64,000 nt of DNA, taken from assembly GCA_009746045.1 (NCBI GenBank), contig RPFO01000667.1:5372719-5436718 (forward strand), written 5' to 3'. Position numbers and translations under genes: made by a program. The notes under the pieces were generated by a model. It made no database searches. It worked only from the letters and a program-made list of their open reading frames with translations, and was not told the DNA's origin. How positions within the stretch are numbered: position 1 is the first letter of the stretch; every line of letters starts with the position of its first letter. Positions 1 to 64,000 of this stretch are shown here, in pieces. Source of the DNA: Mesostigma viride (taxonomy: Eukaryota; Streptophyta; Mesostigmatophyceae; Mesostigmatales; Mesostigmataceae).

Positions 1-448
1 TGCCTGCTACCCACCGAGCACGTGGGTGTTATTAATTACTATTTACGTGCTATGCTACGGCCACAGTATGGCTATCTTTTCGAGCCCATGCCCGTCGTCT
101 GCGTCTGAAGCCGTTTCTTAGTGCGATAGCTCTCCCGTGGCTATGACAAAAAAGTGTAAGAAGGCTGCGGGGCATGTGGGTATGGCCGACCAGCTTGCAT
201 GACCATGTTTCAGCCATCACACATGCGTTCTTTTTAATATCACAGAATGCACAGAATGTGCTATGCACTGGCACGGCTGCAATGACTATGCCTCTTCCAC
301 CACGTCTGCAAACGTGTGTGGTGGGTTGTATGCGACAACCATGGCCCAAATCGCACGGGTGATGTGATGGCCATCTGTGACACGACACGTGGCGCGCATG
401 TGCGCTGTGTGGCGCGTGGCGTGCACGTGCGCGGTGTGTCGTGTGCAG

Positions 449-780
449 AAAGCGGAGGACCTGGAGCAGAACAAGGTCATCGAGGCCGGGTACAGGATCA
501 AGGTGGGTGCCATTGGCCTCAGGCGCCAATGCCCTGGCCGGTGTCGTTAGATATGCACTCATATCCTGTGTGCATGCAGAACAAGGTCATCGTGGCCGGG
601 TACAGGATCAAGGTGGGTACCCCCTGGAGCGCTGGTTGGCTATATCTGCATGGCGTGACATTGTCATCAAGGCCAGGTATAACATGTAAGGTGCGAGCCT
701 TTGTGGCGGTTAAGTCTCTATACCTGCCTGCTACTTTTAGATTCTGTGTATGCAGGACAAGGTAGTCGGCCTCCGGGTAT
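449..780 (+). repeat. Duplicated exon with its splice sites
   Basis: The block containing CAG/AACAAGGTCATCG, then GCCGGGTACAGGATCAAG and a GTGGGT donor occurs at 467-508 and again at 577-618 with one base changed in the coding part. A degraded third copy (GCAGGACAAGGTAGTCGGCC) lies at 752-778. Each of the first two copies keeps an acceptor and a donor. It is the same kind of exon-edge copying seen in the citrate-lyase gene. Confidence 0.75.
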
Positions 781-1253
781 AGGTGCCCATGCTTGCGGCG
801 CCGGTGCGCTCTACCTGCCTTGCGTTGTTCCATACGCACGGACATGCCAACGGTCGCGAGCATAATATGCATCAATCCTTCCACTCAGCTTAGCTTAGCG
901 TTCCTCTCCTGCCGTGAACTCTGTCGTCCGTTTCCGATACCTCGTCGAATAGATGCCAAGAAGTATCCAGGCGTTCACTCGTAATCATACGAGCCATCAA
1001 CTGCACATACACTTTCACATGTGCATGCAAGATAGGATTTCTTGATTCGCATGGGAACAAAGGAACCAGCCGTCGCAGCAGCACACCTGTCAGTATCACT
1101 GAAATGGACACCATGCGTGCTCGCCATTCCTCTTTTTTACTTGAGGGGCAACAGGTCGGGATCGTGGAAGATGCGCTCCACGGGGTCGACACACCCGAGC
1201 AGCTGGCCGACCTGGAAAAATACCTGCAGGAGCAAGGGCTGGCCAAGGGGTAG
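449..1253 (+). CDS. 3' end of an unrecognised spliced gene (last two exons)
   Basis: Two exon-like pieces read in one phase. The first, 449-502, lies between an AG acceptor at 447-448 and a GT donor at 503 and encodes KAEDLEQNKVIEAGYRIK. The second begins at 1155 after CAACAG and encodes VGIVEDALHGVDTPEQLADL followed by EKYLQEQGLAKG and a TAG stop at 1251-1253. Both junctions are phase 0. The upstream exons lie outside the window. The acidic, amphipathic C-terminal stretch looks like real coding sequence, but I do not recognise the family. A second copy of the first exon (580-612) also has both splice sites and stays in frame, so it could be a tandem alternative exon. Alternatively the last exon could be a short ORF beginning at ATG 1104. 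The exon assignment is inferred. Confidence 0.5.
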
Positions 1254-2080
1254 GCGCCAGGCGGCGGCTACACACCATTCATACGTTGCCCGTAGGCTCT
1301 AACTTGATGTGGCGCTCAGCATGCTCCGCTGGGCATGACGCGTGGGGCATGCCAATTAAGCCTGCCATCCGCGTCGGCTCCACTAGCCAACCGGCCCGAT
1401 GGGCCTAGCGCTTCATATACGCTGAGGTGCGTGGGATCAAGAAGGCGCAATGATCCAGCGTGTGCTGGTGGTCTCCTTGATACAAGGCTGCCATGTGCCA
1501 GTCAGCAGCCCCATGCCGCCGTCCAAATGTACCACGCTGGCGATAGGATTCTTTTTTTCTGCCCTCGTCCATTGCCCGTTACACAAGCTCCTTATGGAAC
1601 ATTACTCATCTGCTTCACTTCCGCTCCCCTACCCTCATTTGTTTATTCGTGGCTTATTGATCCAGCACGGCGAGCTGTGCTCAAATTGTCTCTATTAACA
1701 GCAAAGGTGTGGAACCTTGACCTCTTGTGAACTTTCATGCCCTGACGCCCATCCGCTGCATTGAGTGTAGTACACCAAGGGCTTACCCATGCCCTGAAGT
1801 GAATGTAAAATGTGTTCAGGCCACATCGTTGTGTTTCGTGCTGTATGGCACCTGTCTGTATTTTATCAGAACAGCTTGGTTGGAGCCGAAGTAATTTTCA
1901 GGCGTACAAGTTTGCCCAGAATTGCAAGGCAATTTACTTTGTAAGTAGTTGTCTCACTAAATTATGCATGGGTGGTGGCCAGCCGGCCGCGGGGGAGGGT
2001 GTCTAACTTTCAGTATAATGACAAATGCATGCCACCATGGTTCCCAACTCGCTAGCTATGTTTACCATGAAATTAAATTA
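1254..2080. other. No gene recognised
   Basis: This stretch downstream of the first gene has only short, low-quality open frames. It is T-rich around 1540-1700. A polyadenylation site for the left gene may lie here, but I see no clear AATAAA. No RNA gene or repeat was recognised. Confidence 0.4.
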
Positions 2081-2460
2081 CATTGGAACATATCTCCGTT
2101 GGGGGTTGCCGACACGGATCGGCATGGCGTTGGCGCAACTCCATGACCACCGCCGCTGGTGCAGAAACCCCGCCCTACCCCGGATCGTCAAGCGTGACCT
2201 CTTCAAGGTCGTCATTCTGACGATCCGGACCTACGGCGCCGAGACCTGGACACTGATGCAGGAGCTGGAGCAACAACTCGACGGCAACCTCACCTAGATG
2301 CTGCGCAAGGCCCTTAACATCCCCCTTGGTTTGCACATTAGTAATGAGGATTTGTACGCTGATTTGCCCTATGTTTCCCACATTATTAGGCACAGTTGCC
2401 TGGGCCTAGCCGGGCACCTGGCCCGCACAGATCAGGGAGACACTCAGATAGACTAGCTGG
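2080..2460 (+). mobile_element. LINE ORF2 fragment (reverse-transcriptase thumb/C-terminal part)
   Basis: The + strand reads RIGMALAQLHDHRRW, then KRDLFKVVILTIRTYGAETW, a stop at 2296, then MLRKALNIPLGLHISNEDLY and LGLAGHLARTDQGDT. The YGAETW block, followed about 30 residues later by MLR and then by a GH-AR block, is the usual order after the RT domain of endonuclease-type LINEs. A copy of the hairpin-bearing 3' module (CTCCGTTGGGGG) sits directly upstream at 2093-2108, so this piece abuts another element end. The in-frame stop and lack of a start make it a dead fragment. Confidence 0.65.
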
Positions 2461-2639
2461 CACCAAGCCCACCCAGCCTGGGCGTTATGTCCTCACCTGG
2501 CGTGCCCCAGGCCATGCGCGGCAGGGCCGCCACCCGTGGACTTTTCGTGATTGACTCGGCATGGACATGTGCTACCCCAGACGTGACGTATCGTTGCATT
2601 CATCATGATCGATATTGCTAACATCGACGTAAATAATGC

Positions 2640-4136
2640 TATGCAGGCATCTGGTGTGGGGCTCATCATAGGCACACATGTACATGGCTAAATAATGCTA
2701 ATTCATCATCTGGTATGGGGCCCATAATAGGCGTACATGTACACGCCCACGTTGGCTTGGCCTTACTAATCTACATGCTACTACTGCTATAGTCCCCTAG
2801 GCTGGGGTGGCTGAGGGTGCTGGGGCACCGGACCGGGGTTGCTTGCCAGGGCTTGTGCATGCCGACGTAGATGGCTGCCAGCCCCCGTCCAGTACACCGG
2901 CTTCCCCGCCGCGGTCTGCCGGAGCTGGAGGTAGGTCGGCCATAGCTCCCGTCACCGTTGTTGCTGCGCCAGGGTCAAGTCGTCGTCCAAGGTGTATTCA
3001 GTCCTTTCGAGCCGCTTGCGGCGTCTGAGGATCGAAATCTTGTCCGCCGGGTTCTCAAAGATGAGCAGCAGCGGAGGTGGTCCCACCTTACCCGGCGAGC
3101 GGAGAAGGCGGTGGGCCTCCAGCTTGATCTCACCAATGAGGCCCATGCGGCCAAGGATTTCGTTCTCAAACGCCTGTGCAAGCTTCACGGAGTTCTCACC
3201 TTCCACCAGGTCGAAGTTCTTGACGATGACGTTAAGGCTGCGCTTGTCGAGCTCGGCCTCCTCGCGGAGGTCTCGAGAGCGTTTGCTGCTTGAGCTGTGC
3301 TGCGATGGCGGAGGTTTAATGGAGAGTGGTGTGTTGCTTAAGCATGTCCGCCCAAGTCTAGCTGAGCCACTGGGAGGATCGCATCGTCGGCATGCAATGT
3401 CCTTCAACGACGGCCGGCCTGCATCAGGCGGTGAGGCCTGCGGTGTTTTGCAGGCACTCGATGGCGATGGCGTTGTCCTGGAGGCGCTTGTCCATGTCAC
3501 GTCCATGTCTCCGGAGCTGGGCGGTGATGGTGTCGGTGGAGGCAGTGGTTGCGGTGGAGGTGGAGGCGAGGAGGGTACGTGGAGGTGGCGGTGGGGATGG
3601 CGGGGAGCTCGGCAGCTAGCCAGCGTGCGGCCCACCGGGCCGCCACATCTGCAGCGAGGGCGGGGGTCACGTGCTGCGCGATGGCTTCCTGATTCAGTGA
3701 AGGTGGAGGAGGAAGGTCATTCGGTCAAGGGGGAGGGGACCTAGAGGCCTTCATGGCAGAGCGCTGAAGGATGGAAAACAGTGCGGCGAGCTGAAGGCGA
3801 GGATCGACGGGACCAGCCGGGCAGGTACGTGGTCAGGTCCGCGGTGGGTTCCAATGGCATGCATGAGCCGTCAGCTCCATTGCGTAGTAGGCGCATGTTG
3901 GTGTAACAAAGGCGCTGGCACAGGGCCGCCGCAAGGAGTGAGGCGCATGACCCATAATAAAACACGAGCTCCAGTATCTTGGTTGGCGGGGGGCTGTTGA
4001 AAAAAGCCGGGCCGGCCTGTTGATGTCAAAGGTGGAAATAAAATAACCTGTCGACGTCAAAGTTGCGCTCGCGGACCAGCTAGGTTCGCCGGGGCAACTG
4101 CGCTTTGGCTCAGGCGATGCAGAGGGCGATGTAGAG
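2640..4136 (-). mobile_element. Degraded LINE-like ORF1 element (copy 1)
   Basis: The minus strand carries the C-terminal half of the ORF1 protein also found intact at 54593-56011: REEAELDKRSLNVIVKNFDL, EILGRMGLIGEIKLEAHRLL, DKISILRRRKRLERT and YTLDDDLTLAQQQR (frame 3635 to 2952). The frame is broken upstream, and the serine/threonine-rich middle part is recognisable but scrambled at 3400-3640. The 3' untranslated part (2640-2810) matches that of the intact copy. The ends are approximate. The 5' side is interrupted at 4143 by another element. It is non-functional as it stands. Confidence 0.75.
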
Positions 4137-4748
4137 GGCGATTAATTAATTAATTATCAACATCACTCCGTTGGGAGTAGATGTAGTAGCACATAGCCCT
4201 GAGAAGGGGCATATGGCTTTTAATACATTCTAGGCTACTTCATGCAAGGGTGGGAATGTAAGCTACCCCTGCTCTAGGTGCACCAGCTAGGCACCTGCAC
4301 CCTCATGGTCTATCACGCTATGCCCGGGTAAGGGGGGGAGCATGCCTGTGAGGGAGGAAGATCATCATGGCTATACAAGAGCTAGGGCATGGCTTCTCGA
4401 CAGAGAGCATCTCTCTGCATGGCATAGCATGGCTAAATTCTTAATGCAACATCCATGGGGGTCCCATTATAGGCATGGCGTGGCTAAATTCTGAAGGGCA
4501 ACATCCATGGGGCCATTATGGGCGCACATGCGCGTGGGCCACATGCTAGGCTAAGCCTTACTAATCTACACTACTGGTATATATATTCCTAGTCTGAGGT
4601 GGCAGGAGGGGGCTGCCAGGGCTTGTGGTCAACGTGGATGACCGCCCCCCTCCAGTATACCGGCTTCCCCCTTGCGCTCTGCCGGAGCTGAAGGTAGGTC
4701 GGCCATAGCTCGCGTCGCCGCTGTTGCTGGGCCAGGGTAGAGGGCGAT
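4131..4748 (-). mobile_element. 5'-truncated ORF1-element copy with 12-bp target duplication
   Basis: The sequence GTAGAGGGCGAT occurs at 4131-4142 and again at 4737-4748, flanking an insert of about 594 bp. Read on the minus strand, the insert starts inside the last part of ORF1 (CAGCAACAGCGGCGACGCGA region), runs through the family's 3' untranslated region, and ends with the hairpin ACTCCGTTGGGAGT region (4161-4176) and a (TTAA)n tail (4141-4155). A 5' truncation, a simple-repeat tail and an exact target duplication are the signature of target-primed reverse transcription. The element sits inside copy 1. Confidence 0.85.
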
Positions 4749-4789
4749 GTTTACCATATATCATATGAAGTAGTGTTGTGCACGCACAT

Positions 4790-5225
4790 ATATTAAATTA
4801 AATTAAATTAAATTATAACATGCCTCCGTTGGGAGATTAAATTCAATTGAATCAAATTACATCATAACATGCCTCCGTTGGGAGATCATGTAGCACATAT
4901 TGCATGATGAGTGGTGGAGTGGAGAGAGCCGCGTAATCGAACTAACCTAACGCTAATCTACCTAGTCTAGAAAAATCCTAACTACCCTACTCATCAGAAC
5001 GCGCCTCCTCCTCTTGGGGGGAGGTGGATTGCCCACAGGGTCGGGCGTGTGAGCCTTGACAATCTTCTGCCACCGCGTATTGTTATGCATGGCAGTCCAA
5101 AGAAGGGAGAGAGAGTGGATGCGGTATTCAAACTGGGCTGGGACCAGGAGGTCATCCAGCAACATCTGGACGTAGTTCGTGACATGTTTCCCTACCCTTT
5201 TGGGAACGCACATATATGCATAATT
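4790..5225 (-). mobile_element. LINE ORF2 C-terminal fragment with two tandem 3' tails
   Basis: The minus strand encodes the end of an ORF2 protein (RVGKHVTNYVQMLLDDLLVP, then AQFEYRIHSLSLLWTAMHN, then a basic PPPPKRRRR stretch) ending at a stop near 4962. Downstream on that strand come a 3' untranslated region and two successive end modules, each with the ATGCCTCCGTTGGGAG hairpin (4819-4835 and 4868-4884) followed by an A/T pentanucleotide-type tail. Matching fragments occur at 53910-54160 and 56371-56690. It has no RT domain and is non-functional. Confidence 0.7.
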
Positions 5226-5485
5226 ACTTAATTAATTAAGAACATATCCAACGGGAGCACCAGTCTAATTAATTAATTAATTAATTAATTAATACATTCT
5301 GGGCTACAACCTGTACGTAGTAGGTGCCCAGGGCAGGGTCACATTCCTTCGCCTACCTAGTAAACTGCCACTAGCTGCATGGCCTACTCTGGGTGCACAA
5401 GGTGCACCTGCACCATGCACCATGATTTATCATACCAAAAGAGGCCGGGCATGGCGTAGAGACCACCCCAAAGCCTGTGGGGGCT

Positions 5486-5760
5486 CCCGCGTGTGACCAA
5501 GTATGGCATTCATAGCGATTCGGGCCGCGGTGCCCACACCCCTGTAACTAGGACCTAGATAGCTTATACCATCCATTTCAGGAAGTAGCTTAGAATGTAT
5601 TATAGGCTCATATGCCCCTTCTCAGGGCTATGTGCTACATATACTCCCAACGGAGTTATGTTCCTAATTAATTAATTAATTAATTAATCCATTTCATCCC
5701 ATGTTCCCCAGTCTCACTGAGGACTTATGCTCACGTGACGCAGTCACGTGTCTATAATTA
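5486..5760 (+). repeat. Dispersed repeat 'B', copy 1 (interrupted)
   Basis: A repeat of about 170-200 bp reads ATTCGGGCCGCGGTGCCCAC, a CCTGTAACTAGGACCTAGAT block, a CACTGAGGACTTATGCTCAC block, CGTGACGCAGTCACGTG and an AATT-rich end. It recurs inverted at about 37978-38190 and direct at about 58866-59030. This copy is split by a 5' truncated retroelement end at 5581-5686. It may be a SINE-like element; I see no Pol III A or B box with confidence. Confidence 0.7.
5571..5696 (+). mobile_element. Very short retroelement 3' end inserted in repeat B with 10-bp target duplication
   Basis: ATCCATTTCA is present at 5571-5580 and 5687-5696. Between them lies only the last 106 bp of the ORF1-element family: GGCTATGTGCTACATATACT, the CTCCCAACGGAG hairpin, ATGTTCC and a (TAAT)n tail. 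Without it, repeat B is continuous, as in its other two copies. It is a severely 5'-truncated insertion on the + strand. Confidence 0.85.
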
Positions 5761-5989
5761 ATTAATTAATTAATTAACCATTAATTAATTAATTAATGGC
5801 GTAGAAGATGGTCATGGCGAAGCAATGGCTGGGCATCGCCTCTCAGGAGAGAGTGGCAGTCTCTGCATGGGCAAAGCATCAGGCTAATACATCGCTAATA
5901 CCGGTCGTCGGTGGGGATCCCACCATAGGCATACATACACATGATGAGCGTGCATGGGCCCCATTAGCTAAGGCTGCCTTACTATGCTA

Positions 5990-6260
5990 CAGTATATTTT
6001 CCCTTGGGGGGGGGTCGCCTGCCATGGCTTGTGGTCCACGTAGATGGCCACGCCCAGCCCGGCCCTCGCCAGTAAACCAGCTTCTTCGCTGCTGCCTGCC
6101 GGAGCTTGGACGTAGGTCGGCCCGATAGCTCCCCCCGCCATTGTTGCTGCGCCAGGGTCAGCAAGTCGTCCCCAAGCGTGTAGCAAGGAGGTCCCTATGA
6201 GCCGCTTGCATGTGGCGCTTGCGAAACAGCAGCTTGTCCGCCATGCATGCATGTAATCCG
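5990..6260 (-). mobile_element. ORF1-element fragment
   Basis: The minus strand carries the last part of ORF1 in broken frames (LTLAQQQWRGELSGRPTSKL, then the WPSTWTTSHGRRPP shadow of the terminal tail). It matches the 3' part of the intact copy at 54593-56011. Boundaries are approximate and the fragment is not coding. Confidence 0.6.
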
Positions 6261-6354
6261 CAAAGTTTGTGGGTGAACCCTGGGTATGCCCCTAAAATTC
6301 CCTCAGGCTCCGCCCGCTCCGGGAGAAGCCTTTATATTCTCCTGCCAGGCTGGG

Positions 6355-6420
6355 CTATCGGGTTTTATCGTTGGCTATCGTGACTCCCCAACGGGAGCAT
6401 GTGTTTAATTAATTAATTTA
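6355..6420 (+). mobile_element. 3' end of a family C element with (TTAA)n tail
   Basis: The sequence GTGACTCCCCAACGGGAGCA at 6381-6400 forms a perfect hairpin (CTCCC-CAAC-GGGAG) and is followed by a TTAATTAATTAATT tail. The same end, inverted, appears at 39985-40022, 44404-44432 and 56191-56232. Only the end is recognisable here. Confidence 0.55.
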
Positions 6421-6689
6421 TCGAGGGGTCTAGCATGCAACCTAGTACCCCCACATGCACACCCATCATGCATCATGGCCGAGCATACGGTTGTCTTGGA
6501 TCGTATTAGTCCGCGGATCGATGATCGACGCGGACTGAGTTCCTATCGCTGCCGACTCCAGGCCTCGGCGAGTGAGCTGCGCCACTTGCATGCCTTTACG
6601 GGTGAAGTATCAGTGTAGAAAAGTAATACCTCATCGGGTACTCCGTGGCATGCCCGGCTTCCGTGCATGCTCACGCACTTACCTACTTA

Positions 6690-8150
6690 CTTACTTATTC
6701 ATTAAGGTGAGGAATCATTGCAGCGGGGGCGGTCCAGCCTTGCCCCGCGAGCGGGGAAGGCAGAGCCGGACCTCCAGCAGCCGGAGCTCACCAGTTAGAT
6801 CCATGGGGAGAAGGGGATGTTTTTTCTCTAACGCCGTAGCAACTAGCAAGGAGTTCCGGACTCAAGAGTTCTCACCTGGCAGCTGGTCGAAGTGCCAGGT
6901 GCCTGCATGGCGATGACGTTGTCGGGCTGGGCTAGTTGTCGAGCTCCGCCGCTCCGCGCGGAGGTCGAGCATCTGTTTTTTGAGCTATTATGCATCGATC
7001 GATCGATATATGGTGGAGGTGGTGGAGGTGGTATGGGTCTGCAGCATCGTGGCCCACCATGCAGGTCTGTCCGGTAAAGGAGGCGCATTGCCGGCAGCCC
7101 GGTGGGGCAGCCTAGCTGCGGGGGCTGCCCGGGCCTGGCGACAATTGATGTCCTTCACCGCCTGGAGCCAGGCAGTGAGGCCTGCGGTGGTAACTTTGCA
7201 GGCACTCGATGGCGATGACGAACGAATATCCGCGCGAGCCGCTTGTCCATCTCGATCGAGGAGCTGCGCTCGCAGTGATGGCGTCGGTGGAGGCGCCGTG
7301 GCGGTACGTGGTGGTGGTGGAGGTGGAGGCGAGGAGGGTGGAGGTGGCAGTAAGTAAGTACTTACTGCCACGTGTCATGCGCACCATGATCGATGGGCAC
7401 GCCATGGAGTACTATGCTAATCTCATTAGAAAAATAATTTTCTACACTGAAGTTACAAATATCGTCTGCATCATGAGGTGGCAGTGGCAGTGGTGGAGAA
7501 AAGGGGGAGCTCGGCAGCCAGCGTGCCTCCAATGGCGGCCACATCTGTAGTAAGATACCTAGGGGGTCACGTGCTGTTCGAAGGCCTCCCAGAGGATCGA
7601 GGGAGCGAAAGGTGGGGGTGGGAGTGGGGGTGGGGGGGCGGGGGGAGCCCAGAGCTCCTCGGATCGGAGCGCTAGACTGCATGAGGAGGCCGGCCATGCT
7701 GAACACGTGCTCCATGAGAGTGTGTGGGTACTTTTAAAAATACCGGGCTGGTTGACGTCAAAGTTGCACTCGTTCCAGCAATCCAGCTTAGTTCTTCAGG
7801 GCAACTGCGCTTGGGCTCAGGCGCGTGATGTCGATGGCGAGGCCGCAGGAGGAACCGAGCAGACCACTAAAGCTTGATTAGTGTCACCGCTACCTGCGGG
7901 GCTGTTCCAGGCGTAGCCTCAGACGTAGCTTCAGGGCCGCCTGAGGCCGCTGCGCTACGTCGTCGTGAGTTTGCTGGCCATAATATTGCGTAATAGCTTC
8001 AAGCGAAAGTATATCAGTGTGTGTGTCTTAGAAAGACGAAGCGATGTTGTGATAGTCGCGGCAAAGTTTGGAGCCCAAACGTGAAAGTTATGCGGGTGCC
8101 GCTGTCCTAGCCATGGCTATCTCGTGGCCGTTCGTGGCTCGTGCATGACC
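6690..8150 (-). mobile_element. Degraded LINE-like ORF1 element (copy 3) with 5' region
   Basis: This is a minus-strand copy of the ORF1 element. The 5' leader (7980-8150) matches the leader of the intact copy around 56015-56150 closely, including the stretch ending CCATGGCTATCTCGTGG. ORF1 motifs survive only as fragments in several frames, with a Ser/Thr-rich middle at 7250-7370 and a proline-rich piece at 7560-7680. The coding region has several frameshifts and small local duplications, so it is a pseudo-copy. Confidence 0.65.
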
Positions 8151-8194
8151 CCGCGCACAATGAATCCATGATTGATGGCCGAGTGACATGCATG

Positions 8195-8360
8195 CATGCT
8201 ATCAAGGAGACAACCAGCGCATGCTATACTGGAATAAAGTACCACATCACTTCACATGCAGGACCCCCACGGACTGCATGGCCGGGGCCGGGGTCGACAT
8301 TAAATCAAGGAGACAACCACGTACGCAGGCCAGAAATAGGGAGAATCCGGACCATGGTAG
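8195..8360 (+). repeat. Dispersed short repeat containing CAAGGAGACAACCA
   Basis: CAAGGAGACAACCAGCGCA occurs at 8203-8221, and CAAGGAGACAACCACG with CAGGCCAGAAATAGGGAGAA and TCCGGACCAT at 8308-8354. A near-identical block lies in intron 3 of the citrate-lyase gene (about 27583-27630). Shorter inverted pieces (TTGTCTCCTTGAT) occur at 39874 and 48104. The function is unknown. Confidence 0.55.
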
Positions 8361-8936
8361 CTCTCGAGCCTGCCGTTATCTTTTCCGCGTTTTCGAGTCG
8401 TTCAGGATGATGAATACTGAAGTGAATGGAGATCGATGGAAATGTGTAGCCTTGTGCATTGAAATTAAGGCTAGCTTACGTGTAGAGTGACTAGTAGATG
8501 ACCTAGATGGTGGGGCTGGAAACAGCTTGCTTGATCAGGGCGTGTGTTTCGAGCCTAACTGGCCGGGAGTGTCTAGTGGTGAGAAAGAGTGCTGCGATCG
8601 CTCTCCCACCATTTACGAGGAAATACCCGCAAATGGAAAACCACTGAAAAGGTATAGCTAGTCAGTCATTACGTTAGTGATGCCATGTTCCCTAACGTCC
8701 AAGGACTGCACACGGTGCAAAGGCAAAAATCGGAGGACAGTTCGACGCCCGTTTATGACGTACCGACATAGGCCCACCTTCCTCCGTCAGAAGTACTCCC
8801 CAGAGAAGCCAAAAAAGGCCGGCCCATTGGAGGGTGGGGCCCTGTGCATCAAGAGCGTAAGCTGTGGGTAACCCCCCCAGTGAACCACCAGGCATGCATG
8901 CTTCATTACAAGAATGTATAATAAGCATATGATCAA
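8361..8936. other. Downstream region of the rRNA methyltransferase gene, nothing else recognised
   Basis: It has short open frames only. The 3' untranslated region of the minus-strand gene ending at 8937 must lie here. A TTGTAATG stretch on the minus strand near 8909-8916 resembles the TGTAA poly(A) signal of green algae, but this is a guess. Confidence 0.35.
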
Positions 8937-10579
8937 TTAGATCGCCTGCCACACGTAGACGTTCGCGCCCTTGGACAGCTCCTCGTTGTGCGACGCCGAG
9001 AGCCCCTCCAGGTGGCCCAGCGTGCGCCGGAAGCTGTACCCAGGGAATCCCTCGGGGTCGAATGCATGCGACCCCTTGAGCTTGAGCGCGCTGTGTGCCG
9101 CCTCTCGGGCAACGCCACACACTTTCCAGTTCTCGTACGGCAGGCCCCGCTTGATCGCCATGTGGACCTCGCCGGTGCCCTTCTTGAGGAGCGACCGCCC
9201 GGGGCCTTTGCTGGCACCGCCGGGACCGCCTTGGGCCTGGCAGCCGGCCAGGGATGTAAAGAAACCCTGGAGCAGCGTCTGGTTGGCGATCAGGTTGCGG
9301 TCCTGGTCCTTGATGCCGAGGCCAGCGTGACTGGGGGGAGGCCAGGAGGGGGTAATCCATCAACAATCAGGGTACAGTCCATCAATGATCAGGGGGCGAT
9401 CCGTCCACAACCAGGGGGCAACCCATCAACAATTAGGGGGCAATCCATCAACAATTAACAGATCGGAAGTCAATCAACTGTGGGAGGTAAATATGTTGGG
9501 ATTCAATTCGGCACTTTAATGAGCAGATGCTTGCATGCCATTGTAGAAGACCTAAAGTGCTGTCTGCTTGCATGCCATTGTAGCAGACCCTAAGTGCTGT
9601 CTGCTTGCATCCAATCGTAGACCTTGAGTGCATGGCTGCAGTGAGCGGGGGGGGGGGGGGCGGGGTAGCCAAAAGCGATGAAAAAGTATATGCGACAAAC
9701 ACGATGGTGGTCCAAAAGCGCACACAAAGCTATTGGGGGTTCTGAACTCATAATAAACATAAGAGGAGCGAAGCCATTGCCACGAGTATCAACATGAGAA
9801 GTCCCCGCTCGCTTGACAGGAAAATCGTACCAAGCGCGTACATGGCTGCGGTTTATGGGTAAGTATGGACGGATGCCCGAGGGAGGCACACGTTGGCACG
9901 CTTCTCTTGGTACAGAAAGCAGGTCACTAGCCCTGGGATTGTGGCCTGGGCTAGTAAATATGACGTGAGCATGAGTAGTGTCATGTAACAATGAGCACCC
10001 GAGTTGCAGACCGAGGCTCGAAAGGGCCACTTACGGGAAGTTAAAGATGACCAGGTCGAAATCATCCTGCAGCCGAGCCTTGGGGGGTTTCCCCTCAGGC
10101 GCCGCGCCTTCCCTTGTTCCCGCTAGCTGGGCGGGCTCGTCAGGCGTCGCGGGGGTCTCAACCGGGCCCTTCCCCTTCTTCTTCTTGTGTTTCCCTGCCA
10201 ACTCGGACAGGCGCGTGGCGTCCACCTCGAACCGGATATCCGCGCCGCTTGACCTGAGCTCATCCAGGATTGGGTCCAAGTCGTTATATTTCTTTTGGGC
10301 GTTCTCGTAACTGTCGTACGCGGTGCAGACCATGGAACTGGCGTCCCCGTTCCACATCCGGCAAAGAGCTAGGCTAAAACTGAAATTTCCCTCGCCTATC
10401 AGTAAGACCTTCTGCCCCGCCCGGGCTCGCAGAATAGACGAAGCTGTTGGCTGTGTAGGCCGGGACTTCCCTCTCTTGTCCTGTTTCGCAGGTTGCTTGA
10501 ATTGGGTTTTCTGCAAAACATGCCCCTTTCCACCTTTCCCCTTACCCGCTTTTTGCTTCTTGAAACCTTTCTTTCCCAT
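8937..10579 (-). CDS. BMT5-like 25S rRNA (uridine-N3)-methyltransferase, two exons
   Basis: Exon 1 runs 10579-10035 and exon 2 runs 9330-8937 on the minus strand. The intron (10034-9331) is GTAAGT...CAG and splits a proline codon in phase 2. The product is about 312 residues, close to the yeast Bmt5 length. It starts MGKKGFKK with a lysine-rich nucleolar-type N terminus. The AdoMet-binding motif VLLIGEGNFSFSLAL, the DSYENAQKKYNDLDPILDEL helix, VDATRLSEL and DLVIFNFPHAGLGIKDQDRN (across the splice) are diagnostic of the DUF2431/Rossmann-like methyltransferase family. The C terminus has YENWKV, FPGYSFRRTLGH and a final VWQAI. The family methylates a uridine of large-subunit rRNA in the nucleolus. 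An upstream in-frame TTG was not used, because the ATG gives the conserved start. The citrate-lyase gene is divergent, 1.44 kb away. Confidence 0.92.
9353..9462 (+). repeat. 24-bp tandem repeat in the methyltransferase intron
   Basis: About five degenerate copies of a CCATCAACAATCAGGGGGCA-like unit of 22-24 bp stand end to end, close to the acceptor of the minus-strand gene's intron. Confidence 0.75.
9525..9630 (+). repeat. Tandem repeat of about 43 bp in the methyltransferase intron
   Basis: Three copies of a TGCTTGCATGCCATTGTAG unit followed by an AGACC-CTAAGTGCTG part, the last one diverged. A G-run (9650-9662) follows. Confidence 0.75.
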
Positions 10580-12021
10580 TGGACTTAAAACTGTGGGCAA
10601 CAGGGATGGGTAAGGAGAATCTCAAGTTTGCTCGGGAAGCCACCCGCTTCGTGCGGGCCAACGTCAGATGCTGCCACAAGCATTTGCTGTTGCCCTGAAT
10701 GCCCTCTGACGTTGATCCGATTGTACCGCTGCACAAATGAGATGACTCCAAAGGATGTGGACTCTAAAGGATGACTCCAATATTATCCGCCCTGACCCAG
10801 CCCTGATATGGCATTTCACAAAATTATTACAGACCCGTGTTGGAACACGCCATCCCAATAAATATATTGCAATGAACCCCAACTCCCAAGAAATAAGGAC
10901 AGTAAAATGTTGTGTGCTGAAGTTCTTCAACAAGCAGCCAATGGGTGGGGCTGATGAGTAACCGCGGGAAACCTGGTCTTTGAGATTCCCGCCATATGTG
11001 CTTGCCAAGTTTCAGCGAACCGCCGAGATTGCAACCTATGATTAATAAATCTTCCTACCAGTCACCAGAAGGCAATGCGACAGCAAGCGCCCAAGCGAGT
11101 GACAGAAAGAGCTACTTAGGAACATGGACACAGTAACCTTTGGGTAGTAACCTTGCGGTAGTAACCTTGGTAAGTAACGCACAGGCTGACGCGTGTGGTG
11201 TCCGCGATGAAGTCATCAGTCATGACGCGCCCGTGATGACGCGACGCGATGGGCAAGGAGACGGCGCGGCGCGCTTACTTGCAACGCCTGTGACAGACAG
11301 AGAAGCGAGTTTTTAGCCAGAGGCTGGGGACCGAAGGACCGGACGAGACTTGCGAGACTTTTCCTCCATTTCGTTTCGATCCATGCCTGCCCGTGACTGC
11401 GTTGGAGAACGAAACGCCGGTCGTGGGCGCGCCTACGTGCATGATTAGCGGTCGAGAAACGTAAAAGACAGCATTCGTTTCCACTCTAGCAAGTGGAGAT
11501 CGAAGGGTCTTCCTCGCGTTAAGCAAGCAGTGTGCCGTGCTTTGCGACGAGGATCTTTTTTGGCACATTCTCACGCTGAGCAGGCACCGACCCGTGCATT
11601 CGCAAAAGGACACTTGAAAGTACGTAAAGGCATGCCAGTGCAGGTAGATTTTCTGCTGGGCAATAAATGGGTTCACACATTACTCTGTGGAGGCAATCAG
11701 CTGCGAAATTCTGCCGACTGTGCAGTCCCCTCTATCTGACGGATTCTAGTTATGTGGATCAGATTTGCAATTATAAGAACTTTATCCACAAGAATTATCA
11801 TTCAATTCCCGACAGCTTTTGTCTAGGCAGTTGGCAAGCAGTTGATTGTAATCGTGACAAGAGGCTCAATCTCCCCAATGCTTCGCATATGCTCGTTATC
11901 TATGCGTTTAGTGGGCAGCCAGCACTCACCCTTGTTCCTCCCTGTGCCGTGAACTGGCGACCGGTGGCTACGCAAATGGATTTCATGGATGGAGTCGGCA
12001 GGTCTAGGGCTACCCGCGAAA
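10580..12021. promoter_or_regulatory. Shared upstream region of two divergent genes
   Basis: It lies between the methyltransferase start (10579, minus) and the citrate-lyase start (12022, plus). It has no convincing gene. A short direct repeat, GTAACCTT, occurs three times at 11139-11172, and TGACGCG/ATGACGCG sites cluster at 11220-11245. Promoters for both genes should lie here, but no TATA box is clear. The assignment rests on position. Confidence 0.4.
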
Positions 12022-12113
12022 ATGGCGGGCCTTGCGCATGGAGAGATTTTCTCGAAGTCCACGCAGGCGTTGTTCTACAATTTCAAGGCGTCGCCGGTCC
12101 AGCGCATGCTTGA
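11976..12113 (+). other. Upstream ORF overlapping the citrate-lyase start
   Basis: An ATG at 11976 opens a 45-codon frame that ends at 12113, out of frame with and across the citrate-lyase ATG at 12022. If the mRNA leader includes it, ribosomes starting there would bypass the main start, which would lower expression. The frame has no recognisable protein. Its presence in the mRNA is unproven. Confidence 0.35.
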
Positions 12114-13899
12114 TTTCGATTTCGTCTGTGGTAAGCTGCTGGGTGTATGACAGGGGCACTAGGGTTGGCGGTAGGCAATAATTGGCTTACGCTTTGCACA
12201 ATGCTGTATCATTAATACATCAATCATGGGAACTACTGTGTTCACATGTCATGGAGTGGTGCTTATGCGTGGTGGAGCGGTGCTTTTGTGCTGTCTGTGG
12301 GGGATGGAGCAATACAGCAAGTATCCTTGAGCAATTTCTACAAATAGATATATATTCCTTGAGAATGATAAATTACGGAGGTGAGATATGATATATATGC
12401 TATAGCCTAGAATGCACGTTTGTCCAGGCAGCATGATCAAGGAGGGCTGGTTGCATGCAGCGCATTCTTTTTCATCCATTTTTCATTGTCACTTGATGGC
12501 AAGGTGTAGTGTGAGTCAATACACCACACTCTTCTTGCAATGTCCTTCCCTAGAAACTGTAGACTCCAACTGCTTTTGTGAGGGTTTCCTTGCTATTAAG
12601 TGGTAGGAGAGATGCCTTGATGACCCCGTCATGGTCCAGTAACTCACCCCCTTGATCTGACCACCCCATGTGCTTTGTTAAGGGTTGCCTTGCTATTAAG
12701 TGGTAGGAGAGATGCCTTGATGACCCCGTCATGGTTCAGTAGCTCGGACCACCCCCTTGATCCTGTTGGCCTTTTGAAAACTCCCGCGCTGAGATGGGTC
12801 CATCAATTCTGACCCCCCCCCCTTGTTGGTTAGGATTTGCCAGGGCAATCCCTTCTTGGCAGGTCTCCATTGGCCTGGACCTAGAGCTGAGGCGTGCTTG
12901 AAGATGATTTGTCGGTAAATATCACATGCAATCCAGCCAAGGTGGCAGAGGCCTTAATTAAAGGGCTGGGTCTAGGCCTTAATGGGCGTCCTAGCCCTGA
13001 CGGGTCTAGGCCTTAAGGGTCACGCTAGGCTGGGTCAAGGCTTCAAGGGGTCCTGCTAGGCTGGGTCAAGGCTTCAAGGGGTCCAGCCTACCATCTCCCC
13101 CCTCCCCCCTCCGGCAACCCGTCTCCCATCCATCCAACCCCTCGCACCTTCCCGGGCGTGATGGATTCCGCCTTTCGCCCAACTAGCCCCTCCAAGCGCT
13201 AGCTAACGCAACCCCCACGCATTGAACCCTACGACTTGAGTTATTACCTTGATTTATTGACCTTCCCCCCAAATCCCCCCCTTCCCCCACCCATCCACCC
13301 CAGAAAAAGGTACAAAACTAATCATGATAACCCTGATCGGATACCCACTGTCCCTCCGCTTTCATTCAACGCCCCCTACCTCAATTCACACACCCCTTGA
13401 CCCCCCCCCCCCACACACACACCAGGTCGCGAGACGCCCTCGGTCGCCGCTATCATCTCACCTGGGGAGGATGGCTTCCAGAAGATCTTCTTCGGGCAGG
13501 AAGAGATCGCCATTCCCGTGTACCCCAGGTGGGCACCAGGGGGGAAAGGGGGAGTCGGGGGAGTGGTGGGCAAGGGGAGGGGGCAAGGGAAGGGAGAGGG
13601 GCGGAGGGGGGAGGGGAAGTGGAAGGGGGAAGGGGGGGCTTGATTATCACATAGACTGCGCCGCTTGAACGGGATCGGGGAGGGGAGGGGATTCCAAGGA
13701 GGACGTGGTTTCCCCTTTCGGTATGCGGTCCGCCTATGGGGGACCCGCAGCATGCGCAACGTTAGACCCGCTGCGGTCCGCCGGTGGGGGCCTCCCTCTG
13801 CGGAGCGTAGACTTAGGAGTGAGGGGGGTCGTGAGGGGGGTGCAAGCACGGTGAAGCGCGGTGGGTCCTGGTGTGCGGCTGTTGAGAAAGCTATTTTAA

Positions 13900-13930
<31 letters not shown>

Positions 13931-16900
13931 TCCCCCGAGAATATTCAAACGCTGCCGTACGCAGCCACGCGGTGTATGATACGCAAGCCACGGGAATAGC
14001 TCTTGAGCGGGGGATGTGGTGATGCATGGTCACGCGCGATACCAGGGGATGTGGTGATGCATGGTCACGCGCGATACCAGGGGATGTGGTGATGCATGGT
14101 CACACGCGCGATACCAGGGGATGTGGTGATGCATGGTCACGCGCGATACCAGGGGATGTGGTGATGCATGGTCACGCGCGATACCAGGGGATGTGGTGAT
14201 ACATGGTCACGCGCGCGATACCAGGGGATGTGGTGATGCATGGTCACACGCGATACCAGGGGATGTGGTGATACATGGTCACGCGCGATACCAGGGGATG
14301 TGGTGATGCATGGTCACGCGCGCGATACCAGGGGATGTGGTGATGCATGGTCACGCGCGCGATACCAGGGGATGTGGTGATGCATGGTCACACGCGATAC
14401 CAGGGGATGTGGTGATGCATGGTCACACGCGATACCAGGGGATGTGGTGATGCATGGTCACACGCGCGATACCAGGGGATGTGGTGATGCATGGTCACAC
14501 GCGATACCAGGGGATGTGGTGATGCATGGTCACGCGCGATACCAGGGGATGTGGTGATGCATGGTCACGCGCGCGATACCAGGGGATGTGGTGATGCATG
14601 GTCACACGCGATACCAGGGGATGTGGTGATGCATGGTCACACGCGATACCAGGGGATGTGGTGATGCATGGTCACACGCGATACCAGGGGATGTGGTGAT
14701 GCATGGTCACACGCGATACCAGGGGATGTGGTGATGCATGGTCACACGCGCGATACCAGGGGATGTGGTGATGCATGGTCACACGCGATACCAGGGGATG
14801 TGGTGATACATGGTCACACGCGATACCAGGGGATGTGGTGATGCATGGTCACACGCGATACCAGGGGATGTGGTGATGCATGGTCACACGCGATACCAGG
14901 GGATGTGGTGATGCATGGTCACGCGCGATACCAGGGGATGTGGTGATACATGGTCACGCGCGATACCAGGGGATGTGGTGATGCATGGTCACACGCGATA
15001 CCAGGGGATGTGGTGATGCATGGTCACACGCGATACCAGGGGATGTGGTGATGCATGGTCACACGCGATACCAGGGGATGTGGTGATACATGGTCACGCG
15101 CGATACCAGGGGATGTGGTGATGCATGGTCACACGCGATACCAGGGGATGTGGTGATACATGGTCACGCGCGCGATACCAGGGGATGTGGTGATGCATGG
15201 TCACGCGCGATACCAGGGGATGTGGTGATGCATGGTCACACGCGATACCAGGGGATGTGGTGATGCATGGTCACGCGCGATACCAGGGGATGTGGTGATG
15301 CATGGTCACGCGCGATACCAGGGGATGTGGTGATGCATGGTCACGCGCGATACCAGGGGATGTGGTGATGCATGGTCACACGCGATACCAGGGGATGTGG
15401 TGATGCATGGTCACACGCGATACCAGGGGATGTGGTGATGCATGGTCACACGCGCGATACCAGGGGATGTGGTGATGCATGGTCACGCGCGATACCAGGG
15501 GATGTGGTGATGCATGGTCACACGCGATACCAGGGGATGTGGTGATGCATGGTCACACGCGCGATACCAGGGGATGTGGTGATGCATGGTCACACGCGAT
15601 ACCAGGGGATGTGGTGATGCATGGTCACACGCGATACCAGGGGATGTGGTGATGCATGGTCACACGCGATACCAGGGGATGTGGTGATGCATGGTCACAC
15701 GCGATACCAGGGGATGTGGTGATGCATGGTCACACGCGATACCAGGGGATGTGGTGATGCATGGTCACGCGCGATACCAGGGGATGTGGTGATGCATGGT
15801 CACACGCGATACCAGGGGATGTGGTGATGCATGGTCACACGCGATACCAGGGGATGTGGTGATGCATGGTCACGCGCGATACCAGGGGATGTGGTGATGC
15901 ATGGTCACACGCGATACCAGGGGATGTGGTGATGCATGGTCACGCGCGATACCAGGGGATGTGGTGATGCATGGTCACACGCGATACCAGGGGATGTGGT
16001 GATGCATGGTCACGCGCGATACCAGGGGATGTGGTGATGCATGGTCACACGCGATACCAGGGGATGTGGTGATGCATGGTCACACGCGATACCAGGGGAT
16101 GTGGTGATGCATGGTCACACGCGATACCAGGGGATGTGGTGATGCATGGTCACACGCGATACCAGGGGATGTGGTGATGCATGGTCACGCGCGATACCAG
16201 GGGATGTGGTGATGCATGGTCACACGCGATACCAGGGGATGTGGTGATGCATGGTCACACGCGATACCAGGGGATGTGGTGATGCATGGTCACGCGCGAT
16301 ACCAGGGGATGTGGTGATGCATGGTCACACGCGATACCAGGGGATGTGGTGATGCATGGTCACGCGCGATACCAGGGGATGTGGTGATGCATGGTCACAC
16401 GCGATACCAGGGGATGTGGTGATGCATGGTCACGCGCGATACCAGGGGATGTGGTGATGCATGGTCACGCGCGATACCAGGGGATGTGGTGATGCATGGT
16501 CACACGCGATACCAGGGGATGTGGTGATGCATGGTCACACGCGCGATACCAGGGGATGTGGTGATGCATGGTCACGCGCGATACCAGGGGATGTGGTGAT
16601 GCATGGTCACACGCGATACCAGGGGATGTGGTGATGCATGGTCACGCGCGATACCAGGGGATGTGGTGATGCATGGTCACGCGCGATACCAGGGGATGTG
16701 GTGATGCATGGTCACACGCGCGATACCAGGGGATGTGGTGATGCATGGTCACACGCGATACCAGGGGATGTGGTGATGCATGGTCACACGCGCGATACCA
16801 GGGGATGTGGTGATACATGGTCACACGCGATACCAGGGAATGTGGTGATGCATGGTCACGCGCGATACCAGGGGATGTGGTGATGCATGGTCACACGCGA

Positions 16901-19900
16901 TACCAGGGGATGTGGTGATGCATGGTCACACGCGATACCAGGGGATGTGGTGATGCATGGTCACACGCGATACCAGGGGATGTGGTGATGCATGGTCACA
17001 CGCGCGATACCAGGGGATGTGGTGATGCATGGTCACGCGCGATACCAGGGGATGTGGTGATGCATGGTCACGCGCGATACCAGGGGATGTGGTGATGCAT
17101 GGTCACGCGCGATACCAGGGGATGTGGTGATGCATGGTCACACGCGATACCAGGGGATGTGGTGATGCATGGTCACACGCGATACCAGGGGATGTGGTGA
17201 TGCATGGTCACACGCGATACCAGGGGATGTGGTGATGCATGGTCACACGCGCGATACCAGGGGATGTGGTGATGCATGGTCACGCGCGATACCAGGGGAT
17301 GTGGTGATGCATGGTCACACGCGATACCAGGGGATGTGGTGATGCATGGTCACGCGCGATACCAGGGGATGTGGTGATGCATGGTCACGCGCGATACCAG
17401 GGGATGTGGTGATGCATGGTCACGCGCGATACCAGGGGATGTGGTGATGCATGGTCACACGCGATACCAGGGGATGTGGTGATGCATGGTCACACGCGAT
17501 ACCAGGGGATGTGGTGATGCATGGTCACACGCGATACCAGGGGATGTGGTGATGCATGGTCACACGCGATACCAGGGGATGTGGTGATGCATGGTCACAC
17601 GCGATACCAGGGGATGTGGTGATGCATGGTCACACGCGATACCAGGGGATGTGGTGATGCATGGTCACGCGCGATACCAGGGGATGTGGTGATGCATGGT
17701 CACACGCGATACCAGGGGATGTGGTGATGCATGGTCACACGCGATACCAGGGGATGTGGTGATGCATGGTCACGCGCGATACCAGGGGATGTGGTGATGC
17801 ATGGTCACACGCGATACCAGGGGATGTGGTGATGCATGGTCACACGCGATACCAGGGGATGTGGTGATGCATGGTCACACGCGATACCAGGGGATGTGGT
17901 GATGCATGGTCACACGCGATACCAGGGGATGTGGTGATGCATGGTCACACGCGATACCAGGGGATGTGGTGATGCATGGTCACACGCGATACCAGGGGAT
18001 GTGGTGATGCATGGTCACACGCGATACCAGGGGATGTGGTGATGCATGGTCACACGCGATACCAGGGGATGTGGTGATGCATGGTCACACGCGATACCAG
18101 GGGATGTGGTGATGCATGGTCACGCGCGATACCAGGGGATGTGGTGATGCATGGTCACGCGCGATACCAGGGGATGTGGTGATGCATGGTCACACGCGAT
18201 ACCAGGGGATGTGGTGATGCATGGTCACACGCGATACCAGGGGATGTGGTGATGCATGGTCACACGCGATACCAGGGGATGTGGTGATGCATGGTCACAC
18301 GCGATACCAGGGGATGTGGTGATGCATGGTCACGCGCGATACCAGGGGATGTGGTGATGCATGGTCACACGCGATACCAGGGGATGTGGTGATGCATGGT
18401 CACACGCGATACCAGGGGATGTGGTGATGCATGGTCACACGCGATACCAGGGGATGTGGTGATGCATGGTCACACGCGATACCAGGGGATGTGGTGATGC
18501 ATGGTCACGCGCGATACCAGGGGATGTGGTGATGCATGGTCACACGCGCGATACCAGGGGATGTGGTGATGCATGGTCACACGCGATACCAGGGGATGTG
18601 GTGATGCATGGTCACACGCGATACCAGGGGATGTGGTGATGCATGGTCACGCGCGATACCAGGGGATGTGGTGATGCATGGTCACACGCGATACCAGGGG
18701 ATGTGGTGATGCATGGTCACACGCGATACCAGGGGATGTGGTGATGCATGGTCACACGCGATACCAGGGGATGTGGTGATGCATGGTCACACGCGATACC
18801 AGGGGATGTGGTGATGCATGGTCACGCGCGATACCAGGGGATGTGGTGATGCATGGTCACACGCGATACCAGGGGATGTGGTGATGCATGGTCACACGCG
18901 ATACCAGGGGATGTGGTGATGCATGGTCACACGCGATACCAGGGGATGTGGTGATGCATGGTCACACGCGATACCAGGGGATGTGGTGATGCATGGTCAC
19001 ACGCGCGATACCAGGGGATGTGGTGATGCATGGTCACGCGCGATACCAGGGGATGTGGTGATGCATGGTCACACGCGATACCAGGGGATGTGGTGATGCA
19101 TGGTCACACGCGATACCAGGGGATGTGGTGATGCATGGTCACACGCGATACCAGGGGATGTGGTGATGCATGGTCACACGCGATACCAGGGGATGTGGTG
19201 ATGCATGGTCACACGCGCGATACCAGGGGATGTGGTGATGCATGGTCACACGCGATACCAGGGGATGTGGTGATGCATGGTCACACGCGATACCAGGGGA
19301 TGTGGTGATGCATGGTCACACGCGATACCAGGGGATGTGGTGATGCATGGTCACACGCGATACCAGGGGATGTGGTGATGCATGGTCACACGCGATACCA
19401 GGGGATGTGGTGATGCATGGTCACGCGCGATACCAGGGGATGTGGTGATGCATGGTCACACGCGATACCAGGGGATGTGGTGATGCATGGTCACACGCGA
19501 TACCAGGGGATGTGGTGATGCATGGTCACACGCGATACCAGGGGATGTGGTGATGCATGGTCACACGCGATACCAGGGGATGTGGTGATGCATGGTCACA
19601 CGCGATACCAGGGGATGTGGTGATGCATGGTCACACGCGATACCAGGGGATGTGGTGATGCATGGTCACACGCGATACCAGGGGATGTGGTGATGCATGG
19701 TCACACGCGATACCAGGGGATGTGGTGATGCATGGTCACACGCGATACCAGGGGATGTGGTGATGCATGGTCACACGCGATACCAGGGGATGTGGTGATG
19801 CATGGTCACACGCGATACCAGGGGATGTGGTGATGCATGGTCACACGCGATACCAGGGGATGTGGTGATGCATGGTCACGCGCGATACCAGGGGATGTGG

Positions 19901-22900
19901 TGATGCATGGTCACGCGCGATACCAGGGGATGTGGTGATACATGGTCACACGCGATACCAGGGGATGTGGTGATGCATGGTCACACGCGATACCAGGGGA
20001 TGTGGTGATGCATGGTCACACGCGATACCAGGGGATGTGGTGATGCATGGTCACACGCGATACCAGGGGATGTGGTGATGCATGGTCACACGCGATACCA
20101 GGGGATGTGGTGATGCATGGTCACACGCGATACCAGGGGATGTGGTGATGCATGGTCACACGCGATACCAGGGGATGTGGTGATGCATGGTCACACGCGA
20201 TACCAGGGGATGTGGTGATGCATGGTCACACGCGATACCAGGGGATGTGGTGATGCATGGTCACACGCGATACCAGGGGATGTGGTGATGCATGGTCACA
20301 CGCGATACCAGGGGATGTGGTGATGCATGGTCACGCGCGATACCAGGGGATGTGGTGATGCATGGTCACACGCGATACCAGGGGATGTGGTGATGCATGG
20401 TCACACGCGCGATACCAGGGGATGTGGTGATGCATGGTCACACGCGATACCAGGGGATGTGGTGATGCATGGTCACACGCGATACCAGGGGATGTGGTGA
20501 TGCATGGTCACACGCGATACCAGGGGATGTGGTGATGCATGGTCACGCGCGATACCAGGGGATGTGGTGATGCATGGTCACACGCGCGATACCAGGGGAT
20601 GTGGTGATGCATGGTCACACGCGATACCAGGGGATGTGGTGATGCATGGTCACGCGCGATACCAGGGGATGTGGTGATGCATGGTCACACGCGATACCAG
20701 GGGATGTGGTGATGCATGGTCACACGCGATACCAGGGGATGTGGTGATGCATGGTCACACGCGATACCAGGGGATGTGGTGATGCATGGTCACACGCGAT
20801 ACCAGGGGATGTGGTGATGCATGGTCACACGCGCGATACCAGGGGATGTGGTGATGCATGGTCACGCGCGATACCAGGGGATGTGGTGATGCATGGTCAC
20901 ACGCGATACCAGGGGATGTGGTGATGCATGGTCACGCGCGATACCAGGGGATGTGGTGATGCATGGTCACACGCGCGATACCAGGGGATGTGGTGATGCA
21001 TGGTCACACGCGATACCAGGGGATGTGGTGATGCATGGTCACACGCGATACCAGGGGATGTGGTGATGCATGGTCACACGCGATACCAGGGGATGTGGTG
21101 ATGCATGGTCACACGCGATACCAGGGGATGTGGTGATGCATGGTCACACGCGATACCAGGGGATGTGGTGATGCATGGTCACACGCGATACCAGGGGATG
21201 TGGTGATGCATGGTCACACGCGATACCAGGGGATGTGGTGATGCATGGTCACACGCGATACCAGGGGATGTGGTGATGCATGGTCACGCGCGATACCAGG
21301 GGATGTGGTGATGCATGGTCACACGCGATACCAGGGGATGTGGTGATGCATGGTCACACGCGATACCAGGGGATGTGGTGATGCATGGTCACACGCGATA
21401 CCAGGGGATGTGGTGATGCATGGTCACACGCGATACCAGGGGATGTGGTGATGCATGGTCACGCGCGATACCAGGGGATGTGGTGATGCATGGTCACACG
21501 CGATACCAGGGGATGTGGTGATGCATGGTCACACGCGATACCAGGGGATGTGGTGATGCATGGTCACACGCGATACCAGGGGATGTGGTGATGCATGGTC
21601 ACACGCGATACCAGGGGATGTGGTGATGCATGGTCACACGCGCGATACCAGGGGATGTGGTGATGCATGGTCACGCGCGATACCAGGGGATGTGGTGATG
21701 CATGGTCACACGCGATACCAGGGGATGTGGTGATGCATGGTCACACGCGATACCAGGGGATGTGGTGATGCATGGTCACACGCGATACCAGGGGATGTGG
21801 TGATGCATGGTCACACGCGATACCAGGGGATGTGGTGATGCATGGTCACACGCGATACCAGGGGATGTGGTGATGCATGGTCACACGCGATACCAGGGGA
21901 TGTGGTGATGCATGGTCACGCGCGATACCAGGGGATGTGGTGATGCATGGTCACACGCGATACCAGGGGATGTGGTGATGCATGGTCACACGCGATACCA
22001 GGGGATGTGGTGATGCATGGTCACACGCGATACCAGGGGATGTGGTGATGCATGGTCACACGCGATACCAGGGGATGTGGTGATGCATGGTCACGCGCGA
22101 TACCAGGGGATGTGGTGATGCATGGTCACACGCGATACCAGGGGATGTGGTGATACATGGTCACGCGCGATACCAGGGGATGTGGTGATGCATGGTCACA
22201 CGCGATACCAGGGGATGTGGTGATACATGGTCACACGCGATACCAGGGGATGTGGTGATGCATGGTCACGCGCGATACCAGGGGATGTGGTGATGCATGG
22301 TCACACGCGATACCAGGGGATGTGGTGATGCATGGTCACACGCGCGATACCAGGGGATGTGGTGATGCATGGTCACGCGCGATACCAGGGGATGTGGTGA
22401 TGCATGGTCACACGCGATACCAGGGGATGTGGTGATGCATGGTCACACGCGATACCAGGGGATGTGGTGATGCATGGTCACACGCGATACCAGGGGATGT
22501 GGTGATACATGGTCACACGCGATACCAGGGGATGTGGTGATGCATGGTCACGCGCGATACCAGGGGATGTGGTGATGCATGGTCACACGCGATACCAGGG
22601 GATGTGGTGATGCATGGTCACGCGCGATACCAGGGGATGTGGTGATGCATGGTCACACGCGATACCAGGGGATGTGGTGATACATGGTCACACGCGATAC
22701 CAGGGGATGTGGTGATGCATGGTCACGCGCGATACCAGGGGATGTGGTGATGCATGGTCACACGCGATACCAGGGGATGTGGTGATGCATGGTCACACGC
22801 GATACCAGGGGATGTGGTGATACATGGTCACACGCGATACCAGGGGATGTGGTGATGCATGGTCACACGCGATACCAGGGGATGTGGTGATACATGGTCA

Positions 22901-25900
22901 CACGCGATACCAGGGGATGTGGTGATGCATGGTCACGCGCGATACCAGGGGATGTGGTGATGCATGGTCACACGCGATACCAGGGGATGTGGTGATACAT
23001 GGTCACACGCGATACCAGGGGATGTGGTGATACATGGTCACGCGATACCAGGGGATGTGGTGATGCATGGTCACACGCGATACCAGGGGATGTGGTGATG
23101 CATGGTCACGCGCGATACCAGGGGATGTGGTGATGCATGGTCACGCGCGATACCAGGGGATGTGGTGATGCATGGTCACGCGCGATACCAGGGGATGTGG
23201 TGATGCATGGTCACACGCGATACCAGGGGATGTGGTGATGCATGGTCACACGCGATACCAGGGGATGTGGTGATGCATGGTCACACGCGATACCAGGGGA
23301 TGTGGTGATGCATGGTCACACGCGATACCAGGGGATGTGGTGATGCATGGTCACACGCGATACCAGGGGATGTGGTGATGCATGGTCACACGCGATACCA
23401 GGGGATGTGGTGATACATGGTCACGCGCGATACCAGGGGATGTGGTGATACATGGTCACACGCGATACCAGGGGATGTGGTGATACATGGTCACACGCGA
23501 TACCAGGGGATGTGGTGATACATGGTCACGCGCGATACCAGGGGATGTGGTGATACATGGTCACACGCGATACCAGGGGATGTGGTGATACATGGTCACG
23601 CGCGATACCAGGGGATGTGGTGATGCATGGTCACACGCGATACCAGGGGATGTGGTGATACATGGTCACGCGCGATACCAGGGGATGTGGTGATGCATGG
23701 TCACGCGCGATACCAGGGGATGTGGTGATGCATGGTCACACGCGATACCAGGGGATGTGGTGATACATGGTCACACGCGATACCAGGGGATGTGGTGATG
23801 CATGGTCACACGCGATACCAGGGGATGTGGTGATGCATGGTCACACGCGATACCAGGGGATGTGGTGATACATGGTCACACGCGCGATACCAGGGGATGT
23901 GGTGATGCATGGTCACGCGCGATACCAGGGGATGTGGTGATACATGGTCACGCGCGATACCAGGGGATGTGGTGATGCATGGTCACACGCGATACCAGGG
24001 GATGTGGTGATACATGGTCACACGCGATACCAGGGGATGTGGTGATGCATGGTCACGCGCGATACCAGGGGATGTGGTGATACATGGTCACACGCGATAC
24101 CAGGGGATGTGGTGATGCATGGTCACACGCGCGATACCAGGGGATGTGGTGATGCATGGTCACGCGCGATACCAGGGGATGTGGTGATGCATGGTCACAC
24201 GCGATACCAGGGGATGTGGTGATGCATGGTCACGCGCGATACCAGGGGATGTGGTGATGCATGGTCACACGCGATACCAGGGGATGTGGTGATGCATGGT
24301 CACACGCGATACCAGGGGATGTGGTGATGCATGGTCACGCGCGATACCAGGGGATGTGGTGATACATGGTCACACGCGCGATACCAGGGGATGTGGTGAT
24401 GCATGGTCACGCGCGATACCAGGGGATGTGGTGATGCATGGTCACGCGCGATACCAGGGGATGTGGTGATGCATGGTCACACGCGATACCAGGGGATGTG
24501 GTGATGCATGGTCACGCGCGATACCAGGGGATGTGGTGATGCATGGTCACGCGCGATACCAGGGGATGTGGTGATGCATGGTCACACGCGCGATACCAGG
24601 GGATGTGGTGATACATGGTCACGCGCGATACCAGGGGATGTGGTGATGCATGGTCACACGCGATACCAGGGGATGTGGTGATGCATGGTCACACGCGATA
24701 CCAGGGGATGTGGTGATGCATGGTCACACGCGCGATACCAGGGGATGTGGTGATGCATGGTCACACGCGATACCAGGGGATGTGGTGATACATGGTCACA
24801 CGCGATACCAGGGGATGTGGTGATGCATGGTCACGCGCGATACCAGGGGATGTGGTGATACATGGTCACACGCGATACCAGGGGATGTGGTGATACATGG
24901 TCACACGCGATACCAGGGGATGTGGTGATGCATGGTCACACGCGATACCAGGGGATGTGGTGATGCATGGTCACACGCGCGATACCAGGGGATGTGGTGA
25001 TGCATGGTCACACGCGATACCAGGGGATGTGGTGATACATGGTCACACGCGATACCAGGGGATGTGGTGATGCATGGTCACACGCGATACCAGGGGATGT
25101 GGTGATGCATGGTCACACGCGCGATACCAGGGGATGTGGTGATGCATGGTCACACGCGATACCAGGGGATGTGGTGATACATGGTCACACGCGATACCAG
25201 GGGATGTGGTGATGCATGGTCACACGCGATACCAGGGGATGTGGTGATACATGGTCACGCGCGATACCAGGGGATGTGGTGATACATGGTCACGCGCGCG
25301 ATACCAGGGGATGTGGTGATGCATGGTCACGCGCGATACCAGGGGATGTGGTGATGCATGGTCACACGCGATACCAGGGGATGTGGTGATACATGGTCAC
25401 ACGCGATACCAGGGGATGTGGTGATGCATGGTCACGCGCGATACCAGGGGATGTGGTGATGCATGGTCACGCGCGATACCAGGGGATGTGGTGATACATG
25501 GTCACGCGCGCGATACCAGGGGATGTGGTGATGCATGGTCACGCGCGATACCAGGGGATGTGGTGATGCATGGTCACACGCGATACCAGGGGATGTGGTG
25601 ATACATGGTCACACGCGATACCAGGGGATGTGGTGATGCATGGTCACGCGCGATACCAGGGGATGTGGTGATACATGGTCACACGCGATACCAGGGGATG
25701 TGGTGATGCATGGTCACACGCGATACCAGGGGATGTGGTGATGCATGGTCACACGCGCGATACCAGGGGATGTGGTGATGCATGGTCACACGCGATACCA
25801 GGGGATGTGGTGATGCATGGTCACACGCGCGATACCAGGGGATGTGGTGATGCATGGTCACGCGCGATACCAGGGGATGTGGTGATGCATGGTCACACGC

Positions 25901-28900
25901 GATACCAGGGGATGTGGTGATGCATGGTCACACGCGCGATACCAGGGGATGTGGTGATGCATGGTCACACGCGCGATACCAGGGGATGTGGTGATGCATG
26001 GTCACGCGCGATACCAGGGGATGTGGTGATGCATGGTCACGCGCGATACCAGGGGATGTGGTGATGCATGGTCACGCGCGCGATACCAGGGGATGTGGTG
26101 ATGCATGGTCACGCGCGATACCAGGGGATGTGGTGATGCATGGTCACACGCGATACCAGGGGATGTGGCGATGCATGGTCACGCGCAATTCCGACCAGGC
26201 ACGGTGGCATGTTAGGACGCCTGGGGATGATTCCACCCTAGGGGAGGGCTTGCACGCTTGGGTGCAACGCGGGCATGCATTTCAGCAGGGAGGAAGCGGT
26301 TGAGGTCTAACTAAACCTGCCTGAAGCTTTTTTTGTGGCAGTTTCTGACCCTGTTCTTCCCTCTTTGGTCGGCTTATTTATTCGCATGTGCGATGGTTCA
26401 TTTGTTCGTTTGTCCTCCATTTGTTTGTTCTTGTCTCTGTCTTCTCATTGCCTTAGCCCCCCTGCTATTGATCTTCTTTACAAAAGATAATAAATTCCGG
26501 TGTTCTTGATTGCCCCCGTATTCAATCTCTTCAATGTTTTTTGGTTCTACTGCGACCCTTCTTCACCCAATCCTGTGTTTTAAGCTATGTCCCCTTTTAT
26601 CCCCAAAAGCCTTGCTCTCCCCCCACCCCGCCCCAGCCCCCCCCACCGCTGCGGACGGTGTCAAGGCACACACACCCTGTGCTCACTATTCTATCTCTCT
26701 GTTGATTCCCCCGTTCCCGTTTCCCGTTCCGTTTCTCTACTATTTATTCTACTATATATTCTACTCTATATCCACTATAGATTCTCCCGTTCCTCGACCC
26801 CAACCCCGCTCCCCTTCCTTTCATTCTACTGCCGTTAGGTCTCCTGTTTGACTGGTTCCCGCGTTGGATCCCCACCCCCCACGTGTCTCCCCCCCCCCCC
26901 CCACTGCTTGGGGTCATGGCGTGCCCTCCTTATGCATCCTCCTTTTCGTTGAACCTCCTTATTTTAACCTCGCTTGTTTCAACCTCCTCTCATGTTCCGG
27001 CAATTCTGGCTACTTTCCTGCGGCCTGTTTACTGCAAACCCCCACTTCCCTTCTGCAGCACCGCGGCCGCGGTCAAGGCTCACCCGCGTGCGGACGTGTT
27101 CATCAACTTTGCATCGTTTCGGAGGTAAGCTCGGTTTGCCGATCCCACGAACGAACAAGGCTATTTGGTTGCCGATCCCACGATCAAGCAAGGCTATTTG
27201 GTTGCCGATCCCACGAACAAACAAGGCTATCTGGTTGCCGATCCCACGATCAAACAAGGCTATTTGGTTGCCGATTCCACGAATGTGGAAGGCTATTTTG
27301 TGCTTGAAATTGATACACTAATCTTGGTCACGGTATACCTTGACCTCGCGGTGTGCCTGCCGCGTGCTCGTGTTCAGTCAGGCAACCAGCGTGTAGTGCC
27401 TCATGCAGCGCCGAGGAACTCGCCCATTGGACCCTGGCTGCCCGTCTCGGCACCGTGCCCGCTTGCCTCGCATCTCTCCCGATGATGTACAAGGCCCTCC
27501 GCTGAGCTTATTCTGGAGATGCCCCCCTGGGTCTTACTCCATGTCTCCTGCTCGTCACCACGCGTGCCCGCCCCGCACACCATCAAGGAGACAACCAGCG
27601 CAGGCCAGAAATCGGGAGAATCCGGACCATCACCATCTGTCGGATAGATGTGTCTTGTCTCCTGGTTACCAGCTTGTTGGGTACGTGCAGCCGCGCCCGC
27701 CGTTCTAGGGGCGTCCATGATCGTTTCTCTCACCGCCCCCTCCACTTTGTCTTGCTTCTGCCCCGTTTCTTTTTCTTTTGTGCCCCTCCCTCCCGCCCTG
27801 CACGCCCCACCAGCGCGTACGAGTCGTCCATGGAGGCGCTCAAGTTCCCCACGATCAATGTCGTCGCGATCATCGCCGAGGGCATCCCCGAGCAGGACAC
27901 CAAGCGGCTCATCGCTGCCGCCAAGGCGGGCAACAAGGTAATCCTGGGACCTGCCACGGTGGGCGCGATCCAGGCGGGCTCCTTCAAGGTGGGCGACACG
28001 GCGGGAACGCTGGAGAACATCCTCGAGTGCAAGCTGTACCGAAGAGGCTCCGTCGGCTTTGTCAGCAAGTCGGTACGTCAACATGAAAGTTGCCATGTTT
28101 GCGTGCAAGCTGTACCGGAGAGGCTCCGCCGGCTTTGTCAGCAGGTCGGTACGTCAACTTGAAAGTGGGCATGTTAGCATGCTAGCCTTACAGGAGAGGC
28201 TTCGTCGGCTCTACGGCTTCGCAATGCAACCCCAAGGAAATGGGTTTGGCTTCCAATCTTGTTGCCTTGTGAGCAAGTTGGTATGTGGGCATGAAAGGGA
28301 GTTTGTTGGCATGCGAGTTCGTCATGTTCGTACGTGGGCATGCAAGTCCAAGTAGTCGGCATGCTCGCTGTGCAGGTGACACTTTCCGTTATACGACGGT
28401 ATAATTTTCTGTGCATTCCTACGGTAAGAAATTTTCAATATGACGGCTTCATTAGCAAGTCGGTTGGTGGGCACGTGAGTCCATGTGTTGGGGAATCGGT
28501 GCATGGCATTGGACCAGCATACTAGTTTGATGCCCGTACATTGCATGCCCACGCACTGCATGAGGAAATGGGGGCGTGGCATGCCAGCCTCTGATTCCCT
28601 TGCCGCTTGTCCTGCCTTCCCCTCCCTCATGCTCTGGACATTCCTTGATGGACCCCCCCGTATCTAAAGAACCGCAGTTGGTCAACCGTAGTCAAGTATT
28701 TTGTTTGTTATCTAATTTGCTAGTCCTTCCCTTCCCTCTCCGTCCCTGTTTCTGTCCTGCCCTTCCCTATCCTCTCCGCCCTCTCTCCCTCCCCTTTTGT
28801 GCTCGCAGCCACCCACGTGTGTGCACACATGGACTGCCGACGGCGACCACCTTGTTCCTTCCCCCCTCGCCCCCACATGCACATACATGCACATACTCCA

Positions 28901-31900
28901 CATGGAGAACCGCGCTTGCCTCACCACCCCAATTCCCTCACCCCACCCCCCACGTGTTGCGCATACGCATATTATAGTATACTTTGTTGCATTACCGCAG
29001 GGCGGTCTGTCCATTTCCCTTACCCACTCCCCACGTGTTGCGCACATATACCTTTTAAATATCTTCTGTTTTGATACCTTTTAATACCTTTTGATACCTT
29101 TTTAATACCTTTTGTTTTGATACCTTTTAAAATACCTTTTGATACCTTTGTTGAAACGGTTTTGTTGAATGTTTGTGTTGCAGGGCGGTCTGTCCAATGA
29201 AATGTACAACATGCTCTCCAAGACCACGGACGGCATCTACGAAGGTGAGGGTGGAGCAGGTCACTGTATCATAGTGCACCATGTACATGGAAGACCACGG
29301 ACGGCATCTACGAAGGTGAGGGTGGAGCAGGTCACTGTATTTACATGGAAGGCCACGGACGGCATCTACGAAGGTGAGGGTGGAGCAGGTCACTGTATCA
29401 TAGTGCACCATGTACATGGAAGACCACGGATGGCATCTACGAAGGTGAGGGTGGAGCAGGTCATTCTTTGTCGGTCTTTGCAGCAGGGTGTGTGTGGTGG
29501 TCATGACCTCCCAGCAGGTTTTGCGTCTAATTAGCTAATGCTGATATCCTAGATGCTTGTCTGCAGTTCTACCTCATCATTACAGCAGGTTTTGCGTCTA
29601 ATTAGCTAATGCTGATACCCTAGATGCTTTTCTGCAGTTCTACCTCATCATACCACTCCATGCCGCTCATGACCGCCGTGTGTGTGGCTGTGGTGTCGCC
29701 AGGTGTCGCGATCGGAGGCGATGCGTTCCCAGGGTCCACGTTGTCGGAGCACATCTTGCGCTACAACAACATCCCGGGGGTGAGTGTGCCCTTTAGTGAC
29801 CATGTCCGCCCTATAGTAATCACCCTATGTCCGCCTCACAAGGACTCTTTAAAAGACCTCCTTTTTGACCTCCTTAAGTGTAAGACTCCTCATTTATGAG
29901 ACCTCCACATAAGACCACATTCCCTTACCAAGAACTCCTTCAAATACCTCCTTTTTTAAACAGTTGGGACTATGTACGAGACCTCCACAATAGAGTGACC
30001 CTGATCTCTCAGCTGCGAGCACAATCAGAGTGATCTGCGAGGCTGCGTACACTTTGATCGCAGTGCATTCGGCACTGATGACCTTTGCCTGGATTGCATG
30101 GCTCATCAATAATCATTGCCTGGATGATGTGGCTCATCAATAATCTTTGCCTCGATGGCGTGGCGAGGACGCGGAGACTAATACTCACTAGCGTGCCGGT
30201 GCTCATCTATCCAGTACTTCAAGTCCAAGTACAGCTTGTATGGTACTTTACTTACTAACATAGCAGTAGATAGGTAGTAGGCACCGGAGCAACCGTGCTG
30301 GTGCCATGCGTGCATGGTGCCGCATCATTGCATATCTTCCCACCTTTCATCGGTGTCCCTTTCACCAGATCAAGATGATGAAAGGCGTCCTTCCATGCAT
30401 GCATGTCCCCCGTGTATCAATCTTTCTATTTGGATGTATGGAAAGGTTTGCTTCTGTGATAACCACCGGCCACCCTAACGCACCCACCCCACCCCACCCC
30501 GTGTGCCAGTCTAAGGTGATGGTCGTGCTTCCATGCGTGCGTTATGCCACATCTTATGCTACTAAATATAGTATTTATCATAATCGGTTTTCTCTATACT
30601 ACTATAATAGTATTTGTCATCATCGGTTTTCTCTATACTACTTTAAATAGTATTTATCATCATCGGTTTTCTCTGTACTACTATAAATAGTATTTATGAT
30701 CATCGGTTTTCTCTATACTATTATAAATAGTATTTATCATCATCGGTTTTCTCTATACTACCATAAATAGTATTTGTCATCATCGGTTTTCTCTATACTA
30801 CCATAAATAGTATTTGTCATCATCGTTTTTTTCTATGTTTGCATCCCTCCTCCCCGCCCCTTTTCTGCCCCTTGCCTTCACCAGATGAAGATGATGGTGG
30901 TCCTGGGCAAGATCTTCTATGTAAATACTTACTGTTCTTCCCCTGTATCTATTCCCCCCCTTTCCCTATTCCCCTTCACCAGATGAAGATGATGGTGGTC
31001 CTGGGCAAGATCTTCTATGTAAATACTTACTGTTCTTCCCCTGTATCTATTCCCCCCCTTTCCCTATTCCCCTTCACCAGATGAAGATGATGGTGGTCCT
31101 GGGCAAGATCTTCTATGTAAATACTTACTGTTCTTCCCCTGTATCTATTCACCCCCTTTCCCTATTCCCCTTCACCAGATCAAGATGATGGTGGTCCTGG
31201 GCGAGATCGGCGGACTGGACGAGTACTCGCTCGTCGCCGCGCTCAAGTCCGGCGTGATCAAGAAGCCCGTAATCGCGTGGGTGTCCGGCACGTGCGCGCG
31301 GCTGTTCAAGTCGGAGGTCCAGTTTGGCCACGCGGTGAGTCAGCAGTACTAAATAAAATTGAAACATTACAACCCTGCATTACAAAATTCGATAGAAATC
31401 CTGTTCTCCGGAATCTCTCGAGTTGGCATTACAAAATAAATTTGAGTAGTCATGAGATTCCGGAGAACGGGATTCGTTTCTGTGTCCCGTTCATTTTGGG
31501 TAAGTTGGCAGTACGGGGGTTGCATGTTTGTTGTATCGGGATCGTGCAAGCCCCAGGAGGAAACTTGGACACTGCCACGGCGCGAAGGATGTAGCTATTC
31601 AGTGCTCGTGTCCGATCGCATCACGTGCTCAAGTCTTTGTTACGGGCCTTTCGTTCTCAATTTATCCCCCGCACTCGGAAGTGTCTTTAATCATGCATGC
31701 AGGCAGGATGCCCAGGAAGAAAGGATGCCCAGGAAGAAAGGGCCGCAATCAATATCGAATGTTATTCTTGAACACCGTCGGAGTCATTGAACACTAATGG
31801 TCGATGCGTCTCGTTCATGCGTTTGTTGGCGCGGGCAGGGCGCCAAGAGCGGCGGCGATATTTATACCAGTAGACGCTTATGTCATGTTCTACAATGGTT

Positions 31901-34900
31901 TGCATACATGGGCGTGGGCACCGCCTTAGGCAGGGTGTTCAGAGCCGCGGCAATCGGTGTTGTTAGACGCTCACGTCCCAAGGGTACTGATTGGAAGGGT
32001 TGGATGCAAGCGCATCATGCAAAAATTGCAACATTAAATTAGGCAATGTCATAAGTTAAAAAGCCAGCTCTTCACTTAGAAAAGAAACTAGACTACTGTT
32101 TGTTTGCGTTATATATTTGCTTGCAGGGCGCCAAGAGCGGGGGGGATGAGGAATCCGCACAGGCAAAGAACGCGGCCCTTGCAGCGGCCGGTGCGCTCGT
32201 GCCCACCTCCTTTGAGGGCCTCCCTGAGCTCATCTTGGCGACGTACCAGAAGCTGGTGGCGGAGGGCAGCATTGTTCCGCGGGACGAGGAGGAGGAGGCC
32301 AAGCTGGTGCCCCCGCCGGTGCCGGAGGACCTGCCGGCGGCGCTGAAGAAAGGCAAAGTGCGCTGCGCGACCAACATCATCAGCAGCATCTGCGACGACC
32401 GCGGTGAGTTTGCCGGGTGTGATGTCAATATGGTATCTGCCATCTTGGCTGCCTGCTCTACCATAGTGGAGTCATCACGGAACTGTTAGGGTCAAAAGTT
32501 ACAGTCCTGTTACGTAGTAATCACTATACTTCAAGGACAAGAGTTATAGTAGTGGTAGCACAAGCATGACGTGTCATCGCTGTATTTTAGGGACTGACCA
32601 AAGTCACCAGCGCTGTCGGCGTCGACCCCATTTCGATGTTGGGACATTGGCACGTCCCTGCCTTCCTGTCTTCCTGTTGCCTGCTGTCTTTATTAGTATG
32701 AACATCATTATCGTGCGCGTCTCTGCCTCCCCTCTGCCTTCTGTCTTGATTAGTACGAACATCACACACATCTTGTCCCCTTCTCCTCTCGCCCTCGTCG
32801 GCCATTGCCTCCATCCCAACCTGCCCCCCCCACACACACACATTCGCTATCCCCCCCCCCGTCTCCCAATCTCTGCCTAAAGGTCTCCCAGTGTCTGCCG
32901 CTAGCCCCTGGCCAGGCGCCCACTAGAAGCTCCGCACCCACCAGAAGCCACGTACCCACCAGAAACTACTTATGTCGAACAACTACCACCGCACATCACA
33001 CGTCACTCATCCCCTACGCCACCCTGCCTCCCCTGCCTGTCTCCACCCACCAGGCGAACAGCCCACGTATGCGACCGTGCCCATCTCCACAACCATGTTA
33101 CCACCACATCACGCATCACGCATTTTTCTTCCCTTATGTTTGCCACCGTGCCTCCCCTGCGTGTCGCCGACCCCCCAGGCGAGGAGCCCACGTATGCGGG
33201 TGTGCCCATCTCAACGATCATCGAGGCAAACTACGGCATTGGCGACGTGATCAGCCTGCTCTGGTTCAAGCGCAAGCTGCCGCCCTACTGCACGCGCTTC
33301 ATGGAGGTATGCCGCCCTACCTCACGCACACTGTGGAGGTATGCCGCCGCACGGCACGCGCTTCATGGAGGTATGCCGCCCTACCTCACGCACACTGTGG
33401 AGGTATGCCGCCGCACGGCACGCGCTTCATGGAGGTATGCAGCAGAGAATCAGGGGTTGGTCATGTCTGGCTTGACAGGCCTACCGCATGCGCTGTGTGG
33501 AGGTATGGGAAGCTTGGGGGACGCTTGGGGAGGTGGCGTGAGATCTTGGAGGGTCATTCACATCTGGTGTGACAGGCTTACACCCTCCGCATTGGTAGAT
33601 TTACTAAATAATTATGAGGCTGGGCGCCGGCCACCTGCAAACGATAAATAAAACAAAAGATTTTCAATTAACTAATTCCTGAGTGTACTCCCCTGTAGTT
33701 TTTCTAGCTACCAAACAAACAAAGAACGTGTAAATAAGTATTCTTAGACTGCCAAGAGCTCTTCTTTTGCGGTAAAAAACAAAGAAATATTAAATCTCTG
33801 GCTGAAAAATGTGCTTTTACTAGCCGTAAGAGCAGTGCATCCGGCTGGGTTATACAAAACAAACAAAGAATTATTAAATTTTGCAGCCAGTTCAACGGTT
33901 GTTCGGTAACCAAACAAACAAACTAATAATTAATTAATTGGGCGGGCACGGTAGCACTTTCAACCAATAAAACGCTATTGTCTAATTCCGAAGGGCCTTT
34001 CGGCTGAACTGAATTAAAACTGCCAATGCGGAGGGTGTACTGGACGCACTGTGTGGGCGCACATGCCCCGGCCCTCCTCATGCCCCAACCCTCCTCATGC
34101 CCCGACCCTCCTAATGCCCCAGGGTATCTTCCCTATTTCCTCCCCCCCCCACACACAGATGTGCATCATTGTGCGCGGACCACGGCCGTTGTGCCTCATT
34201 TGTCTTATTTTTTTATTGATTTATTGGTATCATTATCATTGTTTATTTCTTGCGTTCCCCAGATGTGCATCATGCTGTGCGCGGACCACGGGCCGTGCGT
34301 GTCGGGCGCCCACAGCACCATCGTGGCATCGCGCGCGGGGAAAGACTTGGTGGCCTGCCTCGCGTCTGGTGAGGCCTCTGGTGTTGCCGTGGTGGGCCCC
34401 CCTATGTGTTGCAATGGTGGGGCCTCCTATGTGTTGCAATGGTGGGGCCTCCTGTAGGTTGAAATGCATCCATGGTCGCATGTATGTCCGCCTGTGCTGT
34501 GGGTTGGTTCACCCTGGCTGCCTCTCGTTCATGTAAAACTGTTGCTGTTTCTTTTCTTGTTTGTCAGGCACGGCTGCCGTTGGCCTGTTGAAACAAAATC
34601 AAGGGTGTGCTCAAGTGGAGTGTGCTGGGGGCATCTGAATCACCCTGACATTGGCGAAAAATAGCGACGCCCATTAGCATTTGTAAGAAGTGCCTCAGAA
34701 AACACGGGTGGAGGACTACTTGTGGCAGCCAAGGCGCTAGGAAACCAGATAGCCTGGGAGCTTAGTGCTATAAGAGGTAATACATAGTAGTAGTAAATAA
34801 GACGGATTTGGGGCCCTTGTACCTGCAAATTTTTCAATCTTCTGATGCTGATATCCATGAATCAGCAAAAAAAGTGTCTACAGCGAGAACACTAGCAGTC

Positions 34901-37411
34901 ATTAGAACCAAGGTAGCAGAAATTAAAGTAGTAGTATCATGATGTTGTCGTTGAATTGAAGGAGCGCTACTCTTCAACTCCATTCGATTCCGGTTTGGAA
35001 TGGTGTCAGGCCGGCCCTCGATGGACGCTGCCCGTAGATGGTCCACTCGAGTCGCATCTCTGAGCACTCCTCAAGACAAGACAAGACTCATCCACGATTT
35101 GGGGCACTTCTTCTTTGCTTGTCGTCTGGAGATCATCCCATATACCCACAGTAACCCCGTTATGAAAAAATTGAGGGAGAAGCGGTTGGATCGGGGCTGG
35201 GTTCAAATCAAATCAAATCCAATCCAATCCAATCCAATCCGATTTCGTATAGCTGTTGTTCCTGTGGCTGGAATCGGGTCACGCCCACTTGCCGAAACCT
35301 AACCCATCCTCCTTGAATCGAGCGCCGTGCCACCGGGAGCATATCGCGCTGTTTCCGGACTATGGGCTACCCCTTTATAATGTGACTCCTCCCCCATGTT
35401 ATATATATATATATATATATATATATCCCCATCTGATAATGTGACTCCTCCCCCTCTTGCTTCTATTCCCCTTGCTTTTGTGTGTTTTCCTTTGCCCCAT
35501 GTTGTGTCCCATGCGACGCCTTCTCTTTTCTGCTTCTCTCTGTGGCAGGTTTGTTGACAATCGGCCCACGGTTCGGAGGTGCCATCGATGACGCCGCGCG
35601 CTATTTTAAGATGGCGGTGGACAAGGTGGGTGGGGCATCCCTTTCTTGAATAGGAAAACCAACCAGACTTCTCGTAGCGACAAACCACGACTCAACGATT
35701 GCGGCGGAAAAGGTGGTTGGCATAGGGGCACCCCTCCCCTTAAAATATAATGAATAAATAGCGAATATCCTTTAAATAGGGAGCCAGCCATGCTGCTCGT
35801 GTCGTTGGTTGGGTTCCTCAAACGTGGCCGTGGGTTACATGGTCAACGGCTGCCTCATCCACTGTGAATGACCAGCTGGAGTTTACAGCGTCCGAAACAG
35901 GGACCAGCCCCTCCCTTATAAGAGCACACCCCTTCTCCATGAATGCCACACCCCTGGGTTATTTATGGCATCCGCGTCGCGTCCCCACGTCATCAGCATC
36001 ACTGGTCTCGCCTGGCATCTGGCACGGTGGGGCATGGGCGCGTCCTTGAACTGATATTCAATCAAATCAATTTTGATTTTTGAACTGAAGTTTCTCTGTT
36101 CCCTGTCCATTCGGCTCATTCGGCCGCTAGGTGCCTAGCTTAGCCATATGTCCCTCTCTGCCATTGGGCGCGCTTCCGTTCCCTCTTCCACCTCCGTCAT
36201 GCTTCAGGCCGCCTCTACTGCTCATTCAGCCGCGTAGCCGGGTGTTGGTCTCTGCCCTTCAGTGCGCTCCAGTCCCCTCTGCCGACTCCTTGATGCTTCA
36301 TGGCATGGGCGCGCCCCTCGTACTGATGCTGCCCTTTATGCTCTTCTGCCACCCAACTTGCTCGCGTACTGGATGACAGGGCATGGACGCGCCGGAGTAC
36401 GTGGAGGACATGAAGAAGAAGGGCTTGCGCGTGCCTGGCATCGGCCACCGGTGCGTGACGTGTGGCGAGCAGGAAGAGAGGGAGAAGAAGGCAAAGACCA
36501 GTTCCTGGGAGAGAAGAGAAGGGACTAGAGTGTAGGGGAGAAGAGAAGGGACTAGAGTGTAGTGGAGAAGAGAAAGGGCTTAAGTGGGGGTCCTTCCCAC
36601 ACACATGCTCACCCTCCCACGCCTCCTCTTCCCCCCACCGCTCAACCCCCCTCCCCTTCACCACCACCAGAAGCATCAAGAGCAAGGACAACAAGGACAA
36701 GGACTATGAGCATGTCATGTTCCTGACCGTGCGTCACATCCCGACCCTGCGTCCACACCTTCCCTTAACATCACATCCACCATTCCCTCCCACACACATG
36801 CTCCCCCTCCCCACGCCTCCTCATCCCCAACACGGCTCCCCCCCCCCCTCTCCACCATCAGCATCAAGAGCAAGGACAACAAGGACAAGCGCGTCGAGTT
36901 CCTGATCGCCTACGCCGAGTCGCACTTCCCCAACGTGAAGCACCTTGAGTTTGCGCTCACCGTCGAGAAGTACACGCTCACCAAGGCCGCCAACCTGGTG
37001 CTCAACGTGGACGGGTGCATCGGCGCGCTGTTCTTGGACCTGCTCGGCTCGTGCTCCATGTTCACCACCGCCGAGATCAATGAGATTGTGGACATCGGGT
37101 ACCTGAACGGCCTCTTTGTGCTTGCGCGCAGCATCGGCCTCATCGGGTACGTCGTGGCGTCTTTTCAGGAAGGAACTGCCTACTACATAGTAGTACATGC
37201 TCAAGCATGCGTGTGTCACGTTACACCAGGGCCAAGGCCCGTTTGTCCTCACGCGCAGCATCTGCCTCGTCAGGTAGGTTGTGTGTCTTCTCTTCTATGG
37301 CGGTCGTGTTTGGTGGTACTGCTGGCCTGCTGCGCTTGTTTAGATTTATGTACTTATTATTTCTGTAGTAGTATAGTAGCGATCGATTCTAGTATGATAC
37401 CGCTTTTACTT

Positions 37412-37447
<36 letters not shown>

Positions 37448-37660
37448 TTGTGCTGCTGCTGCTCCTTGGTCTGTAGATATGAGTATGTTGGGCTTATTCT
37501 TGATTCCTCTTTCTTCTTATAATTGGTCGGTTTCCATGCAATCCTGGACATATGCTGCTGTTCCCCCCTTGTCACACGGAGCAGGCATTCGTTTGACCAG
37601 AAGCGCCTGAAGCAGCCCCTGTACCGGCATCCATGGGAGGATGTCCTGTACACGACTTAG
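12022..37660 (+). CDS. ACLB: ATP-citrate lyase subunit B, complete, 14 exons
   Basis: It converts citrate, CoA and ATP to acetyl-CoA and oxaloacetate in the cytosol, working with subunit A (not in this window). Exons: 12022-12130, 13426-13528, 27059-27124, 27814-28072, 29184-29244, 29703-29779, 31179-31334, 32127-32403, 33179-33306, 34263-34368, 35549-35625, 36380-36450, 36862-37146, 37585-37660. Every junction is GT-AG and in phase, giving 616 residues (plant ACLB is about 608). The start reads [20 protein letters not shown], then VQRMLDFDF. The ligase-like part carries the phospho-histidine motif QFGHAGAKSGG (His about 276). The citrate-synthase-like part carries [11 protein letters not shown] (His about 421), VPGIGHR (His about 496) and LVLNVDG. 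The end is [17 protein letters not shown]...VLYTT. Introns total about 23.8 kb and hold the 12-kb minisatellite and many copied exon edges. No fused subunit A domain is present. An AATAAA lies at 37965. Confidence 0.97.
12560..12760 (+). repeat. Two-copy tandem repeat, 100-bp period, in intron 1
   Basis: GCTATTAAGTGGTAGGAGAG and the following GATGCCTTGATGACCCCGTC occur at 12592 and again at 12692, with the flanking GTGAGGGTTTCCTT-type sequence also repeated. Confidence 0.8.
12955..13090 (+). repeat. Short tandem repeats in intron 1
   Basis: Repeats of GGTCTAGGCCTTAA (2-3 copies) pass into GCTAGGCTGGGTCAAGGCTT plus CAAGGGGTCC (two copies, 37-bp period). They are intronic. Confidence 0.65.
13900..13930 (+). 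repeat. (TAA)n microsatellite
   Basis: Nine or ten AAT/TAA units, just upstream of the giant minisatellite in intron 2. Confidence 0.9.
14008..26187 (+). repeat. Giant minisatellite, 35-bp unit, about 345 copies, inside ACLB intron 2
   Basis: The monomer is GATACCAGGGGATGTGGTGA followed by TGCATGGTCACACGC (35 bp). Variants are GCGCGC for ACACGC, an extra CG giving 37 bp, and TGATACATGG for TGATGCATGG. One 33-bp unit occurs at about 23040, one GGGAATGTGG unit at about 16836, and the last unit is GATGTGGCGATGC. No unrelated sequence interrupts about 12.18 kb. The unit contains GTGA...TCAC around ATGCAT (a weak hairpin) and an alternating purine-pyrimidine CACACGCGCG stretch (possible Z-DNA). 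TACATGG variants are frequent at 22140-25700 and near the left edge but nearly absent at 15200-22100. The whole array lies between exons 2 and 3. Confidence 0.97.
26188..27058 (+). other. Remainder of ACLB intron 2
   Basis: This is non-repetitive, pyrimidine-rich sequence with many T/C runs leading to the TTCTGCAG acceptor of exon 3. Open frames here are by-products of low-complexity sequence. No gene is seen. Confidence 0.6.
27142..27295 (+). repeat. 33-bp tandem repeat at the start of ACLB intron 3
   Basis: Five copies of TTGCCGATCCCACGAACAAA plus CAAGGCTATTTGG stand in tandem. The 33-bp period keeps all frames open. It begins 17 bp after the exon 3 donor. Confidence 0.9.
28101..28480 (+). 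repeat. Copies of the exon 4 3' edge and donor inside intron 4
   Basis: The exon 4 end (GCAAGCTGTACCGAAGAGGC ... GTCAGCAAGTCG and the GTACGTCAAC donor, 28029-28082) recurs at 28105-28158 with a GTACGTCAAC donor. It then recurs in more decayed form: CAGGAGAGGCTTCGTCGGCT at 28190, GTGAGCAAGTTGGTATGT at 28268 and TTAGCAAGTCGGTTGGTG at 28453. The first copy would add codons in frame if used. Confidence 0.85.
29221..29480 (+). repeat. Four tandem copies of the exon 5 3' edge and donor
   Basis: The real edge is 29221-29246 (GACGGCATCTACGAAG/GTGAGG). Copies begin at 29292, 29350 and 29421 (periods 71, 58 and 71 bp), each with an intact GAAG/GTGAGG donor and the following GGTGGAGCAGGTCACTGTAT. Four equal donors therefore compete within 200 bp. 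Confidence 0.9.
29513..29655 (+). repeat. 71-bp tandem duplication in ACLB intron 5
   Basis: AGCAGGTTTTGCGTCTAATT through TTCTACCTCATCAT is present twice, offset by 71 bp, just upstream of the exon 6 acceptor. Confidence 0.85.
30563..30836 (+). repeat. 40-bp minisatellite in ACLB intron 6
   Basis: About seven copies of ATAGTATTTATCATCATCGG plus TTTTCTCTATACTACTATAA, with few substitutions. Confidence 0.9.
30877..31200 (+). repeat. 98-bp tandem units carrying the exon 7 acceptor and exon start
   Basis: TTCACCAG followed by AT(G/C)AAGATGATGGTGGTCCT starts at 30877, 30975, 31073 and 31171, exactly 98 bp apart. Only the last is the true exon 7. The upstream three turn into AAGATCTTCTATGTAAATAC soon after the acceptor. 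Two older, decayed copies are at 30361 (TTCACCAGATCAAGATGATG) and about 30506. Confidence 0.93.
31832..31870 (+). repeat. Copy of the exon 8 acceptor and exon start in intron 7
   Basis: GGGCAGGGCGCCAAGAGCGG followed by CGGCGATATT at 31834-31863 repeats the start of the true exon 8 (GCAG/GGCGCCAAGAGCGGGGGG at 32123), 288 bp upstream. An intact AG acceptor is present. Confidence 0.85.
33015..33100 (+). repeat. Copy of the exon 9 acceptor and exon start in intron 8
   Basis: CCACCCTGCCTCCCCTGCCT...CACCAG/GCGAACAGCCCACGTATGCG, then a GTGCCCATCTC part, repeats the true junction at 33141-33210 with a 125-bp offset. The acceptor AG is intact. The copied exon part diverges after about 38 bases. Confidence 0.88.
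33291..33510 (+). repeat. Tandem copies of the exon 9 3' edge and donor
   Basis: The true edge CACGCGCTTCATGGAG/GTATGCCGCC (33291-33316) recurs at about 33355 and 33420. Half-copies ending CTGTGGAG/GTATG lie at about 33330 and 33393, and a GTGTGGAG/GTATGGG at 33494. At least five extra donors lie within 200 bp. Confidence 0.88.
34150..34200 (+). repeat. Copy of the exon 10 acceptor and exon start in intron 9
   Basis: CACAG/ATGTGCATCATTGTGCGCGG plus ACCACGGCCG at 34154-34188 matches the true CCCAG/ATGTGCATCATGCTGTGCGC junction 104 bp downstream. The copied ADHG codons are shifted by a small deletion. Confidence 0.88.
35401..35427 (+). repeat. (AT)n microsatellite in ACLB intron 10
   Basis: About 13 AT units. 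The short phrase AATGTGACTCCTCCCCC flanks it on both sides (35378 and 35438), so the tract sits inside a small duplication. Confidence 0.85.
36020..36330 (+). repeat. Copies of the exon 12 start in intron 11
   Basis: The true exon 12 starts GGCATGGACGCGCCGGAGTA at 36380. GGCATGGGCGCGCCCCTCGT and ACTGATGCTGCC at 36302-36333, and GGCATGGGCGCGTCCTTGAA and CTGATATTC at 36031-36060, are related blocks. They are more diverged than the other exon-edge copies. Confidence 0.6.
36505..36575 (+). repeat. 27-bp tandem repeat in ACLB intron 12
   Basis: Three copies of GGAGAAGAGAAGGGACTAGA plus GTGTAG, the last one diverged. Confidence 0.8.
36595..36740 (+). repeat. Copy of the exon 13 acceptor region and exon start in intron 12
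   Basis: CACACATGCTCACCCTCCCA ... ACCACCAG then GCATCAAGAGCAAGGACAAC plus AAGGACAAGG (36599-36703) is repeated about 188 bp downstream as the true junction (36790-36895). The copied exon stays recognisable for about 60 bases (TTCCTGACC against TTCCTGATC). Confidence 0.9.
37235..37285 (+). repeat. Copy of the exon 13 3' edge and donor in intron 13
   Basis: CCGTTTGTCCTCACGCGCAG plus CATCTGCCTCGTCAGGTAGG at 37238-37277 matches the true edge CTTTGTGCTTGCGCGCAGCA plus TCGGCCTCATCGG/GTACG (37109-37151), offset by about 128 bp. Confidence 0.85.
37411..37447 (+). repeat. (GTT)n microsatellite in ACLB intron 13
   Basis: About 12 TTG/GTT units followed by CTGCTGCTGCT. Confidence 0.9.
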
Positions 37661-37964
37661 AAACAACAACCACAACAAAACAAGCCTCAGCAGGTTGTTT
37701 CCCTACACCTGTGCTTTCATTGGGAGCCAGCCAAGTGGTGGCATGTACTATGAACGGCAGGCACGGCAGCGAAGTTGATTCTGAAGACGTGGTTCCGCTG
37801 TAGGTAGGATGGTTGGTCCACGGCTTGACCGCCTCTCAGTTCCATCCTTGGGTCCATCACTAGTTTGACAGTGACACGTGCCTACAGGTTGCGTCCATAT
37901 TGGTTCTGTCACCAGTGTGAGTGTAACAATGGAACGTGACTGCTACATCCAGATTCGTTTCATA

Positions 37965-37970
37965 AATAAA
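37965..37970 (+). terminator. Possible ACLB poly(A) signal
   Basis: An AATAAA lies 305 bp after the ACLB stop. It directly precedes repeat B. This is a candidate only. Confidence 0.4.
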
Positions 37971-37977
37971 GTACTTG

Positions 37978-38190
37978 TGTGGCATGCGCAGAGGCATGTC
38001 ACGGAGTACTAATTAGTTAGTTAATAAATTAATAAACACGTGACTGCGTCCCGGGAAATAAGTCCTCAGTGGGAGGGGAACATGGAATGGATGCTGTAAG
38101 CTATCTAGGTCCTAGTTACAGGGTTGTGGGCACCGCGGCCCGAATCACTAGGAATGCCATACGCGGTCACACGCGGAGTACTAAGTGAGA
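37978..38190 (-). repeat. Dispersed repeat 'B', copy 2
   Basis: On the minus strand this reads ATTCGGGCCGCGGTGCCCAC, the CCTGTAACTAGGACCTAGAT block, a CACTGAGGACTTATTTCCCG block and GACGCAGTCACGTG, ending in TTAATT-like repeats. It is uninterrupted, which shows what copy 1 (5486-5760) looked like before insertion. Confidence 0.75.
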
Positions 38191-38429
38191 CAGCTGTTCC
38201 TATGATGCTAACCTCATCATAAAGTAATTACACAAAACTTTCAAGCAAAGATCATCATCAGCTTGTGCCTCACCCTATGTCTTGACTGCATCTCATGCCT
38301 AAGTTATAGCATCAGCTTTCGTCGATCAGCCTACCTTTTCATTAAATATAAATGCACAGTTACTGATGATCGTGCAGAGATCGAGAGAATCCTTTGTTGC
38401 CTGCCCACTTTCGGCAGTGAGAGAAGCTA

Positions 38430-38558
38430 CAGTCATTACCGCGTTAAGTTGCGTTTCTTAAGGTTACGTTAATTACCGCGTTAAGTTGTGACGCCGAAGT
38501 TTGGGCGGCGACCGCAACTTAAGCATCGGTGCCATCGCAACTTAACGCGGTAATGACT
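38430..38558. mobile_element. MITE with 23-bp terminal inverted repeats (Tc1/mariner-like)
   Basis: The left end CAGTCATTACCGCGTTAAGT plus TGCG is matched exactly in reverse complement at 38536-38558. The left end is preceded by TA, and the second copy ends GTAATGACTG/TA, as expected for TA target-site elements whose ends begin CAGT. The inside holds further ACCGCGTTAAGTTG copies and a GACGCCGAAGT/GGCGGCGACC stem. It has no coding capacity. Confidence 0.65.
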
Positions 38559-38559
38559 C

Positions 38560-39480
38560 AATTTGTAGGTGTCAGGCCATTTTTGGCCGCGCAGGAGGCC
38601 ACGTACTTTTTGCCAAGTCCGGCCGGACTGTAACGACTAAAAATGTTGTGTTTGCAACAGCCTCAGTATAAGCATTAGCGTGAAAAGATCTTTATACCTG
38701 GGTTAGCGTCTTGACAGATAACTTCACGTCCAGAGAAGCAATGAAGATGAAGCTTCAACAGTTAAGGGATTGAGTCCCCACCCTTGTTAGACACAACAGA
38801 CAAGTTGTCTCCAAGTCGACTATCTGTTGAAGTTATAGTTGACTTTTGGCAAGGGTTGTTTGCTTGATGAAACAAGGAAATCCTTGAATTACACCATAGG
38901 TTTGGTTCCCACGTACGCTTCCCTCCACGACCTCCACAAACAGGATAAAGGTCATCGTGCATGCAGAGTCAGCTCAATCCTAATCCGTAAGGACCAATCA
39001 AATGCGAGGAAGCTCTCAAGGTAAGATCCTGTCCTCTAAATTCACAAAACAACACAAGGCCAGCACTACAGAATCTCCGTGATCGGGAACAAAATCCACC
39101 AGGTACACAAGTCGTAAAGAGAATCTATAACTGGCTGAACTAGGCCATTCAAAGTACCCCACGTGGATCAGGCCACGACCGATGAGGGTAGAACAATAAT
39201 TCGACAAGTCTCAGCAGGCCCAATACTAAGCATACTTCGACGCCTCATAACTTTTCTAAATAATTGTCCCAAAGAACTCAAAGTAAGATCAACAGTAGGA
39301 AAACTTTGGATGTAACATTTGGTTGTTACACGGACCCGCTACGTGGCTTTAGGCGGCAAAATATGCAAGCTCCCCTGGCGGCTGGCGCGCAGACGGACTC
39401 ATTCCCCACCTGAAAAGCGCGAATCTGCGCGAATGCAACCTTGCGATTCAAATTACTGATTTGCAGCTTGCGGACTGCGG
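38560..39480. other. Intergenic, nothing recognised
   Basis: AT-richer sequence with short open frames and no family match that I recognise. An imperfect inverted pair CAGACAAGTTGTCTCCAAGT/GACTATCTGTTGAAG lies at 38798-38835. Confidence 0.4.
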
Positions 39481-39798
39481 TACATCAGTAGCATGCAGGG
39501 TGCGGCACATGACGGCACTTTTGTGGTATCAATAATTCTGACAGGTACTCACGCACTGTGTGGCGGCTGGCTGGCTGCACCCGGCGGGGCTCGGGCACTT
39601 GTAATGCGGCAGCCGGCCCGCCTTTCTCACAAAAATCATGAAAAGACTCCTGGTATGGAAAAACAGGAAAATGGACTTCGGGTGGCTTTGATCATGCTGC
39701 AGCTGGATTGGGCTTGACGACAGCTGTCGAATGCCGTATAGAAGTCCATGAGAGGAGTCCGTGAGAGGAGGAGGGGGTGGGATGCTAGCCTAATTCTA

Positions 39799-39869
39799 CC
39801 GTTAAGTTGCGTTACCGCGTTAAGTTGCATGCGACGCCGAATTTTAGGCGTCGATCGCAGTAATGACTG
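39799..39869. mobile_element. Second, shortened copy of the TA-target MITE
   Basis: CCGTTAAGTTGCGTTACCGC plus GTTAAGTTGCATGCGACGCC leads to a right end CGCAGTAATGACTG followed by TA. Its left terminal bases are lost. It shares the inner GACGCCGAA and GGCGTCGATCGCA blocks with the copy at 38430-38558. Confidence 0.55.
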
Positions 39870-39979
39870 TATAGTTGTCTCCTTGATAGTGCAAGCTAGT
39901 CGAGCTAGGGCACCCTCCCTCGTCCTTGTGTATATAGCACAACGGTCGTTGTGTATGCTTGGTCGACGGTTCCTCTATT

Positions 39980-40275
39980 AATTAATTAAGTAAGTAAGTA
40001 AACTCGTGCTCCCGTTGGGGAGTCACGGAGCACCGAAGTGCTTTTAATCCCTGTGCGTGCACAACAGGAAGAAAGGGCAGAGACCCCCTTTCTCCTTCAT
40101 GCCAGAGGCATGCCACAGCTGCAATGGGGCCCGAGAAACGGCCCGGCAAGATCTGTGGGTGCAATAAGACCCATGTGAGCATATCATAACAAGGAGCGTG
40201 GGCAAGTAGGAGGAGAGTAGGTTCCTCTATTAGTAAGAGGAGAGTAGGTTCCTCTATTAATTGGCACCCACGCGA
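39980..40275 (-). mobile_element. Family C retroelement (3' end with (TTAA)/(TAAG)n tail)
   Basis: It begins at the left with a TTAATTAATTAAGTAAGTAA tail, then the GTGCTCCCGTTGGGGAGTCA hairpin and GGAGCACCGAAGTGCTTTTA, then about 200 bp of body. The body includes AAAGGGCAGAGACCCCC, TTCATGCCAGAGGCATG and TGGGTGCAATAAGACCC. The same body recurs at 47671-47850 and 56191-56370. It is read on the minus strand, with no coding region. A small duplication, GGAGAGTAGGTTCCTCTATTA, lies at 40214-40258. Confidence 0.65.
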
Positions 40276-40674
40276 CACTTAAGCAGTACGTTTACTTGAT
40301 TAATTAACTAATGGAGAGTCGATCGGCTTGACAGAGCCGTCACACCCAAGTTGATGTTGCATACGCAGCTTGGCGCTCAATATAAATACTTACATCAGAG
40401 TAAAGCTATAGGCACCCACATAAAAATAAACAAAGCCAACACTAACAAGAGATACCCTTGGCGCTCAACATATTCCCTATAGGTTGCATACCATACCAAC
40501 AGCATGCATGGCAGTCCAATCTAGAGAGAGGGAGGAAGCCGCACGGTGTTCAAACTTAGCTGGGACCATGAGGTCGGCCAGCAGCTGATCTGTGTAGTTT
40601 AGTGCTGGTCTACCAACCCGCGCGGTCATCCACGTTGACCACAAGCCCTGGCAGCCCCCTCCTGCCACCTCAGA
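40276..40674 (-). mobile_element. Mixed LINE fragments flanking copy A
   Basis: It contains a second type of LINE 3' end (TACTTACATCAGAGTAAAGC at about 40388), an ORF2 C-terminal fragment on the minus strand (40490-40610, matching the TNYVQMLLDD region by CAGCTGATCTGTGTAGTTT and similar blocks), and the last part of an ORF1 element (40615-40674) that continues on the other side of copy A at 43831. Confidence 0.55.
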
Positions 40675-43600
40675 CTAGGAATATATATTATAAAAATATA
40701 ATTACTTACAGCCGAGCGAAATCACTCAAACCAAAGCAAACGCCCAGCTATAAACCTATATACAGAGCCATGTCAAAGCTCTATACTACGATAAGACCAA
40801 TGGAAACGACTAACGGGAGGAACCTAATAGCCCTGCTGCACCGCAAAATCAGCCCGCGTACGGCGGAGCATGATGTCAGCCATGGCCCGAGTCAGCGCCA
40901 CCGACAAGCGCTGACGCCAATATGACGTCCAGGTCCGCGCCGACCATGGGGCCCGCTGGCCCTCCAGGTCCAGCCGGTCCTCCCGGAGCCGGCAACACTC
41001 CTTGAAGAAGGCGGAGGTCAGGGGCCCCATGGCCCCAAACTTCTCCAGGACAAAGGGCACCACACGATGGTGCCCGACGTCGCCGTAGGCCAGGAGCTTG
41101 GCCCGCTCCGCCCGGTCCGCCGTGTAACCTGCCGTGAGGGAGGCCCCAGCCACGTGGCTAAGAGCCAAGGGCCGCGCCACTGAAATGTCAATAAGCAGAT
41201 GCCAGCCACCCCCCTCAAAGTCCAGCACCACGATGTCAGGCCGGTGGTTGGGGGAATAGAAGGCAGCGCCATCCGCATCCTCGGACCGGATGTTCGCGTG
41301 GGGGAAAACCGACCGAACCATGGCGAGCACCACCGTCAGGAGGACAGTGTGCAAATACAAATGCCAATTCTGATTCTGTTGGCCCCCCATGCAGGCAAGG
41401 TAGTGAGTCCCCGTGGGATCCAGCGGCTGCGCCCCACAGCTACCACAAGGCCGCCCGGCCGGAACAAGAGGCTAGCTGCGGGGCAAATAGCTGGTGCCGG
41501 AGCGCCATGCACCGAGTAGTGGCTGGGAGCTAAGGCGAATGGGGGGGCCATGGGAAGAGCACGAAGGTACGCCGAGCCCACACTCCGCAAGGAAAGCGAG
41601 AACAGCCACGCACGTCCCTGGGCGTTGAGGTCCGCGAAAAGAGCCATCCAATCAGCCGTGTGCAGAATACCCGCGTAGGTTTTCTGGTGTTTATCGATGA
41701 CGCGAGCAGGGAATGCGGCGGGAGATTGAACGGAGGCGACCGAGGGAGTGCCGCGAGGGAGGGGGCGCTGTACCGCCTGAGCGGCACGGACGGGAGAACA
41801 GGCCTGCTGGATCTCAGCATAGGCCTCCTGGATGGCGGTGACGAAGGGCAAAGGGCTGCTGGGGTCCAGGAGGTCAGGCGCTGCCGTTGCCAAAAGGGGC
41901 AGGAGCCGGCAGCTTTCCGCCCACGACTGAGCGACGGAGCCCAAAAATGCTGCTGGGGCCAGCCGGGCGGCACGAGTCAGTCAGACCACAGCCACCCATC
42001 CGTGCAGGCAGGGAGGCAATGCGAATAGCATGTGGCGGGAGGTCGGGGCCCGGGACCAGCTGCGCCATGCAAGGCCGACTGGATGCGTTCGTCGTGGCCC
42101 TCGGCGGACGGCCAGCCGGACCTGAGCCGGAAGAGCGCCCGGCCGGAGCCAGTACAACGACGCGAGGGTGAGCGCAAAACCACAGAAACAGACCCTTGGT
42201 CTGCGAATCATGAAGGCGCGCAATCAAGGGCAGTACCTCAGTGCGTGCCTCGAGGGCGGCCCGCAGAGCCTCGATGACAAACTCGGGGTCGCCAACCGGA
42301 ACGCCGAGGACATCCAAAAACCATGGAGGCGCTCGTCCCGGCCCAAGAGCTGGGGCGGAAAGCCGGAGCAATCACCTTGGGGCGAGTATACCGCGCACTT
42401 GGCCAGGGTCAACTGGAGGTTGATGTCGGCCACCGCGGTCTGCAGTGCCATGCAGCAGAGCCGCGGTGCCAGGTGTCCGGCACAGGGCCCAGGAGGTAGA
42501 TATCATCCAAGTAGGCCTGGATAGCGACCGCCGGGTGGGCAGCATGGACTGCTTGGAGGCAACCCTGGAGGGGGGCAGCAAAGTACAGGGGTCCCAGGGG
42601 GTCCCCTTGCTGCATGGGTGCCCGACCGCGACAGCAGGCCGCCGCGAGTGCCGTCCTCCATGATGTGAACCAGTTGGCCGGGCTGGCCGTAGCACACGGC
42701 TGTCCAAGCGTACAAGTCCTCGAAGGACTCCATGACTGCCGCAAACATGCTGGCCTGGGACAGACTGTTGAACGCGTTGTGGCAGTCGACCTTGACGACA
42801 GCGTGGGTGGGGTGGGCCTCGAGGTAGGCCTGCACCGAATGGATGAGGATATCCGCCCCGCCTGGAGTCGTCACCCCCAGCTGGGCCGCCACCGAGGTCT
42901 CACCCGCTGCGAGGGGCGGGCAGAAAAAGGCACGGAGCTCGGGCGCCTTTTGGCGGCAGATCACTTTGCCCACCAGCTTGCGGAGCACCTCACCGCAGGC
43001 GATCGGGCGCACCTTGCCCTCGGGGGGGGGCAAGACACCCTTGAGCAGAGCGAGGAGGTGAGCGCCCGCTAACCACTCGCGCCGGCAGCGGGAGGAACGC
43101 GACCAGCCGCCAGGTCAATGAGGGTGTCAAAGAGATAGTCCTGGCCCCCATGCCCCACCAGGACCTCCAAGTGCTCGTAGCGCCAGCCCGACGGCCCGGT
43201 ATAGAGGAAGCCCGCGGGACCGCACGCATCACCTCCAGGAAGCAGTCGCGGTCCAGCCGGAGGGGGGCCGGCAGGGGGTCCGGCACGCGGGCATCTGGAA
43301 GCCGGGCTCCGCAGGGTGAAGAGCCTCCAAGGCCGCCAGGGTAGCCGCATTGGCGGGTGCCAGCTTGGCCATTTCCAAGCGGGTCATGGCCCGGCTGAGC
43401 TGCCCCTCGCGGACGAGGCGGATGACGTCGGCGGCCACCCGCTCGAAGGAGACCTCCCCCGACAGCCGGGCCGTGCGCGGGGGCGGCACGCCAAACAGCC
43501 CCTCATAGTCCCCCTGCAGAAAGCGTCGGCAACGGGCAATAACCGCACCCTGGAGGCCGCGCACACCACGCCCGAGAGGGGTGAGGAGCAGGCGGGGGGT

Positions 43601-43830
43601 CACCATGTGCAGTTTAAAGCCCAGCGGGTCGTCCGGAGCGGCGTGCATGCGCCGGAGAGAAACGATTGCACATTGCGCGAAAAGGCTACGCGCGCGGTGG
43701 GGGAGGTCGGTCAGGTGGGGTAGACGTCGGGTTGATGGCGCATGCATCCCAGGGAACCGACCGTGTCAAGCCAACGCCAACTGGCCGAGTAGTCGGGCGG
43801 CGGAGGCATGCTCGAGCTAGGAATATATAT
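40675..43830 (-). mobile_element. Non-LTR retrotransposon copy A (YLDD reverse transcriptase, CCHC, RLE-like nuclease), 14-bp target duplication
   Basis: CTAGGAATATATAT flanks the element at 40675-40688 and 43817-43830. The uninterrupted target is visible (inverted) at 4571-4595. The 3.13-kb insert on the minus strand encodes a reverse transcriptase followed by a CCHC knuckle and a PD-(D/E)XK-like nuclease domain. It ends in a short A/T-rich 3' tail (TAAGTAATTATATTTTTATA). The 5' end is probably truncated, because the protein begins close to it. It inserted into an older ORF1-family element. Confidence 0.88.
40824..43747 (-). pseudogene. Reverse transcriptase / restriction-like endonuclease polyprotein of copy A, frameshifted
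   Basis: In minus-strand order: an N-terminal helical part (43747-43300), SGWRYEHLEVLVGHGG (about 43190), KVRPIACGEVLRKLVGKV (about 43010, RT motif 1-2 region), VVKVDCHNAFNSLSQ (motif A, Asp present, about 42790) and AIQAYLDDIYLLG (motif C, about 42510). These are followed by a thumb, a CGSCGQPL-like knuckle with THYLAC (about 41400), and a nuclease-like domain with SPNHRPDIVVLDFEGG and LLIDISVARP (41260-41170), ending DFAVQQGY. This order (RT, CCHC, nuclease at the C terminus) is that of restriction-like-endonuclease LINEs such as the R2/CRE/NeSL groups. Several frameshifts break the frame, so this copy is dead. Confidence 0.82.
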
Positions 43831-44240
43831 ACCAGTAGTGTAGATTAGTAAGGCTTAGCCTAGCATGTGGCCCACGCGCATGTGCGCCCACAATGGCCCC
43901 CATGGATGTTGCCTTCAGAATTTAGCCAAGCCATGCCTATAATGGGACCCCCATGGATGTTGCATTAAGAATTTAGCCATGCTATGCCCTGCAGAGAGAT
44001 GCTCTCTGCCGAGAAGCCATGTCCTAGCTCGTGTGTAGCCATGATGATCTTCCCCCACATAACATACTCCCCCTTAGCCGTGGGCATAGTATGAAGATTA
44101 TGAGGGTGCAGGTGCCCTGGTGCACCTAGAGCAAGGGTCGCTTACATTCCCACCCTTGCAGGAAGTAGCCCAGAATGTATTAAAAGCCATATGCCCCTTC
44201 TCAGGGATATGTGCTACATGTACGATCCCAACGGAGTTAT
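43831..44240 (-). mobile_element. 3' part of the ORF1-family element interrupted by copy A
   Basis: This continues the element left of copy A. On the minus strand it matches the 3' untranslated region at 4156-4570, including CCATGGATGTTGCATTAAG, the CATATGCCCCTTCTCAGGG block and the CCCAACGGAGTTATG end, with a (TTAA)n tail at 44247-44268. It has no gene. Confidence 0.7.
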
Positions 44241-44269
44241 GTTTCTAATTAATTAAGTAATTAATTACC

Positions 44270-44410
44270 AACCCGCCTGGGTTTGTCTTCGGGGCCATGC
44301 AGGCCACGTGTCAGGAAATACCGCACTGGCCGGCCAAGCCGCTAGGGGCCGGCCAGACCAAGGGCGGTGTCTACCTCAGTGACTGGTTCGGGCAAGATCG
44401 ATGTGTTGAA
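44270..44410 (-). mobile_element. LINE ORF2 C-terminal fragment
   Basis: It is about 130 bp matching 56500-56600 (GGCCGGCCAGACCAAGGGCG, GTGTCTACCT...). A family C 3' end (CCCGTTGGGGAGTCACAGAG) follows at 44410-44470, and a further 3' end (GACTTACATCAGAGTGAAGG) at 44490. Confidence 0.55.
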
Positions 44411-44575
44411 TAATTAAAACACGTGATCCCGTTGGGGAGTCACAGAGCACCGCGGAGTCCTTTTAATCCCTGTATATGTTGAATATTATAATGACTTACA
44501 TCAGAGTGAAGGCACCAAACTAACCATGAAGAAAGCTCCTTCTTCATGGTGGCTAGCCGACGCTAACAAGAGCTA

Positions 44576-45014
44576 CCTGTATATATATTAAAAATATAAT
44601 TACTTACAGCAGAGTGAAATCACTCAAACCAAAGCAAACGCCCAGCTATAAACCTATATACAGAGCCATGTCAAAGCTCTATACTACGATAAGACCAATG
44701 GAAACGCCTAACGGGAGGAACCTAATAGCCCTGCTGCACCGCAAAATCAGCCCGCGTACGGCGGAGCATGATGTCAGCCATGGCCCGAGTCAGCGCCACC
44801 GACAAGCGCTGACGCCAATATGACGTCCAGGTCCGCGCCGACCATGGGGCCCGCTGGCCCTCCAGGTCCAGCCGGTCCTCCCGGAGCCGGCAACACTCCT
44901 TGAAGAAGGCGGAGGTCAGGGGCCCCATGGCCCCAAACTCCTCCAGGACAAAGGGCACCACACGATGGTGCCCGACGTCGCCGTAGGCCAGGAGCTTGGC
45001 CCGCTCCGCCCTGT
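44576..45014 (-). mobile_element. 5'-truncated copy of the RLE LINE, minus strand
   Basis: The sequence 44582-45009 matches copy A 40689-41115 (C-terminal nuclease part and 3' tail). CCTGTATATATA is present on both sides (44576 and 45010), consistent with a target duplication. The copy encodes only the last part of the nuclease domain. Confidence 0.75.
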
Positions 45015-45019
45015 ATATA

Positions 45020-46642
45020 TATATTGCCTCCATGGGTTGGATGTCCTCGGCGTTCCGGTTGGCGACCCCGCGTTTGTCATCGATGCTCTGCGGGCCGCCC
45101 TCGAGGCACGCACTGAGGTACTGCCCTTGATTGCGCGCCTTCATGATTCGCAGACCAAGGGTCTGCTTCTGTGGTTTTGCGCTCACCCTCGCGTCGTTCA
45201 CTGGCTCCGGGGCGCTCTTCCGGCTCAGGTCCGGCTGGCCGCCGAGGGCCACGACGAACGCATCCAGTCGGCCTTGGCGCAGCTGGTCCCGGGCCCCGAC
45301 CTCCCGCCACATGCTATTCGCATTGCCTCCCTGCCTGCACGGATGGGTGGCTGCGGTCTGACTCGTGCCGCCCGGCTGGCCCCAGCAGCATTTTTGGGCT
45401 CCGTCGCTCAGTCGTGGGCGGAAAGCTGCCGGCTCCTGCCCCTTTTGGCAACAGCAGCGCCTGACCTCCTGGACCCCAGCAGCCCTTTGCCCTTCGTCAC
45501 CGCCATCCAGGAGGCCTATGCTGAGATCCAGCAGGCCTGTTCTCCCGTCCGTGCCGCTCAGGCGGTACAGCGCCACCTCCCTCGCGGCACTCCCTCGGTC
45601 GCCTCCGTTCAATCTCCCGCCGCATTCCCTGCTCGCGTCATCGATAAACACCAGAAAACCTACGCGGGTATTCTGCACACGGCTGATTGGATTGCTCTTT
45701 TCGCGGACCTCAACGCCCAGGGACGTGCGTGGCTGTTCTCGCTTTCCTTGCGGAGTGTGGGCTCGGCGTACCTTCGTGCTCTTCCCATGGCCCCCCATTC
45801 GCCTTGGCTCCCAGCCACTACTCGGTGGCGCTCCGGCACCAGCTATTTGCCCCGCAGCCTCTTGTTCCGGCCGGGCGGCCTTGTGGTAGCTGTGGGCAGC
45901 CGCTGGATCCCACGGGGACTCACTACCTTGCCTGCATGGGGGGCCAACAGAATCAGAATTGGTATTTGTATTTGCACACTGTCCTCCTGACGGTGGTGCT
46001 CGCCATGATTCGGTCGGTTTTCCCCCACGCGAACATCCGGTCCGAGGATGCGGATGGCGCTGCCTTCTATTCCCCCAACCACCGGCCTGACATCGTGGTG
46101 CTGGACTTTGAGGGGGGTGGCCGGCATCTGCTTATTGACGTTTCGGTGGCGCGGCCCTTGGCTCTTAGCCACGTGGCTGGGGCCTCCCTCACGGCAGGTT
46201 ACACGGCGGACCGGGCGGAGCGGGCCAAGCTCCTGGCCTACGGCGACGTCGGGCACCATCGTGTGGTGCCCTTTGTCCTGGAGGAGTTTGGGGCCATGGG
46301 GCCCCTGACCTCCGCCTTCTTCAAGGAGTGTTGCCGGCTCCGGGAGGACCGGCTGGACCTGGAGGGCCAGCGGGCCCCATGGTCGGCGCGGACCTGGACG
46401 TCATATTGGCGTCAGCGCTTGTCGGTGGCGCTGACTCGGGCCATGGCTGACATCATGCTCCGCCGTACGCGGGCTGATTTTGCGGTGCAGCAGGGCTATT
46501 AGGTTCCTCCCGTTAGGCGTTTCCATTGGTCTTATCGTAGTATAGAGCTTTGAGACATGGCTCTGTATATAGGTTTATAGCTGGGCGTTTGCTTTGGTTT
46601 GAGTGATTTCACTCTGCTGTAAGTAATTATATTTTTAATATA
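45020..46642 (+). mobile_element. 5'-truncated copy of the RLE LINE, plus strand
   Basis: It starts within the post-RT region (GGATGTCCTCGGCGTTCCGG, matching inverted 42310) and runs to the 3' tail TAAGTAATTATATTTTTAAT. It joins the next, inverted copy at a perfect AT palindrome centred at 46642. It shares with that neighbour a private TC insertion (CATGTCTCAAAG inverted) that copy A and the 44582 copy lack, so the two are sisters. Confidence 0.8.
45050..46502 (+). pseudogene. C-terminal half of the RLE LINE protein
   Basis: The first open segment (to about 45990) reads LDVLGVPVGDPAFVIDALRA, RIASLPARMGGCGL and VGSAYLRALPMAP. A frame change near 45860 continues as CGSCGQPLDPTGTHYLACMG (the CCHC knuckle: C-x2-C-x9-H-x3-C), NHRPDIVVLDFEGGGRHLLI and DVSVARPLALS, ending DFAVQQGY at the TAG 46500-46502. 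It is the best-preserved knuckle and nuclease segment in the window, and useful as the reference for this family. It lacks the RT domain and is not functional. Confidence 0.78.
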
Positions 46643-47670
46643 TATATTAAAAATATAATTACTTACAGCAGAGTGAAATCACTCAAACCAAAGCAAACGC
46701 CCAGCTATAAACCTATATACAGAGCCATGTCTCAAAGCTCTATACTACGATAAGACCAATGGAAACGCCTAACGGGAGGAACCTAATAGCCCTGCTGCAC
46801 CGCAAAATCAGCCCGCGTACGGCGGAGCATGATGTCAGCCATGGCCCGAGTCAGCGCCACCGACAAGCGCTGACGCCAATATGACGTCCAGGTCCGCGCC
46901 GACCATGGGGCCCGCTGGCCCTCCAGGTCCAGCCGGTCCTCCCGGAGCCGGCAACACTCCTTGAAGAAGGCGGAGGTCAGGGGCCCCATGCATGGCCCCA
47001 AACTCCTCCAGGACATTTGAGGGCACCACACGATGGTGCCCGACGTCGCCGTAGGCCAGGAGCTTGGCCCGCTCCGCCCGGTCCGCCGTGTAACCTGCCG
47101 TGAGGGAGGCCCCAGCCACGTGGCTAAGAGCCAAGGGCCGCGCCACCGAAACGTCAATAAGCAGATGCCGGCCACCCCCCTCAAAGTCCAGCACCACGAT
47201 GTCAGGCCGGTGGTTGGGGGAATAGAAGGCAGCGCCATCCGCATCCTCGGACCGGATGTTCGCGTGGGGGAAAACCGACCGAATCATGGCGAGCACCACC
47301 GTCAGGAGGACAGTGTGCAAATACAAATACCAATTCTGATTCTGTTGGCCCCCCATGCAGGCAAGGTAGTGAGTCCCCGTGGGATCCAGCGGCTGCCCAC
47401 AGCTACCACAAGGCCGCCCGGCCGGAACAAGAGGCTGCGGGGCAAATAGCTGGTGCCGGAGCGCCACCGAGTAGTGGCTGGGAGCCAAGGCGAATGGGGG
47501 GCCATGGGAAGAGCACGAAGGTACGCCGAGCCCACACTCCGCAAGGAAAGCGAGAACAGCCACGCACGTCCCTGGGCGTTGAGGTCCGCGAAAAGAGCAA
47601 TCCAATCAGCCGTGTGCAGAATACCCGCGTAGGTTTTCTGGTGTTTATCGATGACCCCCTGTATATATAT
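46643..47670 (-). mobile_element. 5'-truncated copy of the RLE LINE, minus strand, inverted against its neighbour
   Basis: It is a near-perfect inverted repeat of 45628-46642 over about 1 kb, with small insertions (CATGCATGG at 46988, TTTGA at 47015). Its 5' end abuts CCTGTATATATA (47658-47669), the same flank seen at 44576 and 45010. Confidence 0.8.
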
Positions 47671-47860
47671 GCACAGCAGGGAAAGGGGCAGAGACCCGCC
47701 CCCTTTCCCTTCATGCCAGAGGAATGCGACAGCAGCAATCGGATACTATTAAACGATCCGGGAAATTCTGTGGGTGCAATAAGACCCGCATGGGCATATA
47801 GCATGACAAGGAGAGCGTAGTAACGTGGGCAAGCATGCAAGCTGAGCGAGGTGATGGACG
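47671..47860 (-). mobile_element. Body of a family C element
   Basis: AGGGAAAGGGGCAGAGACCC, CTTCATGCCAGAGGAATG and TGGGTGCAATAAGACCCGCA match 40060-40200 and 56270-56340. The 3' end of this element is separated from it by the LINE copies. Confidence 0.55.
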
Positions 47861-48185
47861 TAGCATGACTGGCTGCGCTATTGCTAAGCTATAAAAGGGT
47901 ATGCCGCTGGTCTGGTTACCTACAGTGCATTAGCGTTGCACGTGGCAGCAGTGTCCAGGTATGATTATAATTAATTAATTAATTAATTAATTAGCACGTG
48001 GCGGCGGTGCCAATACAGAGTAAAGGAACCTTCAACCCTATATACACAGCGAGAAGGAGGCCGGAGGGTGCCAGGTATGATGAGGCTGGGCATACATGGT
48101 TAATTGTCTCCTTGATGCATGGTTGCTACATATTTCTTGGCAGCGGTGGCTACAATGGCGACAATGACTACCAATGGTTACAAGG
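47861..48185. other. No gene recognised
   Basis: This stretch includes an (TTAA)n tract at 47969-47992 and a TTGTCTCCTTGATGCATGG piece of the dispersed repeat at 48104. It has no convincing open frame. Confidence 0.35.
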
Positions 48186-48189
48186 GCAC

Positions 48190-48670
48190 TAATCGAGCCC
48201 GCCGGCGGGGGGCATCCACATCTTGTGGTTGATCATGATCAGGTCCCCGCCCCTCCAGTAGACCTTTGGCTAGGTTCTGGGGAGTGGGGATCCTGCTTGT
48301 GGCGGAGGTATTCCGGCCACAGGTCGCGTCGCTGCTGCTGGCCTGAGCGGGGCTCAGGACCGTCGTCATCCAGCGTCCAGGTGACTGAGTCGTGAATCCT
48401 CTTGCGACGAGAGAGGATAACAGCCGCTGCTTATCCTCCAAATAGGCCGTGGAAACCTGACTGGAAGGTGAGCAGGATCACTGGCGCCAGTGGGGGAGTC
48501 GCCTTCATGTCCCGTGAGTGCATGGGGAAGGCGGTGGCACCGCCACGCAGTTCTACTCTACCTGCCAGGCCCATGAGGGTAAGAAGCTTGTTTTTGAGCA
48601 TGTCAGCCAGAGAGGTTGACGTCAGTCCCCTGGTTCCTGGGGGACTGAAGCGACACTGAGCATGCCATTT
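48190..48670 (-). mobile_element. Diverged ORF1-element fragment (second subfamily)
   Basis: In minus-strand frames: PPLAPVILLTFQSGFHGLF, ILSRRKRIHDSVTWTLDDD, then QQQRRDLWPEYLRHKQDP. These align by order and spacing with PPLLLTFKTPADKISFLRRR, KRLEKTLFTLDDD and QQQRRRELWPTYLQLRQ of the intact ORF1, but with many substitutions. It is an older or distinct subfamily and is frameshifted. Confidence 0.6.
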
Positions 48671-49099
48671 GATCGGCTTTCGATCGCGGCGGGCGCGATC
48701 GGTGGCCTCCCGTTGTTCCGCCTGAAGGTGTCCTTCCAGCTCCTGTCGAGTTTGGTGGCCGGCGATGGCGTCTGGGTGGTCGAGGCGGTCGCTGACGGCA
48801 TGCAGCAGGTCGGCATAGTGAGAGCGGCGCGGGAGGTCACCAGCATTCTGCCAGGGGGGCTGGGTTGCGATGGTGCATGGCCGTCTGCGTCTGCGGGATC
48901 ACAGTGCAGGGACCTGCGTGGCCAGGGCGCCGGGTGATGGCCGCTTTGCAAGCTCAGTTCTTGATAAGCACGCAGGCCGCACTTGCCCTCCACCTGCATG
49001 GTTGAGGCGGGAGATCGAGGTGATGCGCATCAGAGGCATGCAGGTGCGCGGCGGTCTGCAGCGCCGTGAGCTGAGGTTGAAGGTTGTGGGCGACCTTAG

Positions 49100-49320
49100 T
49101 TAATTAATTGGCGCGACCTTGAAGCTTGTGGGCGACCTTGGTTTCCGCGAGGAGGCCGAGCTCGCCAAGCGCAGCCTCAACGCCATACTCAAGAACTTCG
49201 ACATGGAGGAAGGTGAGAATTCCGAGAAGCTTGCACGTGCGTTTGAGAATAATCCTTGCACGCATGGGCCTTCTTGGTGAGATTAAGCTGACCGCCCACA
49301 CATCAAATTTTTTTGGCACT
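49100..49320 (+). mobile_element. ORF1-element fragment, plus strand
   Basis: The + strand reads GFREEAELAKRSLNAILKNF, then DMEEGENSEKLARAFENN, breaking into another frame at 49250 (MGLLGEIKLTAH). It matches the central RRM-like part of the intact ORF1. A small TTAATTAATTGG insertion and a repeat of GACCTTG...GTGGGCGACCTT lie at its left edge. Confidence 0.65.
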
Positions 49321-49409
49321 TTCTGGCCAAAAAATTATTTGACTGGCTTGCTAAAACATGTTGAACCCAGGTTTTGGGCCCAAGCGAGCACATATATGGT
49401 AGTGTTTAC

Positions 49410-50010
49410 CCCCCAAAATTGGGGGTCATCGGACAACCCTGGCAAGGTTAACTGTGACGTATAACAGCATAAGGTACATGGTTTTTGACATTTTTGCACA
49501 TATGGAGGCAAGCAATCAACATCAAATTTTATTCCATTGACCCAGAAACTTGCATGCAAACTGAATTATGGTCCTCCATCATGATGACATTGTGAAGTCT
49601 CAGTTTGCACCCCACCTTCAACATGTTGGTGACGTTTGACAGCATAAAAAGTCAATTTTATTACCATTTCACTAGTTTTTTACATCCAAGAGGGCCATAA
49701 CCATTTCAAACAAGGCACACAACTTAAATGCATAATTTACAAAGGCCGGGTAAAGCATGCACCAAGGTTGAGGTCACCTATAGACCTATTTGTGACAGTC
49801 AATAGCATAAAAAATGCAGTTTTTGCTCATTTCTTTCATTTTGCATAAGTCAAATCATGCAGATTGCATCCAATATGATTCCACTTGACCCAAAACTTGC
49901 ACACACATTGAATTCGAATCCATGTCATGATGACAATGCCAAATCTCAGTTCCTAAACCAAGGTTTAACATACCATCAGTTGACATATGGCAGCATTAAT
50001 GGTCACTTGG
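49410..50010 (+). repeat. Degenerate tandem repeat of about 175 bp
   Basis: The phrase GTGACGTATAACAGCATAA and its relatives recur at about 49451, 49630, 49793 and 49983 (spacing 163-190 bp). Blocks such as GACCCAGAAACTTGCATGCA / GACCCAAAACTTGCACACAC and CATGATGACATTGTGAA / CATGATGACAATGCCAAA recur at double that spacing. Copies are strongly diverged. The array is AT-rich against its surroundings. Confidence 0.6.
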
Positions 50011-50324
50011 ACACATATTATATGGATTGAACATGGCGAATGATGTTGACAACATCAATTATGATACAATGTCCTAAGTTGTACAATCAAGGTGTGAACA
50101 AGCTCGTAAATGTTCTAAATGCTATGCATAAAACACCAGTCACTTGGTAAATAAAACATGCAGCGTACAGCCCGCTGCCGCTTTATCGTCTGCCTCTCTC
50201 TCCTACTTGGGCTGCGCTGGAGGCCTGGCATGTGATCTAGTTGAGTCCTGCGCTGCTCCATTGTCACTACTTGCAGCAGCACACCCTTGGTCTTGCCCTT
50301 CTTGTTCGAGGCCAGGCGCCCATC

Positions 50325-51648
50325 CACATGCGTGGATGTGGGGGGGGCTGGCATGCATGCGTGGGTGTGGGGGGGGCTGGCATGCATGCGTGGGTGTGTG
50401 GGGGGGCTGGCATGCAATGTGTGGGTGTGGTGGGGAGCTGGCATGCATACGTGTGTGTGTGGGGGGCTGGCATGCATGCGTGGGTGTGGGGGGGGCTGGC
50501 ATGCATGCGTGGGTGTCTGGGGGGGCTGGCATGCATGCGTGGGGGGGGGGGGGAGCTGGCATGCATGCGTGTGTGGGGGGGGGCTGGCATGCATGCGTGG
50601 GTGTGGGGGGGGCTGGCATGCATGCGTGGGTGTGGGGGGAGCTGGCATGAATGCGTGGGTGTGGGGGGGGCTGGCATGCATGCGTGGGTGTGGGGGGGGC
50701 AGGCATGCATGCGTGGGTGTGCGGGGGGATGGCATGCATGCGTGGGTGTGGGGGGTGCTAGCATGCATGCGTGGGTGTGGGGGGGTGGTGGCATGAATGC
50801 GTGGGTGTGGGGGGGGGCTGGCATGCATGCGTGGGTGTCTGGGGGGGCTGGCATGCATGCGTGCGTGTGGGGGGCGCTGGCATGCATGAGTGTGTAAGGG
50901 GGGGGCTGGCATGCATGCGTGGGTGTGGGGGGGGTTGGCATGCGTGCGTGGGTGTGGGGGGGGCTGGCATGCATGCGTGGGTGTGTGGGGGGGCTAGCAT
51001 GCATGCGTGGGTGGGGGAGGGGGCTGGCATGCATGCGTGGGTGTGTGGGGGAGCTGGCATGCATGCGTGGGTGTGGGGGGGGCTGGCATGCATTCGTGGG
51101 TGTGGGGCGGGGCTGGCATGCATGCATGCGCGGGTGTGGGTGGGGGCTGGCATGCATGCGTGGGTGTGTGGGGGGGCTGGCATGCGTGCATGAATGTGGG
51201 GGGGGCTGGCATGCATGTGTGGGTGTGGGGGGGGGCTGGCATGCATGCGTGTGTGTGGGGGGGGGCTAGCATGCATGCGTGGGTGTGTGGGGAGGCTGGC
51301 ATGCGTGCGTGGGTGTGGGGGGGCTGGCATGCATGCGTGGGTGTGGGTAGGGGGGCTGGCATGCATGCGTGGGTGTGGGGGGGGCAGGCATGCATGCGTG
51401 GGTGTGTGGGGAGGCTGGCATGCATGCGTGGGTGTGGGGGGGGCTGGCATGCATGTGTGGGTGTGGGGGGGGCTAGCATGCATGCGTGGGTGTTGGGGGG
51501 GGCTGGCATGCATGTGTGGGTGTGGGGGGGAGCTGGCATGCATGCGTGGGTGTGGCGGGGGCTGGCATGCATGCGTGGGTGTGGGGGGAGGCTGGCATGC
51601 ATGCGTGGGTGTGGGGGGGGCTGGCATGCATGCGTGGGTGTGAGGGGG
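50325..51648 (+). repeat. G-rich minisatellite, unit about 29-31 bp, about 44 copies
   Basis: The unit is CTGGCATGCATGCGTGGGTG plus TGGGGGGGG, with variable G-run length and GTGTGTG variants. All three minus-strand frames stay open through it because the unit lacks stop codons in that direction, giving His/Pro-rich open frames that are probably artefacts. Alternating GCATGCATGCG and long G-runs could form Z-DNA or G-quadruplexes. Confidence 0.93.
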
Positions 51649-51659
51649 GGCATGACCAT

Positions 51660-52211
51660 GGTAGAAAATGTTATCTTGAGGGAGCACTCTCCATGGGAAG
51701 TGGATGCCCAGGTGGCTGTTAAGGGGGGCACAATAACAGAAAGAGTGCTATCCACCATCACCCTAGCCCCTGCCCACACTGTGGCTACCTTGCTGGTGTC
51801 ACCTTCCCTCAACAGGTATTCTATTACGTTAAAATCCGTTAACACGCGCTTGGCCTTCGTTGCATTTTCCTTGAAGTTGCAATGGCACCTTCCCTGCGGC
51901 TGATCGGCTGCGCCCTCCCCTACGCGCTTGAACATTGTATCAAACGCCTCACGGGGGCAAGGAGAGATAACAAAATATTTGTTCGCAAACGGTTTCCATC
52001 CCATGGCAGCAGCCGCCTTAAGATTGTACAAGACCTGCCACGGGCGGATGTTGACAGCGCAAAAATTCTGCAGCTTTAAGTCGCAGTTTACGCACTTGCT
52101 GGTGTGAATCGTGCGGGGCAGGCCGCCATACGTGAGATCGCCATCTGAGGTGCGCCGTCGTAGCTTGTCACACCGGTAGCAATAGCGCAGGTTGCCTTCC
52201 GTCGAATTCAT
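51660..52211 (-). CDS. Hypothetical protein with a Cys/His zinc-ribbon-like cluster, 3' end uncertain
   Basis: From ATG 52211 the minus strand reads MNSTEGNLRYCYRCDKLRRR, then TIHTSKCVNCDLKLQNFC. This gives a CxxC-x20-HxxxC-xx-C-x6-C spacing that could bind zinc. There follow a W-PFANKYFVISPC stretch and CHCNFKENATKAKRVLTDFN. About 180 residues look like real coding sequence. The frame then runs without a stop into the His/Pro-rich minisatellite (to 50994), so the natural end may be at an intron or the array may have invaded the gene. An upstream frame (52525-52274) ends at a good GTAAGT donor and might be a 5' exon, but the phase does not fit simply. I do not recognise the family. Confidence 0.35.
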
Positions 52212-52699
52212 GATGATCTGAGCAATACAATGAAGCATCGGGGGGAGGGGGGGGGCGGTGGATTTCAGGGTTTTTAGAGCTCCGAAGCACCCACTAGCAG
52301 ATTTAACGAGGAAATTAACCGAACTGAAATTTTTTCGGGAAAAGCTCGTGGTAACGCTAAAATAGACTTACCAACGAAGAGAAATTCGCTCTTATCGCAC
52401 GCGAGCCCCGTGGAGGCTGGGCTACCGCGATGGTGTACTTTTTTGCATCTGCGGACAGCAGCCCGCAAAAGGGTCGGCAGGCTCGTACCCACCCCCGCGC
52501 GAATATTTTTTTCAGCTTGCAGCACGTCGGTAAAATAGAAAAAAAAATATCATGAGCGATCGCACATCTCGGAGCATGTGCAGCAAAATTTTCCAGCGTT
52601 AATAATGCTTAAATGCCTCCATCAAGGTCACCGCCATTAAATCAGCCGACATAGCTTTTTGGCCACAATTTGCACCGAAATTTGGTCCGTACCGTCCAG

Positions 52700-53567
52700 C
52701 TCAGTCGGGCAAGTCGGAAAGATTTTTCCGGCCGGCTCTCCGCGGGAAAAATTTGATGTGCACCGCCTCCCCCGCGCGCGGGGTAAGGCAGGGGCGCCTC
52801 CGCTTCTTCTCATCTTTGAAAGCCCAGCGGACAAGATTTCGTTTCTCAGACGCCGCAAGCGGCTCGAGAAGACTCCCTTCACCGTGGACGACGACTTGAC
52901 CCTGGCGCAGCAACAACGGCGACAGGAGCGGCTATGGCCGACCTACCTCCAGCTCCGGCAGACCAAGGCGGGCCACGGGGCCAGCCGGTGTACTGGAAGG
53001 GGGCGGCCATCTACGTCGGCCACAAGCCCTGGCACGCGACCCCCTCGACCACCGCGGCCCCATGCAGCGACCCCAGAAGCCCCAGCCAGGCAGTGTAGGG
53101 GAATAAAGTAGCAGTAGTGTAGAATAGTTAGACAGTGGCCTTGTACATGCCCGCCTACTACAGGCACTATACCAGCTGAGGCCTAGCCTTTTTAGTCATG
53201 TACATGTCAGTGTGTGCCTATGATGAGCCACCCTCCAGATGATGCCTAGCTTTATTTAATTATGCCGTGCCCATGCAGGGAGTAACTCTCTGCTGAGACG
53301 CCATGCCCTATAGCTTTTTTGTATAGCTATGCTAGCTGATCTTCCCCCCTATGACAGGCTCCCCCTTAGCTGGGCATATCTTGAAGATCATGGGGCTGCA
53401 AGTGCCCTGGTGCATGCACCTAGAGCAAGGGTCGTTTACATTCCCACCCTTGCAGGAAGTATGTAGCTTAGAATGTATGATAGGCCATATGCCCCTTCTC
53501 TGGGCTATGTGCTACATATACTCCCAACGGATTTATGTTCCTAATTAATTAATTAATTAATTAATTG
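52700..53567 (+). mobile_element. 5'-truncated ORF1 element, plus strand, with complete 3' end
   Basis: The + strand carries RLPRARGKAGAPPLLLIFES, DKISFLRRRKRLEKTPFTVD and LTLAQQQRRQERLWPTYLQL, with the ORF frame ending at 53111. The family's 3' untranslated region follows to TACATATACTCCCAACGGAT and a (TTAA)n tail at 53542-53567. It is the opposite orientation to most copies here. No target duplication was identified. Confidence 0.75.
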
Positions 53568-53769
53568 GTTTCCGCATTGGAGACCTTCAAGGCCTCCACG
53601 TCCGTGTTAATAAGCGCCGTATACGTGGTCGATCAGCGATCGTGTCATCTTCTCGGCCAACGGCCAGGTCACCTGCTCCTCCAGCACTGCTCGAATGTCC
53701 GTCCTTGCAGAGGGAGAAAGCCTATCGATGTGGCTGCCGGCTGCGCCGGGGCTGGGTTGCGGAAATAAT

Positions 53770-53890
53770 AATAGCATGCAATGAGGATCTGTACGCCGAT
53801 TTACCTTTCATTTCTCACACTGGCCGGCTCTCACTTAGGCGGCAGGCCGGGAACCGGGCACCTGGGCCTCGGTCACAAACTCACAATATA
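53770..53890 (+). mobile_element. LINE ORF2 fragment
   Basis: The + strand reads CNEDLYADLPFISHTGRLSL, matching NEDLYADLPYVSHIIRHSCL at about 2345-2400. The rest is in other frames. It is short and dead. Confidence 0.55.
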
Positions 53891-53917
53891 TCGATCGTGC
53901 ATCAGGTCAGACACGCG

Positions 53918-54160
53918 TACATTAAATTAAATTAAATTAAATTATAACATGCCTCCGTTGGGAGATCATGTAGCACATATTCCATGATGGATGGGTGGGG
54001 TGGAGGAAGCCGCGTAATCGAACTAACCTAACTCTAAGCTATCTAGTCTAGAAAATCCTAACTACACTACTCATCAAAACGCCTCCTCCTCTTGGGGGGA
54101 GGTGGCTTGCCCACAGGGTCGGGCGTGTGAGCCTTGACAATCTTCTGCCACCGCGTCTTG
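53918..54160 (-). mobile_element. End of a LINE ORF2 element (left part of a split fragment)
   Basis: On the minus strand it encodes the WQKIVKAHTPDPVGKPPPPK tail of ORF2 and its stop, then the 3' untranslated region, the CCTCCGTTGGGAG hairpin (53950-53962) and an (AATTA)n tail (53922-53944). The fragment is interrupted at 54160 by the intact ORF1 element and continues after 56171. Confidence 0.75.
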
Positions 54161-56182
54161 AATTGAATTGAATTGAATTGTAACATAACGGCCGTTGGGA
54201 GTATATGTAGCACACAGCCCTTGAGAGGGGGCATATGGCCTATCATACATCCTAAGCTACTTCCTGCAAGGGTGGGGATGTAAAGGACCCTTGCTCTAGG
54301 TGCACCAAGGCACGTGCATCCCCATGATCTTCAAGCTATGCCCAGCGAAGGGGGAGCCTGTCATGGGGGGGAAGATCAGCATAGCTATACAAAGAAGCTA
54401 TAGGGCATGGCGTCTCAGCAGAGAGTTACTCCCTGCATGGGCACAACATAACTAAATAAAGCTAGGCATCATCTGGGGTGTGGCTCATCATAGGCACACA
54501 TGTACATGATTAAGGAAAGCGCGTGGCTTAGCTAGGATAGTGCCTCTAGGAGGCGTACATGTACATGGCCACGGTCTATCTATTCTGCACTACTACTGCT
54601 GTATTCCCCTAAGCTGGGGCGTCTGGAGTCGCTGGGGCCGCGGGGGGGGGGGGGTCGCCTGCCAGGGCTTGTGGCCGACGTAGATGGCCGCCCCCTTCCA
54701 GTACACCGGCTGGCCCGCCTTGGTCTGCCGGAGCTGGAGGTAGGTTGGCCATAGCTCCCGTCGCCGTTGTTGCTGCGCCAGGGTCAGGTCGTCATCAAGG
54801 GTGAAGAGAGTCTTCTCGAGCCGCTTGCGGCGTCTGAGAAAAGAAATCTTGTCCGCCGGGGTCTTAAAGGTGAGAAGGAGCGGGGGCGGCCCTGCCTTAC
54901 CCCGCGCGCGGGGAAGGCGGTGGGCGGCCAGCGCGATCTCACCGATAAGGCCCATGCGACCAAGGATTTCTCGCTCAAACGCACGCAAAAGCTTCTCGGA
55001 AGTCTCACCTTCCTCCATGGTGAAGTTCTTGACAATGACGTTGAGGCTGCGCTGGGCGAGCTCGGCCTCCTCGCGGAGGTCAAGCGTCTGCCGTTGGAGC
55101 TGGGCTGCGACGGCGGAGGTGGTGGAGGTGGTATGTTGCTTAAGCATGTCCGCCCAGGTGGTGATGGGAGGAGCATCGTCGGCCAGGCCAGCCGGGGCTG
55201 GCTTGGCGGCAATGTCCTTCACCGCCTGGGCGGTGAGGCCTGCCGTGTTCTGCAGAACCTCGATAGCGATGGCGTTGTCCTTAAGACGCTGGTCGATGTC
55301 ACGGAGCTGGGCGGTGATGGCGTCGGAGGTGGAGGTGGTGGCGGTGGAGGAGGCGAGGAGGGTGGAGGTGGCGGTGGAGATGGTGGAGGTGGCGGTGGAA
55401 AGGAGGGGAAGCTCGGCAGTTAGCGTGCCGCCAATGGCCGCCACATCTGCAGCAATGGGGTCCACGTGCTCCTCGAGGACCTCCTTAAGGAGTGAGCGGA
55501 GGGAGGATTCGGTTAAGGTGGTGGTGAGAGGCTTGGGGGGCCAAAGCTCCCCGATGGAGCGTCCAAGGAGGGAAAAGAGAGCGAATTGCTGGAGGTAGGG
55601 GCGGTGGAGGCTGGGAATGATGTCGAAAGAGGCGAGACGAATCCAGCGAGGGTCAAAGAGGCGACCTTGGTTGAAGAGCTGCTTGCATAGTGCAAGAAGC
55701 GAGGCGTGCGTTCCATAAAACACGTAGACCAGGATGTGTTCCGTGGTAAGCGTGTCAAGGAAGCCGGGCTTGCTGGCTTCGGCGACAAAGTCGAGCTCTG
55801 TCCAACTCGGCTCGGCAGGGCGACTGCGCTTGGGTTCAGGCGACGCTGCGGGCGAGGGGGGCGCAGCAGGGGGCTGGACGACCACTAGAGCTTGGCTAGT
55901 GGCGCCGTTGCCTTCTGGGCCGGTGGGCGCAGCTGCAGCCGGAGCTGCAGACGTATTTTCATTGCTGAGCGCAGCCGCCAGGCTGCGTTGCGTCGAGAGG
56001 CGTTTGCTCATCGTATATTGCGTAAGAGCTGCGGAAAATTATATCAGCATGTGCGTCGCAAAAAGACGCGTCGATTGTGATATTCACGGCTAAATTCGGT
56101 GCTCAAACGTGAAAGTTATGAGCTCCGCCGTCAGCCATGGCTATCTCGTGGGCATGACATATATTGATGACACCGCGTCTTG
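54149..56182 (-). mobile_element. Intact ORF1 retroelement with exact 12-bp target duplication
   Basis: CACCGCGTCTTG stands at 54149-54160 and at 56171-56182. Between them on the minus strand lie a leader (56170-56012), the complete ORF1 (56011-54593), a 3' untranslated region of about 400 bp, the hairpin CCGTTGGGAG end (54190-54200) and an (CAATT)n tail (54161-54182). No ORF2 is present, so it must move with another element's reverse transcriptase. The exact duplication and the open ORF suggest a young insertion. Confidence 0.9.
54593..56011 (-). CDS. LINE-type ORF1 protein (coiled coil plus RRM-like nucleic-acid-binding domain)
   Basis: It is 472 residues with ATG at 56011 and stop at 54593. 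The N terminus (1-70) is Ala/Pro-rich and disordered. Residues about 75-190 form a helical segment (EHILVYVFYGTHASLLALCK). Residues about 195-290 are Ser/Thr/Ala-rich with a predicted coiled coil (AQLRDIDQRLKDNAIAIEVL). An RRM-like part follows with REEAELAQRSLNVIVKNFTM, EILGRMGLIGEIALAAHRLP, PPLLLTFKTPADKISFLRRR and a C-terminal domain LDDDLTLAQQQRRRELWPTY, ending with YWKGAAIYVGHKPWQATPP. The order coiled coil, RRM, CTD is that of L1-type ORF1 proteins, which bind the element's RNA as trimers. Assignment is by architecture. At least six broken relatives lie in this window. Confidence 0.8.
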   Translation of the reverse strand: MSKRLSTQRSLAAALSNENTSAAPAAAAPTGPEGNGATSQALVVVQPPAAPPSPAASPEPKRSRPAEPSWTELDFVAEASKPGFLDTLTTEHILVYVFYGTHASLLALCKQLFNQGRLFDPRWIRLASFDIIPSLHRPYLQQFALFSLLGRSIGELWPPKPLTTTLTESSLRSLLKEVLEEHVDPIAADVAAIGGTLTAELPLLSTATSTISTATSTLLASSTATTSTSDAITAQLRDIDQRLKDNAIAIEVLQNTAGLTAQAVKDIAAKPAPAGLADDAPPITTWADMLKQHTTSTTSAVAAQLQRQTLDLREEAELAQRSLNVIVKNFTMEEGETSEKLLRAFEREILGRMGLIGEIALAAHRLPRARGKAGPPPLLLTFKTPADKISFLRRRKRLEKTLFTLDDDLTLAQQQRRRELWPTYLQLRQTKAGQPVYWKGAAIYVGHKPWQATPPPPRPQRLQTPQLRGIQQ

Positions 56183-56379
56183 TCCTGCATTAATTAATTA
56201 ATTAATTAAACTCGTGCTCCCGTTGGGGAGTCACGGAGCACCGAAGTGCTTTTAATCCCTGTGTGTGCACTACAGGGGAAAGGGCAGAGACCCCCAGTCT
56301 CCTTCATGCCAATTGCCAAAGGCATGCCACAGCTGCAATCGGGCGCGGCTAGCTAAAAGGACAGGCTAACGTCCTGCAT
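56182..56379 (-). mobile_element. Short non-autonomous family C element with 9-bp target duplication
   Basis: GTCCTGCAT at 56182-56190 and 56371-56379 brackets a 180-bp element. From its 3' end (left) it has a (TTAA)n tail, the CTCCCGTTGGGGAG hairpin, GGAGCACCGAAGTGCTTTTA, and a body with AAAGGGCAGAGACCCCC. It has no coding capacity. It interrupts the same ORF2 fragment as the ORF1 element. Confidence 0.85.
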
Positions 56380-56690
56380 GGCAGTCCAAAGACGGGAGAG
56401 AGAGTGGATGCGGTTCTCAAACTGGGCTGGGACCACTAGGTCGTCCAGCAACATCTGGATGTAGTTCGTGACAGGTTTCCCTACCCTTTTGGGAATGCCC
56501 TTGGGGCCAGGCCAGGTCATGAATGTGTCGCCCTGGCTGGCCAAGCCGCTGGGGGCCGGCCAGACCAAGGGCGGTGTCGACCTGGCTGGTGCGAGCAAGG
56601 TGTCCTACAAATGCTATCCTACGCTGCCTAATCTCGTCCGAAATACGAGGCATACCATGATACAAAGACTCTGATGACGGGCGCTCGGAA
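56380..56690 (-). mobile_element. LINE ORF2 C-terminal fragment (right part of split fragment)
   Basis: In minus-strand frames: MPRISDEIRQRRIAFVGHLA, TSQVDTALGLAGPQRLGQPG, then RVGKPVTNYIQMLLDDLVVP and AQFENRIHSLSRLWTAMQD. The RRIAFVGHLAR block is the usual post-RT motif of endonuclease-type LINEs. A frameshift separates the two parts. It joins to 54149 and leftwards once the two insertions are removed. Confidence 0.75.
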
Positions 56691-56699
56691 AACGTGTAC

Positions 56700-58490
56700 A
56701 TGCAGATATAAATTCTAGCTGCATGGCACCAAGCCAACACATTTCCACGCAGGCAGGTGCATTAACGTCGGCCTTTCGCCTTTTTTTCGGGCAGTTTCCC
56801 TGCAGGATGCGCTCCATTTCTTTCGGTTGCATCGTCAGATTCCTAGCAATTTCGTACAATTTCGAGTAGTTTGTGGCTGGCATGCTTAAGGCGCCGAGGT
56901 GAAGTTGTTGGTAATGTGTTGACATTTGTTTTCCATAATCCTTTGGACATGAGCTTGCTCAGACGCTTTGTTATGTGCCGGATCTGACACGCCTGTTTTA
57001 GTAACGACATCCGGCATGTGCCTAGAGGCTAACAAGCTGGCATCAGCTTCTTAGCAAATTGCCATATTGGAAAGGAAGGTGAGAGTGGTTCTTTTGCTGG
57101 CCATACTGCATGAGTGGCATTGCATTAGATAGGTGTTTCCATTGCTTTCCTTGAGCTATAACCATTAAGACTTCCCTGCTATGTGTGCAGCAAGGCAAGC
57201 TGGATAGGATGTGAATGCTTGGCAGACAGCATGTATGATTTGCTGCCAAGTTTGCAGGCTGCAGTTGCCTCTATGGCTTGGGCATTCTTAACTTGGGTTT
57301 TTACACGTATACTTGCTGAGTTCTTGGCATAAATTTACATGGTAACCTTGGGCTGAGCATAGTGTATGCTCTCTTGGTGCGTGTATGCCTAGCGATGGTG
57401 TTGCTATGCCCACGCTGGCAAGGCTGGCCATGCTGAGGGCAGGGGAGGGCAGATGAGGTGCCTAGCCTTTTCTTATGTTGTGTGATCGAGTTGGGCGTGT
57501 TTTTTGGCTTCTTGGATGGAAAACATCATGTCTAGGTGGCCTTATACACAGAAAAACCTCATTTAGCGTATGTTCAGGATTTAGCACGCAAAACCTAATA
57601 ACTTGAGCTAGACTTGTCGGAATGACCTGGGACTTGGACCACTGCTGTCCCCCTGTTAGACGGATTTTCGCTTGATTTTGTGGCCTTATCTGAAGTGTTT
57701 ATGATATGTTTATTCCCAATGTCCGGTAAAAAAAGACCTGTTTTGCGGGAAAATTAATAACTGTTCAAGGTTTTGCCATTTCCATGATGTAAATAGCTCA
57801 GCAAGCTACACACTCAGGGAACTACAAATGGTTGATTTTTGGTTGCCAACAAATGTGTGCATTGGCTGGGGCATACCCAGCCCTAATTAGCGTCTTTTTC
57901 TATTTATAGCGCAATATTGGCGTATACTTGGGGGTAGTACCCCCAACAAGTGCATGGACAACTCACAAGAGATGTTATTTAGTGCCCGCAATCATATTTC
58001 AGCATTGTGCAAATGAATTTCAAGTGTTATTACCGTAGTTCAATTTTTAAGGGTTTTGGGGTGCCACCTCCCCTTAATGTACTAGGGCCGGTTTTGTCCT
58101 CAAGTGTATGGCGGGCCCCCATGCATGGCTGTGCGCGGCTAGGTGGCGTCACGTCCCAGCCTGGACTTTCCAGGATCTAGGCTAGGCCGGTGGACACATG
58201 CATATGCTACCTGCGCCGTGTATGGCTCTGCATGCATGCATACTCAGTACTGGCTACCTTTAGTTAGTTCAGCCTATATACACCCACCACATGTCTACCC
58301 GCATACTTTGAACAGCCTCCAGTTTCGATCGATCATTGTGCCAGACAATGCCCCGCCATGTCACCCACCCACACACATTTCAGAATTAGTGCGAACTCAC
58401 AGTTATGCCAGACTATCCTAGATCGTGAGTAGTTTAGATTGCAGCTGTGGCTTGCCTCAGGGCATGAGGGAAGACGAACGGGTGTGTCTG
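56700..58490. other. Intergenic, nothing recognised
   Basis: AT-richer sequence with only short open frames (the longest, 56925-56614 minus, overlaps the LINE fragment). No repeat or RNA gene was recognised. Confidence 0.45.
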
Positions 58491-58497
58491 CGCAGTT

Positions 58498-58658
58498 ATT
58501 TCGTTACCATGTGAACCGATGGGCACGTACCGGTAATTCCTAACCGCCACGTAGCTTCTAAACCGACAGATTTCTTGAATGCCCGTCATTGCCATGCAGC
58601 TGACTGTGACATGGCCCGATCGATCCTGCGCCGGACACGTGTGGACCACTCTTCTTGG
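58498..58658 (-). repeat. Left arm of a 150-bp inverted repeat
   Basis: This arm reads, inverted, GAAGAGTGGTCCACACGTGT ... ATTACCGGTACGTGCCCATC plus GGTTCACATGGTAACG. It matches 60597-60747 with about 10 percent differences. The two arms enclose about 1.9 kb that includes repeat B copy 3 and the gene at 59571-60350. Confidence 0.85.
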
Positions 58659-58865
58659 ATGATGCCTCTTGAAAGCCATAATGCTCCTAGGTCCTAGGAG
58701 GAATTTGGGCTCGGCCGGCCGACGCCTAGGCAGCCTCTGGAGGCTTATCTGTGATCTGGCCGGGGGCAGACGACTTGCCGAGATAAGTGGCAGGTGGTGA
58801 TAGACCGGATGCGGTGCCAACCCCCAGTCAGTGCACATGGGTTTTGCACGCGTGATCTCGGCGAA

Positions 58866-59030
58866 ATTCGGTAAACATAGTGATATTCGGGCCGTGGTGC
58901 CCGCAACCCTGTGACCAGAGGCTAGATAGTCACCCACCCCATTTCCATCTCATTGATTTATGGTCACGTGGCGCAGTCTACTTATATTAATTAGTTAATG
59001 AAATTGATGCGCGGGGGCATGTCACGTTTT
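58866..59030 (+). repeat. Dispersed repeat 'B', copy 3
   Basis: ATTCGGGCCGTGGTGCCCGC, CCCTGTGACCAGAGGCTAGA, GGTCACGTGGCGCAGTC and an ATTAATTAGTTAATGAAATT end. It is more diverged than copies 1 and 2. Confidence 0.65.
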
Positions 59031-59570
59031 ACACACTATTTACAATGAGGTGTATGATCGGATATTGATCCCCAAGCTAAGCTGGTGACTGGTCATTGCC
59101 AGCCGCTACCATGGCCGGTAGCCAGGTCGAAGCCAAGAAACAATGTTTCCCCCCATGCACAGACGGGGGGGGGGGGGCAAAAGAGCCGGCCCACCGGGCG
59201 TTAAGAATGCATGCCTTCATAAACAACCATCCCAAACAGCGAGGATGCCTGTATCTTCTTTCAAATACAACACTACTTGACATCAAGTCCTTCGCTCCTC
59301 GTCAGGACTTGCAGGAATACAAATAAACACAACATCGGATTCGTCAAGAACATCATTGGACTCTCTTCAAAGACCACGGTCCCGAAAAGCACGGGCATGA
59401 GCGCGATCAGGGAATAGACTCCAAGCTCCTTTTTGCCATGCATCGAGATGGCATTATATTCACGCTTATAGCGTCAACTGGAGGACTTTGTCCGTCAGCG
59501 TCCAATACAGTACAACCACCCATCGATCCTTGGTTCTCACTTCCCCCATAAGCATTGATAAATGAAAGGG

Positions 59571-60350
59571 CTAGCAGGGCAGTGGGCGCGCGGTCCATGC
59601 TAGAGCGGCGACGGCAGTGGTTGCAAAAAATAGAATGTTTCCCAACCCACTCCCGTCCATGCCTCGTCGGCTCGCCAACAAATTCTCCTGCTCCTGTCGG
59701 ACTCTATAAAAAGCATCGATGTTCATTTGCCGCGCTAGCTGCTGGCGCCTCATCTGCCACCTGTCGCATTCGCAAGAGAGCGCGTCGCTCATGGCCTGGA
59801 TCTCCTCTACAAGCTTGATCAGGCCCTTCATCCCGTGCAGAGACAGCTGGCACTTTAGGTCCCTGAGCACCGCCATCACGGACTCCAGGTACTGCTTGAA
59901 CTCCACGATTTGCGCCACCTGGCTGGTGGTCATGATGACAGATGGCAGCACCGCCCTCAACGTGCCCGCAACGGGGCACATTTCGTACTCAGCGTTGGTG
60001 TCGCTCCGGAGGGAATTTTGCAGCTGCTTGATTCCCGACATGAGCAGGTGGCGGAGCTGCGTCACCTCAACGGGCAGGTCGTCCGAGAGCTGCAGTTGCT
60101 GGAGGCCGTCGAGGCCCATGCCGAGGCCGTAGATGACAGACTCAACGGTCGCAGGGACATATTGCAACTCCAGGCGTGGAAAGGTATGAGTGAAAATTAG
60201 TCGAAACCAAGGAGGCGGAGAATCAGGTCTGCCGGTCATCATAAAGACTACAGGTAATCTCAACGACTTGTGCGCCTGCGAGGGCTGGCGTATGATTTGT
60301 GGCGATCCATGGAGACGGCCGCCTATGGAGTTCTTTGTCTGCTTGCTCAT
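59571..60350 (-). CDS. Hypothetical helical protein with a C-terminal membrane anchor
   Basis: It is 259 residues from ATG 60350, starting MSKQTKNSIGGRLHG. A basic, low-complexity N terminus precedes long amphipathic helices (residues about 60-220: VEVTQLRHLLMSGIKQLQNS, QIVEFKQYLESVMAVLRDLK, LIKLVEEIQAMSDALSCECD). A single hydrophobic segment follows at the C terminus (LGNILFFATTAVAALAW) with only a few residues after it. That layout is typical of tail-anchored proteins of mitochondria or the endoplasmic reticulum. I do not recognise the family. A TATATATA box lies about 110 bp upstream, supporting this start over an upstream in-frame TTG. The gene is enclosed by the inverted repeat arms at 58498 and 60597. 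Confidence 0.6.
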   Translation of the reverse strand: MSKQTKNSIGGRLHGSPQIIRQPSQAHKSLRLPVVFMMTGRPDSPPPWFRLIFTHTFPRLELQYVPATVESVIYGLGMGLDGLQQLQLSDDLPVEVTQLRHLLMSGIKQLQNSLRSDTNAEYEMCPVAGTLRAVLPSVIMTTSQVAQIVEFKQYLESVMAVLRDLKCQLSLHGMKGLIKLVEEIQAMSDALSCECDRWQMRRQQLARQMNIDAFYRVRQEQENLLASRRGMDGSGLGNILFFATTAVAALAWTARPLPC

Positions 60351-60457
60351 GTCTGCCGGTCCTGCTGAGATAAGAGGCGTGGACCTGGCTTGCGATGTCG
60401 GGCAGATTTCCTCTCGGGCTTTCCCTGACGGTTCTGCTACCCATTCTGCACAACATG

Positions 60458-60469
60458 TTATATATATAG
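60458..60469 (-). promoter_or_regulatory. Probable TATA box of the minus-strand gene
   Basis: GCTATATATATAAC on the minus strand lies about 110 bp upstream of the ATG at 60350, a usual distance for a TATA box with a leader of about 80 nt. Confidence 0.5.
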
Positions 60470-60596
60470 CGGCCAGAAGCCTCGCGGACGTCAACTTCCA
60501 AAGCAATCACGAACGGCGGATATCATGACACAACCTTGTTGTTGTTGACAATTAAAGCCTCACTCGTTTTTGAATTTCTGGCTTGAGGTATCATAC

Positions 60597-60747
60597 GAGA
60601 AGAGTCCACACGTGTCCGTCGCAGGATCGGGCCATGTCACAGTCAGCTGCATGGCAATGACGGCATTCAAGAAATCTGTTGGCTTAGACGCCTCGTGGCG
60701 ATTAGGAATTACCGGTACGTGCCCATCGGTTCACATCGTAACGAAAG
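60597..60747 (+). repeat. Right arm of the 150-bp inverted repeat
   Basis: GAAGAGTCCACACGTGTCCG ... GGTACGTGCCCATCGGTTCA plus CATCGTAACGAA pairs with 58498-58658 in opposite orientation. Confidence 0.85.
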
Positions 60748-61067
60748 AACGTCAGCATCCAGGGGGTGGAGTCGATCACTCGACTCTTGACAACCCCATC
60801 TTACAGGACTTCATGACTTCTGAGTTGCGACAGCTCTTGTGACTTTTGTGACAAGGATGTGACGGGTTTCGCGCGTCAAGTGGAACGAACGCCTGACATG
60901 AGCCGGCTAAATACCACGTGGCATTATCTAAGCCACGTGGCAACATTCTGAGCGACCACTCTTCCTGCGCATAGCGCGCGGATGAAATCCTTACCAGTCC
61001 CCAGTTTACCGAGTGAGACAACGACACGCTGGGAACTAACTAATTTACATATCTCTGTCTCACTGTG

Positions 61068-61081
61068 TCACACCGGTGTGA
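61068..61081. promoter_or_regulatory. 14-bp perfect palindrome upstream of the esterase gene
   Basis: TCACACCGGTGTGA lies about 310 bp before the proposed start at 61390. It could be a binding site for a dimeric transcription factor, on structure alone. Confidence 0.3.
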
Positions 61082-61389
61082 ACGTGACAGGTGAAGGGCA
61101 ACTCAACTCAACTCAACGTCTCCATATCTCGAGTATCTTCGCGCCGATTGGTCCATTTTCAATACCATTTTAACCAAGGTTTTAACACCAAAAAAACACC
61201 ACGCCCGTTTTCTGCGTGGAGCTTGGCTCCCTCGGAGCAATGTCAATTTGATTTTGACCAAAGTCCATGTCATATCACGCGCTTGGCGCAAGGGCGGGCC
61301 CCGCACGTCTTGGTTGGCGACTTGGCGAGTTGGCGTCTTGGTTTGCGGCCATGCTCCCCTGAATGTAGTACATAACTGTGGATCCAGCC

Positions 61390-62897
61390 ATGCCCAATAT
61401 TTTTGTGCCAAGCTGTCGGGTTTTCGTTTTAAGCTTGCTGGCGTTATCTTGTTTCCTGACAGATACCTGCCACGGAAAACGTTCCCGCAGTCGTCCACAC
61501 ACAGCCGCTCCCCGCGGAGTATCCCCGGGAAGTCGCGTCCTTTTTTCAACGGGATCTACGGAGCAGTCATCATGGTCCCCGATTGCTCGATCTGGTCGAC
61601 ATTTGCGTATTATGCAGGGAGGCCGAGGCATTGTAGATTGCAACGGCTCCCATGCGTACCTCCTCGGTACGGTGAAAGGGATTGACTGTCGTGGCGTGCA
61701 GGTTTTTGCCGCCCTGTCCTTTACTTGTGTAGGAAGTGGTAGCTACGAGGCAGTTGTGGTACATACAACGTTACGGTTAAATTGGCATTAGAATATGCGC
61801 ATGTGACTTTCGCAAATTATAAAACAGTGGCCCAGGCACAGTGGGCAATTCTGGGTAGCCCCCCTGTGATAGGTGTGTTGGAAAACGTTCGCGTCGATGC
61901 TCCCGACCGAAACGACAGCGAACCCGCAGTGGCCAACGAAGTGAGAGGCATCTGGTATGAGCCGAAGGGCCGGAACACATGGTGTCTCAACTGCCCTACC
62001 GCAGAATTGGACGGGATGGGTGATTTCCAGTACACACAGGATGTCGAGCATGGGGGCCTGCCTGGTGATTCCCTGCCGTCGGTTCTAGACGAGAGGGTCC
62101 ACGAATCCAGGTCGTACCGCTCTCATCAGGCCGTCCAGTCCTGCATGGCGAGAAAAGGCATTCGACGGATTGCGTTTGTCGGCGATTCTAACATGCGCTT
62201 CCGGATGAACTACTGGTCGTGGCTGCTGGACCCCAAAGTGGACATCCATCAGTTTGGCTGGGTGCACCACGATGTGCATGTGCAGGTGGGAAGCATGTCT
62301 TTTAGCTGGTTCTTCGACCCGGTCGGCATGCGCTTGACAAAATCCATGCTGCAGGCCACGGGGGCGAGCTGCATGGTGGAAGGGTGCGACGATACGAAGT
62401 TCTATGAACATAATGTGGGTCTATCGATTGCTAGCACCATTGGGTCATTGCGGGATCCCATGGATCTTCGAGGGTTTGACTTTGTGATGTTGGGATATGG
62501 GGCATGGCTCAGTGTTATGCCACAGTCTACCTTGGCCACATATCCACAAAAAATGGCTGAGCTCGGAAGGCTGTTAGAGCTCTTCAAGAGCAACCACATC
62601 CAGCTCCCTAGGCTGATCTGGGTTCATGCGTACAGTTTGGTGCCCAAACCTATTGGCAAGTTGTATAGGGACCCGCTCCTCTTCGCAATGGCCCGAGACG
62701 TTGCGCACGAGTGCTTGGACGGGATCCCTCAAATCGATGGGTATGCCGTCGCTCGTGGGCGGGAGATGAGCTCATGGGACCAGACACACTATGGGCTTAG
62801 TCAACCTGACCGAAACGGACAACCCGCGTACATGAGGTACTTTGGCGCAGTTGAACGGGAAACTTCGGAGCTTCTTCTGGAAAAAATGTGTGCATGA
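61390..62897 (+). CDS. Secreted SGNH/NXPE-like esterase, with one apparent frameshift
   Basis: The ATG at 61390 gives a signal peptide (FVPSCRVFVLSLLALSCFLT). This frame continues to GVQVFAALSFTC and GSGSYEAVV at about 61757. Its register is then lost, and the next frame continues GTYNVTVKLALEYAHVTFAN to the TGA at 62895. A G-x-Y-x-V...G-x-Y-x-V-x-V-x-L pattern, as in filamin-type Ig-like domains, would be continuous if one base were missing in the GTGGTA run at 61756-61761. Then come GIWYEPKGRNTWCLNC, CMARKGIRRIAFVGDSNMRF (GDS nucleophile), FDFVMLGYGAW and MSSWDQTHYG (Asp/His pair). Signal peptide, Ig-like and GDSL/SGNH acyl-esterase domains together resemble the NXPE and PC-esterase families, whose members act on cell-surface or wall polysaccharides. 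The SGNH part (61743-62897) is secure; the N-terminal joining is inference. Confidence 0.6.
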
Positions 62898-63540
62898 TGT
62901 TTTTTCAGAGACGATGTTTCGATCTGTGTGAACCAGCTGCTTCGGGTTGCTCCAGAACAAGACAGCATGCCCTGGCATTAGTGCCTCTGCTGAGGGTTTT
63001 TACAGAACGTCAAGATGTTGACTTCTGCCCCTGCCCCTTCCGCCAGAGTGTTGACATTTTGCCCTGATGTAGCGTCAACATGTGACTTTTTTTCCCGGTG
63101 TACAGTCAAACAAAATTATTGCTTTTTGGATGAAGGGCTGGCCTGCATGGGCCTGCTGATTTGGGGAATAGCTTGCAAACATCATTACGTTGTCTCGTTG
63201 ATGAAGGAAGGGGAGGGGGGGATCACGGTGTTACGCCGCAGTTCTCCCCTACCGCCTTGACCTCTACCTAACCAACGAGTTCCACGTTTAACTGAACCTA
63301 AACTAGTCAAGCGGGATGAGGATCCACCCTGAGATGCGAAAGACCTAAGAGACGAGTCAGATCTCAATGCGTTGACATACGTACGCTCAAACATCAAACT
63401 CCTGACCCATACTCCAACATCGCCTGTGCCTCACCATATCCCAGCAATGACCTCTTTCTTTTATTCCATTTTTGTTTCGTTGTTGTTATCCTTATTATTA
63501 TTACTCTTTACTTTTATTTATTATTATTATTTACATTTTC
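62898..63540. other. Downstream of the esterase gene, nothing recognised
   Basis: It holds the likely 3' untranslated region and T-rich sequence. No AATAAA is seen close to the stop. No gene is seen. Confidence 0.4.
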
Positions 63541-63543
63541 TTT

Positions 63544-63619
<76 letters not shown>

Positions 63620-63622
63620 TTC
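63541..63622 (+). repeat. (TTTC)n tetranucleotide microsatellite
   Basis: About 19 uninterrupted units. Confidence 0.95.
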
Positions 63623-63696
63623 CCTTTTAATTTATTCTTACTTTTTCTTTTAATTAACCCCTTCATGTGTGTGTGTGTGTTCTCTTTTTCCTTCTT

Positions 63697-63895
63697 AGTT
63701 TTGTTTGTTTATTTGTTTGTTTGTTTGTTTGTTTGTTTGTTTGTTTGTTTGTTTGTTTGTTTGTTTGTTTGTTTGTTTGTTTGTTTGTTTGTTTGTTTGT
63801 TTGTTTGTTTGTTTGTTTGTTTGTTTGTTTGTTTGTTTGTTTGTTTGTTTGTTTGTTTGTTTGTTTGTTTGTTTGTTTGTTTGTTTGTTTGTTTC
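63697..63895 (+). repeat. (TTTG)n tetranucleotide microsatellite
   Basis: About 48 nearly uninterrupted units. A short (TG)n run precedes it at 63667-63680. Open frames through it (Leu-Phe-Val-Cys repeats) are artefacts. Confidence 0.95.
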
Positions 63896-64000
63896 GCCAA
63901 TTTTGATCCGACTCCGTTTTCTACTGTTCTTCTGTTGGCTCGACGCGTAAATTTCTCGTTTCTCAAATTAAATCAGAAAAGTGTTTGTTTATTGAAAATA

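Follow-up and report, generated by a model that had tools for sequence, protein, structure and literature searches.

Tandem duplication across an intron–exon boundary has been described in the potato RdRp gene PGSC0003DMG402000361 (PMC4974935). As outlined in that report, the segment duplicated locally and in tandem comprises the 3′ end of an intron and the 5′ portion of the following exon; splicing occurs at the inner sites, and the gene has gained one more intron and exon. The same gene contains an 83-bp tandem duplication within an intron, which left the gene structure unchanged. A second related system is intron gain through an exon segment containing AGGT that is duplicated in tandem, termed the Rogers model, which is summarized in a review (PMC3443670) and for which Drosophila cases have been presented (PMC2891723). 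In addition, repair-mediated duplicates of proximal DNA are described in vertebrates (PMC2671141), and small tandem duplications at breaks have been linked to fill-in by Pol α-primase combined with end joining (PMC8355091). In the human duplicate set, 4 donors of 824 are classed as “Partial exon/intron” (PMC2671141); this set, as described, omitted tandem copies within 50 bp, and its rate is therefore not comparable with that in Mesostigma.

The gene ACLB (ATP-citrate lyase subunit B) of the streptophyte alga Mesostigma viride shares features with each of these systems. Similar to the potato RdRp gene, local tandem duplications include the 3′ end of an intron along with the 5′ portion of the following exon, and others fall wholly within an intron. 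The main differences are that about ten junctions of one gene are affected and that the annotated ACLB protein uses the outer sites only, and therefore an existing intron grew. As in AGGT intron gain, splicing makes a tandem duplication tolerable, but ACLB carries no sign of a new intron, with the predicted in-register similarity in 0/13 introns. The copies resemble the short-duplication systems in being small, local, and direct, and in both cases splice sites can be included (PMC2671141, PMC8355091); they differ from the human set in being mostly tandem and in that 13/101 junctions of other Mesostigma genes, used here as controls, have one. The ACLB copies are short local tandem duplications, a general class of mutation. 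No report of an ACLB-like density of exon-edge copies was found among the open-access papers listed, as judged by titles and the openings of abstracts.

Copies of Exon Edges in ACLB

ACLB occupies positions 12022–37660 of the window, by which is meant the whole 64-kb stretch analyzed; this gene and its features described below lie on the forward strand. It comprises 14 exons, located at 12022–12130, 13426–13528, 27059–27124, 27814–28072, and 29184–29244 (exons 1–5), 29703–29779, 31179–31334, 32127–32403, 33179–33306, and 34263–34368 (exons 6–10), and 35549–35625, 36380–36450, 36862–37146, and 37585–37660 (exons 11–14). The 13 introns are all GT-AG, and the spliced open reading frame encodes 616 amino acids that are identical (616/616) to a public gene model, the EukProt record jgi/Mesvir1/24756/Mv22014-RA.1. 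Within the window, no second gene with a clear exon structure that could serve as a control was found.

Each junction was represented by a 40-nt anchor centered on it and aligned locally within 1200 nt, with a score of at least 34 taken as a copy. By this test, 10/26 exon edges are copied in the neighboring intron (the 3′ edges of exons 4, 5, 9, and 13 and the 5′ edges of exons 5, 7, 8, 9, 10, and 13), as against 0/26 for reversed flanks. Against the 12 non-adjacent introns, a single anchor of 26 passes, that of the exon 2 acceptor, which consists of a C/CA run. No pass was obtained at exons 1–3, 6, 12, or 14, at the 5′ edges of exons 4 and 11, or at the 3′ edges of exons 7, 8, and 10. The copies are direct and local, with shifts of 32–390 nt and one of 810 nt, and their divergence is graded, in agreement with the original prediction that they range from near-identical to strongly decayed. 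Nine of the ten edges named in that prediction were recovered at the same positions by the anchor alignments. The tenth, a copy of the exon 12 edge at 36302, scores 24 and is not above chance, since non-adjacent introns reach 25 with the exon 2 run set aside. The predicted copying is largely real, but the view that almost every junction is copied was overstated, 10/26 being firm.

The copies of donor edges are found downstream of exons 4, 5, 9, and 13. A 76-bp tandem duplication of 2.4 copies spans the exon 4 donor (28027–28210; copied donor at 28149) and is followed by an older copy of the same edge, 27/34 identical, at 28264–28297 (donor GT at 28281). The third copy proposed for this edge, at 28453, is weak (18/21; 28444–28464, donor GT at 28463). 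Across the exon 5 donor, a compound tandem duplication (58 + 71 = 129 bp; 29220–29463) has generated copied donors at 29316, 29374, and 29445, with 98–100% identity. A 71-bp tandem duplication of the same kind (97%; 29512–29651) lies entirely within intron 5 and includes no junction. The exon 9 donor is spanned by a 32/64-bp tandem array of about five 32-bp copies (33278–33443; copied donors at 33339, 33371, 33403, and 33435), and an older copy, 23/28, is present at 33480–33507 (donor at 33503). The 3′ edge of exon 13 is copied with a shift of 127 bp at 37236–37292 (45/57; donor at 37274).

The acceptor edges of exons 7, 8, 9, 10, and 13 are copied upstream of the exon. Before exon 7, a 98-bp tandem array of 3.4 units (30875–31208) places copied acceptors before 30885, 30983, and 31081, and each of its three units preceding the exon contains AG, 36 nt, and GT, in frame. 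A 40-bp minisatellite of about seven copies, also in intron 6 (30552–30836), contains no junction. The 5′ edge of exon 8 has a copy with the AG retained at 31835–31859 (23/25) and a weaker one at 31930–31954, which is 76% identical to the first. The AG is likewise retained in the copy of the intron 8/exon 9 edge at 33018–33096 (shift of 125 bp, 63/73) and in that of the exon 10 edge 104 bp upstream, at 34156–34189. The copy of the intron 12/exon 13 edge is located at 36591–36701, with a shift of 188–193 bp and 61/65 identity over the aligned part.

Three copies were absent from the original prediction. The 5′ edge of exon 5 has a 17/17 copy with the AG retained (28997–29013), the 5′ edge of exon 7 has a fourth copy that lies farther away (30356–30380; 24/25, acceptor AG before 30369), and the 3′ edge of exon 11 probably has one that has decayed (35697–35720; 20/24, score 28).

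In the 440-Mb genome, the exon 4 edge and the exon 5 stretch with intron 5 each match their own place only; dispersed elements were rejected as the source of the copies for these two stretches.

Placement of Copies in ACLB and in Control Genes

The control set consists of 53 introns from three chosen gene families, HSP70 (24 of 27 exon pairs retained), chaperonin (Cpn60/CCT; 21 of 23), and adaptin (8 of 9), in which the junctions are predicted and some genes are paralogues of one another. Introns with a splice score under 4 were removed before counting; the loci L017, L024, L026, L027, and L032 gave no junctions, and L019 was used for the gene-copy comparison only. At a score of at least 34, 8/106 control junctions have a copy (4/48, 3/42, and 1/16), with one reversed match. 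Exon-edge copies are therefore not confined to ACLB, and occur, for example, in L022 and L016. The 15 listed control matches with a score of at least 28 include two low-complexity runs and one match at 879 nt; the other 12 straddle the junction, start within 160 nt of it, and lie in the adjacent intron. A low-complexity filter removed 5/106 junctions, including the L016 donor, whose score of 65 is among the strongest.

After this filter, copies were found at 13/101 control junctions versus 11.5% of intron anchors at a score of at least 28, the 13 including the L015 acceptor, which is low-complexity with an equally high reversed control, and the L015 donor, whose match is 879 nt away. The corresponding values are 7/101 versus 8.4% at a score of at least 34 and 2/101 versus 6.4% at a score of at least 40. 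In this three-family sample, exon-edge copies are thus no more frequent than the background of tandem repeats within introns (13/101 versus 11.5%), an outcome that runs against the original prediction. ACLB itself is a hot gene, with about five-fold the junction-copy rate of the other sampled genes at the stricter threshold (10/26 versus 7/90 in the first two control counts, adaptin excluded; Fisher P=0.0004).

These rates bear on the possibility that duplication is directed to, or favored at, exon edges, for instance by R-loops, nucleosome edges, or AGGT breakpoints, such that intron growth is junction-specific. Within ACLB, 38% of junctions (10/26) have copies versus 23% of intron-internal anchors (P of 0.05 to 0.14 in three reckonings), and points placed at random in the ACLB introns predict 6.5 junctions with copies, against the 10 observed (P=0.052). 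Relative to intron points at least 150 nt from a junction, the raw rates are 11/26 versus 23% at a score of at least 28 and 10/26 versus 16% at a score of at least 34. In the controls, donor edges are copied more often than acceptor edges (10/52 versus 3/49), an excess that random placement does not predict. However, in the 53 other introns the rates are alike at the two lower thresholds and junctions are the rarer at the highest; the ACLB excess has P=0.05 within its own introns, in a gene chosen for looking striking, and exon-edge copies may stay detectable longer, one side being conserved. Placement appears independent of exon edges in the three chosen control families, the ACLB excess is marginal, and exon edges, copied at roughly the rate of other intron sequence, do not seem special. 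Directed duplication is accordingly judged unlikely. Of the original proposal that introns grow by tandem duplication across junctions, the growth fits the local, direct, and graded copies, but its directedness to junctions is not borne out by the control rates.

Splice Sites of the Copies

The splice dinucleotide, predicted to be usually intact, is kept in 18/18 ACLB copies that align across the junction. In score, 15/19 copied sites fall at most 1.2 units short of the real site, and 21/23 would disrupt the protein if used. None is used in the annotated protein. Because 21/23 inner sites would disrupt the protein, the predicted constant use of the outermost pair would need no special mechanism.

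Disruption of the protein is also what poison sites bring about, and the copies could be kept as regulated decoys that direct unproductive ACLB splicing or as cassette exons, the AG-36 nt-GT arrangement in the three 98-bp units offering a 12-residue insert in frame. The diverged copies argue against such a role: the dinucleotide is kept in 18/22 donors and, among few acceptors, in 11/11, and neighboring positions are kept to a similar degree. Special conservation of the copied splice sites was rejected on these values. With the annotated protein also bypassing every copied site, retention for a regulatory function appears quite improbable.

Origin of the Copies

Intron birth by the Rogers model, of which the copies would be remnants, has the advantage that the model and cases are already known (PMC3443670, PMC2891723). 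It predicts that the start of an intron resembles the start of the next exon and that its end resembles the end of the previous exon. In free register, 2/26 comparisons are slightly above the 12 mismatched controls of each (the starts of intron 3 and exon 4, 22 versus 20; those of intron 8 and exon 9, 16 versus 15). In register, however, own-intron identity falls within the mismatched-pair control for 13/13 introns (own sums of 6–20, control maximum of 21), and the copies match the same junction rather than the opposite one. Intron birth of this type was rejected on the absence of the in-register end similarity in all 13 ACLB introns and has very little probability. An assembly artefact is the least credible source of all: tandem repeats are error-prone in assemblies, but 113-fold PacBio coverage with Illumina polishing is reported for what is probably the same assembly (PMC6947507), the subread N50 of 11.2 kb far exceeds the array lengths, and several copies are 79–90% identical, a divergence beyond leftover read errors.

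The reading that we consider likely is that short local tandem duplications arise anywhere along genes, and that those straddling a junction persist, so that introns grow and ghosts of exons decay within them. Units of about 30–200 bp would arise regardless of exon edges, probably through error-prone repair or replication, and could be amplified by slippage or unequal exchange. The 58- and 71-bp two-copy duplications have no end homology, and therefore simple slippage fails for their first step. A duplication wholly within an exon would alter the protein and be lost; 24/326 exonic anchors of ACLB have copies, and all are centered no more than 44 nt from an exon edge. A duplication straddling a junction alters neither the original splice site, which lies outermost, nor the reading frame, and may persist because the outer site still yields the right mRNA. 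The copied edge and its splice site would end up within an intron that has become longer, where they decay neutrally. Introns would in this way lengthen from their ends and retain exon ghosts of graded divergence, complete with decoy splice sites.

Near-identical gene copies allow length differences to be compared. By local alignment of this small sample, in which differences above 600 nt were left out, 4/7 length differences of 8–600 nt are tandem-like, one of them 43 nt; a 13-nt difference also scores 0.62 versus the reversed flank. A stricter count of insertions and deletions gives 3/9 tandem among differences of at least 5 nt.

Implications for Introns of Mesostigma

The M. viride genome paper describes long introns, with a mean of 1141.9 bp attributed to repetitive elements, and states that Iso-Seq and RNA-seq data are deposited (PMC6947507). 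A broader proposal, about which we are doubtful, is that tandem duplication across splice junctions is frequent enough to be a main route of intron lengthening in Mesostigma, with about one in nine sampled junctions accompanied by a decoy within about 200 nt. If so, the Mesostigma spliceosome would routinely choose between near-identical neighboring sites. Unproductive splicing would then occur steadily, its products being removed by RNA decay, and a new in-frame exon would occasionally arise, for which the 36-nt stretch within the 98-bp units upstream of ACLB exon 7 is a candidate. ACLB provides a countable example of intron lengthening, in which copying of exon edges adds further length to the introns of a genome where these are already long. 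Its duplicated junctions, where several near-identical donors or acceptors follow one another, constitute a natural experiment on splice-site choice.

The ACLB Gene and Its Surroundings

The gene for ATP-citrate lyase subunit B, ACLB, was modeled with a plant query first and then with exact splice edges. The rebuilt model occupies positions 12022–37660 and comprises 14 exons and 13 GT-AG introns, and its spliced protein is identical across 616 residues to jgi/Mesvir1/24756/Mv22014-RA.1, on which basis the window is assigned to the streptophyte alga Mesostigma viride. A published M. viride genome paper puts the average intron at 1141.9 bp, with repeats making up 30.1% of intron space (PMC6947507). 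Intron 2 of ACLB is 13.5 kb long, owing to a 12.2-kb minisatellite at 14010–26186 (35-bp unit, ~346 copies, 97% matching). Elsewhere in the window, a G-rich minisatellite lies at 50327–51651 (29-bp unit, ~45 copies), and the same long reading frames, which we infer to be transposon-like, recur several times in both orientations at 40830–47311.

Junction Copies in ACLB

A 40-nt anchor at each of the 26 ACLB junctions was aligned to sequence up to 1200 nt away, a score of 34 being counted as a pass. Ten of the 26 anchors pass, and none does with reversed flanks; against the 12 other ACLB introns the one passing anchor is a C/CA run. The original prediction, that at least ten exon-intron junctions are copied into the neighboring introns, is borne out for nine of ten at the places it named, whereas the exon 12 edge, with a score of 24, lies at chance level. 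Absent from its list are a 5′-edge copy of exon 5, a fourth copy of the exon 7 edge, and a probable copy of the exon 11 edge.

The copy units are direct and close to the source junction: the exon 4 unit measures 76 bp, exon 5 has units of 58 and 71 bp, the exon 7 unit is 98 bp long, and exon 9 has units of 32/64 bp, with shifts of 125 bp at the 5′ edge of exon 9, 104 bp at exon 10, and 188 and 127 bp at the 5′ and 3′ edges of exon 13, respectively. Aligned copies are 79%–100% identical, a spread that likely reflects duplication events of differing age. Before exon 7, each of three 98-bp units contains an AG, 36 nt in frame, and a GT, the 12 encoded residues being similar to those that open exon 7; these segments (30885–30920, 30983–31018, and 31081–31116) constitute a candidate cassette exon present three times.

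Comparison with Intron Background and Control Genes

Local copies are found for 23% of 2596 intron-internal anchors in ACLB, compared with 0.5% for reversed flanks. Two random points per intron yield a mean of 6.5 matches, with at least ten in 5.2% of draws, and binomial reckonings of the junctions against the intron rate give P = 0.06 and 0.14. Within the window, the sequence flanking ACLB has fewer local copies (left, 6%; right, 8%, or 2% minus two satellite stretches).

The control genes from the same genome, HSP70, Cpn60/CCT, and two adaptins, represent three families of our choosing that include some paralogues, with junctions predicted on the basis of profile matches, reading frame, and splice signals. 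At score 34, 8 of 106 control junctions pass (4/48 in HSP70, 3/42 in Cpn60/CCT, and 1/16 in the adaptins), with one reversed match, and the pass rates of the corresponding intron anchors are 11.1%, 11.5%, and 3.1%. After low-complexity filtering, the comparison of junctions with intron anchors gives 13/101 versus 11.5% at score 28, 7/101 versus 8.4% at score 34, and 2/101 versus 6.4% at score 40. The suggestion that exon edges are copied more commonly than intronic sequence is thus not upheld in the three families, where the two rates are similar, and exon-edge copying outside ACLB approximates background local duplication. ACLB itself is a hot gene for junction copies: its 10/26 compares with 7/90 in HSP70 and CCT together (Fisher P = 0.0004, an optimistic value because ACLB was picked for its striking look).

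Control matches at a score of at least 28 number 15, of which two consist of low-complexity sequence and a third is 879 nt away. The remaining 12 straddle the junction, lie in the adjacent intron starting 35 to 160 nt off, and look like the ACLB copies. Donors and acceptors number 10 and 2 among these 12, versus 5 and 6 in ACLB at score 28. A donor of the chaperonin-family locus L022 (G000:C1468:8076000-8085999) bears a 76-bp tandem array of ~4 copies, starting 20 nt into the exon, that is as striking as any in ACLB. Contig C2011 of the same assembly, in which sequences resembling DnaK, GroEL, and tRNA synthetases each occupy a single long open frame, is probably a bacterial contaminant.

Origin and Retention of the Copies

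Assembly errors are an unlikely source, as copies at 79–90% identity argue against them. Intron birth from a duplicated AGGT segment would leave a mark that, in register, is seen in 0 of 13 introns; in free register, introns 3 (22 versus 20) and 8 (16 versus 15) slightly exceed controls, an excess taken as chance among 26 comparisons. For two copy-bearing stretches (exon 4; exon 5 with its intron), mobile elements are rejected, as each matches its own place alone in the 440-Mb genome.

In the mechanism proposed here, duplications would fall anywhere along the gene; those internal to exons would be lost, and those spanning a junction would persist through use of the outer splice site. Copies are found for 24 of 326 exonic anchors, every one centered no more than 44 nt from an exon edge. 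Among 23 copied sites, two of which are alternative AGs of one copy, use would bring an early stop in 20 and a shifted C terminus at 37274; the remaining two, 29374 and 33403, would each give an in-frame insertion. Because most would be disruptive, consistent use of the outermost pair is what selection would leave, and this rule is partly definitional, since intron-internal copies lie between the outer sites. Diverged copies retain the splice dinucleotide at 18 of 22 donors and 11 of 11 acceptors, about equally with neighboring bases, which favors neutral decay.

Two near-identical chaperonin copies and one HSP70 paralogue pair differ by seven indels of 8–600 nt, four of them tandem-like, in a small sample whose 8- and 13-nt cases are weak. 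The chaperonin-family loci L018 and L019, ~98% identical at aligned bases and with a ~3.1-kb stretch in one copy alone, appear to be either haplotypes or a recent duplication.

The literature searched yielded no report of a comparable copy density within a single gene that led to intron growth instead of gain. A tandem duplication over an intron-exon boundary in potato made an extra intron (PMC4974935), in contrast to the intron growth proposed for ACLB; a human set of local duplicates made by repair, from which tandem copies were excluded, includes 4 partial exon/intron donors among 824 (PMC2671141); and in human and mouse cells, breaks bearing 3′ overhangs give rise to small tandem duplications (PMC8355091). 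An error-prone repair pathway may be the source of the duplications in M. viride.
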